A model generated the notes under the pieces. It had not been told where the DNA came from. It searched no databases and saw nothing but the letters and a program-made list of their open reading frames with translations. A stretch of 45,827 nucleotides of DNA, taken from Zavarzinia sp. GTDB taxonomy: Bacteria; Pseudomonadota; Alphaproteobacteria; Zavarziniales; Zavarziniaceae. The stretch is from positions 1-45,827 of the forward strand of contig JAOZVS010000130.1 of the NCBI GenBank assembly GCA_025869435.1. Direction: 5' to 3'. Each line of letters opens with the position of its first letter. The first letter of the stretch is position 1. This document shows positions 1-45,827 of the stretch, piece by piece. The position numbers were made by a program, and so were the translations under genes.

Positions 1-1
1 G

Positions 2-1222
2 GGCATGTTCTCGACTACCGGCCTCGTCCCCGCCTGCCGCAGCCTCGACTGTATCTCGGTCTTCGCCGCGACCGCGGGGGAGGCGGATTTCGTCCGCCGC
101 GTCGCCGCCGCCCTCGACCCCAGCGATCCCTTCTCGCGCGATCTGCCGGACGTGGTGCTGCCGACCGCAGGGCTTCGCGTCGGCGTGCCCGTCGGGGCGG
201 AGCGGGAATTCTTCGGCGATGCCGCCAACGAGGCGATCTATGTCGCCGCGATCGAGACCATGAAGGCGCTCGGCTGTTCCATCGTCGAGATCGACTTCGC
301 GCCCTTCCGCGAGGCGGCCAATCTTCTCTACAGCGGCCCCTGGGTGGCGGAGCGGCTGGCGGCGGTCGAAGCCTTCCACGCCGCCCATGCCGACGCCATG
401 GACCCCAACGTCCGCAAGATCGTCGAAGGCGCCCTCGGGGTGACGGCGGTCGATGCCTTCCGGGGCATCTATGCCCTCGAAGGCTACCGGCAGAAGACCG
501 CCTCGACCTGGGCCATGGTCGATATCCTGCTGCTGCCGACGACGCCGCTGTTCCCCAAGGTCTCGGAGATGCTGGCCGATCCGATCGGGCTGAATTCCAA
601 GCTCGGCCGCTATACCAATTTCGTCAATCTGATGGATTGCGCCGGGATCGCGGTGCCCGCGGGTTTCCGCCCGGACGGTCTGCCCTTCGGCGTCACCCTG
701 ATCGGCCCCGCCTTCTCGGATGCCGCCCTCGCGGTCTGGGGCGACCGGCTGCACAAGGCCTCGGCGACGGGCTTCGGCCTCGACACCACGGCCGATCTCG
801 CGGCGATGCCGGCGCCCGAGGGACCGGATGTCGAGCGGATCGAGGTCGTCGTCGTGGGCGCCCACCTCTCGGGGATGCCGCTCAACCCGCAGCTGACCAG
901 CGGTGGCGGCGTTCTGGTCAAGAGCTGCCGGACCGCGCCCGACTATCGGCTCTATGCCCTGCCGGGCACGGTGCCGCCCAAGCCCGGCCTCATTCACAGC
1001 CCGGGTTTCGCCGGCCCCGGCCTCGCGGTCGAGGTCTGGGCCCTGCCGCCCGCCGCTTTCGGCCGTTTCGTCGCCGCGATTCCGGCGCCGCTCGGCATCG
1101 GCAAGGTGACGCTGGACGATGGCAGCGATGTTTCCGGCTTCCTGTGCGAGGCCCATGCCCTTGAAGGCGCGGCGGAGATCACCGCGCTGGGTGGCTGGCG
1201 CGCCTATTGCGCGTCGAAGTAA
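2..1222 (+). CDS. atzF: Allophanate hydrolase, 3' part (5' end outside window)
   Basis: Cut by the window edge: about 406 residues remain of a family usually near 600. The enzyme hydrolyses allophanate to ammonia and CO2, the second step of ATP-dependent urea breakdown after urea carboxylase. The visible part opens in the amidase-signature domain with the conserved GLVPACRSLDC stretch, so the Ser-Ser-Lys catalytic residues lie upstream of the window. The amidase domain continues to about visible residue 265. From about residue 275 (VERIEVVVVGAHLSGMPLN) to the end is the separate C-terminal domain typical of AtzF/DUR1-type allophanate hydrolases, which separates it from plain amidases. The frame is open to base 2, and the ATG at 5 is internal. 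An inverted repeat follows the stop. Urea carboxylase would be expected upstream but cannot be checked. Confidence 0.88.
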   Translation, partial: GMFSTTGLVPACRSLDCISVFAATAGEADFVRRVAAALDPSDPFSRDLPDVVLPTAGLRVGVPVGAEREFFGDAANEAIYVAAIETMKALGCSIVEIDFAPFREAANLLYSGPWVAERLAAVEAFHAAHADAMDPNVRKIVEGALGVTAVDAFRGIYALEGYRQKTASTWAMVDILLLPTTPLFPKVSEMLADPIGLNSKLGRYTNFVNLMDCAGIAVPAGFRPDGLPFGVTLIGPAFSDAALAVWGDRLHKASATGFGLDTTADLAAMPAPEGPDVERIEVVVVGAHLSGMPLNPQLTSGGGVLVKSCRTAPDYRLYALPGTVPPKPGLIHSPGFAGPGLAVEVWALPPAAFGRFVAAIPAPLGIGKVTLDDGSDVSGFLCEAHALEGAAEITALGGWRAYCASK

Positions 1223-1229
1223 GGCCCTG

Positions 1230-1258
1230 GGGATCGTTTCCATAATCGAAACGATCCC
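1230..1258. terminator. Inverted repeat after the allophanate hydrolase gene
   Basis: Perfect 11-bp arms GGGATCGTTTC (1230-1240) and GAAACGATCCC (1248-1258) with a 7-base loop, 8 bases after the stop codon. There is no strong T-run behind it (TTCCCG), so it is either a weak or factor-assisted terminator or an operator for the pirin gene. The position favours a terminator. Confidence 0.5.
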
Positions 1259-1332
1259 TTCCCGTCCGAGGGGATTTTTCCCGTCGCCGTCGGTGCCAAT
1301 ATCAGCACCAACAGCGAATGAGGAGACACCCC

Positions 1333-2181
1333 ATGACCCGCGACGATATCCGCCCCGTGCGCCACCTGATCAGGGGCGAGCGCACCTCCGATGGCGCCGG
1401 CGTCCGCCTGACCCGCCTGCTCGGCCACGAGACGGTGGAGGCGGCCGACCCCTTCCTGATGCTCGACCATTTCGATACCGAGCGGGCCGACGATTACATC
1501 GGCGGCTTTCCCAGCCATCCGCATCGGGGCTTCGAGACCGTGACCTATATGCTCGACGGGCGGATGCGCCATGGCGACAACAAGGGCCATTCGGGTGTCA
1601 TCGCCAGCGGCGACGTGCAGTGGATGACGGCGGGCAGCGGCATCGTCCATTCCGAAATGCCGGAACAGGAAGAAGGCCTGATGCGGGGCTTCCAGCTCTG
1701 GGTCAACCTGCCGGCGCGGGACAAGATGACCCCCGCCCGCTATCAGGAAATCCCGGCGGCGACGATCCCGGTGGAAAGCCGCGGCAATGGCACCCGCGTG
1801 AAGGTGATCGCCGGCACCACGACGCAGGGTACGGAGGGGCCGATCGACTCCGGCGCGACCGAGGCGCGTTTCTTCGACATCCGCCTCGCCCCCGGCAGCC
1901 GTTTCGAGGAAGCGGTGCCGGCCGGCCTCAACGCGCTGCTCGTCGTCTATGACGGCGCGATCGTGCTGGGCGCGGTCGAGAAGGTCGCGGCGGTCAATGT
2001 CGCGATCCTGGGCGAGGGCGGCCGCGTCGCCTTCGAGAACGCGGGGAGCGAGGAAGCGGGCGTGCTGCTGATTGCCGGCAAGCCGCTGAACGAGCCGATC
2101 GCCTGGGGTGGCCCTTTCGTCATGAACACGCGGGACGAAGTGATGCAGGCCGCCCGGGACTATCAGGCCGGCCGGTTCTGA
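1333..2181 (+). CDS. Pirin family protein
   Basis: A 282-residue bicupin protein of the pirin family. The N-terminal cupin carries the metal-ligand pattern: PSHPHRGFETVTYM with two histidines, then GIVHSEMP with a further His and Glu. Pirins bind one iron; some act as quercetin dioxygenases and others as redox-linked regulators, so the substrate is not predictable here. I chose the ATG at 1333 because AGGAG (1320-1324) stands 8 bases upstream. An in-frame ATG at 1318 lies upstream of that ribosome site and would add only MRRHP. The gene is probably monocistronic: it is preceded by an inverted repeat and followed by a hairpin-rich dispersed repeat. Confidence 0.9.
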   Translation: MTRDDIRPVRHLIRGERTSDGAGVRLTRLLGHETVEAADPFLMLDHFDTERADDYIGGFPSHPHRGFETVTYMLDGRMRHGDNKGHSGVIASGDVQWMTAGSGIVHSEMPEQEEGLMRGFQLWVNLPARDKMTPARYQEIPAATIPVESRGNGTRVKVIAGTTTQGTEGPIDSGATEARFFDIRLAPGSRFEEAVPAGLNALLVVYDGAIVLGAVEKVAAVNVAILGEGGRVAFENAGSEEAGVLLIAGKPLNEPIAWGGPFVMNTRDEVMQAARDYQAGRF

Positions 2182-2197
2182 CGTCGAAACAATGCGC

Positions 2198-2275
2198 GTC
2201 GCCCCGGCGAAGGCCGGGGCCTCGCGCAGGTAAGGCGCGATGCCGGCCAAAGACCCCGGCCTTCGCCGGGGTGAC
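2198..2275. repeat. Dispersed hairpin repeat, copy 1
   Basis: Two 18-bp units, CCCCGGCGAAGGCCGGGG (2202-2219) and its exact reverse complement (2254-2271). Each can fold on itself and they can also pair with each other. The flanks GTCG and TGAC complete the inverted termini. Related copies lie at 23945-24051 and 38355-38461 in this window. It occupies the gap between the pirin and acyl-CoA dehydrogenase genes. Its form resembles the small palindromic intergenic repeats common in alphaproteobacteria. Confidence 0.85.
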
Positions 2276-2348
2276 GAATTCATGATCGAGTTGGGCTCTT
2301 TCCTCCCCATTCCGAACGGGCTAAGCAGCCTGAAACGGAGGAGAGAAA

Positions 2349-4127
2349 ATGCCCGTCCTTGATCGCCGCGACCTCGACTTCCTGCTGCAGGATGTGCTCG
2401 ACCTCGATGCCTTGTTCACCCGCCCGCGTTTCGCCGAACACGACCGGGCCAGCGTCGCCGCCATGCTGGATACGGCGGAAAAGCTGGCCGACGATCATTT
2501 CGCGCCCCATGCGGCCAAGCTCGACGCCAACGAGCCGACCTTCGACGGCGAGACGGTCCATATCATCCCCGAGGTGAAGGCGGCGCTCGACGCCTATTGC
2601 GCCGCCGGCTTCATGTCGGCCCATGCGGATTACGAGCATGGCGGGATGCAGTTACCCCATACGGTGTCCATGGCCTCGTCGGCGATCATTTCCGCCGCCA
2701 ATATCTCGACCGCCGGCTATCCCTTCCTGACCCGGGCCGCCGCCAATGTCATCGCCAAATTCGGCACCGCCGAGCAGAAGGCGACCTGGCTCGGCGCCAT
2801 GCTGGAGGGGCGCTATTTCGGCACCATGGCCCTGACCGAGCCGGGCGCGGGTTCGGGCCTCGCCGACCTGAAGACCCAGGCGGTGCCGGCCGGGGACGGA
2901 ACCTATCGCATCACCGGCAACAAGATCTTCATCTCGGCCGGCGAGCACGGATTGTCCGAGAATATCGTTCACCTCGTCCTTGCCCGGATCAAGGGCGCGC
3001 CGGCCGGGGTGAAGGGTATCTCCCTCTTCATCGTGCCGAAGATCCTCGGCGACGGCACGCGGAACGATGTCCGCCTCGCCGGGCTCATCCACAAGATGGG
3101 CTATCGCGGCACGACCTCGACCATGCTGAATTTCGGCGAGGGCGGCGGCGCCACCGGCTATCTGCTGGGCGAGGCGCACAAGGGCCTCTCCTACATGTTC
3201 CACATGATGAACGAGGCGCGGGTCGGCGTCGGCCTCGGCGCCGCGGTGATCGGCTATGCCGGCTATCGCGTCGCCCTCGACTACGCCAAGACCCGTCTGC
3301 AGGGCCGCCCGCCCGCGGCCAAGGATCCCAGCCTGCCGCCGGTGCCGATCGTCGAACATGCCGATGTGAAGCGGATGCTGCTCGCCTCCAAGTCTTACGT
3401 CGAAGGCGCGCTCGCCCTGTGCCTGCTGGGCGCCCGCCTGGTCGACGACAGCGAGACGGCGGAGTCGCCCGAGGCGCGCAATCGCGCCTTCCAGCTGCTC
3501 GACCTGCTGACCCCCATGATCAAGTCCTGGCCGTCGCAATGGGGGCTGGTGGCCAATGATCTGGCGATTCAGGTCCATGGCGGCTATGGCTACACGCGGG
3601 AATACCCGGTGGAGCGGCTGTGGCGCGACAACCGCCTGAACCCGATCCACGAAGGCACCTTCGGTATCCAGTCCCTCGACCTCCTCGGACGCAAGATTTT
3701 CGCCGATCAGGGCAAGGCGCTCGCCCTGCTGGCCGAGGAGATGCTGAAGACCATCGAGGCGGCACCGCCCGCTTTCGCGGACGAGGCGGGCGCCCTCGCC
3801 AACGCGATCGCCCTCGTCTCGGAGACGGTCGCCGTGCTCGGCCGGGCCGCCGCCGGCAACCGGCTGGACGAGGCGCTGGCCAATTCGGCGGTCTTCCTCG
3901 AATTGCTCGGCCATGTCGTCGTCGCCTGGCTGTGGCTGCGCCAGGCCAGCGTCGCGGAAGAGAAATCGGCGGGCGCGACCGGCGACCTCGCCGCCTTCTA
4001 TGACGGCAAGCGCCGGGCTTGCCGCTATTTCTTCCGCTGGGAGCTGCCGAAGATCAGGCCGCAGGCCGAATTGCTGCAAAGCCTCGACCAGACCTGCGCC
4101 GAAATGCCCATCGCCGCTTTCGGGTGA
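2349..4127 (+). CDS. Acyl-CoA dehydrogenase with extra C-terminal domain (DmdC-like)
   Basis: 592 residues, longer than ordinary acyl-CoA dehydrogenases (about 380) and matching the subfamily with an added C-terminal helical domain, which includes FadE- and DmdC-like enzymes. It would oxidise an acyl-CoA thioester to the 2,3-enoyl-CoA using FAD. The order is: N-terminal helical domain; middle beta-domain with MALTEPGAGSGLADL (about residues 158-172) and GNKIFISAGEH; C-terminal helical domain with HGGYGYTREYPVERLWRDNR; and HEGTFGIQSLDLLGRK, whose Glu is the likely catalytic base. The extra domain runs from about residue 470. GGAGGAGAG lies just before the ATG at 2349. The gene stands alone between repeat copy 1 and a pair of hairpins. 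Substrate unknown. Confidence 0.9.
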   Translation: MPVLDRRDLDFLLQDVLDLDALFTRPRFAEHDRASVAAMLDTAEKLADDHFAPHAAKLDANEPTFDGETVHIIPEVKAALDAYCAAGFMSAHADYEHGGMQLPHTVSMASSAIISAANISTAGYPFLTRAAANVIAKFGTAEQKATWLGAMLEGRYFGTMALTEPGAGSGLADLKTQAVPAGDGTYRITGNKIFISAGEHGLSENIVHLVLARIKGAPAGVKGISLFIVPKILGDGTRNDVRLAGLIHKMGYRGTTSTMLNFGEGGGATGYLLGEAHKGLSYMFHMMNEARVGVGLGAAVIGYAGYRVALDYAKTRLQGRPPAAKDPSLPPVPIVEHADVKRMLLASKSYVEGALALCLLGARLVDDSETAESPEARNRAFQLLDLLTPMIKSWPSQWGLVANDLAIQVHGGYGYTREYPVERLWRDNRLNPIHEGTFGIQSLDLLGRKIFADQGKALALLAEEMLKTIEAAPPAFADEAGALANAIALVSETVAVLGRAAAGNRLDEALANSAVFLELLGHVVVAWLWLRQASVAEEKSAGATGDLAAFYDGKRRACRYFFRWELPKIRPQAELLQSLDQTCAEMPIAAFG

Positions 4128-4216
4128 TCCGACCGCGGCGGTCCTGCGTAAAAGATTCAAGGCGCGGGGAAAATGCCCCTTCCCCGTTCCTGCCGCCCGG
4201 GACGGCGGCCTAGTGG

Positions 4217-4283
4217 CACTCCCACCTGCCCTCGGGAGTGAGTGGAGACGCCTCGCCGGTCAGCCCCTTCACCCGGCGAGGCG
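4217..4283. terminator. Two hairpins between convergent genes
   Basis: First stem: CACTCCC (4217-4223) with GGGAGTG (4234-4240). Second stem: CGCCTCGCCGG (4249-4259) with CCGGCGAGGCG (4273-4283), perfect over 11 bp. They sit between the converging acyl-CoA dehydrogenase gene and serB, where a bidirectional terminator is expected. Neither has a clear T-run. Confidence 0.5.
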
Positions 4284-4329
4284 GATTTCCATCACCGTCA
4301 CCTGAACCCGTGGCGGTCGGCCGCCGGCC

Positions 4330-5229
4330 TCAGTCGACGAATTGGTCGCGGGCATAGCCCTGGAAGAACAGCAGGCTGGTCAGATCACCGTGATCGACGC
4401 GCGCCCGCGCGGCGGCGGCGACCTTGGGCTTGGCGTGGAAGGCGACGCCGAGGCCCGCCGCCTCGATCATCGGCAGGTCGTTGGCGCCATCGCCCACCGC
4501 CAGGGTTTGCTCGGGCGAGAGGTCGTGGCGGGCGGCGAGGCCGCGCAAGGCTTCCAGCTTGGCGTTGGCGCCGCAGATCGGCTCGGTCACCGTGCCGGCG
4601 AGGGCGCCATTCGCGATCTCGAGGACATTCGCCTTGTGCTCGTGAAAGCCGAGATGGACGGCGACGCGGCTGGTGAAGAAGGTGAAGCCGCCGGAGACGA
4701 GGGCGCAATAGGCGCCATGGGCGGCCATGGTCCGGATCAACTGGCGGCCGCCCTCGGTGAAGCGCACCCGCTCCTCGAAGCAGGTCTGCAACACGCTCTC
4801 GGGCAGGCCCTTCAGCTTGGCGACGCGGGCGCGCAGCGCGGATTCGAAATCCAGCTCGCCGCGCATCGCCCGCTCGGTCACGGCCGAGATTTCCGCCTTC
4901 AAGCCGGCGAAATCCGCCAGTTCGTCGATGCATTCGACGGTGATCATGGTCGAATCCATGTCGGCGACCAGCAGCCGCTTGGCGCGGGCTTCCGTGGCCT
5001 GCGCCAGACGGTCGGCCGGCAGGCCCGCGAGGACGATATCGGCGATCTTCTCGGCGGCGAGGGCGGACAGGCCCTCGAAGGGGACATCCAGGGCCTCGGC
5101 GGCGGAAAGCCAGCGGGGCTCGCCCACCTCGGCCCCGGCTTCCCGCAGGGCGAGGGCGAGGTCTGCGCCCAGGGCAACGGGCAGGGGCGCTTCGACAGGG
5201 TTGCCGATCACGGTCAGGACGTGGTTCAT
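4330..5229 (-). CDS. serB: Phosphoserine phosphatase
   Basis: 299 residues. It hydrolyses O-phosphoserine to serine, the last step of serine synthesis from 3-phosphoglycerate, in the cytoplasm. The HAD motifs are all present: DMDSTMI (residues 90-96, nucleophile Asp90 and acid/base Asp92), the SGGFTFF motif II at 179-185, and GDGANDLPMIEAAG (246-259). The first 85 residues form the poorly conserved N-terminal domain usual in proteobacterial SerB. The gene diverges from miaA with only 30 bases between the two start codons, so their promoters must overlap or lie inside the opposing genes. The serB-miaA-ilv order is typical of alphaproteobacteria. Confidence 0.95.
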   Translation of the reverse strand: MNHVLTVIGNPVEAPLPVALGADLALALREAGAEVGEPRWLSAAEALDVPFEGLSALAAEKIADIVLAGLPADRLAQATEARAKRLLVADMDSTMITVECIDELADFAGLKAEISAVTERAMRGELDFESALRARVAKLKGLPESVLQTCFEERVRFTEGGRQLIRTMAAHGAYCALVSGGFTFFTSRVAVHLGFHEHKANVLEIANGALAGTVTEPICGANAKLEALRGLAARHDLSPEQTLAVGDGANDLPMIEAAGLGVAFHAKPKVAAAARARVDHGDLTSLLFFQGYARDQFVD

Positions 5230-5259
5230 CGGGGCGAAATCTTCTCAGGAACTCGTGAA

Positions 5260-6204
5260 TTGGCCGCCACCGTACTGATCGCCGGGCCGACCGCAAGCGG
5301 CAAATCCGGGCTCGCCCTTGCCCTTGCCGCAAGGCTGGGCGGCGTCATCGTCAACGCGGATTCGATGCAGGTCTATGACGGCCTGCGCATCCTGACCGCC
5401 CGTCCCGGCCCGGACGACGAGGCGATGGCGCCCCACAGGCTCTACGGCGTGCTGCCGCCGACCGAGGCCTGTTCCGCCGCGCGCTGGCAGGCCCTGGCCA
5501 GGGCCGAGATCGCCGCCATTCACGGGGAAGGTCGGCCGGCCATCGTCGTCGGTGGCACCGGGCTTTATTTTCATGCGCTGGTGAATGGTCTGTCGGATAT
5601 CCCGCCGATCGATCCCGCGATCCGCGCCGGGCTCGTCGCGCGGCTCGGCCGGGAGGGCGCCCCGGCGCTTCATGCCGAACTGGCGCGCATCGATACCGAA
5701 CTGGCGGCCCGGCTGAAGCCCCGGGATTCCCAGCGCGTGCTACGCGGCCTCGAAGTCTTCCATGGCACCGGCCGCGCCCTGTCTTCCTGGCAGGCGCGGG
5801 CGCCGGAGGCGGCGAAAGACCTTGGCGATCTGCACCGGCTGGTGGTGGCGCCGCCCCGGCCGCTGCTGCTGACCCGTATCCGCAAGCGTCTAGAAGCCAT
5901 GGCCAGGGCGGGCGCGGTCGAGGAAGCGGGGGCCTTCGCGGCCAGGCAACTCGACCCCCTGCTGCCGGCGGCCAAGGCGATCGGCCTTCGGCCCTTCGCC
6001 GCTCGCGCGGCGGGAAGTCTCTCGCTTTCCGATGCGATCGAGCTTGCCGATATCGAGACAAGGCAATACGCCAAACGGCAGATGACCTGGGCGAGGGGAC
6101 GCATGGCCGATTGGGACTGGCTGGACCTTGCGCAAGAAACAGAAAGATTGAGCGACGATATCGCACGAAAAATTCGCCAACAGGGGTTGACGGCGCAATC
6201 TTGA
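5260..6204 (+). CDS. miaA: tRNA dimethylallyltransferase (TTG start)
   Basis: Transfers the dimethylallyl group to N6 of A37 in tRNAs that read UNN codons. The P-loop GPTASGKS is at residues 9-16 and is followed by the substrate-binding stretch NADSMQVYDGL; VVGGTGLYFHAL, QRVLRGLEVFHGTG and RQYAKRQMTWARG are also family landmarks. No ATG lies near the conserved N-terminus. TTG at 5260, with AGGA at 5247-5250 (9-base spacing), gives a 314-residue protein beginning MAATVLIAGPTASGKS, close to the usual length of about 310. The frame is open far upstream, but that part overlaps serB on the other strand and is not coding. A hairpin plus T-run terminator follows. Confidence 0.93.
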   Translation: MAATVLIAGPTASGKSGLALALAARLGGVIVNADSMQVYDGLRILTARPGPDDEAMAPHRLYGVLPPTEACSAARWQALARAEIAAIHGEGRPAIVVGGTGLYFHALVNGLSDIPPIDPAIRAGLVARLGREGAPALHAELARIDTELAARLKPRDSQRVLRGLEVFHGTGRALSSWQARAPEAAKDLGDLHRLVVAPPRPLLLTRIRKRLEAMARAGAVEEAGAFAARQLDPLLPAAKAIGLRPFAARAAGSLSLSDAIELADIETRQYAKRQMTWARGRMADWDWLDLAQETERLSDDIARKIRQQGLTAQS

Positions 6205-6222
6205 ACGATTAGGTTGCCGGCT

Positions 6223-6251
6223 CCGCGCCCCATGGGCGCGGTTTTGCTGTT
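6223..6251 (+). terminator. Rho-independent terminator after miaA
   Basis: Perfect 8-bp stem CCGCGCCC (6223-6230) / GGGCGCGG (6234-6241) with a 3-base loop, followed by TTTTGCTGTTT, 19 bases after the miaA stop. It separates miaA from the ilv genes. An attenuator role for ilvB is possible but not indicated. Confidence 0.75.
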
Positions 6252-6315
6252 TATTGGCCGTTTGCCCGCATTTGCCAAGCGGGTCGCCGGCCTGGATCGA
6301 GGAAGGCACAGTGTT

Positions 6316-8076
6316 ATGGCGCAGAATATGATGACCGGCGCGGAGATGGTTCTCAAGGCCCTGGTCGATCAGGGCGTGGACACGATCTTCGGCTATCCGG
6401 GCGGCGCGGTACTCCCCATTTACGATGCCCTGTACCAGCAGGACGACATCAAGCATGTTCTCGTCCGCCAGGAAGGCGGCGCGGCCCATGCGGCGGAAGG
6501 CTATGCCCGTTCGACCGGCAAGGTCGGTGTCCTGCTCGTCACCTCGGGCCCGGGCGCGACCAACGCGGTCACCGGCCTGACCGACGCGCTGATGGATTCG
6601 ATCCCGCTGGTCTGCATCACCGGCCAGGTCCCGACCCATCTGATCGGCAACGACGCCTTCCAGGAGGCTGACACGGTCGGCATCACGCGGCCGTGCACCA
6701 AGCACAACTGGCTGGTCAAGGACATCAAGGATCTCGCCCGCGTGCTGCACGAGGCGTTCTACGTCGCCCGCAGCGGCCGGCCCGGCCCGGTCGTCGTCGA
6801 CCTGCCGAAGGACATCCAACTGACCACCGGCCTCTATACCCCGCCGGCCAATGTCCAGCACAAGTCCTATCGCCCGCAGGTCAAGGGCGACCTGAACAAG
6901 ATCCGCGAGGCGGTCGAGCTGATCGCGGCGGCCGAAAAGCCGGTGTTCTACACCGGCGGCGGCGTCATCAATTCGGGGCCGCAGGCGTCGCAGCTGCTGC
7001 GCGAACTGGTCCGCATCACCGGCTTTCCCATCACCTCGACCCTGATGGGGCTGGGCGCCTATCCGGCCTCGGACAAGCAGTGGCTGGGGATGCTGGGGAT
7101 GCACGGCACCTTCGAGGCCAATCATGCGATGCATGATTGCGATCTGATGATCTGCGTCGGCGCCCGCTTCGACGATCGCATCACCGGCCGGGTCAACGCC
7201 TTCTCGCCCAACTCGAAGAAGATCCACATCGACATCGACCCGTCGTCGATCAACAAGAACGTCCGGGTCGACCTGCCGATCATCGGCGACTGCGGCCATG
7301 TCCTCGAAGACATGATCAAGGTCTGGAAGTCGAAGCAGTACCGCCCGAACCGCACGGCGCTGGAAGCCTGGTGGAAGCAGATCGACGAATGGCGCGCGCG
7401 CGACTGCCTGCGCTATCGCCCGTCCAGCGACATCATCAAGCCGCAATACGCGATCCAGCGCCTGCACGCCCTGACCAAGAGCCATGACACCTACATCACG
7501 ACCGAGGTCGGTCAGCACCAGATGTGGGCGGCCCAGTTCATCGGCTTCGAGGAGCCGAACCGCTGGATGACCTCCGGCGGTCTCGGCACCATGGGCTATG
7601 GCCTGCCGGCGGCGATCGGCGTGCAGATGGCGCATCCCGACGCGCTGGTCATCGATGTCGCGGGCGAAGCCTCGATCATGATGAACATCCAGGAGCTGGC
7701 GACGGCGATCCAGTATCGTCTGCCGGTGAAGGTCTTCATCCTGAACAACCAGTACATGGGCATGGTCCGCCAGTGGCAGGAGCTGCTGCATGGCAACCGC
7801 TATTCCGAGTCCTACATGCATGCCCTGCCGGACTTCGTGAAGCTGGCGGAAGCCTTCGGCGCCGTCGGTCTGCGCTGCGACAAGCCGGACGCGCTCGACG
7901 ACACGATCAACGAGATGATCGCGATCAGGCGGCCGGTCATCGTCGACTGCATGGTCGACCAGAAGGAAAACTGCTTCCCCATGGTGCCGTCGGGCGCCGC
8001 CCACAACGAGATGATCCTCGGCCCCGAGGACGAGGCGCATCGCGATATCTCGGTGGAAGGCATGGCGCTGGTGTAA
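6316..8076 (+). CDS. ilvB: Acetolactate synthase, large (catalytic) subunit
   Basis: 586 residues. It condenses two pyruvates to 2-acetolactate (valine/leucine), or pyruvate with 2-oxobutyrate (isoleucine), using thiamine diphosphate, Mg and FAD. Visible are the N-terminal pyrimidine-binding domain with catalytic Glu in VRQEGGAAHAAEGYAR, a central FAD domain, and the C-terminal diphosphate-binding domain with VAGEASIMMNIQEL ... LNNQYMGMVRQWQ. The family's GD(G/A) metal motif reads GEAS here, a conservative Asp-to-Glu change. I chose ATG 6316 (GAGGAAGG about 10 bases upstream) because the upstream in-frame extension runs through the miaA terminator. ilvN follows after 124 bases. Confidence 0.96.
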   Translation: MAQNMMTGAEMVLKALVDQGVDTIFGYPGGAVLPIYDALYQQDDIKHVLVRQEGGAAHAAEGYARSTGKVGVLLVTSGPGATNAVTGLTDALMDSIPLVCITGQVPTHLIGNDAFQEADTVGITRPCTKHNWLVKDIKDLARVLHEAFYVARSGRPGPVVVDLPKDIQLTTGLYTPPANVQHKSYRPQVKGDLNKIREAVELIAAAEKPVFYTGGGVINSGPQASQLLRELVRITGFPITSTLMGLGAYPASDKQWLGMLGMHGTFEANHAMHDCDLMICVGARFDDRITGRVNAFSPNSKKIHIDIDPSSINKNVRVDLPIIGDCGHVLEDMIKVWKSKQYRPNRTALEAWWKQIDEWRARDCLRYRPSSDIIKPQYAIQRLHALTKSHDTYITTEVGQHQMWAAQFIGFEEPNRWMTSGGLGTMGYGLPAAIGVQMAHPDALVIDVAGEASIMMNIQELATAIQYRLPVKVFILNNQYMGMVRQWQELLHGNRYSESYMHALPDFVKLAEAFGAVGLRCDKPDALDDTINEMIAIRRPVIVDCMVDQKENCFPMVPSGAAHNEMILGPEDEAHRDISVEGMALV

Positions 8077-9756
<1,680 letters not shown>

Positions 9757-9766
9757 TCCGCAACAC

Positions 9767-9791
9767 GGGGTCGCGGCGCTGTCGCGACCCC
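9767..9791 (+). terminator. Hairpin after ilvC
   Basis: 9-bp stem GGGGTCGCG (9767-9775) / CGCGACCCC (9783-9791), 10 bases after the ilvC stop; only a weak TAATTTC follows at about 9802. The rest of the 220-base gap to infC probably holds the infC promoter and leader, including the palindrome TTCATATGAA near 9890, but I see no further gene. Confidence 0.55.
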
Positions 9792-9965
9792 GGACGCGGC
9801 GCTAATTTCTGACTCCCGACTTGCAAGATCGCGCGTTTGGGGTCATCTATTAGGCCATGCACCTGCCACCTGAGGCGGGTACAGTATTCATATGAACGCG
9901 GAAGGACTGTGGTGCGCAGGGTCGAGGTGACCCAGTTTGCATGGATGGTCCCCGCGTAGCCAGAC

Positions 9966-9979
9966 GGAGACCTTACATA
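9966..9979 (+). promoter_or_regulatory. infC ribosome-binding site and ATA start codon
   Basis: GGAGA at 9966-9970, a 6-base spacer, then ATA at 9977-9979. The site decides the start and would make the gene subject to IF-3 autocontrol through non-canonical start-codon discrimination. Confidence 0.7.
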
Positions 9980-10516
9980 GCCCGCCCACCCTATCCCCAG
10001 TCCATCCCCGACAAGGGGGGACCGCGCATCAATGACCAGATCACCGTGCCCCGCGTCCGTCTCATCGACGAGACCGGCGATAATCGCGGCGTCGTGACCT
10101 TTGCCGAAGCCCTGCATCTCGCCGAAATGGCCGGTGTCGATCTCGTCGAGATTTCGCCGAACGCGGATCCGCCGGTCTGCAAGCTGCTGGATTACGGCAA
10201 GTACAAATACGAGGCCCAGAAGAAGGCCGCCGAAGCGCGCAAGAACCAGAAGGTCATCGAGATCAAGGAGATCAAGATGCGCCCCGGTATCGATCAGCAC
10301 GACTATGACGTCAAGATGCGCTCGATCCGCAAGTTCTTCGAAGAGGGCGACAAGGTGAAGGTGACGCTGCGGTTCCGTGGCCGCGAACTCGCCCACCAGG
10401 ACCTCGGCATGAAGGTGCTCCTCCGTGTCCGCGACGAAACGGAAGAGATCGCCAAGGTCGAGCAGATGCCCAAGATGGAAGGGCGTCAGATGACCATGGT
10501 CATCGCGCCGAAGTAA
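9977..10516 (+). CDS. infC: Translation initiation factor IF-3 (ATA start)
   Basis: IF-3 binds the 30S subunit, prevents 50S joining and proofreads start-codon/initiator-tRNA pairing. The N-domain has [17 protein letters not shown], the linker [17 protein letters not shown], and the C-domain [17 protein letters not shown] ... [10 protein letters not shown] place the start at ATA 9977 (MARPPYPQ..., 179 residues). GGAGA (9966-9970) stands 6 bases before it, whereas the in-frame ATG at 9941 has no comparable ribosome site. Rare AUU/AUC/AUA starts are a known feature of infC and underlie its autoregulation, because IF-3 discriminates against its own start codon. rpmI and rplT, often downstream, are not here; a strong terminator follows. 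Confidence 0.93.
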
Positions 10517-10541
10517 ACTTCCGGCTCGACGTCAGCATCGC

Positions 10542-10580
10542 GAAAGGCCACGAGCCCCGGGTTCGTGGCCTTTCGTTTGT
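10542..10580. terminator. Strong terminator between infC and the toxin gene
   Basis: Perfect 12-bp stem GAAAGGCCACGA (10542-10553) / TCGTGGCCTTTC (10563-10574) with a GC-rich loop, followed on the plus strand by GTTTGT. The opposite strand offers GAAAG then a less T-rich tail. It ends infC and probably also the convergent toxin gene, whose stop codon begins at 10582. Confidence 0.85.
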
Positions 10581-11017
10581 CATTCCGACCGGGTGATCCG
10601 GTCGAGTTGACGGCGCTGATGCGCCTGCAGGATCCGGTCGCGCAGATGGGCGAAGAACCGGGGCGGCAGCATGCCATAGGCATAGCGGGGCGGGCGCCTG
10701 CCGGGCACCGGTCGAAGATCGGGTCCGGGCCACAGGAAGTCGTTGGTTTCTGTGATCACGATCCAGGAGGGCTGATCGTCGAGGCCGAGATGAGCCTTCA
10801 GCGCCGCCGGGATTTCGATCGCATCGGCCGCATCCGGGGGCGGGCTGTGGGTGACGGGAACGACTGTGACCACGTCGCGGCCTGCGATGATCTGGCGCGC
10901 GGCGACGATCGCGCAGGGCCGGTCCTTCGCCCCTTCTTCCGTCCCGCGCCGGTGCTCCCTCAGCCACAGATAGGCGTAGGAAATGACCAGGCCCGGCCGG
11001 GGCGCCGGCAGGCTCAC
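10580..11017 (-). CDS. Growth-inhibitor PemK-like toxin
   Basis: 145 residues. It resembles the PemK/MazF-like proteins of alphaproteobacteria: PGLVISYAYLWLREH, then EEGAKDRPCAIVAAR (the RPC-IV core typical of MazF-fold toxins), VVTVVPVTHSPP, LDDQPSWIVITETNDF and WPGPDLRPVPG. MazF-fold toxins are usually sequence-specific endoribonucleases; that activity is inferred. The GTG start at 11017-11015 overlaps the antitoxin stop codon as GTGA, indicating translational coupling, with the antitoxin gene first as in most type II modules. The frame is open upstream through the antitoxin gene but is a shadow there. Confidence 0.75.
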   Translation of the reverse strand: MSLPAPRPGLVISYAYLWLREHRRGTEEGAKDRPCAIVAARQIIAGRDVVTVVPVTHSPPPDAADAIEIPAALKAHLGLDDQPSWIVITETNDFLWPGPDLRPVPGRRPPRYAYGMLPPRFFAHLRDRILQAHQRRQLDRITRSE

Positions 11018-11274
11018 GGCTTCCAGTCTTCGATCAGCGTATCGAGCGCGGCATAGTCGGCCGGCACCTCGCTTTCGGCGATGGCCTTGATCGTGGCCTC
11101 GTCGAGGTCTTCGACCTTGCGGGCGACCCGGCCTTTCAGCACGGTCTCGAACAGGGCTGCCGAGATCAGCACCGTGTGGGCGCGGCCGTTCCTCGTGATC
11201 GCCACCGGCTCGCGCTGGGCGAGGTCCTGATAGCGTCCGACATTCTGCTGGAATTCGGTTGAGCTGACTTTCAC
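11014..11274 (-). CDS. Phd/YefM-type antitoxin
   Basis: 86 residues. MKVSSTEFQQNVGRYQDLAQ and PVAITRNGRAHTVLIS match the N-terminal DNA-binding and dimerisation fold of Phd/YefM antitoxins, with a C-terminal acidic tail (VEDLDEATIKAIAESE) that would wrap the toxin. Such antitoxins neutralise the toxin and repress their own operon. An inverted repeat directly upstream (11287-11314) is a good operator candidate. It is followed by the PemK-like toxin with a 4-base overlap. Confidence 0.8.
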   Translation of the reverse strand: MKVSSTEFQQNVGRYQDLAQREPVAITRNGRAHTVLISAALFETVLKGRVARKVEDLDEATIKAIAESEVPADYAALDTLIEDWKP

Positions 11275-11286
11275 GGTCCGTCACCT

Positions 11287-11314
11287 CTTATCTGGATTAT
11301 TCAAGATAGATAAG
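11287..11314 (-). promoter_or_regulatory. Candidate autoregulatory operator of the toxin-antitoxin pair
   Basis: 7-bp inverted repeat CTTATCT (11287-11293) / AGATAAG (11308-11314) with a 14-base A/T-rich spacer, 13 bases before the antitoxin start. It is well placed to cover the promoter; Phd-type antitoxins bind such palindromes. Confidence 0.55.
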
Positions 11315-11338
11315 GGGGGGCGGTATTACAACGGCCCC

Positions 11339-12127
11339 TTACAGGGAGCCGACCCAGCGGGCGGCGAAGTCCAGCATGTAGAAGGTCAACATGCTGGCCG
11401 ACAGGGCGCCGGCGACGGTCTGGGCCAGGCTCCAGATCCTGTCCTTCCTCTCGTCGAGGAAATACCAGATCGGGAAGCTGGCGATGAAATAGACGGCGTA
11501 GATGGCCGAGCCATAGGCCAGCATCACCTCCATTTTCTGATAATAGAAGCTCTGGGCGATCAGCGGATTGGCCATCGCCCTGGTTTCCATGAAGGCCCAG
11601 AAATAGCCGATGCCGAAGACGAGGGCCGGGAACAGCAGGACCCCGCCCGGCAACCCGCGCAAGCGGCGCAGCACGATGTTGGCCGTCGCGTGATAGGTCA
11701 TGAAATAGACGTGGGTATAGGCATACATGATCAGCGGCACCTTCTGCTGGCCGCTGCCGACCAGCGCCGCATCCAGATTGGTGGTCGCGTTCGGATAGAC
11801 ATAGACCATGCCGAGGACATCGAAGAAATATTCCGACCCGAAGTAATTGCCGAAGAAGCCGAAGACGATCAGATAGAGATTGGCCTTGAACCAATAGGCC
11901 TGGTGCCAGGGCCTGTCGGTGTAACGCTTGGCGATCAGCGCCGGAATGACCAGCACCGGCAGGGCGGTGCCGAAGGCATGGAGCAGCAGGGCGGTGTCGT
12001 CGAAGCTGCGATCCCAGCCCGTCACCATCATCATCACCATCGAGGCCATCCAGACCGGCGAATAGGCGAGAAAGAACTTCTCGGTCCAGGCCTTGTCGGG
12101 ATTGTCGGAGAACCAGGTGCCGGCCAT
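11339..12127 (-). CDS. Cycloeucalenol cycloisomerase-like membrane protein
   Basis: 262 residues, several hydrophobic segments, no signal peptide. From memory of plant CPI1 (about 280 residues), which opens the 9,19-cyclopropane ring of cycloeucalenol to give obtusifoliol, the same landmarks occur in the same order: an FFL-Y-P-W start (KFFLAYSPVWM), YWFKANLYLIVFGFFGNYF followed by EYFFDVLG, YTHVYFMTYHATANIVLRRL, and YAVYFIASFPIWYFLDE. This is a full-length, collinear match, not a shared motif. It is the last gene of a minus-strand operon after the NTF2-like gene (3-base gap), the 3-beta-HSD-like gene and the CYP51-ferredoxin gene. CYP51 acts directly after CPI1 in plants. Cyclopropyl-sterol or triterpenoid isomerase is the best guess; activity in this organism is unproven. 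Confidence 0.8.
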   Translation of the reverse strand: MAGTWFSDNPDKAWTEKFFLAYSPVWMASMVMMMVTGWDRSFDDTALLLHAFGTALPVLVIPALIAKRYTDRPWHQAYWFKANLYLIVFGFFGNYFGSEYFFDVLGMVYVYPNATTNLDAALVGSGQQKVPLIMYAYTHVYFMTYHATANIVLRRLRGLPGGVLLFPALVFGIGYFWAFMETRAMANPLIAQSFYYQKMEVMLAYGSAIYAVYFIASFPIWYFLDERKDRIWSLAQTVAGALSASMLTFYMLDFAARWVGSL

Positions 12128-12130
12128 GGC

Positions 12131-12769
12131 TCAGCGCCCGGTGAGGGCGATGCGGGCGAGCGCGAAAGTGTTGCGCAGCTTCCGCAGGCCCGACAATGGC
12201 GGATGCAGGCGGCGATGGCCGGGCAGCAGCTGGCCCTTGGCCTGGCGGTGGATCTTTTCCTTCACCACGGGCGAGAGCACGCCGGCCCCGGCCAGCTGGA
12301 AGAAACAGTCCTTGGCATTGCCGAGGTCGAAAAAGTCACGCTGCCACTGCCATTGCCAGTTGCCGCCATATTCGAACCACGAACCGCCGATGCCCTCGAT
12401 CTCGTAGAAGCTGCCGTCGGGCCGGCGATAGGGCGCGCGCTGCTTCCAGAAGCCGATGATCGTGCCCCGGCTCTCGTCGATGATGATGTCGTGGTAGGGA
12501 TATTCCCACTCCTCGAAACCCTTCATCTGGTACCCGATGGCGATATCCTCGATCTCCTTGCGACCGGTCGCGACGAATTCCTCGTTCGGGCCGATGTTCC
12601 AGGAATAGACCGCCTTGTCGGCATAGAAGGGGCCGAGGTGGCGGGTCCAGTCGCCCGCCTTCTCGGCATCGACATTGGCCTGCAGCCAGCGCTGCATCAT
12701 TTCTTCCAGTTCGGCGCGGGGGTAGGCCCGGTTCGGCGGGGTGATCGAGGCGACACGCTTGTCGGACAT
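12131..12769 (-). CDS. NTF2/SnoaL-like protein of the sterol operon
   Basis: 212 residues. Residues about 15-145 look like an NTF2/SnoaL-type cone fold: ELEEMMQRWLQANVDAEKAG, FYADKAVYSWNIGPNEEFVATG, IIIDESRGTIIGFWKQRAPY and IEGIGGSWFEYGGNWQW. A basic tail follows (about 150-212). The fold is shared with ketosteroid isomerase, SnoaL cyclase and limonene epoxide hydrolase, so an isomerase or hydratase role on a sterol-like substrate is possible, but I see no motif that fixes the reaction. The start at 12769 is supported by GGAGGAGAACCC just before it. It lies 26 bases after the 3-beta-HSD-like gene and 3 bases before the cycloisomerase-like gene. Confidence 0.65.
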   Translation of the reverse strand: MSDKRVASITPPNRAYPRAELEEMMQRWLQANVDAEKAGDWTRHLGPFYADKAVYSWNIGPNEEFVATGRKEIEDIAIGYQMKGFEEWEYPYHDIIIDESRGTIIGFWKQRAPYRRPDGSFYEIEGIGGSWFEYGGNWQWQWQRDFFDLGNAKDCFFQLAGAGVLSPVVKEKIHRQAKGQLLPGHRRLHPPLSGLRKLRNTFALARIALTGR

Positions 12770-12795
12770 GGGTTCTCCTCCCTTTTTTCTTGTGC

Positions 12796-13818
12796 TCAGG
12801 CGGCCAGTCGGCCGGCGAATTTGGCGTCGAGGTGACCTTCGGCGACCAGCCAGCGGATGGTATCGCCGAAGGTTTCGGCGCCGCCGCGGAAGTCCCGTCC
12901 CATTCGGCCCAGAATTCGGCCGGAAGAGGCCTCGGCCCATTCGGTCACGTAACTCATCGCTTCGCTGGAGACCTGCGTCTCGAAGGGCACGATCTTTCGC
13001 AATCCATCGACGAAGCCGCCCAGGGCGCGCAGTACCGGGCCGGGCAGGCGCGGCGCGGCGATTCGCCTTCCGGTGAGCGATTGCAGGAGCTGGTGGAATT
13101 CGGCCCAGGGGTAATAGCGGCCGCCGACGATGAAGCGCGCCGACTCGAAATCGCCCTGCGGCGGGTTCTCGATCAGGAAGCGGTGCGCGTCCGCCAGATC
13201 GCGGACGTCGATCGCCTGCAGCCCGGTCGAGGTCCGGGGCACCACCTTCACGAAGGCGGTCACGCCGTGGTTCGCCTCCGACAATTTGGGATCGTCCGGG
13301 CCGAAGATGCCGGCGGGATAGGTCATCTGGATCGGCCGGCCTTCGGCCTGCATGCGCCGGACATGTTCGTCGCAATCCCGCTTCGAACGGGCATAGGCAT
13401 TGGCCGGCCGGCCGAGCGGGGTCGACTCGTCGATCCTCGTGACGCCCTTCTGGAACAGCACCGACAGGCTGGAGACATAGAGGATGCGCTCTACCCCCAG
13501 CCGGCAGGCGGTGCCCAGCACGGCGTCGATCCCGGCCAGATTGTTGCGGTAGATTTCCTCCGCCCGCTTCGGGTCGACGGAGACGAGGGCGGCGGCGTGA
13601 AATACCGCGTCGCAGCCGCGCATCGCCTTGTCCATCAGGGCGGCGTCGCGCATGTCGCCGGTGACGATATCGTCGGGCACCGGGCCGAAGCGGCGAAAGT
13701 AGCGGCGAAGCGGATCGGGATCGCGGGCGAGCAGGCGCAACTGGTGCCCCGCGGCCAGCAGCGCGCGGGCGGTATGCGCGCCGACGAAGCCGGTGGCCCC
13801 GGTGACGAAAATCTTCAT
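12796..13818 (-). CDS. 3-beta-hydroxysteroid dehydrogenase-like NAD(P)-dependent epimerase/dehydratase
   Basis: 340 residues of the extended SDR family. The NAD(P) motif GATGFVGAHTARALL is at the N-terminus. The catalytic pair YARSK follows an SSLSVLF serine segment, and a substrate-binding C-terminal half ends near VAEGHLDAKF. 3-beta-HSDs and sterol C4-carboxylate dehydrogenases belong to this family, as do dihydroflavonol reductases. The operon (CYP51-Fd upstream, 13-base gap; cycloisomerase downstream) favours oxidation of a sterol 3-hydroxyl. The ATG at 13818 was chosen because it gives the usual MKIFVTGATG start; the preceding ribosome site is weak, and 14 more in-frame residues are possible. 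Confidence 0.75.
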   Translation of the reverse strand: MKIFVTGATGFVGAHTARALLAAGHQLRLLARDPDPLRRYFRRFGPVPDDIVTGDMRDAALMDKAMRGCDAVFHAAALVSVDPKRAEEIYRNNLAGIDAVLGTACRLGVERILYVSSLSVLFQKGVTRIDESTPLGRPANAYARSKRDCDEHVRRMQAEGRPIQMTYPAGIFGPDDPKLSEANHGVTAFVKVVPRTSTGLQAIDVRDLADAHRFLIENPPQGDFESARFIVGGRYYPWAEFHQLLQSLTGRRIAAPRLPGPVLRALGGFVDGLRKIVPFETQVSSEAMSYVTEWAEASSGRILGRMGRDFRGGAETFGDTIRWLVAEGHLDAKFAGRLAA

Positions 13819-13831
13819 GACCGGGCCCCGC

Positions 13832-15490
13832 TCAGTGACGCTCGATGCGCAGCGCCGCATTCGGGCAATAGAGGACGGCGGACTGGACCTTCTCCAGCTC
13901 CGCCTCGGTCACCGCTTCCTTGAGGATGCGCAGGGTGCCGTCGGCGCCGACCTGGAAATGCTCCGGCGCCTCGCCCATGCACATGGCATGGCCCTGGCAC
14001 AATTGCCGGTCGACCGCGACGGTGATCGCAGGAAGGGCCGCCGGGGCCGCCTCGGCCTTCTGGTGGAAGGGGCATTCGGCCGGCGGGGTGGTGGCTTCCG
14101 ACGTTCGCGCGGATGGGGTGGCCGGGGCCCGGCGGCGATAGCGCACGCGGCAGGGCGATTTCGGCTGCACGATCATGTCGGAATAATTGTCGACGTAACT
14201 CTCCGCAGCGTCGACCAGCTCGAAATCATAGCGGCGCAGCAGCACGGCGAAGATCGCCTTGATCTGGAACAGGGCGAAGGCATTGCCCGAGCATTTGTGC
14301 TTGCCGCCGCCGAAGGGCTGATAGGCCATCAGGTTGCGATCCTCGCGCCGCTCGGGCGAGAAGCGGTCGGGATCGAAACGCTCCGGGGTGCTGAACAGGC
14401 GCGACAGGCGGTGGGTGACCGGCGGGCAGGCCCAGACCATGTCGCCAGCCTTGATCGTGTAACCCTTGAAGGCGATATCCTCCATCACCTTCCGCATCAG
14501 GATGATCAGGGGCGGGTGCAGGCGCAGCACTTCCTTCACCACGCCTTCTAGTACCGGCATCTCGCGCAAAGAGCCGAAGGTGACCGTGCCGTCGGCACCC
14601 AGCAACCTGTCCAGTTCCGCTTCGGTCCGGCCGAGGATGTCGGGGTTCCTGAGGAGTTCGAGGAGGACCCAGGCGGCGGTGCCGGAACTCGTGTGGTGGC
14701 CGGCGAAGATCGCGCCGACCAGAAGGCCGGTGATCTCGTTCTCGTCCAGCGGCGTGCCGTCCTCGTAGCGCATGTCGATCAGGGTCTGGAACATGTCACT
14801 CGGCTTGTCCGCGGCGGCGGCGCGCTTGCGCACGATGCCTCCAACCAGCTCCTGCAGGCGCTTCCGCGCCTTGTCGCGGCGGCGGAATTTCGGGATCGGC
14901 AGATTGGGGAAGTGATAGGCGAGGGGGTGCACGCCTTCCTCGAGGTCGTGATAGATCTCGGCGAATTCGGTGCTCAGCTCATAACGGAACTCGCGCCCAA
15001 GCAGGCAGTGGCTCGCGGTATTGATGGTGAGCTGCTTCATGAACTCGACCAGCTCGATCTCGCCGGTCTCGCCCCAGTCGGCGATGATATCCTCGACCTC
15101 CTGCACGATCTTGTGGGAATGGTCGCGCATCGCCTCCATGCGCAGCGACGGCATCAGCATCCGCAACTGCTCGTTCTTGCGCGCGATCGGCGCATCGAAC
15201 ACCAGGCCCTCGCCGAAGATCGGCGTCATCAGCTTGTAGGCCGCCGACTGGTCGAGCTGTTCGTCCGAGCCGCGATAGAAGATCTCGCTCGCTTCGTCGC
15301 CGGTCAGCAGCACGATGCGCTGGCCCAGCAGGGTGAAGGCGGCAATTTCGCCATGCTCGGTCGCGACGGTGGAGACGAAATGATAGGGGTTACGCGCGAA
15401 GGCCAGCATGTGGCCGAACCAGGGCAGGCCGCCTCGCGCCGTCGGTGGTGTCGCGCCGCCCTTGCGGCCGGCTGTCGCCTGCAGGCTCAT
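13832..15490 (-). CDS. CYP51-like cytochrome P450 fused to a ferredoxin domain
   Basis: 552 residues in two parts. Residues 1-455 form a P450 with CYP51 hallmarks: YKLMTPIFGEGLVFD (85-99, the B'-helix signature), AGHHTSSGT (263-271, I-helix with the CYP51 His-Thr pair), KEVLR (E320/R323) and FGGGKHKCSGNAF with heme Cys400. The following QIKAIFAVLLRRYDFEL is almost the CYP51 consensus. A Pro/Ala/Thr linker (about 455-488) leads to a ferredoxin domain with Cys498, Cys504 and Cys542-Pro, a three-cysteine [3Fe-4S] pattern. CYP51 removes the sterol 14-alpha-methyl group. A CYP51-ferredoxin fusion is known from Methylococcus capsulatus. First gene of the operon, divergent from a TetR gene; GGGAGGGGAAGA precedes the ATG. 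A steroid hydroxylase is the alternative. Confidence 0.85.
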   Translation of the reverse strand: MSLQATAGRKGGATPPTARGGLPWFGHMLAFARNPYHFVSTVATEHGEIAAFTLLGQRIVLLTGDEASEIFYRGSDEQLDQSAAYKLMTPIFGEGLVFDAPIARKNEQLRMLMPSLRMEAMRDHSHKIVQEVEDIIADWGETGEIELVEFMKQLTINTASHCLLGREFRYELSTEFAEIYHDLEEGVHPLAYHFPNLPIPKFRRRDKARKRLQELVGGIVRKRAAAADKPSDMFQTLIDMRYEDGTPLDENEITGLLVGAIFAGHHTSSGTAAWVLLELLRNPDILGRTEAELDRLLGADGTVTFGSLREMPVLEGVVKEVLRLHPPLIILMRKVMEDIAFKGYTIKAGDMVWACPPVTHRLSRLFSTPERFDPDRFSPERREDRNLMAYQPFGGGKHKCSGNAFALFQIKAIFAVLLRRYDFELVDAAESYVDNYSDMIVQPKSPCRVRYRRRAPATPSARTSEATTPPAECPFHQKAEAAPAALPAITVAVDRQLCQGHAMCMGEAPEHFQVGADGTLRILKEAVTEAELEKVQSAVLYCPNAALRIERH

Positions 15491-15576
15491 TCTTCCCCTC
15501 CCTGTCGCGCGGCTGGCGGCCCTTGTTCTTGTTGGCCTTGCCCATCACGCGCTTGCCATCACCGCTCGGGTGTGAA

Positions 15577-15605
15577 ACTATACAGATAGACGATTAGTGT
15601 AAAGT
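15577..15605. promoter_or_regulatory. Candidate TetR operator between CYP51-Fd and tetR
   Basis: Imperfect inverted repeat ACTATACA (15577-15584) / TGTAAAGT (15598-15605), one mismatch in 8 bp, spacer 13. It lies in the only A/T-rich part of the 203-base divergent region and could control both the sterol operon and tetR itself. Confidence 0.45.
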
Positions 15606-15693
15606 CGTAAAACGAGGGAGGTGAAAACCGGGGTAGGTTCCGGGGAAAGCGATCGATAGACTGGGCCATCCCGATCCGATCCGAACGAAGGCC

Positions 15694-16284
15694 ATGACCA
15701 CGCTACCGTCCAAGCCGCCATCGAACGAGACGAGGCAGCGCGTCCTCGAAGCCGCCATCGCCTGCGTGAAGCAATGGGGGATCGAGAAGACCAGCCTGCT
15801 CGATATCGCGCGCCAGGCGGGGGTGACGCGGCCCACGGTCTATCGCTACTTCACCAGCCGGGAGGATGTGCTGAGCGCCGCCCTGCTGCAGTCGGCGGCG
15901 GCGATGGCGCAGCGTCTGATCGCGCATATCGAGGGCGAGGCGGATCCGGCGGAGCGTTTCGTGAGGGCGATCCTGTTTCTGCTGGACGATGTACCGAAGG
16001 AGCCGCAGCTCTCGGTCATGACCCTGTCCAGCCTCGCGACCTATGTCAGCGAGGATGCCCTGATCAACGCCGAGGGCTTCGGGCTCTCGCTTCTCCTGAT
16101 GAAGCAGATCCTGGCGGGTGTCGCGATGGCGGAGGACGAGTGGCGCGAGGTGACGGAGGCGACCATCCGGATGCTGCTGTCCCTCCTCAACATGGCGGGG
16201 CCGGCCGAGCGAAGCGCGGAACAGATGCGGGGTTTTGTTGTCCGGCGAATGCTGCCGATGACGGGCCTGACCCTGAAGTCCTAG
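15694..16284 (+). CDS. TetR-family regulator, divergent to the CYP51 operon
   Basis: 196 residues. The N-terminal helix-turn-helix is clear: RQRVLEAAIACVKQWGIEKTS then LLDIARQAGVTRPTVYRYFTSREDVL, the classic TetR recognition region. The C-terminal ligand-binding half (residues 60-196) is all-helical and unassigned. As a divergent neighbour it most likely represses the CYP51-Fd/3-beta-HSD/NTF2/cycloisomerase operon and is released by a sterol-like ligand; this is inference from position. A candidate operator lies at 15577-15605. The ATG at 15694 lacks a strong ribosome site (GAAGG at 15687-15691 is close). Confidence 0.85.
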   Translation: MTTLPSKPPSNETRQRVLEAAIACVKQWGIEKTSLLDIARQAGVTRPTVYRYFTSREDVLSAALLQSAAAMAQRLIAHIEGEADPAERFVRAILFLLDDVPKEPQLSVMTLSSLATYVSEDALINAEGFGLSLLLMKQILAGVAMAEDEWREVTEATIRMLLSLLNMAGPAERSAEQMRGFVVRRMLPMTGLTLKS

Positions 16285-16417
16285 GCGCGCGATCGCGGCC
16301 GTAACGGGTGATGTTGCGTGGCGTCCTGCCCGCGATGCCACCTGCTATTGTGCGTTGCGATAAGTAATGCACAAGAAAATGCTGCGCCCTCGGCTCATGT
16401 ATTCTTTAACATCGTGA

Positions 16418-16439
16418 CCGGATATCTTGAAGAATCCGG
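16418..16439. promoter_or_regulatory. Near-perfect palindrome upstream of the HsaA-like gene
   Basis: CCGGATATCTT followed by GAAGAATCCGG (16418-16439). It forms a palindrome except for one missing base, with outer arms CCGGAT/ATCCGG exact. It lies 108 bases before the HsaA-like start, in the 263-base gap after tetR. It is a candidate operator for the plus-strand steroid block. No other feature is evident in this gap except a GCCGGC repeat near 16502-16520. Confidence 0.45.
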
Positions 16440-16547
16440 AAAATAGTCCGCATAGACGATGCTGGGCGCGCGCAAGTCCCGCAACATGGCCTCAAATCGA
16501 GCCGGCGTGACCAGCCGGCCGGGGGGAAGCCAAGTCGAGGGAAAGCC

Positions 16548-17741
16548 ATGGACGGCAGCAGCGAACTCAACATCACCGTGCCGACGGAAGACGAAATGCG
16601 CGCCCGGGCGCGCGCCCTCGTCCCCCTCCTGCGGGCCAAATCCGACGAAGGCGAGCGCCTGCGCCGCGTGCCCGACGCGGTGATGGCCGCGATGAAGGAC
16701 GCGGGCCTGTTTCGCATCCTGCAGCCCAAGCGCTGGGGCGGTTACGAGATGCATCCCAATGTCTATTACGACGTCCTCATGACCCTCGGCGAGGGCGACA
16801 TGTCGGCCGCCTGGTGTTACGGCGTCATCGGCTGCCATCCCTGGCAGATGGCGCTGTTCGATGACCGGGCGCAGGCGGAAGTCTGGGGCGAGGACACCTC
16901 GACGCTGATCTCCTCCACCTACATGATCCAGGGCGATGCCCGCCCGGTCGAGGGCGGTTACATCTTCAACGGCCGCTGGCGCTTCTCGTCGGGCTGCGAG
17001 CATTGCGGCTGGATCTTCCTCGGCGGCGAGGTCGGTCGCGGTTCCGGCAACATGGACATGCGGACCTTCCTGCTGCCGCGCAAGGACTACGAGATCGTCG
17101 ATACCTGGGACACCCTGGGCCTGCGCGGCACCGGCAGTCACGACATCGTGGTCAAGGATGCCTTCGTACCCGAATACCGCACCCATCTGTTCATGGACGG
17201 CGTGATGTGCAACAGCCCGGGCAACGCGGTGAACACCCATGGTCTCTACCGGATGCCGTTCCCGCAGGTCTTCATCCGGGCGGTTTCGACCTCGTCCATC
17301 GGCGGACTGCAGGCCATGCTCGACGCCTTCGTGAATTACGCGGCGAAGCGGACCACGGTCACGGGATCGAAGACGGCTGAAGACGGCACGGCCCAGCTGC
17401 TCTGCGCCGAGACCGCCTCGGCCATCGACGAGATGAAGCTGGTCCTGCATCGCAACATCAACGTGATGTATGACATCGCCTGCGCCGGCGGCTTCACCGA
17501 AATGTCGGATCGCTTCAAGTTCCGCTATCAGTCGGCCGAAGTGCCGGAGCGCTGCGCCAATCTGGCCCAGCGCCTGTTCAAGGCCGGCGGCGGCGCCGCG
17601 GTCTTCAACAAGCTGCCCTTCGCCCGCATCCTGTCCGATCTCCATACCGGCCGCGCCCATGCCGCCAATCAGGCGGATTCGATCGGCCGCAACTGGGGCG
17701 GCGTGATGCTCGGCCTCGAGAATACCGACTACTGGATCTGA
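16548..17741 (+). CDS. HsaA-like flavin-dependent hydroxylase (acyl-CoA dehydrogenase fold)
   Basis: 397 residues, the size of HsaA (about 394), the oxygenase of 3-hydroxy-9,10-seconandrostatriene-dione 4-hydroxylase in steroid catabolism, a group D flavin monooxygenase. Landmarks shared with HsaA as I recall it: FRILQPKRWGGYEMHP, MALFDDRAQAEVWGED, ISSTY, RWRFSSGCEHCGWIFLGGE, DTLGLRGTGSHDIVVKDAF and GRAHAANQ. The catalytic Glu of true acyl-CoA dehydrogenases is not evident. These enzymes need a separate flavin reductase (HsaB), and none is visible in the window. GAGGGAAAG precedes the ATG. It starts a plus-strand series with DUF1302, DUF1329 and the ketosteroid-dehydrogenase-like gene. A related aromatic hydroxylase is the alternative. 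Confidence 0.75.
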   Translation: MDGSSELNITVPTEDEMRARARALVPLLRAKSDEGERLRRVPDAVMAAMKDAGLFRILQPKRWGGYEMHPNVYYDVLMTLGEGDMSAAWCYGVIGCHPWQMALFDDRAQAEVWGEDTSTLISSTYMIQGDARPVEGGYIFNGRWRFSSGCEHCGWIFLGGEVGRGSGNMDMRTFLLPRKDYEIVDTWDTLGLRGTGSHDIVVKDAFVPEYRTHLFMDGVMCNSPGNAVNTHGLYRMPFPQVFIRAVSTSSIGGLQAMLDAFVNYAAKRTTVTGSKTAEDGTAQLLCAETASAIDEMKLVLHRNINVMYDIACAGGFTEMSDRFKFRYQSAEVPERCANLAQRLFKAGGGAAVFNKLPFARILSDLHTGRAHAANQADSIGRNWGGVMLGLENTDYWI

Positions 17742-17775
17742 GCCTCGGGGGCATTCGTTACCTGTTGCGTATGCT

Positions 17776-17800
17776 CGCGGCCGGCGATGTGCCGGCCGCG
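17776..17800 (+). other. Intercistronic hairpin before the DUF1302 gene
   Basis: Perfect 10-bp stem CGCGGCCGGC (17776-17785) / GCCGGCCGCG (17791-17800), 5-base loop, no T-run. It lies between the HsaA-like and DUF1302 genes. It could be an mRNA-stability or partial termination element that changes their ratio. Confidence 0.5.
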
Positions 17801-17882
17801 GGCGCTTGAACGACGGGCCGCCGGCAGGGGCGGGGCAAACCGCAAGGCGCCGGACACCGGCGCCGGAAGGGCAGGGGGCGCG

Positions 17883-19907
17883 ATGGCACGCAGGGGAATA
17901 AGGGCTGGAGAAAGCGGGACGGTCGCAAGGCCCGCCCTGCTCGCGGCCATGGCCGGGGGCCTGATCGGCGGGGCGGGGCTTGCCCTCGCGGAAGTCTATC
18001 AGCTCGACAATGGCGCCACGATCGGCGTCAACATGACGACGACCTACCAGATCGGCGTTCGGGCCGAGGATCCCCATCCGCGCTCCTTTTCCCCCGATAC
18101 CGATTACGCGCAGGTCGTCATCCTGCCGCAGCTGCCGATCCTGCCGGTGGTGCCGACCTCGACCCACACGCCGCAGACCTATAATTTCGACGATCCCAAC
18201 CTGAATTTCGAGAAGGGCGACCTGATCACCAACGCGGTGACCGCGCTCCTCGAAGCCAGTTTCAAATACGAGGAATTCGGCGTCAACCTGAGCGGCAACG
18301 CCTTCTATGATTTCGTTTATCACTCGGCGAATTCCAACGACACGGAGTTTCCCGATGGTATCAACAAGAGTTACGGCGAGCCGGACCAGTTTCCGGGGCA
18401 GACCCGCGTCGCCAATGGTGGCCGCTTCCGCCTGCTCGACGCCTTCGCCTATGGCACCTTCCATCCCTTCGATACCGACCTGTCCATCCGCGCCGGCAAC
18501 CAGGTGGTCGCCTGGGGCGAGAGCCTGTTCTTCGGCAATATCTCGCTCAGTCAGGGTGTCGTCGATGTAACGCGCTCGAACTCGCCGGGCTCGGAGGTGA
18601 AGGATATCCTGCTGCCGGTGCCTCAGGTCTCGATGAACTGGGGCCTGACCGACCGGCTGTCCCTGCTCGGCTACTACCAGTTCGGCTTCGAGAACAACCA
18701 GATGGACGGCGTCGGCAGTTTCTTCAGCCGCTCCGACATCATCGGGCCGGGCGCCGAATTCGCCTATGGCTCGGTCAATCCCTTTCCCGATGTCATCAGC
18801 ACTCTCGCCTCGGCCTGCACCCTCAGCCCGTCGACGCCGGGGTGCCAGAACATCGCCCTGCCGATGCCGATCTCGCAACTGCTCTCGCAGGTCATCAGCG
18901 ACAATCTGCTCGGTATCGCCAATGAGGATACGAAGCGCTTCGACGTCGCCTATGCCGGCGAGGTGAAGCCGAACAGCGGCCAGTTCGGCGCCGGCCTGCT
19001 CTATGACGTCACCGACAATCTGACGGCGGGCCTGTACTTCCTGAAGTATCACGACAAGAACCCGTCGCCGACCTTCGACATCTCGACGATCGATACCGAT
19101 CCCTTCCGGCCTGGCTCGGTCGGCGGTGCCGTCGCGGGCCTGTGCGGCGGCCTCGGCATCGACTGTTCCGGCGTCGAGGGCATGGTGAATTCGGTGGTCG
19201 ACAATCTGGTGGCGACGGTCGCCCCGCTCTACCTGCCCTATACCTATCGCGTGGTCTATTACGAGGACGTCAAGCTCTACGGCGGCAGCGCGACGACGAC
19301 CCTCGGCCCCGTCAACGTCGGTTTCGAATTCGCCTATCGCCAGGGCGCGCCGATGCTGGTCAACGGCATGATTTCCGGCATCAAGGCGCCGCAGCCGGTG
19401 CGCGGCGACTATTGGCAGGCGAACCTGAGCGGGCTTTATGTCGGCGGCGCCACCGCTTGGTGGGATTCGCTGAACCTCGTCGCCGAGGTCAGCCTGAACC
19501 ACGTCGTTCGCCACGACACCCTCTATTTCTACGACCAGAACGGCCAGCCGCTGCAGGACGGCAATGGCAACAACATCAACGCCTTCCGGCAGCTGACCGG
19601 CGACAAGACGTCCTGGGGCATTCAGGGCCTCGCCGAATTCGGCTTCACCGATGTCTTCCCGGGCGGCTGGGACATGGCCGTTCCCGTCGCCTTCGGCATC
19701 GCCTTCGGCACGCCCGCCGCGCCTGGCGCCCTCGGCGCCCTGTCGGGCACGGGCGATGTCCGCGTCTCCTCCGGGGTCAAGTTCCGGCACCTGAACAATC
19801 TCGAGATCGGCGTGATCTATACCGCCTTCTTCGGCTCCTACGAGCGGATCGAGCGGCCGCTGGTCGACCGCGACTACGTCATCGCCACGGCGAAATACAC
19901 ATTCTGA
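17883..19907 (+). CDS. DUF1302 family outer-membrane protein
   Basis: 674 residues. The N-terminus is basic (MARRGIRAGESG) and followed by a hydrophobic stretch ending in ALA, a Sec signal peptide cleaved about residue 37. The mature part is rich in alternating aromatic/polar strands and closes with KYTF, a C-terminal phenylalanine as in beta-barrel outer-membrane proteins. DUF1302 proteins are often encoded next to DUF1329 proteins in gene sets for hydrophobic substrates (alkanes, aromatics, steroids), which suggests a role in substrate passage; the biochemical role is not settled. I chose ATG 17883 because it gives a signal peptide, whereas the frame upstream reads through a hairpin. The DUF1329 gene follows after 32 bases. 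Confidence 0.85.
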   Translation: MARRGIRAGESGTVARPALLAAMAGGLIGGAGLALAEVYQLDNGATIGVNMTTTYQIGVRAEDPHPRSFSPDTDYAQVVILPQLPILPVVPTSTHTPQTYNFDDPNLNFEKGDLITNAVTALLEASFKYEEFGVNLSGNAFYDFVYHSANSNDTEFPDGINKSYGEPDQFPGQTRVANGGRFRLLDAFAYGTFHPFDTDLSIRAGNQVVAWGESLFFGNISLSQGVVDVTRSNSPGSEVKDILLPVPQVSMNWGLTDRLSLLGYYQFGFENNQMDGVGSFFSRSDIIGPGAEFAYGSVNPFPDVISTLASACTLSPSTPGCQNIALPMPISQLLSQVISDNLLGIANEDTKRFDVAYAGEVKPNSGQFGAGLLYDVTDNLTAGLYFLKYHDKNPSPTFDISTIDTDPFRPGSVGGAVAGLCGGLGIDCSGVEGMVNSVVDNLVATVAPLYLPYTYRVVYYEDVKLYGGSATTTLGPVNVGFEFAYRQGAPMLVNGMISGIKAPQPVRGDYWQANLSGLYVGGATAWWDSLNLVAEVSLNHVVRHDTLYFYDQNGQPLQDGNGNNINAFRQLTGDKTSWGIQGLAEFGFTDVFPGGWDMAVPVAFGIAFGTPAAPGALGALSGTGDVRVSSGVKFRHLNNLEIGVIYTAFFGSYERIERPLVDRDYVIATAKYTF

Positions 19908-19939
19908 CCAACGACAAGAAACGATCGAGGAGGAACACC

Positions 19940-21316
19940 ATGGATCGCAGGACTTTCGTCGCCGGACTGGGCGCGGCCGCCTGGGCCGCCGCCACCCCCC
20001 GCTTCGGCTTCGCCAAGGCGGCGGCGGACGAGGTGGCGAAACTGGGCACGTCCCTGACACCGGCCGGCGCGATCAAGGAAGGCAGCGCGGACGGGCTGCT
20101 GGCGCCCTGGTCGGGCAAATGGCTGGGCGTGCCGCCGGGCATCACCCATGGCGGCACGGGCAAGGTGCAGGCCAACCCTTACGCGGCGGAAAAGCCGCTG
20201 TTCTCGATCACCGCGCAGAATGTCCAGACCTATGCCGACCGCCTGACCGAGGGGCAGAAGGCGCTGCTGCAGAAGAATCCTGCAACCTTCCGCATGGATG
20301 TCTATCCCTGCCACCGGGATTTCCGCTTCAACGACGCGCTGCACGCCAATCTGAAGCTGAACGCGCAGGAAGCCCAGGTGACCCCCGACGGCGAAGGCGT
20401 GACCGGAACCTTCGGCGCGCCCGCCTTTCCCTTCCCCAAGAGCGGGCTGGAGCTGATCTGGAATGTGATCAGTATCCCGCGTGGCTTCACCCAGCGCGGC
20501 ACCATGGACGAAGCCGTGGTCTATCCCGACGGCAACATCGCCTGGGGCGCGCAGCAATGGGACATCTACGCCACAGCCTATGACCCGACGGTCGCCCGCG
20601 CCAGTTTCGACGGCGGCTCGGCCTTCGTCTTCCGCAGCACGCTGAAACCCGAGCGTGAGCGCGGCTCGATCACCCTCGTCCGGGAATATTGGGATTTCGG
20701 CAACCGGCCGAGCCAGGCCTGGCAATATGTCCCGGGCACGCGGCGGGTGAAGCAGGTGCCGGAAATCGCCGGCGACTATCCGCTGGGGCCGGGCGGCTTC
20801 CACACGGTCGACGATACCGGCCTGTGGACCCAGTCGCCCAAGCGCTATGATTGGGAAATCGCCGGCAAGAAGGAAATCTTCATCCCCTACAACAACTTCC
20901 TGATCGAAGATCCGGCGGTGAAATACAAGGACCTGCTGGCCAAGGCCCATCTCAATCCCGACGCGGTGCGCTGGGAGTTGCACCGCTGCTGGGTATTGAA
21001 GGCCAGGCTGAAGCCGGGCCTCCGCCATGTCTATGCCGCCCGCACGATCTACATCGACGAGGACAGTTTCAACCCCGTGATCGCCGACATGTATGACGCG
21101 CGCGGCCAGCTCTATCGCATGGCCATGAACACCACGTCCTATGACTATGCCTCGCAGTTCTTCCAGCAGCGGGTTTGCGTCTATCACGACCTCGTCTCCG
21201 GCGCCTATATGGCCGACCGCCTGTCGAGCGAGGTGGTGGACCGCATGCGCTACAACGAGGGCGGCCGCAAGGAAAGCGACTACACCCCGCAGGAATTGAA
21301 GCGGAAGGGCGTCTGA
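19940..21316 (+). CDS. DUF1329 family exported protein (LolB-like)
   Basis: 458 residues. MDRRTFVAGLGAAAWAAATP is a Tat-type leader (RRTF followed by a hydrophobic run and AxA site near residue 26). The rest matches DUF1329: PWSGKWLGVPPGITHGGTG, an NVISIPRGFTQRG segment, EYWDFGNRPSQAWQYVPGTRRVK, and PYNNFLIEDPAVKYKDLLA. Members resemble lipoprotein-carrier folds and are usually paired with DUF1302 barrels, as here. The start at 19940 is set by GAGGAGGA at 19927-19934. The protein probably works in the periplasm with the preceding barrel on a hydrophobic compound. The ketosteroid-dehydrogenase-like gene lies 89 bases downstream. Confidence 0.85.
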   Translation: MDRRTFVAGLGAAAWAAATPRFGFAKAAADEVAKLGTSLTPAGAIKEGSADGLLAPWSGKWLGVPPGITHGGTGKVQANPYAAEKPLFSITAQNVQTYADRLTEGQKALLQKNPATFRMDVYPCHRDFRFNDALHANLKLNAQEAQVTPDGEGVTGTFGAPAFPFPKSGLELIWNVISIPRGFTQRGTMDEAVVYPDGNIAWGAQQWDIYATAYDPTVARASFDGGSAFVFRSTLKPERERGSITLVREYWDFGNRPSQAWQYVPGTRRVKQVPEIAGDYPLGPGGFHTVDDTGLWTQSPKRYDWEIAGKKEIFIPYNNFLIEDPAVKYKDLLAKAHLNPDAVRWELHRCWVLKARLKPGLRHVYAARTIYIDEDSFNPVIADMYDARGQLYRMAMNTTSYDYASQFFQQRVCVYHDLVSGAYMADRLSSEVVDRMRYNEGGRKESDYTPQELKRKGV

Positions 21317-21405
21317 TCCCCGGCCGGCGGCTCGTCCATCAGGACGATGCCGCCGGGCGCGCGGGCCAGGAGAATGCCGGCGACCGGCAAAGGGGGAGAG
21401 AGACG

Positions 21406-23109
21406 ATGGCGACAGGCAAGGGCAGCGGCGATGCGATCGGCGCCGAGGTCTCGGCCGGCAATGCCGTCGTCGGGGCACCCCTGCCGGCACCGGAACGCTT
21501 CGACGTGGATTGCGGCCTGCTGGTGATCGGCTATGGCGCTGCCGGGGCCTGCGCCGCGCTCGAGGCGGCGGAGCGGGGTCTCGACGTGTTGCTGGCCGAT
21601 CGTTTCGCCGGGGGCGGTGCCAGTTGGTTGTCCGGCGGCATCGTCTATGCTGGCGGCGGCACGCGCCACCAGACGGCGGCCGGCCGTCCCGACAGTGTGG
21701 AGGCCATGGCGGCCTATCTCGCCCGGGAAGTGGGCGATGCCGTCTCGGCCGAGACCATAAGGCGCTATGCCGCCGAAAGCGCGGGCATGATCGACTGGCT
21801 GGAGGCGCATGGCGTCGGCTTCGACAGCGCCGAAGCGCCCCATGAAACCTCCTACCCTTCCAAGGATCATTATCTCTATTTCTCGGGCAACGAGATGGTG
21901 CCGTCCAATCGCGACGCCATCCCGCCCGCGCCGCGCGGCCACCGGGCCAAGGGCAAATGGCTGTCCGGCCGGGCGATGATGGAGGCGCTGATGGCCCGTG
22001 TCGCCCGCACGAGGGGCATCACGGTGCGGACCGAAGCAAAGGCGCGCCGCCTGATCGTCGATCCGGCGGGCGCGGTCATCGGCGCCGAATTCATGGCCCT
22101 GCGTCCCGGCGGCATCGCCGCCCGGCTGCACCGCGCGTTGGAGCGGCCGGCGCGTATCATCGCCCTGCAGGTCGCGGGCGTGTCCACGGTGCTGGTGCGG
22201 CTCGCGGCCCTGATCGAGGGGGCTTTCGCCCGGCCGCTGCGGGTCCGTGCCCGCCACGGCGTCGTGCTGGCGACCGGCGGCTTCATCAAGAACCGGGCGA
22301 TGGTGGCGCGCCATGCGCCCGAATTCATGCCGGGCTTTCCCCTCGGCTCCTCGGGCTGCGACGGCAGCGGCATCCGCCTTGGCCTTGGCCTCGGCGGGCG
22401 GCTGGACAAGGCCAATCGCATATCGGCCTGGCGCTTCATCAACCCGCCCCATGCCTTCGCCAAGGGCATCGTGGTCGGCCCCGACGGCCAGCGCCTGACC
22501 AACGAGGAACAATATGGCGCCCGCCTCGGCGATGCGATGTTCCGCAAGGCGGGCGGGCGGGGCTACGTCATCCTCGACGACGCGCAGCTGCGCGAGGCCA
22601 AGACCGAGATCGCGCAAGGGTCCATGTGGGGTTTCCAGTCGGTACCGGCCCGCTTCCTGATGCTGGGGGCGAAATCGGCGCCGACGATCGAGGCGCTGGC
22701 GGCGAAGCTGGGCATGGTGCCGGCGGCCCTCGTCGGCGAGATCGCGGCCAATAATGCCGCCGCGCGCGACGGCCAGCCCGACCCCGTCGGCAAATCGGAC
22801 GAGATGCGGGGCGTCATCGCCACCGGGCCGTTCCACGCCCTCGACATTTCCGCGACCAACCGGGCCTTCCCGCTGCCGGTGCTCACCCTCGGCGGCCTCG
22901 CGGTCGAGGAGGCGACGGGGGCGGTGCTGCGGGCCGAAGGCGGCGTGGTGCCCGGGCTCTACGCCATCGGGCGGGCGGCCCGGGGCCTGCCGTCCAATTA
23001 TTATGTCAGCGGCCTGTCGCTGGGCGACTGCGTCTGGACCGGCCGGCGCACCGCCGCCCATATCGCGGAGCGGGCGGCGGAGCCTCGTCAGGCGGCCGTG
23101 GCGGAGTGA
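21406..23109 (+). CDS. FAD-dependent 3-ketosteroid dehydrogenase-like protein
   Basis: 567 residues of the fumarate reductase/ketosteroid dehydrogenase flavoprotein family. The ADP-binding motif LLVIGYGAAGACAALEAAE starts near residue 40, LATGGFIKNRAMV is the second FAD contact, and the C-terminal NYYVSGLSLGDCVWTGRR closes the FAD site. KstD (delta-1) enzymes usually carry YPGPG here; the Y-V-S arrangement is closer to what I recall for delta-4(5-alpha)-ketosteroid dehydrogenases, where a Tyr and a Ser two residues later polarise the C3 carbonyl. The exact bond oxidised is therefore uncertain. AGGGGGAGAGAG precedes ATG 21406. It is the last gene of the plus-strand block and converges with the SDR gene 9 bases away. 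Confidence 0.75.
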   Translation: MATGKGSGDAIGAEVSAGNAVVGAPLPAPERFDVDCGLLVIGYGAAGACAALEAAERGLDVLLADRFAGGGASWLSGGIVYAGGGTRHQTAAGRPDSVEAMAAYLAREVGDAVSAETIRRYAAESAGMIDWLEAHGVGFDSAEAPHETSYPSKDHYLYFSGNEMVPSNRDAIPPAPRGHRAKGKWLSGRAMMEALMARVARTRGITVRTEAKARRLIVDPAGAVIGAEFMALRPGGIAARLHRALERPARIIALQVAGVSTVLVRLAALIEGAFARPLRVRARHGVVLATGGFIKNRAMVARHAPEFMPGFPLGSSGCDGSGIRLGLGLGGRLDKANRISAWRFINPPHAFAKGIVVGPDGQRLTNEEQYGARLGDAMFRKAGGRGYVILDDAQLREAKTEIAQGSMWGFQSVPARFLMLGAKSAPTIEALAAKLGMVPAALVGEIAANNAAARDGQPDPVGKSDEMRGVIATGPFHALDISATNRAFPLPVLTLGGLAVEEATGAVLRAEGGVVPGLYAIGRAARGLPSNYYVSGLSLGDCVWTGRRTAAHIAERAAEPRQAAVAE

Positions 23110-23118
23110 CGCCGCGTC

Positions 23119-23892
23119 TCATAGGCCGAAGCCGCCCGAGACATTGATCTGCTGCCCGGTGATATAGGACGCCTTGGCCGAAGCCAGGAAGACCGCGGCA
23201 TTGCCGATATCCTCGCCGGTGCCGAGGCGCTTGATCGCGATCATGCGCAGGGTCTCCCTGATCCAGCGTTCGTCGAAAACGCCGCGCGCCTTCAATTCGA
23301 GGAACATGCCCGCCTCGATCACGCCGACGAGGACGGAATTGGCGCGGATGCCATGGACGCCTTCCTCCCGCGCGATGCCCTTGATCAGGGCTTCGTTCGC
23401 CGCCTTGGGCGCGACCGACAGACCGTCCTTCTTCGGCCAGCGCAGATGTCCTGCCGAGCCGAGGTGAATGAAGGAGCCGCCGCCCATCGCCCGCATATGC
23501 GGCACGGCGGCCGAGACGCAGTTGAAGAAACCGATGGTCTCGGTCTCGATCGACTGGCGCCACAGGGCGGGGGACGTATCGGCGATCGCCACCTGCTCCA
23601 CCACCGGCCCGGCGGCGAAGACGACGGTATGGATGCGGCCATGGGTATCGACCGCCTCGGCGAAGGCGGCGTTCACGCTCGCGGCGTCGGTCAGGTCGAC
23701 GGCGTGATGACTGGCCTTGCGGCCGAGCGCGGTGAACTCAGCGACCAGGTCCCGCGCGACATCGGCCTTCCGCCGGTAGGTCACCGCGACATCGCAGCCC
23801 GCGGCAGCGAAACCGCGCGCGACCTCGCGGCCGATACCCCCGCTGCCGCCGAAGACGAGCGCGGCACCCGCCGGAAAATCCGACACCCCCAT
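23119..23892 (-). CDS. SDR-family protein with Ser in place of the catalytic Tyr
   Basis: 257 residues, classical SDR length. The cofactor motif VFGGSGGIGREVARGF is at residues 13-28, and RKADVA follows the second strand. The catalytic Ser is in LGSAGHLRW. Thirteen residues on, where Tyr of YxxxK should stand, the sequence is SVAPK: Lys is kept and Tyr is Ser (codon TCG at about 23440). ADIGNAA-type C-terminal features (TGEDIGNAAVFLAS, ITGQQINVSGGFGL) are normal. It may have altered chemistry or a binding role. The start at 23892 follows a G-rich ribosome site. It converges with the ketosteroid-dehydrogenase-like gene and is separated from the upstream TetR gene by repeat copy 2. Confidence 0.85.
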   Translation of the reverse strand: MGVSDFPAGAALVFGGSGGIGREVARGFAAAGCDVAVTYRRKADVARDLVAEFTALGRKASHHAVDLTDAASVNAAFAEAVDTHGRIHTVVFAAGPVVEQVAIADTSPALWRQSIETETIGFFNCVSAAVPHMRAMGGGSFIHLGSAGHLRWPKKDGLSVAPKAANEALIKGIAREEGVHGIRANSVLVGVIEAGMFLELKARGVFDERWIRETLRMIAIKRLGTGEDIGNAAVFLASAKASYITGQQINVSGGFGL

Positions 23893-23944
23893 GATCCCCC
23901 CCCTGTTGTTCGTTGCTCTGGAGCGGTTTTGAACCCTGGCGCTC

Positions 23945-24051
23945 GTCGCCCCGGCGCAGGCCGGGGCCTTGGGACGAGAGAGGCGCCCCTGCCGGCCCGA
24001 GATCCCGGCCTGCGCCAGGATGACGACGAAGGATGCGCCGCTTCCGTCATG
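23945..24051. repeat. Dispersed hairpin repeat, copy 2
   Basis: CCCCGGCGCAGGCCGGGG (23949-23966) and the inverted, slightly diverged TCCCGGCCTGCGCCAGGA (24003-24020), with GTCG/TGAC ends. It is collinear with copy 3 (38355-38461) over about 107 bases including a shared tail at 24031-24051. It fills most of the 172-base gap between the TetR and SDR genes. Confidence 0.85.
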
Positions 24052-24064
24052 CGGAAAATCAGAT

Positions 24065-24820
24065 CTATCGCGTCGCCGTGTCCAGCGCGGCAAGCTGCGC
24101 CTGTACCGCCGACGTCAAGGCCGTGCCGTCCGGCATTACCATCTCGACGGCGACGCGGGGCAGGGCGAAGAGGCGCAGGAAATCGGTCTGGACCCGGGCG
24201 ATCACCACGGCGTGATCCTCGGCCATGCCGCCCGCGACCCAATTGGCCAGCCTCGTCTGTTGCAGCGCCATCAACATGCGCGCCTGATCCCGGCCATGGC
24301 CCGCGACCAGCTGGCCGGCGCGGACGCCGAAATCCAGCGCCTGTTCGATCAGCCCGGCGCCCAATTCCCACAGGGCCTGTTCGTCGTGGGAGGGCTGGGC
24401 GGCGGCGTGATACCACATATATCCCTCCTGCAGGATCAGGCGCAGGTAATCGGGGTGGTCCAGCAGGAAGGCGACATTCACCTTCATCATCCACAGAAGG
24501 CCGATCAGTGGCGCCTGCCCCAGCGAGACCGATTGCAGGCGCGACATGACGGCGTCGAGCATTTCCCGGTCGCGGGTGACCAGCACCGCGTGATGCAGCT
24601 CCTGCTTGCCCGGATGGAACTGATAGAGCGTCGCCAGCGAAATGCCCGCCTCCCGCGCGATATCCTGCATTCGGGTGCCGGCGAAGCCATGTTCGGCGAA
24701 GACCTTTTCCGCGACGTCGAGGATGTGGTCGCGCGACAGCGCCTGTTTCGCCGCCTTCAAGGCCTGGGCCGCGCCGTTGCGGGGCGGACGGGCTTCGGTC
24801 GCTTGCGGTTTTGCACTCAT
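24065..24820 (-). CDS. TetR-family regulator, divergent to the GMC oxidoreductase operon
   Basis: 251 residues. After a charged, Ala-rich N-terminal tail, residues about 28-75 form the TetR helix-turn-helix: RDHILDVAEKVFAEHGFAGTRMQDIAREAGISLATLYQF has the usual spacing (written here only as a pattern, residues 30-68), with HPGKQELHHAVL after it. The C-terminal half is the ligand pocket. The divergent region holds a 16-bp perfect palindrome at 24913-24928, a strong operator candidate for control of the GMC/ALDH/desaturase/3-beta-HSD operon and itself. I chose ATG 24820 because longer reading would overlap the palindrome. Confidence 0.87.
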   Translation of the reverse strand: MSAKPQATEARPPRNGAAQALKAAKQALSRDHILDVAEKVFAEHGFAGTRMQDIAREAGISLATLYQFHPGKQELHHAVLVTRDREMLDAVMSRLQSVSLGQAPLIGLLWMMKVNVAFLLDHPDYLRLILQEGYMWYHAAAQPSHDEQALWELGAGLIEQALDFGVRAGQLVAGHGRDQARMLMALQQTRLANWVAGGMAEDHAVVIARVQTDFLRLFALPRVAVEMVMPDGTALTSAVQAQLAALDTATR

Positions 24821-24912
24821 GACGGCGAATGACCTTTGTTCGTGGCCGGCGCTCGATGGCGCCGTTGGGGCGATGCTGCAGGCTCCCGCCGGAAAATCAA
24901 CCTTGCGAAGAT

Positions 24913-24928
24913 AGTAATTGCAATTACT
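24913..24928. promoter_or_regulatory. 16-bp perfect palindrome, candidate TetR operator
   Basis: AGTAATTGCAATTACT is perfectly self-complementary, in the divergent region between tetR (start 24820) and the GMC oxidoreductase gene (start 24989). A half-like CTAATTAC follows near 24941. The A/T-rich patch stands out in GC-rich DNA. Confidence 0.7.
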
Positions 24929-24988
24929 CAAACTGCAAGGCTAATTACAAGGGCGCCCGGAGAAGCGCCTGGGGAGGTCGAACAGGGC

Positions 24989-26575
24989 ATGGAGGCATTC
25001 GATCACATCGTTGTCGGGGGCGGATCGGCCGGCTGCGTCGCCGCCGCCCGCCTGGCTGGCAAGGCTCGCGTGCTCCTGCTCGAGGCGGGGGACCCAGCGG
25101 TGGATCATCCCGAAACCCTGTCCTCGGATGGTTTTAAAGATGCATTCTCCAACGATGCCCTGATGTGGCACCGCATGTCGGCACGGCAGAAGGACTGCGG
25201 CGGCCGTTCGCTCTATATCGGCACCGGCCGGGGCCTGGGCGGCTCGGGCTCGGTCAACGGCATGGTCTACACGAGGGGTGACCGGCGCGATTTCGAGGCC
25301 TGGCCGGCGGGCTGGCGCTGGGATGACATCGTGCCCGCCTTTCAGGCGGTGGAAAGCCGCCTCGGGATTCGCCCGCGCCCGCCCACGCCCTTCGCCGAAT
25401 GTTTCCTCGCCGCCGCGGTCGAGGCGGGTTTCGCGCGGAAAGACGGCATGAATGACGGCGACCTGTCCGGCGTCGTCGGTGCCAACGACATGAATTACGC
25501 GGGCGATCAGCGTCGCTCCTCCTATCGCGCCTTCGTGCATGACGATCCGCCCGCCGGCCTCACGGTCCGGACCGGCGCCACGCTTCGCCGCATCCTGTTC
25601 GAGGGCGCGCGCGCGGTCGCGGTCGATTACAGCATCGAAGGCCGCGTCGAGCGCGCCCGCGTCACGGGCGAACTGGTGATGGCGGCTGGCGCGCTGGAGA
25701 CGCCGCGCCTTCTGATGCTGTCGGGCGTCGGTCCGGCGGCGGAACTGGCGCGGCACGGTATTGCCGTGGTGAAGGATGCGCCGGGCATCGGGCGGAACCT
25801 GCAGGATCACCCCAATGTCTGCATGTTCTATACCGCGAAGGCCCCGATCGATTTCCGGTATCCGCAGGTCTACGGCTTCGATGTCGCCGCCCGCGAGCCG
25901 GACGAGCCGAGGGACGGGGCGCCCGACACCTGCTTCGTCTGCTATGCCGCGCCGGCCTCGCTGAAGGAATCCATGCGGCGGATGGTGCCGGTGCTGGCCC
26001 TGCCGGGCCGGCTGCATGATATCGCCGTGCTGCGCCGATTCTTGCGGGGCGCCATCGAGCTGGCGTTCCGCCTGCCGCCCTTGCGCCGTTTCGTCGACAG
26101 TCTCTTCGGCATCGTCGTCATCCTGGGCAAGCCGACCTCGCGCGGCAGCCTGCGGCTCGCCTCCGCCGACCCGGATGCGCCGGCCATCGTCGATCCCGGC
26201 TATTACGCCAGCGCCGCCGACCGCGCGACGATCGAGGCCGGCATCGTGAAAGCGCGCGACATCGCCGCAAGGGCACCGCTGGCCCGGGCGGGCGTCAGGC
26301 CCCTGTCGGCGGGGGCGAGGCCCGTCAGTGGCGCCCGGTTGTGGAGATGGCTGGCGGGCGCCACCATGACCACCTTCCATTTCTGCGGCACCTGCCGCAT
26401 GGGCGACGATGCGGACAGCCCGGTCGACACGCGGCTCCGGCTGAAGGGCTTCGCCAATGTCCGCGTCGCCGATGCCTCGGTCATGCCCGAGATCCCGGTA
26501 TCCGCCCTCAACGCGCCCAGCATGATGATCGGCCAGCGCGCCGCGGATTTCATCCTGTCAGGAGACATGGCATGA
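24989..26575 (+). CDS. GMC-family FAD-dependent alcohol oxidoreductase
   Basis: 528 residues. The N-terminal FAD motif is HIVVGGGSAGCVAAARLAG with the ribose-binding LLLEAGD. GMC signature 1 is GRGLGGSGSVNGMVYTRG, signature 2 is GALETPRLLMLSGVG, and the active-site pair lies in FHFCGTCRMG (His) and LNAPSMMIGQRAADFI (Asn). The family includes choline dehydrogenase, alkanol dehydrogenases and cholesterol oxidase, so the alcohol is not fixed by sequence. The downstream aldehyde dehydrogenase (ATGA overlap) suggests a primary alcohol oxidised to an acid. GGGGAGG at 24971-24977 supports ATG 24989; longer in-frame reading would cross the operator palindrome. Confidence 0.9.
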   Translation: MEAFDHIVVGGGSAGCVAAARLAGKARVLLLEAGDPAVDHPETLSSDGFKDAFSNDALMWHRMSARQKDCGGRSLYIGTGRGLGGSGSVNGMVYTRGDRRDFEAWPAGWRWDDIVPAFQAVESRLGIRPRPPTPFAECFLAAAVEAGFARKDGMNDGDLSGVVGANDMNYAGDQRRSSYRAFVHDDPPAGLTVRTGATLRRILFEGARAVAVDYSIEGRVERARVTGELVMAAGALETPRLLMLSGVGPAAELARHGIAVVKDAPGIGRNLQDHPNVCMFYTAKAPIDFRYPQVYGFDVAAREPDEPRDGAPDTCFVCYAAPASLKESMRRMVPVLALPGRLHDIAVLRRFLRGAIELAFRLPPLRRFVDSLFGIVVILGKPTSRGSLRLASADPDAPAIVDPGYYASAADRATIEAGIVKARDIAARAPLARAGVRPLSAGARPVSGARLWRWLAGATMTTFHFCGTCRMGDDADSPVDTRLRLKGFANVRVADASVMPEIPVSALNAPSMMIGQRAADFILSGDMA

Positions 26576-28179
26576 GCGTAACCCCTCTCGCTCAACCCGC
26601 GAACGTGGGGCCGCGCTCCTCGCCGCAGGTGATCCATTGCATCAACCCGGCGACCGGGGCCAGCCTCGGCGAAGTAACTGTCGCCAGCCCCGACGATGTG
26701 CGCGCGGCGGTGGAGCGGGCACGGGCGGCCCAGCAGGCCTGGGGCGCCAGCAGCTTCGCCCAGCGCCGCGCCGTGCTCGGCCATCTGACCGATATCATCA
26801 TCGAGAGGGCGGACGAGATTTGCGCCGCCGTCGCGAAGGACAGTGGCAAGACCCACGAGAATGCCCTGCTCGGCGAGGTCATGCCGGTCCTCAACAAGAT
26901 CCGCTGGATGGTCAGGAACGGCGAGAAGCACCTGCGGCCGGAAAGGGTCTCCTCCGGTCTCCTGATGCACAAGAAGGCGCGGATCGAATATCGCCCGCTC
27001 GGCGTCATCGCCTGCATCGTGCCGTGGAACTATCCGTTCCAGAACATCTTCGGCTCCCTCGTCGCGCCCTTGATGGCGGGAAATGCCGTCGTCCTCAAGG
27101 CCTCGGAGGCGGTCGCCTGGTCGACCGGTCTGTTCCAGTCGATCATCGACGAGGCCCTGCGCCGCGAAGGCTTTTCCACCGACACGGTGCGGATCCTGAA
27201 CGGTTTCGGCGAGACCGGCGCCGCCCTCGTTCGCGCGCGGGTGCAGAAGATCCTCTTCATCGGCTCGGTCGGCAACGGCAGGCGCATCATCGAAGGCAGC
27301 GCGGAACATCTGACGCCCACGGTGATGGAACTGGGCGGCAAGGACCCGATGATCATCTGCGACGACGCCGATCTCGAGCAGGCGGTGCATTCGGCGCTGG
27401 GCGGCTGTTTCATCAATCTCGGCCAGAACTGCATCGCCTCGGAACGGCTGCTGGTGATGGACGGTATCCATGATCGTTTCGTCGCCGAATTCGGCAAGCG
27501 GGCGGCGGCGCTGCGTCAGGGCGTGCCGACGGGGCCGGGAAGGCTCGATGTCGGCGCGATCAACACGATGCAGCAGATGCGGGTGATCGACGAACTGGTG
27601 TCGGATGCCCTGGCGAAGGGCGCCCGCGCCCTGGTCGGCGGGCGGATACCCGATCCTGCGACGGGTCATTTCTATCCGCCGACCGTGCTCCTCGACGTAA
27701 CCCCCGAGATGCGCATCGCGCGGGAAGAGGTCTTCGGTCCGGTCGCCCTGATCATGCGGGTGAAGGACGACGCCGAGGCGATCCGCATCGCCAATGGCAC
27801 GGATTTCGGCCTGCATTCCTCGGTCTTCAGCAAGGACCGGGCGCGGGCCGAGCGGATCGCCGCCGCGCTCGACGCGGGCGCGACCTGCATCAATGATTTC
27901 GGCCTGTGCTACCTCGCCCAGGACCTGCCCTTCGGCGGCGTCAAATATTCCGGCTTCGGCCGCATGAACGGGCGCGACGGCCTGCGCGCCTACACCAACG
28001 CCAAGGCGGTGCTGAGCGACCGCTTCGGTTTCACCGTGCCGCCGAAACTCTATCCGGTCGCCCCCGGCGACTACGAGAAGGCGCGCGCCTCCATCGGCCT
28101 GATGTTCGGCCGGGGCGGCGGGCGGCGCCTCCGGTCCCTTCTCGCCCTGATCCGTCTTTCCCTGTTCGCGAGGTCCTGA
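26572..28179 (+). CDS. Aldehyde dehydrogenase
   Basis: 535 residues. NAD(P)-dependent oxidation of an aldehyde to the acid, probably the product of the preceding GMC enzyme. Landmarks: VPWNYPFQNIFGSLVAPLMA (cofactor and oxyanion region), FIGSVGNGRRI, catalytic Glu in MELGGKDPMI, catalytic Cys in NLGQNCIASERL, and EEVFGPVALIM. The last 45 residues are basic (RGGGRRLRSLLALIRLSLF) and hydrophobic, hinting at membrane association, which would suit a lipophilic substrate. ATG overlaps the GMC stop as ATGA, so the two are translationally coupled. The desaturase-family gene follows after 3 bases. Confidence 0.93.
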   Translation: MSVTPLAQPANVGPRSSPQVIHCINPATGASLGEVTVASPDDVRAAVERARAAQQAWGASSFAQRRAVLGHLTDIIIERADEICAAVAKDSGKTHENALLGEVMPVLNKIRWMVRNGEKHLRPERVSSGLLMHKKARIEYRPLGVIACIVPWNYPFQNIFGSLVAPLMAGNAVVLKASEAVAWSTGLFQSIIDEALRREGFSTDTVRILNGFGETGAALVRARVQKILFIGSVGNGRRIIEGSAEHLTPTVMELGGKDPMIICDDADLEQAVHSALGGCFINLGQNCIASERLLVMDGIHDRFVAEFGKRAAALRQGVPTGPGRLDVGAINTMQQMRVIDELVSDALAKGARALVGGRIPDPATGHFYPPTVLLDVTPEMRIAREEVFGPVALIMRVKDDAEAIRIANGTDFGLHSSVFSKDRARAERIAAALDAGATCINDFGLCYLAQDLPFGGVKYSGFGRMNGRDGLRAYTNAKAVLSDRFGFTVPPKLYPVAPGDYEKARASIGLMFGRGGGRRLRSLLALIRLSLFARS

Positions 28180-28182
28180 GCC

Positions 28183-28857
28183 ATGGACACGACTTTCTTC
28201 ATCGTCTGGGGCCTCATGCTCGCCTTCAACGGCGCGCTCATGCATGGTCTTGGCTGGGCCGCGGAAAAAAGCAGCCTCGCCCAATACCGTATCCGCACGC
28301 CCAAGACCTATCAGATCCCGCCCTTGCGGAAATGGTTGAACATCACCCTGAACGGGCTGTTCTCCCTCTGCATCTTCGGGGCCTTCTTCTGGTTCCTGGG
28401 CGATGCCTATCTCTACAAGGGCCTGCCCGGCCCCGCCGGCTTCATCGGCGAGACGCTGGGCGTCCTTCTCCTCTATGATTTCATGTATTATTTCCTGCAC
28501 CGGATCATGCACCACAGGCTGGTGCTGCAGCATGTGCACCGGACGCATCACATGGTGCGTTTCCCGACCGCGCCCGAAAGCATCTATCTCCACCCGGCCG
28601 AGAATTTCGCCGGCCTCGGCCTTTTGCTGCTCGCCGTCGTCCTGCTCGGGCCGATTTCGGCGACCTCGTTCCTGGTCGTGTTCTTCGTTCACGCCGGGAT
28701 CAACGTGCTGGTCCATTCCAACCTGGTGATCCCGCATCCCGCTTTCCGCCTGTTCAATTTCTGGGCGGCGAAGCATGACATTCATCATAACCGCATGAAT
28801 TACAACTACGCCTCGATCTTCCCTTTCTGGGACCAGGCCTTCGGCACCGACAAGTAA
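28183..28857 (+). CDS. Sterol desaturase / fatty acid hydroxylase superfamily membrane protein
   Basis: 224 residues with hydrophobic segments at about 3-25, 55-75, 90-104 and 143-175. The di-iron histidine clusters are all there: HRIMHH (106-111), HVHRTHH (117-123) and HDIHH (198-202) followed by NRMNYNYAS. Members include sterol C4-methyl oxidase (ERG25), C5 desaturase (ERG3) and cholesterol 25-hydroxylase. The next gene is a 3-beta-HSD/C4-decarboxylase-like protein, which pairs with C4-methyl oxidase in eukaryotes. Hydroxylation of a sterol or similar lipid in the membrane is likely, but the position on the substrate cannot be read. Start ATG 3 bases after the ALDH stop. Confidence 0.85.
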   Translation: MDTTFFIVWGLMLAFNGALMHGLGWAAEKSSLAQYRIRTPKTYQIPPLRKWLNITLNGLFSLCIFGAFFWFLGDAYLYKGLPGPAGFIGETLGVLLLYDFMYYFLHRIMHHRLVLQHVHRTHHMVRFPTAPESIYLHPAENFAGLGLLLLAVVLLGPISATSFLVVFFVHAGINVLVHSNLVIPHPAFRLFNFWAAKHDIHHNRMNYNYASIFPFWDQAFGTDK

Positions 28858-28870
28858 GGGCGACAGAACC

Positions 28871-29899
28871 ATGAACAAGAAAATCCTCATCACCGGGGGG
28901 CAGGGCTTCGTCGGACGGGCCCTCGTCGATCGCTTCGCCGACCTCGGCCACGAGGTCACCTGCGCCGACATGAACGACCGCCCGTTCCGCGCGGATGTGA
29001 AATTCACCCGCCTCGACATCCGCGACAAGGCGGCGGTCTCGGCGGCCCTCGCGGGCGCGGATGCGGTGATCCACAATGCCTCCCTCGTCCATACCAGGCA
29101 CAATCGGGTGGAGGATGTCTGGGCCGTCAACCTGTCGGGGACCGAGAATATCCTGGACGCCTGCGCCGCGCATCGCATCCCCCGCCTCGTCTATATCTCG
29201 TCGGCGAGCGCGGTCTACGAGGGCGCCGATATCGAGAATGGCGACGAGACGCTGCCCTATTCCTCGATCTCCCAGGCGCCCTATGCCGACAGCAAGATCG
29301 CGGCGGAAAAGAAGGTCCTGGCCTTTTCCGGCACCGGCGGCTGCGAGACCTGCGCGATCCGGCCCCATGTGATCTTCGGCGCGGGCGACAACCGCTTCAT
29401 CCCGGCGATCCTCGACAAGGCGAAGCGCGGCAAGCTGAACCGCGCCGTGGGCAACCGGGACAAGCTGTCGGACTTCACCTATATCGCCAATCTGGTCGAT
29501 GCCGTCGTCGCCGCCGAAGAGAAGCTGGGCGCCGGCTCCCGCCTCTCGGGCCAGGCCTATTTCATCACCAATGGCGAGCCGATCGCCTTCTTCGACTTCA
29601 TCGAGAAGCTGATCCTCGAGCTGAAATATCCGCCGATCCGGGGCAAGGTGCCCTATTGGCTGGCCTATGCCGTCGCCGCCATCGCCGAGGCGGTCGACAC
29701 CCTGAAGGGCGGCACGCTGAACGCCGAGAACGGCCTTACCCGTTTCTCGGTCCGTTACATGGTCACCCATCATTATTTCAACATCGCCAAGGCGCGGCGC
29801 GATCTCGGCTGGGAGCCGAAGATATCGCTCACCGAGGGCATAAGCCTCACGGTGAAGGAATTGCTGAAGTCCCAGCCGGACCTGATGGCAGGGCGCTGA
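28871..29899 (+). CDS. 3-beta-HSD / sterol-4-carboxylate 3-dehydrogenase-like protein
   Basis: 342 residues, extended SDR. NAD(P) motif ILITGGQGFVGRALVDRF at residues 5-22, catalytic YADSK after ISSASAVYEG, and the C-terminal FSVRYMVTHHYFNIAKARRD followed by LGWEP, which is characteristic of the 3-beta-HSD/ERG26-NSDHL branch (helix with His-Tyr-F then K-A-x-x-x-LG). That branch oxidises 3-beta-hydroxysterols and in C4-demethylation releases CO2 from the 4-carboxylate; bacterial SdmB is comparable. Membership of an operon with a sterol-desaturase-family protein (13-base gap) strengthens this. A simple 3-beta-HSD is the alternative. It differs clearly from the other 3-beta-HSD-like protein at 12796-13818. 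Confidence 0.8.
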   Translation: MNKKILITGGQGFVGRALVDRFADLGHEVTCADMNDRPFRADVKFTRLDIRDKAAVSAALAGADAVIHNASLVHTRHNRVEDVWAVNLSGTENILDACAAHRIPRLVYISSASAVYEGADIENGDETLPYSSISQAPYADSKIAAEKKVLAFSGTGGCETCAIRPHVIFGAGDNRFIPAILDKAKRGKLNRAVGNRDKLSDFTYIANLVDAVVAAEEKLGAGSRLSGQAYFITNGEPIAFFDFIEKLILELKYPPIRGKVPYWLAYAVAAIAEAVDTLKGGTLNAENGLTRFSVRYMVTHHYFNIAKARRDLGWEPKISLTEGISLTVKELLKSQPDLMAGR

Positions 29900-29967
29900 T
29901 CCCGCGTATTGCCATTCGCCCCGCGAACGCGCATCAAGGGGGCGCGGTCGTGGGGAAAGGGCAGGTC

Positions 29968-30789
29968 ATGAAGGTCGTCGGTCTCTATCACTATCCGGTC
30001 AAGAGCCTGAAGGGCACGGCCCTGACGGAAAGCCCCGTCGATCCCTTGGGCCTCGCCGGGGACCGGCGCTGGATGGTGGTCGATGACGACGGCGTGTTCC
30101 AGACCATCCGCCAGCATCCGGTGATGATGATGGTCGACGTGGACAGCCGGTCGGATGGCATCCTGCTGCGCCACCAGCAATTGGGCGAGATCTTCGTGCC
30201 GACGCCGGGCGCCGGGGCGCCCCGCATGAAGGTCACGGTGTGGGGCGACGAGGTGGAAGCCGCCGTCGCCATGCCGGCGGCGGGGGCGTTCCTGACCCGG
30301 CTGCTGGGGATGCCGGTCCAGCTCGTCTATCTCGACGATGTCGCGGCCCGGCCGGTCGATCCCGCCTATGGCGCGGCGGGCGACCATGCCAGTTTCTCTG
30401 ACGGTTTTCCGGTGCTGATCACGACGACCGAATCCCTCGCCGCCCTCAATGCCGAGGTGCCGGCGCCGATGGACATGCGCCGCTTCCGCCCCAACATCGT
30501 GATCGAGGGGGCGGCGCCCTGGGCCGAGGACCAGTGGCGCGTGATCCGCATCGCCGGGATGGACTTCCGCGTGGTCAAGCCGTGCAGCCGCTGCGTCATC
30601 ACCACCCGCGATCCCGACAGCGGCGAGCGGAGCGAGGCGAACGAGCCGCTGCGCGCCCTCGGTCGCATTCACCGGGCGGCCAGGGGCGGCATCATCTTCG
30701 GCCAGAACGCGATCCCGGATGGCGCTGGCGTGCTCCGCCTTGGCGATGGGGTCGAGGTGGTGGAGGCCGGGGCTTCCAACCTCCTCTGA
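29968..30789 (+). CDS. MOSC domain protein (YcbX-like)
   Basis: 273 residues. The N-terminal MOSC-N beta-barrel begins VVGLYHYPVKSLKGTAL, with GLAGDRRWMVVDDDG. The MOSC domain has DGFPVLITTTESLAALN, RRFRPNIVIEG and the cysteine segment KPCSRCVITTRDPDSG, where one Cys would bind the sulfur or molybdenum cofactor. YcbX-type proteins reduce N-hydroxylated compounds with a reductase partner. It follows the 3-beta-HSD-like gene by 68 bases on the same strand and may share its transcript, though a functional link to sterols is not obvious. ATG 29968 gives the conserved start; GTG 29950 would add six residues. Confidence 0.88.
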   Translation: MKVVGLYHYPVKSLKGTALTESPVDPLGLAGDRRWMVVDDDGVFQTIRQHPVMMMVDVDSRSDGILLRHQQLGEIFVPTPGAGAPRMKVTVWGDEVEAAVAMPAAGAFLTRLLGMPVQLVYLDDVAARPVDPAYGAAGDHASFSDGFPVLITTTESLAALNAEVPAPMDMRRFRPNIVIEGAAPWAEDQWRVIRIAGMDFRVVKPCSRCVITTRDPDSGERSEANEPLRALGRIHRAARGGIIFGQNAIPDGAGVLRLGDGVEVVEAGASNLL

Positions 30790-30798
30790 GCGAGGTCA

Positions 30799-30824
30799 GC
30801 CCCCGCGGCCGAAACCGCGGGGGC
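30799..30824. terminator. Bidirectional hairpin between the MOSC gene and katG
   Basis: Perfect 10-bp stem GCCCCCGCGG (30799-30808) / CCGCGGGGGC (30815-30824), loop CCGAAA, in the 49-base gap between two converging stop codons. Stable but without T-runs. Confidence 0.65.
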
Positions 30825-30838
30825 CGGAATGTCGGCGA

Positions 30839-33193
<2,355 letters not shown>

Positions 33194-33254
33194 TCATATC
33201 AGATCGCCTGAATTATCGGATCATCGATCCGAATTTCCGATCGAAGGGAGGGCT

Positions 33255-34790
33255 TCAGTCGACGGTCAGATCGATGGTCATCTGATCTTCGAGGAAGCTG
33301 CGCTCTTCAGGGGTCATGGACCCTTGCGCCAGGATCAGGCAATGGTGCCGATGGGCCTTTTCGACCAGCCGGCGCAGGCGTTCCGGCTCCCGCGCCACGA
33401 TCGTGGCGAGGGCGGGGGTCCAGGCGATCCGCAGGCCCGTGGGGCGGATATCGTCATAGGCGATGGCGCCATCCTCCAGCCCGTCGATGGCCAGGCCGAC
33501 CCGGCGGCAGAAGGGGGCGATCCGCCGGGCGAGATCGGTCAGGCGGGGGCGGGCGGACTCGCGGCCGATATCCGAGATCATCAGGATGAGGCAACGGCGC
33601 AGGGCCTCGGGCAGGGGGCGGGCAAGGGCGAGGAATTGCTCCAGACCCTGGCGGTCGTCCAGCAGGATCAGCGGCACGGGCACGACATGGACCGGGATCT
33701 GCGCGCCGGGACCGTCGATCATGCGGTAGAGGCGATCGATGGTGAGGGCGAAGGGCAGCAGGCCAGTTTCAGGATGGGTGCGGGGAAAGACGCCGGCCTG
33801 ACGAAGCATGGCCAGACCCTCGCGGGTCGGTACATCCGGCTCGGACAGGACGAGGCCCGAATCCTGACCGCCCCGGCGGAGGATCGGCCTGGTCTCCAGC
33901 CGCGCCTCGCGCAGCAGGCGGGCGATCGAGGCGGCGATGCGCTGCTGATACTGGTCGCGGCCGGCGGCGATACGCGCCTCCAGAATACCGGCGGGCACCG
34001 GCGGCGATCCGGTCTCGGCCGGGGCCGCTTCGGGCAAGGGGTCGGCGGAGCCGAGCACGGCGATGCCCGCCGCCTCGGCGTCGCCCAGCAGATGGTGCAG
34101 GATATCGGCGGCGATGGCGCGGGCGCGGCCCGCCGCCTCCTCGATGCTGGTGGTCTTGAAGGCGACGACGAAACTGGTGTCGGCGATACGGGCGTAGGTC
34201 TCGCCGGGGTCGAGACGCTGGCTGATCATGGTCGCGGCCGTGGTCATCACCCTTTCCGCCACCACGCGCCAGCGCGGGCCCAGACGCTGCTTCACGGCAT
34301 CGACCACGATCACCTCGATCTGGCCGGAAACCCCTTCCGGCGGGGTCTTGTCCAGATTGCGGCCCAGGGCGGCCAGCACCCGGCGTTCGAAATCCCCAAG
34401 ACCGGATGCGGCGCCGGCTTCCGGCAGATGCAGGATGACGATGCGCAGGATATCGCGCTCGTTACGCAAAATCGGCAGGATCCGGGCCTCGCAGGGCAAG
34501 CGGCCGCTTTCGGTGATCAGGTCGATCCGGGCCGGCAGGGGCTCCGTCGTTGTCGCCTCAAGCTCGCTCCAGCCCAGAAGATCGCTGGCCGGCCGGCCGA
34601 TCAGGGCGGCGACATCGAGCGCCGCACGCCCGGCCAGATGGGGATTGATCGAGGCGATGTGATCAGCCTCGTCGATGATGACGATGCCGTCGCGGACATG
34701 ACGGACGACGGCCGAGAGCGCGGCCGCCATTTCCTGTCGGCGGCGGTCGATCTTCTCCGCCTCGGGCGGCAGTGGTGGTGGCGTGCCCAT
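33255..34790 (-). CDS. PAS protein with degenerate GGDEF- and EAL-like regions
   Basis: 511 residues, cytoplasmic, no membrane segment. A PAS-like sensor is at about 25-125 (VVRHVRDGIVIIDEADHIAS). A region at about 135-235 follows the layout of a diguanylate cyclase domain, but the GGDEF position reads ARIADTSFVVAF, so it cannot be catalytic. From about 275 to the end the secondary-structure rhythm and short matches (ETRPILRRGG for the QPI-type strand, a terminal LILAQGSMT for the QG(Y/F) motif) suggest a degenerate EAL domain without EAL or metal ligands. My guess is a c-di-GMP-type scaffold or inactive sensor; this is inference. GGGAGGAG precedes the ATG. Regulatory partner unknown. Confidence 0.55.
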   Translation of the reverse strand: MGTPPPLPPEAEKIDRRRQEMAAALSAVVRHVRDGIVIIDEADHIASINPHLAGRAALDVAALIGRPASDLLGWSELEATTTEPLPARIDLITESGRLPCEARILPILRNERDILRIVILHLPEAGAASGLGDFERRVLAALGRNLDKTPPEGVSGQIEVIVVDAVKQRLGPRWRVVAERVMTTAATMISQRLDPGETYARIADTSFVVAFKTTSIEEAAGRARAIAADILHHLLGDAEAAGIAVLGSADPLPEAAPAETGSPPVPAGILEARIAAGRDQYQQRIAASIARLLREARLETRPILRRGGQDSGLVLSEPDVPTREGLAMLRQAGVFPRTHPETGLLPFALTIDRLYRMIDGPGAQIPVHVVPVPLILLDDRQGLEQFLALARPLPEALRRCLILMISDIGRESARPRLTDLARRIAPFCRRVGLAIDGLEDGAIAYDDIRPTGLRIAWTPALATIVAREPERLRRLVEKAHRHHCLILAQGSMTPEERSFLEDQMTIDLTVD

Positions 34791-34834
34791 GGTGGACCGC
34801 TCCTCCCTTGTCTTTGGAACAGCATGGCCCTCGC

Positions 34835-34935
34835 GGCTTAACAGTCGGTTAGCCCCGGGATGCCTTGACGCCGCCGGGGGCTGTCACGATGATGTTAAAA
34901 GAAAAAAATTACCATATATTATTGTTTAATACCTT
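34835..34935. promoter_or_regulatory. Divergent promoter region with an A/T-rich patch
   Basis: Imperfect inverted repeat GGCTTAAC (34835-34842) / GTTAGCC (34848-34854), then a strongly A/T-rich stretch at 34893-34935. The 159-base region separates the PAS protein gene (minus) and the FAD/NAD(P)-binding protein gene (plus). It is likely to hold both promoters; I cannot set -35/-10 elements with confidence. Confidence 0.4.
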
Positions 34936-34949
34936 TCGGAGGCATGACC

Positions 34950-36338
34950 ATGCGGCTGGCGATCATCGGGGCGGGGTTCACGGGGACGCAGACCGCCCTC
35001 GAATTGCTGCGGCGCCTGCCGGCGGGCTCGAGCATCCTGCTGTTCGAGCGCTCGGGCGTGTTCGGGCCGGGGCTCGCCTATTCCACCGCCCATGCCGACC
35101 ACCTGCTGAATGTGCGGGCGGCGAACATGAGCGCTTTCGAGGATGACCCGTCGCATTTCCTGCGTTGGCTCTGGGCCGGCGACCTGCCGGGGCCTTTGGT
35201 GCCGCCTTCGGGCCATGCCTTCATGCCGCGCGGACTCTATGGCCGCTATCTGGCGCAGACCCTGGCGGCGGCCGAGACCCAGGCGGCGCCGGAGGTCACG
35301 GTCGAGCGCATCGCCCGTTCGGTGAATGGCGTCGACGAGACGGACGAGGGCGTCGATCTGCGCTTTTCCGACGGTGGCCGATACCGCGTCGACCTCGCGG
35401 TGCTCGCCACCGGCAACAACCCGCCGCAATGGCCCTATCCCGAAGGCCTCGCGGCGGTCGATCCCCGCCGCCTGATCGGCGATCCCTGGGACGATGGCGA
35501 ATTGGGCCGCATTGGCCCTGACGACGATGTCGTCATCCTCGGCACCGGCCTCACCGCGGTCGATGTCGTCACCCTTCTCGGCCGGCGTGGCCATCGCGGC
35601 CGCATCACCGCCCTGTCGCGCCGGGGCCTGCTGCCCTCCGTTCACGAACAGACAAGGCCGTGGAAACCCTTCCTTGTCCCCGGCGAGGATCCCCGCCCGC
35701 TCGCCTATCTGCGGCGGGTGCGGGCCGAGGTGCGGAAGGCGGCGGCCGAGGGGATCGGCTGGCGCAGCGTGGTCGATGCCCTGCGCCCGGCGACGCAGGA
35801 CCTGTGGCGGGTGCTGCCGCTGGCGGAGCGCCGGCGTTTCCTGCGCCATCTCCGGCCGTGGTGGGAAGTGCATCGTCACCGCATGGCGCCCCAGGTGGCC
35901 GAGGGGATTTTCGCCTTGCGCGATGCCGGCCAGTTCGCCGTGAAGGCCGGCCGCATCCGGGGCTGGGCGGCGGCGCCCGAAGGCCTCGCCATCACCCTCG
36001 GTCCCAAGGGCGGCGGGCCGGCGGAAACGCTGACGGCGGCTTTCGCCGTCAATTGCACCGGGGTTTCGGTCGATTACAGGCGCATTTCCGCGCCCCTCGT
36101 CCGCTACCTGCTGGACCGGGGGATCGCCCGGCCCGACAGTCTTGGCCTCGGCTTCGATGTCGACGAGACCTTCGGCCTGATCGCCGCCGATGGCACGGCC
36201 AGCCGGCGGCTCTTCGCCCTCGGCCCGCCGTGCAAGAGCGCGCTGTGGGAAATCACCGCCGTGCCCGATATCCGCAAGCAGAGCCGGGCTTTCGCCCTCA
36301 GGCTTTTTCCGGATCGAGATCGAGGGACGCCGAGTTGA
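34950..36338 (+). CDS. FAD/NAD(P)-binding protein (PF13454-type)
   Basis: 462 residues. The dinucleotide motif [19 protein letters not shown] opens the protein, followed by [20 protein letters not shown], typical of the FAD-NAD(P)-binding family found in many proteobacteria. A second Rossmann-like motif [17 protein letters not shown] lies near residue 195, and a C-terminal GVSVDYRRI region contacts the flavin. Reaction unknown; members include hydroxyacylglutathione-linked and amino-acid N-hydroxylase-like proteins. I place the start at the second ATG (34950) because GGAGG (34938-34942) is 7 bases upstream, against 1 base for the ATG at 34944. The 3' end overlaps msrB on the other strand by 41 bases. 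Confidence 0.8.
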
Positions 36339-36699
36339 TGCAGAAGCGAAGGCCGGTCGGCCCCGGCCCGTCCGGGAAGACATGGCCAAGATGGGCATCG
36401 CAGCGTGAACACAGAACCTCGACCCGGGTCATGCCGTGGCTGCTATCGACCTCGGTCGCGACCGCCTCGCGGCTCACCGGGGCCATGAAGCTGGGCCAGC
36501 CGCAGCCGGCGTCGAATTTGGCGTCCGACTCGAACAACTCCTGGCCGCAGCCGATGCAGCGATAGGTGCCGGGGCGCCATTCCTGATCATAGATACCGGT
36601 ATGGGGCCGCTCCGTCGCCTTCTGGCGGGTGACGGCATATTGCAGCGGGTTAAGCTGCGCCCGCCATTCCGCCTCGGTCTTCTTCACTTTCTCGCTCAT
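36298..36699 (-). CDS. msrB: Peptide methionine (R)-S-oxide reductase
   Basis: 133 residues, the length of single-domain MsrB. It reduces the R form of methionine sulfoxide in proteins using thioredoxin. Zinc Cys pairs are C48/C51 (CIGC) and C97/C100 (CSRC). The core is [14 protein letters not shown] and [22 protein letters not shown], with catalytic Cys120. AAGGAG before the ATG overlaps the end of the decarboxylase gene (11-base gap), so it is likely the last gene of the arginine-type operon. It converges and overlaps with the FAD/NAD(P) protein gene. A physiological link could be the H2O2 produced by the flavin amino acid oxidase/monooxygenase upstream. Confidence 0.95.
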
Positions 36700-36710
36700 C
36701 GGCGTCTCCT

Positions 36711-38312
36711 TCAGCCCCCGATGTCGGTATGGCCGGCGACGAGTTCAAGCACCGTCGGCACGTCCCGGGTCTTGGCGGCGGCAAGGGCGGCGGCGAAATG
36801 GTCGAGGTCGGCGATCCGCTCGGCCGCGCAGCCGAAACCCTTCGCGACGGCGACGAGGTCGGGCACGACCAGATCGACGGCGATCGGCGTGATGCCCCGC
36901 CCGGTCATGTAATTGCGGATCTCGCCGTAACCGCCATTATTCCACAGGACGACAATCACTGGCACCCTGGCCTCGACCGCGGCCGCCAGTTCCGCGATGG
37001 TGAAGAGCACGCCGCCGTCCCCGGCGAGGACCACCACGGGCAGGTCCGGCCGGCCGAGCCTGGCGCCGATCCCCGCCGGCAGGCCATAGCCGAGGGTGCC
37101 GTAGCCGGTCGAGGCGTTGAAGAAACGCCGCAAGCCCCGCGGGTGGAAGAACTGGTTGGCGGCATAGACCGGCTCGGCGGAATCGCCGACCACGATGGCG
37201 TCGGGCAGGGCCTTGTCGATCGCGGCCATCACCGGGATGTGACGCCGCGCGTAATCCGGCAGCTGGGCCGCCATCGCCTTCCGTATCGCCCTGGCCCTGA
37301 TGTCGCCGCCGAGCTTGGGGATCGTGTGTTCGAGGTGGACCGCGATATCGCGCAGGGACAGATCAGCATCGCCGAGGATGGGCAGGCTCGCCCGGGGGCC
37401 GCGCATCAACTGCTCGGGATCGAGGTCGATGCGGATCAGCTTGCCCGGGATCTTCAGCTCGACGGGACCCGGGTACATTTCGGTCTCGCCGAATTCGGTG
37501 CCGACGGCAAGGACCACGTCCGCCTTGGCCAGTTCCGCGCGTAAAGGCTCCGCCGCCAGATTCTCGCCCGCCAGCAGGTCGTGATCGGGCAGCAGCAGGC
37601 CCTTGGCGTTGATCGTGGTGATCACCGGGGCCGACAGATGCTCCGCGATCCAGCGGAGCGGCGCGGCCCCGCCGACCGACCCGCCGCCCGCGACGATCAG
37701 CGGCCGCGCGGCCCGGCCCAGGATCGCGGCGGCTTCCGCCAGCGGCTGGGGCGCGCCCAGGGGCCGGCCGGGCAGCGGGCGGGGCGTCAGATCGACCGCC
37801 GCGCCGTCCATGGCGATGACGTCGACCGGAATTTCCAGATAGACCGGCCGCGGCCGCCCCCCGGCGAAGAGGGCGAAGGCCCGGGCCAGGGCTTCCGCCA
37901 GCTGGCGCGGGTGCGAGATGGTCTGGGCGAAGGCGGAAACCCCGGCGGCGAGCGCGCGCTGCGACGGCAATTCATGCAGCCGCCCCTCGCCGGTGCCGAG
38001 TTCCGTCGTCGCATTGACCGAGGCGATGACCAGCATGGGCACGGAATCGGCATGGGCCTGACCCATGGCGGTCAGGATATTGGTCAGGCCCGGCCCGGTG
38101 ATGGTGAAACAGACGCCGGGCCTTCCGGTCGCCCTTGCATAGCCGTCGGCCATGAAGCCCGCGCCCTGCTCGTGCCGTGGCGTCACATGGCGGATCGGCG
38201 AGGCGGCGAGGCCGCGATAAAGCTCGACATTATGGACGCCCGGAATGCCGAAGATCACCTCGGTGCCATAGGCTTCGAGCAGGCGGACCAGATTTTCGCC
38301 GACAGTCGGCAT
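36711..38312 (-). CDS. Thiamine-diphosphate decarboxylase, AruI-like (2-ketoarginine decarboxylase)
   Basis: 533 residues of the acetolactate synthase/pyruvate oxidase family. The catalytic Glu48 is in [17 protein letters not shown], and the diphosphate/Mg motif is [12 protein letters not shown] ... [16 protein letters not shown]-binding features of true acetolactate synthase are weak in the centre. The [16 protein letters not shown] tail resembles what I recall for AruI, which converts 5-guanidino-2-oxopentanoate to 4-guanidinobutyraldehyde. The neighbouring amino acid 2-monooxygenase, amidase and ureohydrolase support an arginine-derived substrate; assignment is by similarity and context. 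ATG 38312 (GAGGAG upstream). The frame extends further only by reading through repeat copy 3. Confidence 0.75.
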
Positions 38313-38354
38313 GATGCGGGGCACTCCTCGATATTCAGACAGATGATGGCACTC

Positions 38355-38461
38355 GCCGCCCCGGCGCAGGCCGGGGCCTTTCGACGGGACGGGCGCCCTT
38401 GCTGGCCCGAGATGCCGGCCTGCGCCGGCATGACGAGGGGGGACGCGCCGCATCCGTCATG
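38355..38461. repeat. Dispersed hairpin repeat, copy 3
   Basis: CCCCGGCGCAGGCCGGGG (38359-38376) and TGCCGGCCTGCGCCGGCA (38413-38430), inverted to each other. It is collinear with copy 2, including the shared tail at 38441-38461. It lies in the 161-base gap between the DavB-like and AruI-like genes and may split the operon or stabilise the upstream mRNA. Confidence 0.85.
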
Positions 38462-38473
38462 TTGAAGGCGATC

Positions 38474-40159
38474 CTATCCGGGCAGGGCCACGGGCGCGAG
38501 TTCGGCCCAGCGGTCCACGGGGTCCGGGTTGCCGGGGGCGCTGCCGCCGCCCAGATGGCGGACGACGCCGGCGACGGCGTTCAGCGCCGTGGTGACGGCG
38601 CCTTCGGCCCAGCCGGCGGTCCAGGAAATATCGTCGCCGGCCAGGAACAGGCCGGCATGGTCGGGGGGGACGTGGCCTTCGGCGAAATGGCTGAACAGCA
38701 GGCGCTGATAGCGGTAGTGGCCGGGCAGATTGGCCTTGAAGGCACCCATGAAATTGGGATCCTGTTCCCAGCTCACCGTGATCGGCTGGCCGATGATGTG
38801 ACGGCGGATGTCCACCCCCGGGTATATCTGGGCGAGGGAATGCAGCATCAGGCGCACCCGCTCGTCCACGGGCAGCGACAGCCATTTCATGGCGTCGTCG
38901 TTCCAGGTGTAGGACAGGCAGATGACGCCCGGCCTGCCCTCGCCCTGATCGATCAGATAGGTGCCGCGCGTCAGCCGGTCCGACAGGGTCATGCTCATCG
39001 TGTCGCGGCCGGTCGCCGGATCGATGTCCTTCCAGAACGGCCGGTCGACCATGACGAAGGTCTTCGACGCCTGCATGTAATGGGTGCGTTCCATCGCCAT
39101 CCACATGGGGGCGGAAAACAGCTTCTCCTCGCAGTCGATGCGGGCCGACAGCAGCCAGACCTGGCAGGTGATGACGGCGGCGGCGAATTCCTCGGTATTA
39201 CCCCAGCGGTCGGTGATGGCGACGCCACCGCCGATACCGCGCGCGATCCGGGCGACCGCCGGGCGGGGATTGCCGCCATGGAGCGAGGCGAGCGAGGTGC
39301 CGGCGGGCCAATGGGCGATGTCGGCCGGCGCGTCCAGCCACAGGCCGCGCGGCAATTGCTCGATCCCGCCGGTGACGCTGCGATGATCTTCGTCGGCGTT
39401 GGTATAGATGACGCGCAGGATCTCGAGCATCGAATTGGGGAAGTCGGTGTCCCAGCCGCCGGTGCCGAAACCGACCTGGCCGAAGATTTCCCGGTGGCGC
39501 CAGCTCAAGGCAGAGAAGGCCTTCGAGCGGCAGATGAAGCCATAGAAACTGTCTTCGTCGAGGCGGGCGACCCGCGGGTTCCACAGCGACTTGATACGGG
39601 CGACGTCGCGCGCCTTGATCGCCTCCTGCATGGCGGTGAAATCGGCGCCTTCGTCGAGGGCGGCGCGCCAGGCTTCCGCCACTTCGGCGAAGACGGGGGG
39701 AAGGTCGGCGAGGGTCCGGGCATAGTGACGCTGGCCGCCCAGCTCGATCACGGTCGAGGGGGTCGCGGGCGACAGCGGATTGGGAAAGGGCGTGGTCTCC
39801 AGCCCCATCTTGTCGATGTAATGATAAAGGGCGCGGGACGAGGGCGGAAAGCGCATGGCGCCGAGTTCCGCCAGGGTGCCGTCGCCGCCCCGGAAGGGTT
39901 CGGAGCGCAGGCGCCCGCCGATCCGGTCGGCCTCGTAGACCACCGGGTGAAGGCCGAGCTTCATCAACTCGTAGGCGGTCACGATCCCGGAAATGCCACC
40001 GCCGACGATGGCGACGCGGGTGCCCTTCGCCGCCTCGGGAAGGCGGCCGAGGCCGGCGGGATGCTTCAGGAAATCGTCATAGGCGAAAGGAAAATCCGGC
40101 CCGAACATGGTCACGGGCGCGGTCTCCCCCGCTTCCGCCGGGATATGCGCGGCGGTCAT
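38474..40159 (-). CDS. Flavin L-amino acid 2-monooxygenase (DavB-like; arginine or lysine)
   Basis: 561 residues, the length of Pseudomonas putida DavB (about 560) and related lysine/arginine oxidase-monooxygenases. FAD motif VAIVGGGISGIVTAYELMKLG (starts at residue 49), GRLRSEPF, ELGAMRFPPSS, FGTGGWDTDFPNSMLEI, MSMTLSDRLTRGTYLID and SWEQDPNFMGAFKANLPGHYR match DavB point for point as I recall it. DavB decarboxylates and oxidises lysine to 5-aminovaleramide; close relatives act on arginine to give 4-guanidinobutyramide, and some also give the 2-keto acid plus H2O2. The adjacent ureohydrolase favours arginine here. Overlaps the amidase gene by ATGA. Substrate is inferred. Confidence 0.85.
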   Translation of the reverse strand: MTAAHIPAEAGETAPVTMFGPDFPFAYDDFLKHPAGLGRLPEAAKGTRVAIVGGGISGIVTAYELMKLGLHPVVYEADRIGGRLRSEPFRGGDGTLAELGAMRFPPSSRALYHYIDKMGLETTPFPNPLSPATPSTVIELGGQRHYARTLADLPPVFAEVAEAWRAALDEGADFTAMQEAIKARDVARIKSLWNPRVARLDEDSFYGFICRSKAFSALSWRHREIFGQVGFGTGGWDTDFPNSMLEILRVIYTNADEDHRSVTGGIEQLPRGLWLDAPADIAHWPAGTSLASLHGGNPRPAVARIARGIGGGVAITDRWGNTEEFAAAVITCQVWLLSARIDCEEKLFSAPMWMAMERTHYMQASKTFVMVDRPFWKDIDPATGRDTMSMTLSDRLTRGTYLIDQGEGRPGVICLSYTWNDDAMKWLSLPVDERVRLMLHSLAQIYPGVDIRRHIIGQPITVSWEQDPNFMGAFKANLPGHYRYQRLLFSHFAEGHVPPDHAGLFLAGDDISWTAGWAEGAVTTALNAVAGVVRHLGGGSAPGNPDPVDRWAELAPVALPG

Positions 40160-40950
40160 GGCCGGGACCGGTAGAGGCCGGGCCGGCGGTCGGCCAGATA
40201 GGGGTTGGCGGCCCGCGCGGCCTCGGCGGCCGGGAAATCGATATCACCGACGATCACTTCCTCGCCCCGGCCGGCGCGGGCGAGGTCGACGCCGTCGGGC
40301 GCGGCGATGACCGAAAGCCCGGCATAGGTCAGCTCGCCCTCGGTGCCGCAGCGGTTGGCGTAGACGATGAAGACCTGGTTCTCGAAAGCCCGCGTCGGCA
40401 CCAGCTTCTCGGGGATGAAGTCGAAGGGCAGCATCAGCGCGGTCGGCACCAGCACGAGTGCCGCGCCCTGCAGCGCATAGGTCCGCACCGCTTCCGGGAA
40501 TTCGACGTCGTAGCAGATCAGGATGCCGGTCTTCACCCCGTCGATCTCGAACACGGGCGCGAGGCCGACGCCGGGGGCGAAGGCGTTGCGGTCGAGATCG
40601 CCGAACAGATGGCACTTGCGATGATTGACGAGGGCGGTGCCATCCCGGTCGAAGACCTGCGCCGAATTATAGACCTCGCCCGCCTCGCCCGCTTCGGGAT
40701 AGCCATAGGCGATGGCGATGCCATGGGTCTTCGCGATCTCGGCGATGGCCCGGGCGGAAGGCCCGTCCGCCCGCTCCGCTGCGGCCTCGGCCCCGGCGCG
40801 GCCGATGTTGTAACCGCTCAGGACCATTTCGGGGCAGACGAGGACGCGGGCGCCTTGCGCCGCCGCCGCCTTCGCCGCGCCGTCGATGCGGGCGAGGACC
40901 CCCGCCTTGTCGAGGGGATCGTGCGGGCCCTGGAAGGTGGCGATGCGCAT
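40156..40950 (-). CDS. Carbon-nitrogen hydrolase, omega-amidase of DavA type
   Basis: 264 residues, the same length as DavA (5-aminovaleramidase). The nitrilase triad is complete: Glu41 (VCPEMVLSGYN), Lys112 (NHRKCHLFGDLD) and Cys146 (ILICYDVEFPE). The sequence is collinear with DavA: MRIATFQGPHDPLD, YGYPEAGEAGEVYNSAQV, PTALMLPFDF and ENQVFIVYANRCG. Paired with the DavB-like gene it would hydrolyse the amide product; with arginine that is 4-guanidinobutyramide to 4-guanidinobutyrate plus ammonia. ATGA overlap with the DavB-like gene and a 10-base gap from the alcohol dehydrogenase show one operon. Confidence 0.88.
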   Translation of the reverse strand: MRIATFQGPHDPLDKAGVLARIDGAAKAAAAQGARVLVCPEMVLSGYNIGRAGAEAAAERADGPSARAIAEIAKTHGIAIAYGYPEAGEAGEVYNSAQVFDRDGTALVNHRKCHLFGDLDRNAFAPGVGLAPVFEIDGVKTGILICYDVEFPEAVRTYALQGAALVLVPTALMLPFDFIPEKLVPTRAFENQVFIVYANRCGTEGELTYAGLSVIAAPDGVDLARAGRGEEVIVGDIDFPAAEAARAANPYLADRRPGLYRSRP

Positions 40951-40960
40951 GGCGGGTTCC

Positions 40961-41992
40961 TTAACGCAGGGTCAGGACGAGGCGGCCTTCGACCTTGCCC
41001 TCGCGCAGGCGGTCGAGGGCGTCGTTGGCGGCTTCGAACGGCAAGGTCTCGATCTGGCATTTCACGAGACCGCGCAGGGCGAAGTCAACCGCTTCCGCGA
41101 GGTCGAGGCGGGTGCCGACGTTCGAGCCGCGGATGGTGCGCTCGAAATTGGCGGTCAGGCTGATCGAGACCGGAATGCGGTCGGCGTCGGTCGGCGGCAG
41201 GCCGACGAAGACGGCGGTGCCCCCGGGGCGCAGCATGTCGAGCCCCGATTCGAAGGCCCGGGGCGAAGTGGCGCAGACGATGACGGCGTGAAGCCCGCCC
41301 CTGGTCGCGCTCCTGACCGCCTCGGTCGCGCCCGGGCCGGCCAGCACCGTCACCTCGGCGCCGAGCTGGGCACCGAGCGCCAGTTTCTCGAGGGCGACAT
41401 CGATCGCGACCGGGCGAAAGCCCATGGCTTTGGCGTATTGCACGGCGACATGGCCGAGGCCGCCGATGCCGATGATGCCGACGAATTGCCCCGGCCGCGC
41501 GCCCGAGCGCTTCAACGCCCGATAGGTGGTGACCCCGGCGCAGAGAATGGGGGCGAGGGCGACGAGATCGGCGTCTTCCGGCAGGGCGATGACGAAATCG
41601 GCCCGCGCGACGATATGGCTGGCGTAGCCGCCGTCGCGGGTATAGCCGGTCGCCTCGCCCAGCGGGCAGATGGTTTCCATGCCGTTCAGGCAGGCTTCGC
41701 AGCGCCCGCAGGAGCCGCCCATCCAGGCGACGCCGACCGGCTGGCCGACGCTCAGGTGATCGACCCCGGCGCCCAGTTTCGCCACGCGCCCGGTCACTTC
41801 ATGGCCGGGCACCAGCGGGATCGAGGGCAGCGGGCTCCAGTCGCCATCGGCGGCATGGACATCGGAATGGCAGACACCGCAGGCGACGACATCGATCAGG
41901 ACTTCCCCCGGGCCGGGAGAGGGGATCTCCCGGCATTCGAAGGACAGGGGGGCTTTCAGGGTGCGGATCAGGGCCGCGTTGGGCTTCGTCAC
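40961..41992 (-). CDS. Zinc-dependent alcohol dehydrogenase
   Basis: 343 residues, MDR family, AdhA/AdhP-like. The catalytic zinc ligands lie in CGVCHSD and GHEVTG, the structural zinc cysteines in GGSCGRCEACLNGMETIC, and NAD(P) binding in GIGGLGHVAVQYAK. Reversible aldehyde/alcohol conversion. In this operon it could handle 4-guanidinobutyraldehyde from the AruI-like decarboxylase, but an aldehyde dehydrogenase would be expected for full catabolism and none is adjacent. GTG at 41992, 2 bases after the ureohydrolase stop, gives the usual MTKPNAALIRTLKAP start; the ATG at 42034 would add 14 residues inside the upstream gene. Confidence 0.88.
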   Translation of the reverse strand: MTKPNAALIRTLKAPLSFECREIPSPGPGEVLIDVVACGVCHSDVHAADGDWSPLPSIPLVPGHEVTGRVAKLGAGVDHLSVGQPVGVAWMGGSCGRCEACLNGMETICPLGEATGYTRDGGYASHIVARADFVIALPEDADLVALAPILCAGVTTYRALKRSGARPGQFVGIIGIGGLGHVAVQYAKAMGFRPVAIDVALEKLALGAQLGAEVTVLAGPGATEAVRSATRGGLHAVIVCATSPRAFESGLDMLRPGGTAVFVGLPPTDADRIPVSISLTANFERTIRGSNVGTRLDLAEAVDFALRGLVKCQIETLPFEAANDALDRLREGKVEGRLVLTLR

Positions 41993-41994
41993 GA

Positions 41995-43050
41995 TCAGGT
42001 CCGCTTGTTCTTCAGGGCGATCACCTGCAGGCACAGGATCTCGAACATGATCTGGGCACCGAGCTGGGCGGTGTTGGTGGTGGCGTCATACTGGGGCGCG
42101 ATCTCGACCACGTCGCCGCCGACGACATCGATGCCGGCGATGCCGCGCATGATCGCCATCACCTCGCGGCTGGTCATGCCGCCGATCTCCGGCGTGCCGG
42201 TGCCCGGCGCGAAGACGGGATCGAGGCAGTCGACATCGAGCGAGATATAGGTCGGGCCATCGCCCACGACCTTCTTCACCGTCTCGATGATGGCATCGGT
42301 GCCGATCTTCGAGACATCCTCGGCATGGATCACGGTCATGCCGCTTTCGTAGGAGAAGTCCCACAGATATTCGGCGGCGCCGCGAATGCCGATCTGCACC
42401 GTGCGCTCGGGGTCGAGGTGGCCGGCCAGCACCGCCTCGCGGAACGGGCCGCCGTGCTGGAACTTGCTGCCCTCATAGGGACCGGAGGTATCGCAATGGG
42501 CATCGAAGTGGACCATGCCCACCGGCCCGTGCTTCGAGGCGACGCCGGCCAGGATCGACTGCGAGATCGAATGGTCGCCGCCGATGGACAGCGGGATGAT
42601 GCCGGCGCCGCACAGCTTCTTGTAGAAGGCTTCGATGTCCTGATGGCAGGATTCGAGGCTGAAGCGGCTGCGGAAGGGCACGTCGCCGATATCGGCCACC
42701 TTGGCCTCGGCGAGGGGCACGACCTTCAGGAAATGTTCGTAAGGCCCGACGCGCTCGACCGTGCGGACGGCGCGCGGCCCGAAGCGCGAGCCGGCGCGGT
42801 TGGTGACGCCAAGATCCATCGGCACGCCGACGAGGGCGATGTCGATGCCGCCGAAGTCGGGCAGATCGGCGGCATCGGGCTTGTATTCCGCGTCGAGGAA
42901 GGTCGAGACGCCGGCGAAGGGCATCATGCGCCGGCTACCCGCCGAGAACTGCACCGCGGCGACCCGTTTGAACTCGTCGCTGAACATGACATCGCCGCCG
43001 GCATTGCCGTATTTGGCGCGCAGGGCGTCGAGTTTCTTGGCATCGAACAT
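41995..43050 (-). CDS. Ureohydrolase (agmatinase/guanidinobutyrase family)
   Basis: 351 residues. The binuclear Mn site is intact: GGDHS (His160), DAHCD (Asp183, His185, Asp187) and SLDVDCLDP (Asp272, Asp274). Family reactions release urea from agmatine, 4-guanidinobutyrate, 3-guanidinopropionate or arginine. The length (about 350) exceeds that of SpeB (about 306), with an N-terminal extension of about 50 residues. With DavB/DavA-like enzymes next door, 4-guanidinobutyrate giving GABA plus urea is the best guess; agmatinase, giving putrescine, is the alternative and would also suit the polyamine-type transporter upstream. AGGAG precedes ATG 43050; PotC lies 25 bases upstream. Confidence 0.88.
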   Translation of the reverse strand: MFDAKKLDALRAKYGNAGGDVMFSDEFKRVAAVQFSAGSRRMMPFAGVSTFLDAEYKPDAADLPDFGGIDIALVGVPMDLGVTNRAGSRFGPRAVRTVERVGPYEHFLKVVPLAEAKVADIGDVPFRSRFSLESCHQDIEAFYKKLCGAGIIPLSIGGDHSISQSILAGVASKHGPVGMVHFDAHCDTSGPYEGSKFQHGGPFREAVLAGHLDPERTVQIGIRGAAEYLWDFSYESGMTVIHAEDVSKIGTDAIIETVKKVVGDGPTYISLDVDCLDPVFAPGTGTPEIGGMTSREVMAIMRGIAGIDVVGGDVVEIAPQYDATTNTAQLGAQIMFEILCLQVIALKNKRT

Positions 43051-43075
43051 CGCAAGTCTCCTGAGATTAACGCGG

Positions 43076-43876
43076 TTACTCGTCCCTGGGCGACCAGGCG
43101 CCCAGAAGCCGGGGAAGGTCGCCGAAGCGCGCGATCAGGCCGAAGACGGCGGCCGCGACGGCGACGAAGAGAATGCTGACCGCCGCCATGGTCGGGGTGT
43201 AGCCATAGCGCAGGGCGTTGAAGATCTTGATCGGCAGGGTCTCGACCGTGAAGCCGACGACCATATAGGCGACGATATATTCGTTCAGCGACAGCACGAA
43301 GGCGAAGGCCAGCCCTGAGATGATGTAGGGCCGGATCAGCGGGAAGACGATGGTGCGCAGCACGGTCTTCTCGTCGGCGCCCATGGTCGCGGCGGCCTCG
43401 ACCAGGGCGCTGTCGATCGCGTCGAAGCCGAGGGTGAGGGTGACGAGGGGCAGGGTCACGAAGAAGATCCCGTGACTGATCACCACCGTCCAGGGCTCGC
43501 CATACAGGCCGAGCTCCGACCAGAAGGCGAGGAAGCCGAGGGCGGTGATCACCGGCGGCAGGATGAAGGGGGCGAGGCCCAGCACCTGCACGATGCGGGC
43601 GAAGGGCGCGTTCCAGCGCCACAGGAACCAGGCGATCGGCAGGGCGATCAGCACAGCGAGCACCGAGGCCGCGGCCGCGACGCCGACACTGGCGAGGAGG
43701 GCCGAGAACCATTCGGGATTGGCGAAGATCTCGCCGAACCAGGCGAGGGAAAAACCCTCGGGCGGGAAGGTCAGCGACTTCTTCTCGTTGACCGCGACAC
43801 CGGCGACGACGGCCAGCGGCGCGGCGAGGAAAAGGCCGAAGCAGCCAAAGACGAGGCGGGCGGGCCAGCGGCTCAT
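43076..43876 (-). CDS. ABC transporter permease, PotC type
   Basis: 266 residues with about six membrane segments; the EAA loop reads ALVEAAATMGADEKTVLRTI, as in inner-membrane permeases of spermidine/putrescine-type importers. GLAPFILPPVITALGFLAFW and VLSLNEYIVAYMV are usual PotC-type stretches. It pairs with the PotB-type permease, whose TGA shares one base with this ATG (TGATG). Substrate probably a polyamine or a guanidino compound, inferred from the catabolic genes downstream. Confidence 0.88.
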   Translation of the reverse strand: MSRWPARLVFGCFGLFLAAPLAVVAGVAVNEKKSLTFPPEGFSLAWFGEIFANPEWFSALLASVGVAAAASVLAVLIALPIAWFLWRWNAPFARIVQVLGLAPFILPPVITALGFLAFWSELGLYGEPWTVVISHGIFFVTLPLVTLTLGFDAIDSALVEAAATMGADEKTVLRTIVFPLIRPYIISGLAFAFVLSLNEYIVAYMVVGFTVETLPIKIFNALRYGYTPTMAAVSILFVAVAAAVFGLIARFGDLPRLLGAWSPRDE

Positions 43877-44727
43877 CACGCTTTCTCCCGCTGCCCGAAG
43901 AGAAGGGACAGGCCGACGAGGCCGAGGCTGACCAGGACCAGGAACACCGCCATGGCCGAGGCGAAGGGCATGTTGGACTGGTAGATCGCCTGATCGGTGA
44001 TCAGCACCGACAGCGTCCATTGCTGCGGCCGGCCGAGGAGCTGCGGCAGCAGATAGGAGCCGAGGGCGAAGACGAAGACCATGATGATGGTGGCGAGGAT
44101 CGTGTTGCGGAGGGACGGCACGATCACGTTGAAGAAGGCCCGGAAGGGCGAGGCGCCCAGCGTGCGCGCCGCCTCGACCAGGGTGGGATCGAGGCGTGAC
44201 AGGGCGGGATAGAGCACGAGGACCGTATAGGGGAAGGCCTGATAGACCATGCCCGCCAGCACGGCGCCGAAGGAGGGGTAGAGCGAGACCGCCTGATCCA
44301 TCAGGCCGAGGGCGACGAGAAGATTGGTGATGCCCGCGGTCTTCGAGAACAGGGTCGACCAGGCAAAGCCGATGATCACTTCCGAGAGCGACAGGACGGA
44401 GAGCAGGAAGACCAGCCACATCACCTGCACCTGCCGGCGCTGCCGCGCGAGCAGCCAGGTGAAGGGAAAGGCCAGCACCACGGCGACCACGGCGACCAGT
44501 GACGACAGGCCGAGCGAGAAGCCGAGCACGCCGCCGAAAAAGGCGGTGAGGAAGCGCTGGTAATTGGCGAATTCGAAGGCCGGCTCGTAAAAGCCGCCCT
44601 GCACCCGGTGATAGAAGGAAATGGCGATCATGATGCCGAAGGGCACGACGAAGAACGCCAGCAACATGCCCGCCGGAAAGGCGATGGGGGCGTAATCCGC
44701 CAGGCGGCGCGGGCGCGGCTTGCTCAT
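43876..44727 (-). CDS. ABC transporter permease, PotB type
   Basis: 283 residues, six predicted membrane segments, starting with an N-terminal helix after MSKPRPRRLADYAPIAFP. The EAA loop is TLVEAARTLGASPFRAFFNV. Partner of the PotC-type permease. Its ATG overlaps the PotA stop as ATGA, so the transporter genes are translationally coupled in the order ATPase, PotB, PotC. The same operon then continues into the ureohydrolase. Confidence 0.88.
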   Translation of the reverse strand: MSKPRPRRLADYAPIAFPAGMLLAFFVVPFGIMIAISFYHRVQGGFYEPAFEFANYQRFLTAFFGGVLGFSLGLSSLVAVVAVVLAFPFTWLLARQRRQVQVMWLVFLLSVLSLSEVIIGFAWSTLFSKTAGITNLLVALGLMDQAVSLYPSFGAVLAGMVYQAFPYTVLVLYPALSRLDPTLVEAARTLGASPFRAFFNVIVPSLRNTILATIIMVFVFALGSYLLPQLLGRPQQWTLSVLITDQAIYQSNMPFASAMAVFLVLVSLGLVGLSLLFGQREKA

Positions 44728-45764
44728 TTGGCCAGCACCACGCAGGCCTCGGCGGGAAATTCCACCGATACCGCCGCCCCGGCGCTCACCGAAGGCCGGT
44801 CCTTGGGCGCGGTCACCGCGACGATTTCATGGCCCGCGACCTCGGCCCTGACCTCGACCGAGGCGCCGAGATCGCGGATGAAGGTGACGGTGCCGGGCAG
44901 GCGGTTGGGGCCTTCGCCCTCGGCATGGATCTTCACGTCTTCCGGCCGGATCGACAGCACGAGATCGGCCGGGATGTCGGTCTCCGTGACCGTCAGCGTG
45001 CCGCCGCCGACGGCGACGCGGCCGGCGCCCGCCGCCGTGCCGGGCAGGAGATTGGTCATGCCGATGAAATCGGCGACGAAGGCGCTGGCCGGCCGGCGAT
45101 AGACCTCGACCGGGGGCGCCGCCTGCAGGATGCGTCCCTCCGACATGACGACGACGAGATCGGCCATGGTCATGGCCTCGCGCTGGTCATGGGTGACGAC
45201 GATGGTGGTGATGCCGAGCTGTTGCTGGAGTTGCTTCAATTCGATCTGCATCGCCTCGCGCAGCTTGGCGTCGAGGGCGGACAGGGGCTCGTCCAGCAGG
45301 AACAGGCGGGGCGACAGGGCCAGCGCCCGGGCGATGGCGATGCGCTGGCGCTGCCCGCCCGAGAGTTTGGACACCGGCCGGTCGGCGACGCCCGGCAGGC
45401 GGACGAGGGCCAGCAGCCGCTCCGCCGCCGCCCGCTGTTCCTCTTTCGACTTGCCGCGGATGCGCAAGGGGTAGGCGATATTCTCGCCCACCGTCAGATG
45501 CGGGAACAGGGCGAGGGACTGGAACACCATGCCGAAGTCGCGCTTGTGCGCCGGGGCCTCGGTGATGTCGGCGCCACCGATCAGGATGCGGCCGGCGGTG
45601 GGCGCGTCCAACCCGGCGATCATGCGCAGCAGCGTGGTCTTGCCGCAGCCCGACGGGCCCAGCAGGCAGACGAATTTGCCATGCGGAATGCTCAGGGCCG
45701 CGTCATGGACGGCGGTGAAGGCGCCGTAGCGCTTGACGAGATGATCGAGAACGAGGCCGGACAT
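44724..45764 (-). CDS. ABC transporter ATPase, PotA type
   Basis: 346 residues. Walker A GPSGCGKTT, Q-loop FGMVFQSLALFPHL, signature LSGGQRQRIAIARAL, Walker B LFLLDEPLSALD and H-loop VVTHDQ; the last 100 residues form the TOBE-type domain (SIRPEDVKIHAEG) usual in PotA/CysA/UgpC-type importers. It energises uptake through the two permeases. A substrate-binding protein is not in the window and probably lies upstream (beyond base 45827). No clear ribosome site precedes ATG 45764; the frame is open to the window edge, and the remaining 63 bases may contain the promoter. Confidence 0.9.
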   Translation of the reverse strand: MSGLVLDHLVKRYGAFTAVHDAALSIPHGKFVCLLGPSGCGKTTLLRMIAGLDAPTAGRILIGGADITEAPAHKRDFGMVFQSLALFPHLTVGENIAYPLRIRGKSKEEQRAAAERLLALVRLPGVADRPVSKLSGGQRQRIAIARALALSPRLFLLDEPLSALDAKLREAMQIELKQLQQQLGITTIVVTHDQREAMTMADLVVVMSEGRILQAAPPVEVYRRPASAFVADFIGMTNLLPGTAAGAGRVAVGGGTLTVTETDIPADLVLSIRPEDVKIHAEGEGPNRLPGTVTFIRDLGASVEVRAEVAGHEIVAVTAPKDRPSVSAGAAVSVEFPAEACVVLAK

Positions 45765-45827
45765 GCGGGCACCACGGTGTCGAAGTCGCCCCGAAAGGCG
45801 ATTGTTGTAACTTCCAGCGTCGTCCCG

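Follow-up and report, generated by a model that had tools for sequence, protein, structure and literature searches.

Plants and certain algae commonly contain cycloartenol-type sterols, and the retention of CYP51 in bacteria unable to make sterols, mycobacteria included, has been a puzzle for decades. To our knowledge, proteobacterial steroid catabolism starts from already demethylated steroids; DUF1302 and DUF1329 are what we take to be two of its marker families. The plant cyclopropylsterol (cycloeucalenol) isomerase, CPI, is represented by Arabidopsis CPI1 (Lovato, 2000, a reference in the available part of PMC8172173), and the available text of PMC10202945 describes C-4 demethylation in bacteria through SdmAB(C) only. 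Lanosterol is synthesised by Methylococcus capsulatus itself, and C-4 demethylation in some methanotrophs runs through SdmAB. According to the available part of PMC13277303, CYP51 and the bacterial 8,14-sterol reductase (8,14-Bsr) in M. capsulatus have lanosterol-derived sterols as substrates, 8,14-Bsr is present in alpha- and gammaproteobacteria, often co-localised with CYP51, and mycobacterial CYP51/8,14-Bsr as well as the transformation of lanosterol and cycloartenol by Mycobacterium are cited; a similar question on CYP51 retention is raised there as well.

The window analysed here (45,827 nucleotides of a Zavarzinia MAG) contains the following features:

11339 to 12127, minus strand: CPI homologue, predicted multi-helix protein, 262 aa (alignment to a provisional plant sequence)
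12131 to 12769, minus strand: 8,14-Bsr homologue with NTF2-like fold, 212 aa (published residues and fold matches)
12796 to 13818, minus strand: SDR, HpnA/SdmB/3beta-HSD-like, 340 aa (YxxxK kept)
13832 to 15490, minus strand: CYP51 sterol 14alpha-demethylase fused to ferredoxin, 552 aa (PDB sequence search, Pfam, residues)
15694 to 16284, plus strand: TetR regulator, transcribed away from the CYP51 operon (Pfam; relatives' loci)
16548 to 17741, plus strand: HsaA-like oxygenase subunit of a flavin monooxygenase, steroid A-ring step (NF045629, 372 bits, cut-off 450)
17883 to 19907, plus strand: DUF1302 protein (Pfam)
19916 to 21316, plus strand: DUF1329 protein (Pfam)
21406 to 23109, plus strand: FAD-binding oxidoreductase, a remote relative of 3-ketosteroid dehydrogenases (NF005511, 655 bits, cut-off 466)
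23119 to 23892, minus strand: SDR oxidoreductase (Pfam, NCBIfam)
24065 to 24817, minus strand: TetR regulator, transcribed away from the C-4 operon (family scan; relatives' loci)
24980 to 26575, plus strand: GMC oxidoreductase, proposed 4-hydroxymethyl oxidation (family scan; synteny)
26566 to 28179, plus strand: aldehyde dehydrogenase, proposed 4-formyl to 4-carboxy step (family scan; synteny)
28183 to 28857, plus strand: fatty-acid-hydroxylase family protein, proposed C-4 sterol methyl oxidase (PF04116, 85 bits)
28871 to 29899, plus strand: 3Beta_HSD family SDR, proposed 4-carboxysterol 3-dehydrogenase/decarboxylase (PF01073, 189 bits)

This cluster is a real, conserved gene set common to bacteria that mostly appear unable to make sterols. 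Its CPI homologue shares with plant CPI1 a full-length, collinear homology of about 36% identity with most invariant residues in common (provisional plant sequence), whereas the bacterial homologue is operon-encoded, has a predicted function and is borne chiefly by organisms in which no cyclase was matched. The cluster has the same fused P450 (60% identity) and the same six 8,14-Bsr residues as M. capsulatus, but most of its carriers show no cyclase match and have CPI, SMO-like, GMC, ALDH and 3beta-HSD genes in addition, none of which is mentioned in the available text of PMC13277303. As in eukaryotic C-4 demethylation (SMO/ERG25 and 3beta-HSD/D, ERG26), a three-His-box FA_hydroxylase protein accompanies a 3Beta_HSD-family SDR, here in one operon; unlike there, a GMC oxidoreductase and an aldehyde dehydrogenase are included and the setting is probably catabolic. 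The occurrence of CYP51 and 8,14-Bsr in organisms that probably degrade sterols but do not make them resembles the situation in Mycobacterium, yet no actinobacterial-titled record was found among the 40 CPI loci. The marker families of proteobacterial steroid catabolism (KshA, HsaA, DUF1302/DUF1329) are likewise found in the carriers, with the difference that the module would feed triterpenoid-like sterols into it.

We posit that the two operons probably form one module, which would allow a bacterium without sterol synthesis to use imported cycloartenol-type (4,4,14-trimethyl, 9beta,19-cyclopropyl) sterols. Judging from its sequences, the module appears to combine C-4 and C-14 demethylation with cyclopropane opening and 14-reduction. 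Family-level identities, synteny, the lack of a cyclase match and the KshA-family genes are seen in the sequences; we infer the substrates, step order and catabolic purpose.

All comparisons with plant CPI rest on a provisional Arabidopsis CPI1 sequence that does not come from a database record. This sequence aligned to the window protein over its full length with 36.5% identity (BLASTP E 2e-47, 40-sequence set) and scored 197 bits with a profile of 40 bacterial proteins, a profile with which none of 200 shuffles scored. It keeps 25 of the 31 residues invariant across the 40 bacterial proteins; a single alignment (L015) gives the bacterial homologue about 11 extra residues. The window protein had no match in Pfam and NCBIfam at E<=0.01, but the silence of Pfam is uninformative because the provisional CPI1, run as a control, also had no match over any cut-off. 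Its predicted structure (pLDDT 90.7) matched no PDB fold at E<=0.001, and therefore the fold says nothing on function. A PDB sequence search returned no match for either this protein or the NTF2-like protein, and no relative was found among 116 pattern matches in viral contigs. The similarity is a strong lead to a CPI homologue at the family level, with cyclopropane opening as a putative activity. Literature searches turned up neither a bacterial CPI nor this gene cluster, and the protein would, as far as found, be the first bacterial cyclopropylsterol isomerase.

The P450 carries the motifs YKLMTPIFGEG (from position 85) and AGHHTSSGT (from 263), with Cys400 within FGGGKHKCSG. Its best solved relative is 6mcw (E 3.2e-194, the alignment extending through the ferredoxin), which we take to be CYP51 of M. 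capsulatus. Identity to the latter is 60% over 441 residues and the score 650 bits, compared with 424 for M. tuberculosis CYP51, 319 for the best entry named lanosterol 14-alpha demethylase, and 246 (9wat, 'Cytochrome P450') and 156 (3dbg) for entries not named CYP51. Homology to CYP51s above other P450s, together with the heme Cys motif, assigns the predicted protein to CYP51. The ferredoxin domain lies in the same ORF (Fer4_15, 3.7e-9, residues 491-549); Pfam assigns this C-terminal part to a 4Fe-4S single-cluster domain, and its three cysteines (498, 504, 542) form a 3Fe-4S-like pattern. Plant and mycobacterial CYP51s typically have Phe two residues past the signature Tyr of the B-prime region. 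In the window this position is Leu (YKL), and among the 15 group-A CYP51s read it is Leu in 13 and Ile in two, so that nothing here points to the specificity of plant-type enzymes for 4-monomethyl substrates.

The published 8,14-Bsr residues are Y37, Y43, Y78, Y80, D133 and D136 in M. capsulatus numbering (PMC13277303, available part). The NTF2-like protein has all six at a constant offset of +12 (Y49, Y55, Y90, Y92, D145, D148), and none of 20,000 shuffles matched even five. All six are kept in 15 of 15 aligned group-A homologues, and Phe replaces one Tyr in the group-B match of L035; 11 of 3,000 ORFs sampled from the loci had all six and are presumably homologues. Pfam and NCBIfam gave no match for this protein at E<=0.01. 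Its model (pLDDT 86, pTM 0.79) had, among the best 50 Foldseek matches (E 6e-7 to 7e-6, probability 1.00, TM 0.39-0.47 by query length), the putative ketosteroid isomerase 3hx8, limonene epoxide hydrolases and PhzA/B, all of which we take to be NTF2-like proteins. It is thus recognisable, from residues and modelled fold, as an 8,14-Bsr homologue with predicted reductase activity. The neighbouring SDR (12796-13818) scored 155 bits with the HpnA model and 80 bits with the SdmB model, both under the cut-offs, and we infer a 3-ketosteroid reductase or dehydrogenase.

The gene at 28183-28857 is proposed as a candidate SMO/ERG25, its FA_hydroxylase domain showing HxxxH, HxxHH and HxxHH boxes (H106/110, H119/122/123, H198/201/202) whose eight histidines are all kept in 9 of 9 aligned group-A homologues. 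Orthologues were found in 14 of 18 group-A genomes; the search found none in the other four or in the eight group-B genomes. The SDR that follows has YxxxK as YADSK, scored 250 bits with an OleD-like model (cut-off 580) and is found near CPI in relatives. Neither SDR passes the SdmB model NF052578 (cut-off 600), with 80 bits for 12796-13818 and 53 bits for 28871-29899.

Forty bacterial CPI loci were found by a two-pattern scan, 39 of them with long matches; L047 (a 25-residue match) was left out of the 40-row alignment and tree. A class-sample match in G039 (E 5e-4, 93 residues) was dismissed, as it sits in a transporter-like ORF. CYP51, 8,14-Bsr and CPI occur together in 13 of 18 group-A loci (those of close relatives), and CYP51, CPI, 3beta-HSD, SMO, ALDH and GMC in eight. 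In L011 (Stagnimonas) and L017 (Stenotrophobium), the genes for GMC, ALDH, SMO, 3beta-HSD, CYP51, ferredoxin, SDR, 8,14-Bsr and CPI are consecutive on one strand, while L013 (Polyangia) has CPI without another module gene inside its 15.8 kb. Homologues of the TetR regulator at 15694-16284 stand next to CYP51 in 7/18 group-A loci. With 40 bacterial loci found and synteny conserved, chance can be dismissed.

The sequence-only reading of this DNA had described a four-gene operon at 11339-15490 with a full-length, collinear match to cycloeucalenol cycloisomerase, a CYP51-ferredoxin fusion and an NTF2-like protein. Operon, match and fusion hold: the four minus-strand ORFs are tightly packed, with gaps of 3, 26 and 13 bp between the CPI, NTF2-like, SDR and P450 genes (for the NTF2-like protein and the SDR, we chose the start position within a longer ORF). 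The coordinates were too narrow, since 24980-29899 belongs to the same system. The 8,14-Bsr identity of the NTF2-like protein, the C-4-demethylation-like genes and the link to steroid catabolism were overlooked, and the idea of consecutive, plant-like CPI and CYP51 steps needs qualifying, as YKL leaves plant-type specificity unsupported.

Between the two operons lie genes that point to steroid degradation. HsaA-like genes of at least 350 bits occur in 15 of 18 group-A genomes; the best match in carriers reached 404 bits, all being under the curated NF045629 cut-off of 450, and 7 of 14 control genomes had some match. The FAD oxidoreductase passes NF005511, a model named only 'FAD-binding protein', and scored 115 bits with NF009478 (3-ketosteroid-delta-1-dehydrogenase), far under the cut-off of 789. 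In Z. aquatilis the HsaA-like, DUF1302, DUF1329 and FAD genes follow the order of the window up to the end of the locus, and its contig also bears SMO; this is the only one of 18 group-A loci with HsaA and FAD within reach. KshA_C, a family that also takes in other Rieske oxygenases, was found in all 26 carriers and in 11 of the 142 class genomes, a background not matched to the mostly gammaproteobacterial carriers. At E<=1e-60 the counts were 19/26 and 2/142, the latter both Zavarzinia. The best KshA proteins of two Zavarzinia had no NCBIfam name (one scanned), and nine proteins around the KshA-family genes of these two species, Z. aquatilis and Z. marina (gene calls made with a rough codon rule), had no steroid-catabolism-specific NCBIfam name at E<=1e-20, the KshA-family protein included.

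The earlier reading saw neither oxidosqualene cyclase nor squalene epoxidase in the window; for the cyclase, the absence now extends to most carrier genomes. SQHop_cyclase_C (oxidosqualene/squalene-hopene cyclase) had no match in 24 of 26 carriers, most of which are MAGs whose gene absences are those of the assembly. There were no matches in G000 (the window's own genome, 75.5% complete), G042, G169 and G266, including three same-genus Zavarzinia genomes at 99-100% completeness. In these four, squalene epoxidase was absent or, in one, marginal (20 bits), and an ERG24-type reductase was absent. The squalene-epoxidase family proved a poor marker, since 19/26 genomes pass the cut-off and E. coli and Caulobacter also match; it was strong in two genomes only (83 and 92 bits, in cyclase-bearing frames), the others reaching about 19-34 bits. 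Given no cyclase match in 24/26 carriers and KshA-family genes in 26/26, the sterol is most likely imported, as the earlier reading had thought probable, and degraded. The purpose would most likely be the breakdown of plant or algal sterols.

In the proposed pathway, the SMO-like hydroxylase would oxidise a C-4 methyl group, which the GMC oxidoreductase and the aldehyde dehydrogenase would take to the acid; the 3beta-HSD-like SDR would oxidise C-3, the beta-keto acid would decarboxylate, and the second SDR would reset C-3. The CPI homologue might then protonate and open the 9,19-cyclopropane to a delta-8 sterol, CYP51-ferredoxin would remove the 14alpha-methyl (delta-8,14), and the 8,14-Bsr homologue may convert delta-8,14 to delta-8(14). 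The demethylated nucleus would enter steroid catabolism through a KshA-family oxygenase elsewhere and the HsaA-like and FAD enzymes beside the module. Against this reading, the delta-8(14) bond has no obvious benefit for ring-B opening. The genomes without an 8,14-Bsr match (L015, L016) or without SMO orthologues, and the solitary CPI of L013 in a cyclase-bearing genome, count against it too.

As an alternative that we consider unlikely but worth weighing, the module could act on 4,4,14-trimethyl sterols of the lanosterol (non-cyclopropyl) type that are imported, with a CPI homologue repurposed as another double-bond isomerase that might, for instance, shift the delta-8(14) bond left by 8,14-Bsr. 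The lanosterol-derived substrates of the M. capsulatus enzymes would fit, as would the position of CPI directly after 8,14-Bsr in all 15 group-A loci having both and the location of group-B CPI homologues without the SMO set. The CPI carriers L013 and L034 also sit in cyclase-bearing genomes; in the two cyclases read (G388 and one in G406), among them that of the L013 genome, Val occupies what we take to be the product-determining position, the residue before the DCTAE motif. Val at this position is linked to lanosterol, not cycloartenol (PMC4919349). On the other hand, the invariant residues shared with the provisional plant CPI1 are what conserved chemistry predicts, and L015 and L016 keep CPI and CYP51 though their genomes have no 8,14-Bsr match, which argues for a CPI independent of the 8,14-Bsr product. 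A weaker point, given the two-pattern scan, is that no Methylococcus-titled record (sterols delta-8(14)) was among the 40 CPI loci.

Some bacteria import sterols for membranes, and the proposed steps would end in something close to an ordinary demethylated sterol; remodelling of imported sterols for membrane use is nevertheless improbable in view of the steroid-catabolism-like genes between the operons, their recurrent order in Z. aquatilis and the KshA_C matches in every carrier. De novo synthesis of cycloartenol-type sterols with a cyclase elsewhere in the genome has the modification enzymes and two Myxococcota carriers (whose cyclases share their frame with a squalene-epoxidase-like domain) in its favour, but is rejected as scarcely credible on the absence of SQHop_cyclase_C from G000, the three near-complete Zavarzinia and 20 further carriers, along with that of an ERG24-type reductase from the Zavarzinia genomes.

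Returning to cycloartenol-type sterols, we see about an even chance of an undescribed bacterial pathway in which these are imported, demethylated and opened for mineralisation by means of a bacterial CPI and a C-4 route that differs from SdmAB in using SMO, GMC, ALDH and 3beta-HSD. This pathway would have moved between phyla as a module and would give many bacteria without sterol synthesis the physiological reason to keep CYP51 and 8,14-Bsr. The cluster offers a testable role for CYP51 in such bacteria and, if true, a C-4 demethylation route other than SdmAB. The pathway bears on the recycling of plant and algal cycloartenol-type lipids, and its enzymes could serve steroid production from phytosterol by-products. 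In the CPI tree, Zavarzinia is placed among Gammaproteobacteria and Polyangia; because the Polyangia join beside the window is weakly supported and the plant sequence sits on a very long branch, we draw no origin of CPI from it. Cultured carriers of the cluster are Zavarzinia aquatilis, Z. marina, Stenotrophobium rhamnosiphilum and Spongiibacter pelagi.

The window spans the whole of contig C129 (45.8 kb), from a genome of 3.49 Mb that is 75.5% complete, and carries two compact operons that we read as one system:

11339-15490, minus strand: first operon, four genes with intergenic gaps of 3, 26 and 13 bp, encoding a homologue of cyclopropylsterol (cycloeucalenol) isomerase (CPI), an NTF2-like protein, an SDR and a 552-residue CYP51-ferredoxin fusion
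24980-29899, plus strand: second operon, the first gene pair overlapping by 10 bp and later gaps of 3 and 13 bp, encoding a GMC oxidoreductase, an aldehyde dehydrogenase (ALDH), an FA_hydroxylase-family protein and a 3Beta_HSD-family SDR

The FA_hydroxylase-family protein carries three histidine boxes as in membrane sterol oxidases and is referred to below as SMO-like (sterol C-4 methyl oxidase). The stretch separating the operons encodes an HsaA-like oxygenase (372 bits, under the curated 450), DUF1302 and DUF1329 proteins and an FAD enzyme that is a distant relative of ketosteroid dehydrogenases. Immediately downstream of CPI, two small ORFs (10580-11275, minus strand) resemble, by eye, an antitoxin of the Phd/YefM type and a PemK-like toxin. 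Zavarzinia aquatilis is the closest named relative for the CPI gene (92%), and the genome search classed the genomes holding the Z. aquatilis contig (G169) and the Z. marina contig (G042) in the same genus as the source.

The best evidence that the operons form one system comes from loci L011 (Stagnimonas) and L017 (Stenotrophobium), where the genes from GMC through CYP51 to CPI are consecutive on one strand; L011 encodes its CYP51 and ferredoxin in separate ORFs. In G266, a genome of the same genus, the two operons are immediate neighbours pointing towards each other, and in Z. marina they converge around one extra SDR-like ORF. At C2:794159-807459 of G266, roughly 6 kb separate the SMO gene of this convergent pair (CYP51/CPI and 3beta-HSD/SMO) from an HsaA-like gene beyond it.

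A two-pattern scan of the genomes of 84,980 species yielded 40 CPI loci, which were split into group A (L008-L025, n=18, identity at least 48%), from Zavarzinia, several gammaproteobacterial groups and Polyangia, and group B (L026-L047, n=22). Neighbours were counted at identity cut-offs of 40% (CYP51, the 8,14-sterol reductase 8,14-Bsr, ferredoxin, first SDR, SMO), 50% (GMC), 55% (ALDH) and 60% (3beta-HSD). Among the 18 group A loci, several of which are cut by contig ends, CYP51 and 8,14-Bsr were each found in 15, ferredoxin in 13, 3beta-HSD in 10, SMO in 9, and the first SDR, GMC and ALDH in 8 each. CYP51, 8,14-Bsr and CPI occur together in 13/18, and CYP51, CPI, 3beta-HSD, SMO, ALDH and GMC in 8/18. 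L013 (Polyangia), which is not a short locus, has CPI without other module genes. Genome-wide, SMO orthologues were found in 14 of the 18 group A genomes searched and in 0/8 of group B, and 8,14-Bsr at 51% or more in 15/18; group B genomes gave 8,14-Bsr matches of just 29-32%, in 5/8. These 18 genomes differ from the 18 loci in that L018 and L023 were left out and the window's own genome and G266 added. In a sample of the class, convincing CPI was present in 6/385 genomes, all within the 11/385 with CYP51 at E<=1e-60; the six represent only two genera and hence not six independent events.

Homology of the first-operon protein to plant CPI is a strong lead. Its alignment with Arabidopsis CPI1 runs the full length (36.5% identity, E 2e-47 in a set of 40 sequences). 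Each of the 40 bacterial rows is 27-38% identical to CPI1, which keeps 25 of their 31 invariant residues. The homologue matched no family model in Pfam or NCBIfam, and a sequence search found no solved relative in the PDB. Its AlphaFold model is confident and chiefly helical, with no PDB fold counterpart at E<=0.001. The main rival explanation is that the homologue has been converted into another sterol isomerase. L015 and L016, where CPI is present with no 8,14-Bsr match genome-wide, argue against such an enzyme acting only after 8,14-Bsr. The group B homologues are more distant (34-41%) and come from Halieaceae, Nevskiaceae, Rhodospirillales, Myxococcota and other groups. Another SDR is a frequent neighbour (9/21 loci clustered), a 41-43% CYP51 an occasional one, and the SMO set is missing; these homologues may have different sterol substrates or carry out a different isomerisation. 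In the CPI tree, the alphaproteobacterial Zavarzinia nests among Gammaproteobacteria with Polyangia sequences nearby, a placement, through joins of which some are weakly supported, hinting at module transfer between phyla.

Lee, Giner and Welander (May 2026; PMC13277303) describe 8,14-Bsr as an NTF2-superfamily enzyme that turns the delta-8,14 product of CYP51 into a delta-8(14) sterol. The enzyme has homologues in alpha- and gamma-proteobacteria, and its gene is frequently found alongside CYP51, with the ferredoxin of such CYP51s fused or likewise co-localised. We regard the window's NTF2-like protein as a putative 8,14-Bsr because all six listed pocket residues (Y37, Y43, Y78, Y80, D133, D136) are present at a constant offset of 12 and retained in 15/15 group A homologues, and because NTF2-like structures match its predicted fold. 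In a shuffle control, 0/20,000 reached five residues. The assignment stands on this published residue set and not on general resemblance.

Every P450 motif quoted in the sequence-only reading was found, Cys400 among them. The nearest PDB relative is M. capsulatus CYP51 (60% identical); the eight CYP51 copies read in other genera of the class sample show 41-46% identity to the window's P450. In CYP51s with a plant-like preference for 4-monomethyl substrates, the residue two positions past the signature Tyr is as a rule Phe. All 15 group A copies read have Leu or Ile there; the four group B copies read have Phe or Tyr. By this rule such a preference is not indicated for group A, which speaks against a plant-type order of steps. 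In L010 (Oceanococcus MAG, 6547-8100), CYP51 is divided between two overlapping ORFs, perhaps by a frameshift in assembly.

We posit a route, its substrates inferred at every step, in which the SMO-like protein, GMC and ALDH would oxidise the C-4 methyl group, the 3beta-HSD-like SDR would decarboxylate, the CPI homologue would open the cyclopropane, CYP51-ferredoxin would 14-demethylate and the 8,14-Bsr homologue would reduce to delta-8(14), the product then entering a steroid-degradation route. The accessible sections of PMC10202945 describe bacterial C-4 demethylation solely via SdmAB(C), and those of PMC4919349 and PMC8172173 do not mention bacterial CPI. No report of bacterial CPI or this cluster was found in the literature searched, a scope that excluded most subscription journals and all preprints. 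The component families are already known; their combination and proposed catabolic use look new.

The carriers look like sterol importers and degraders rather than makers, given mostly absent cyclase matches and the presence of KshA_C and HsaA-like genes. The suggestion, made where no cyclase was visible, that the substrate is perhaps imported is supported by whole-genome searches: SQHop_cyclase_C had no match in 24/26 carrier genomes, including the window's own and three same-genus genomes 99-100% complete (completeness figures cover 4/26; the other 22 came through loci). KshA_C was found in 26/26 carriers versus 11/142 class genomes (two of them Zavarzinia), and at E<=1e-60 in 19/26 versus 2/142 (both Zavarzinia), against a background of this class alone, the carriers being mostly Gammaproteobacteria or Myxococcota. 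HsaA-like genes of at least 350 bits occur in 15/18 group A genomes, with none above the curated cut-off and some match in 7/14 control genomes. An ERG24-type reductase exceeded its cut-off in 3/26 genomes, none of them Zavarzinia, which is consistent with 8,14-Bsr performing that step.

Both genomes with SQHop_cyclase_C are Myxococcota. In G388 (Polyangia; L048/L052) and on G406:C27, open frames of 1159 and 1142 aa contain squalene-epoxidase-like and cyclase domains, suggesting a putative squalene epoxidase-cyclase fusion in Myxococcota, with both domains read within one ORF for G388 only. The G388 cyclase reads HGWPVSDCTAE, with Val at the lanosterol-linked residue.
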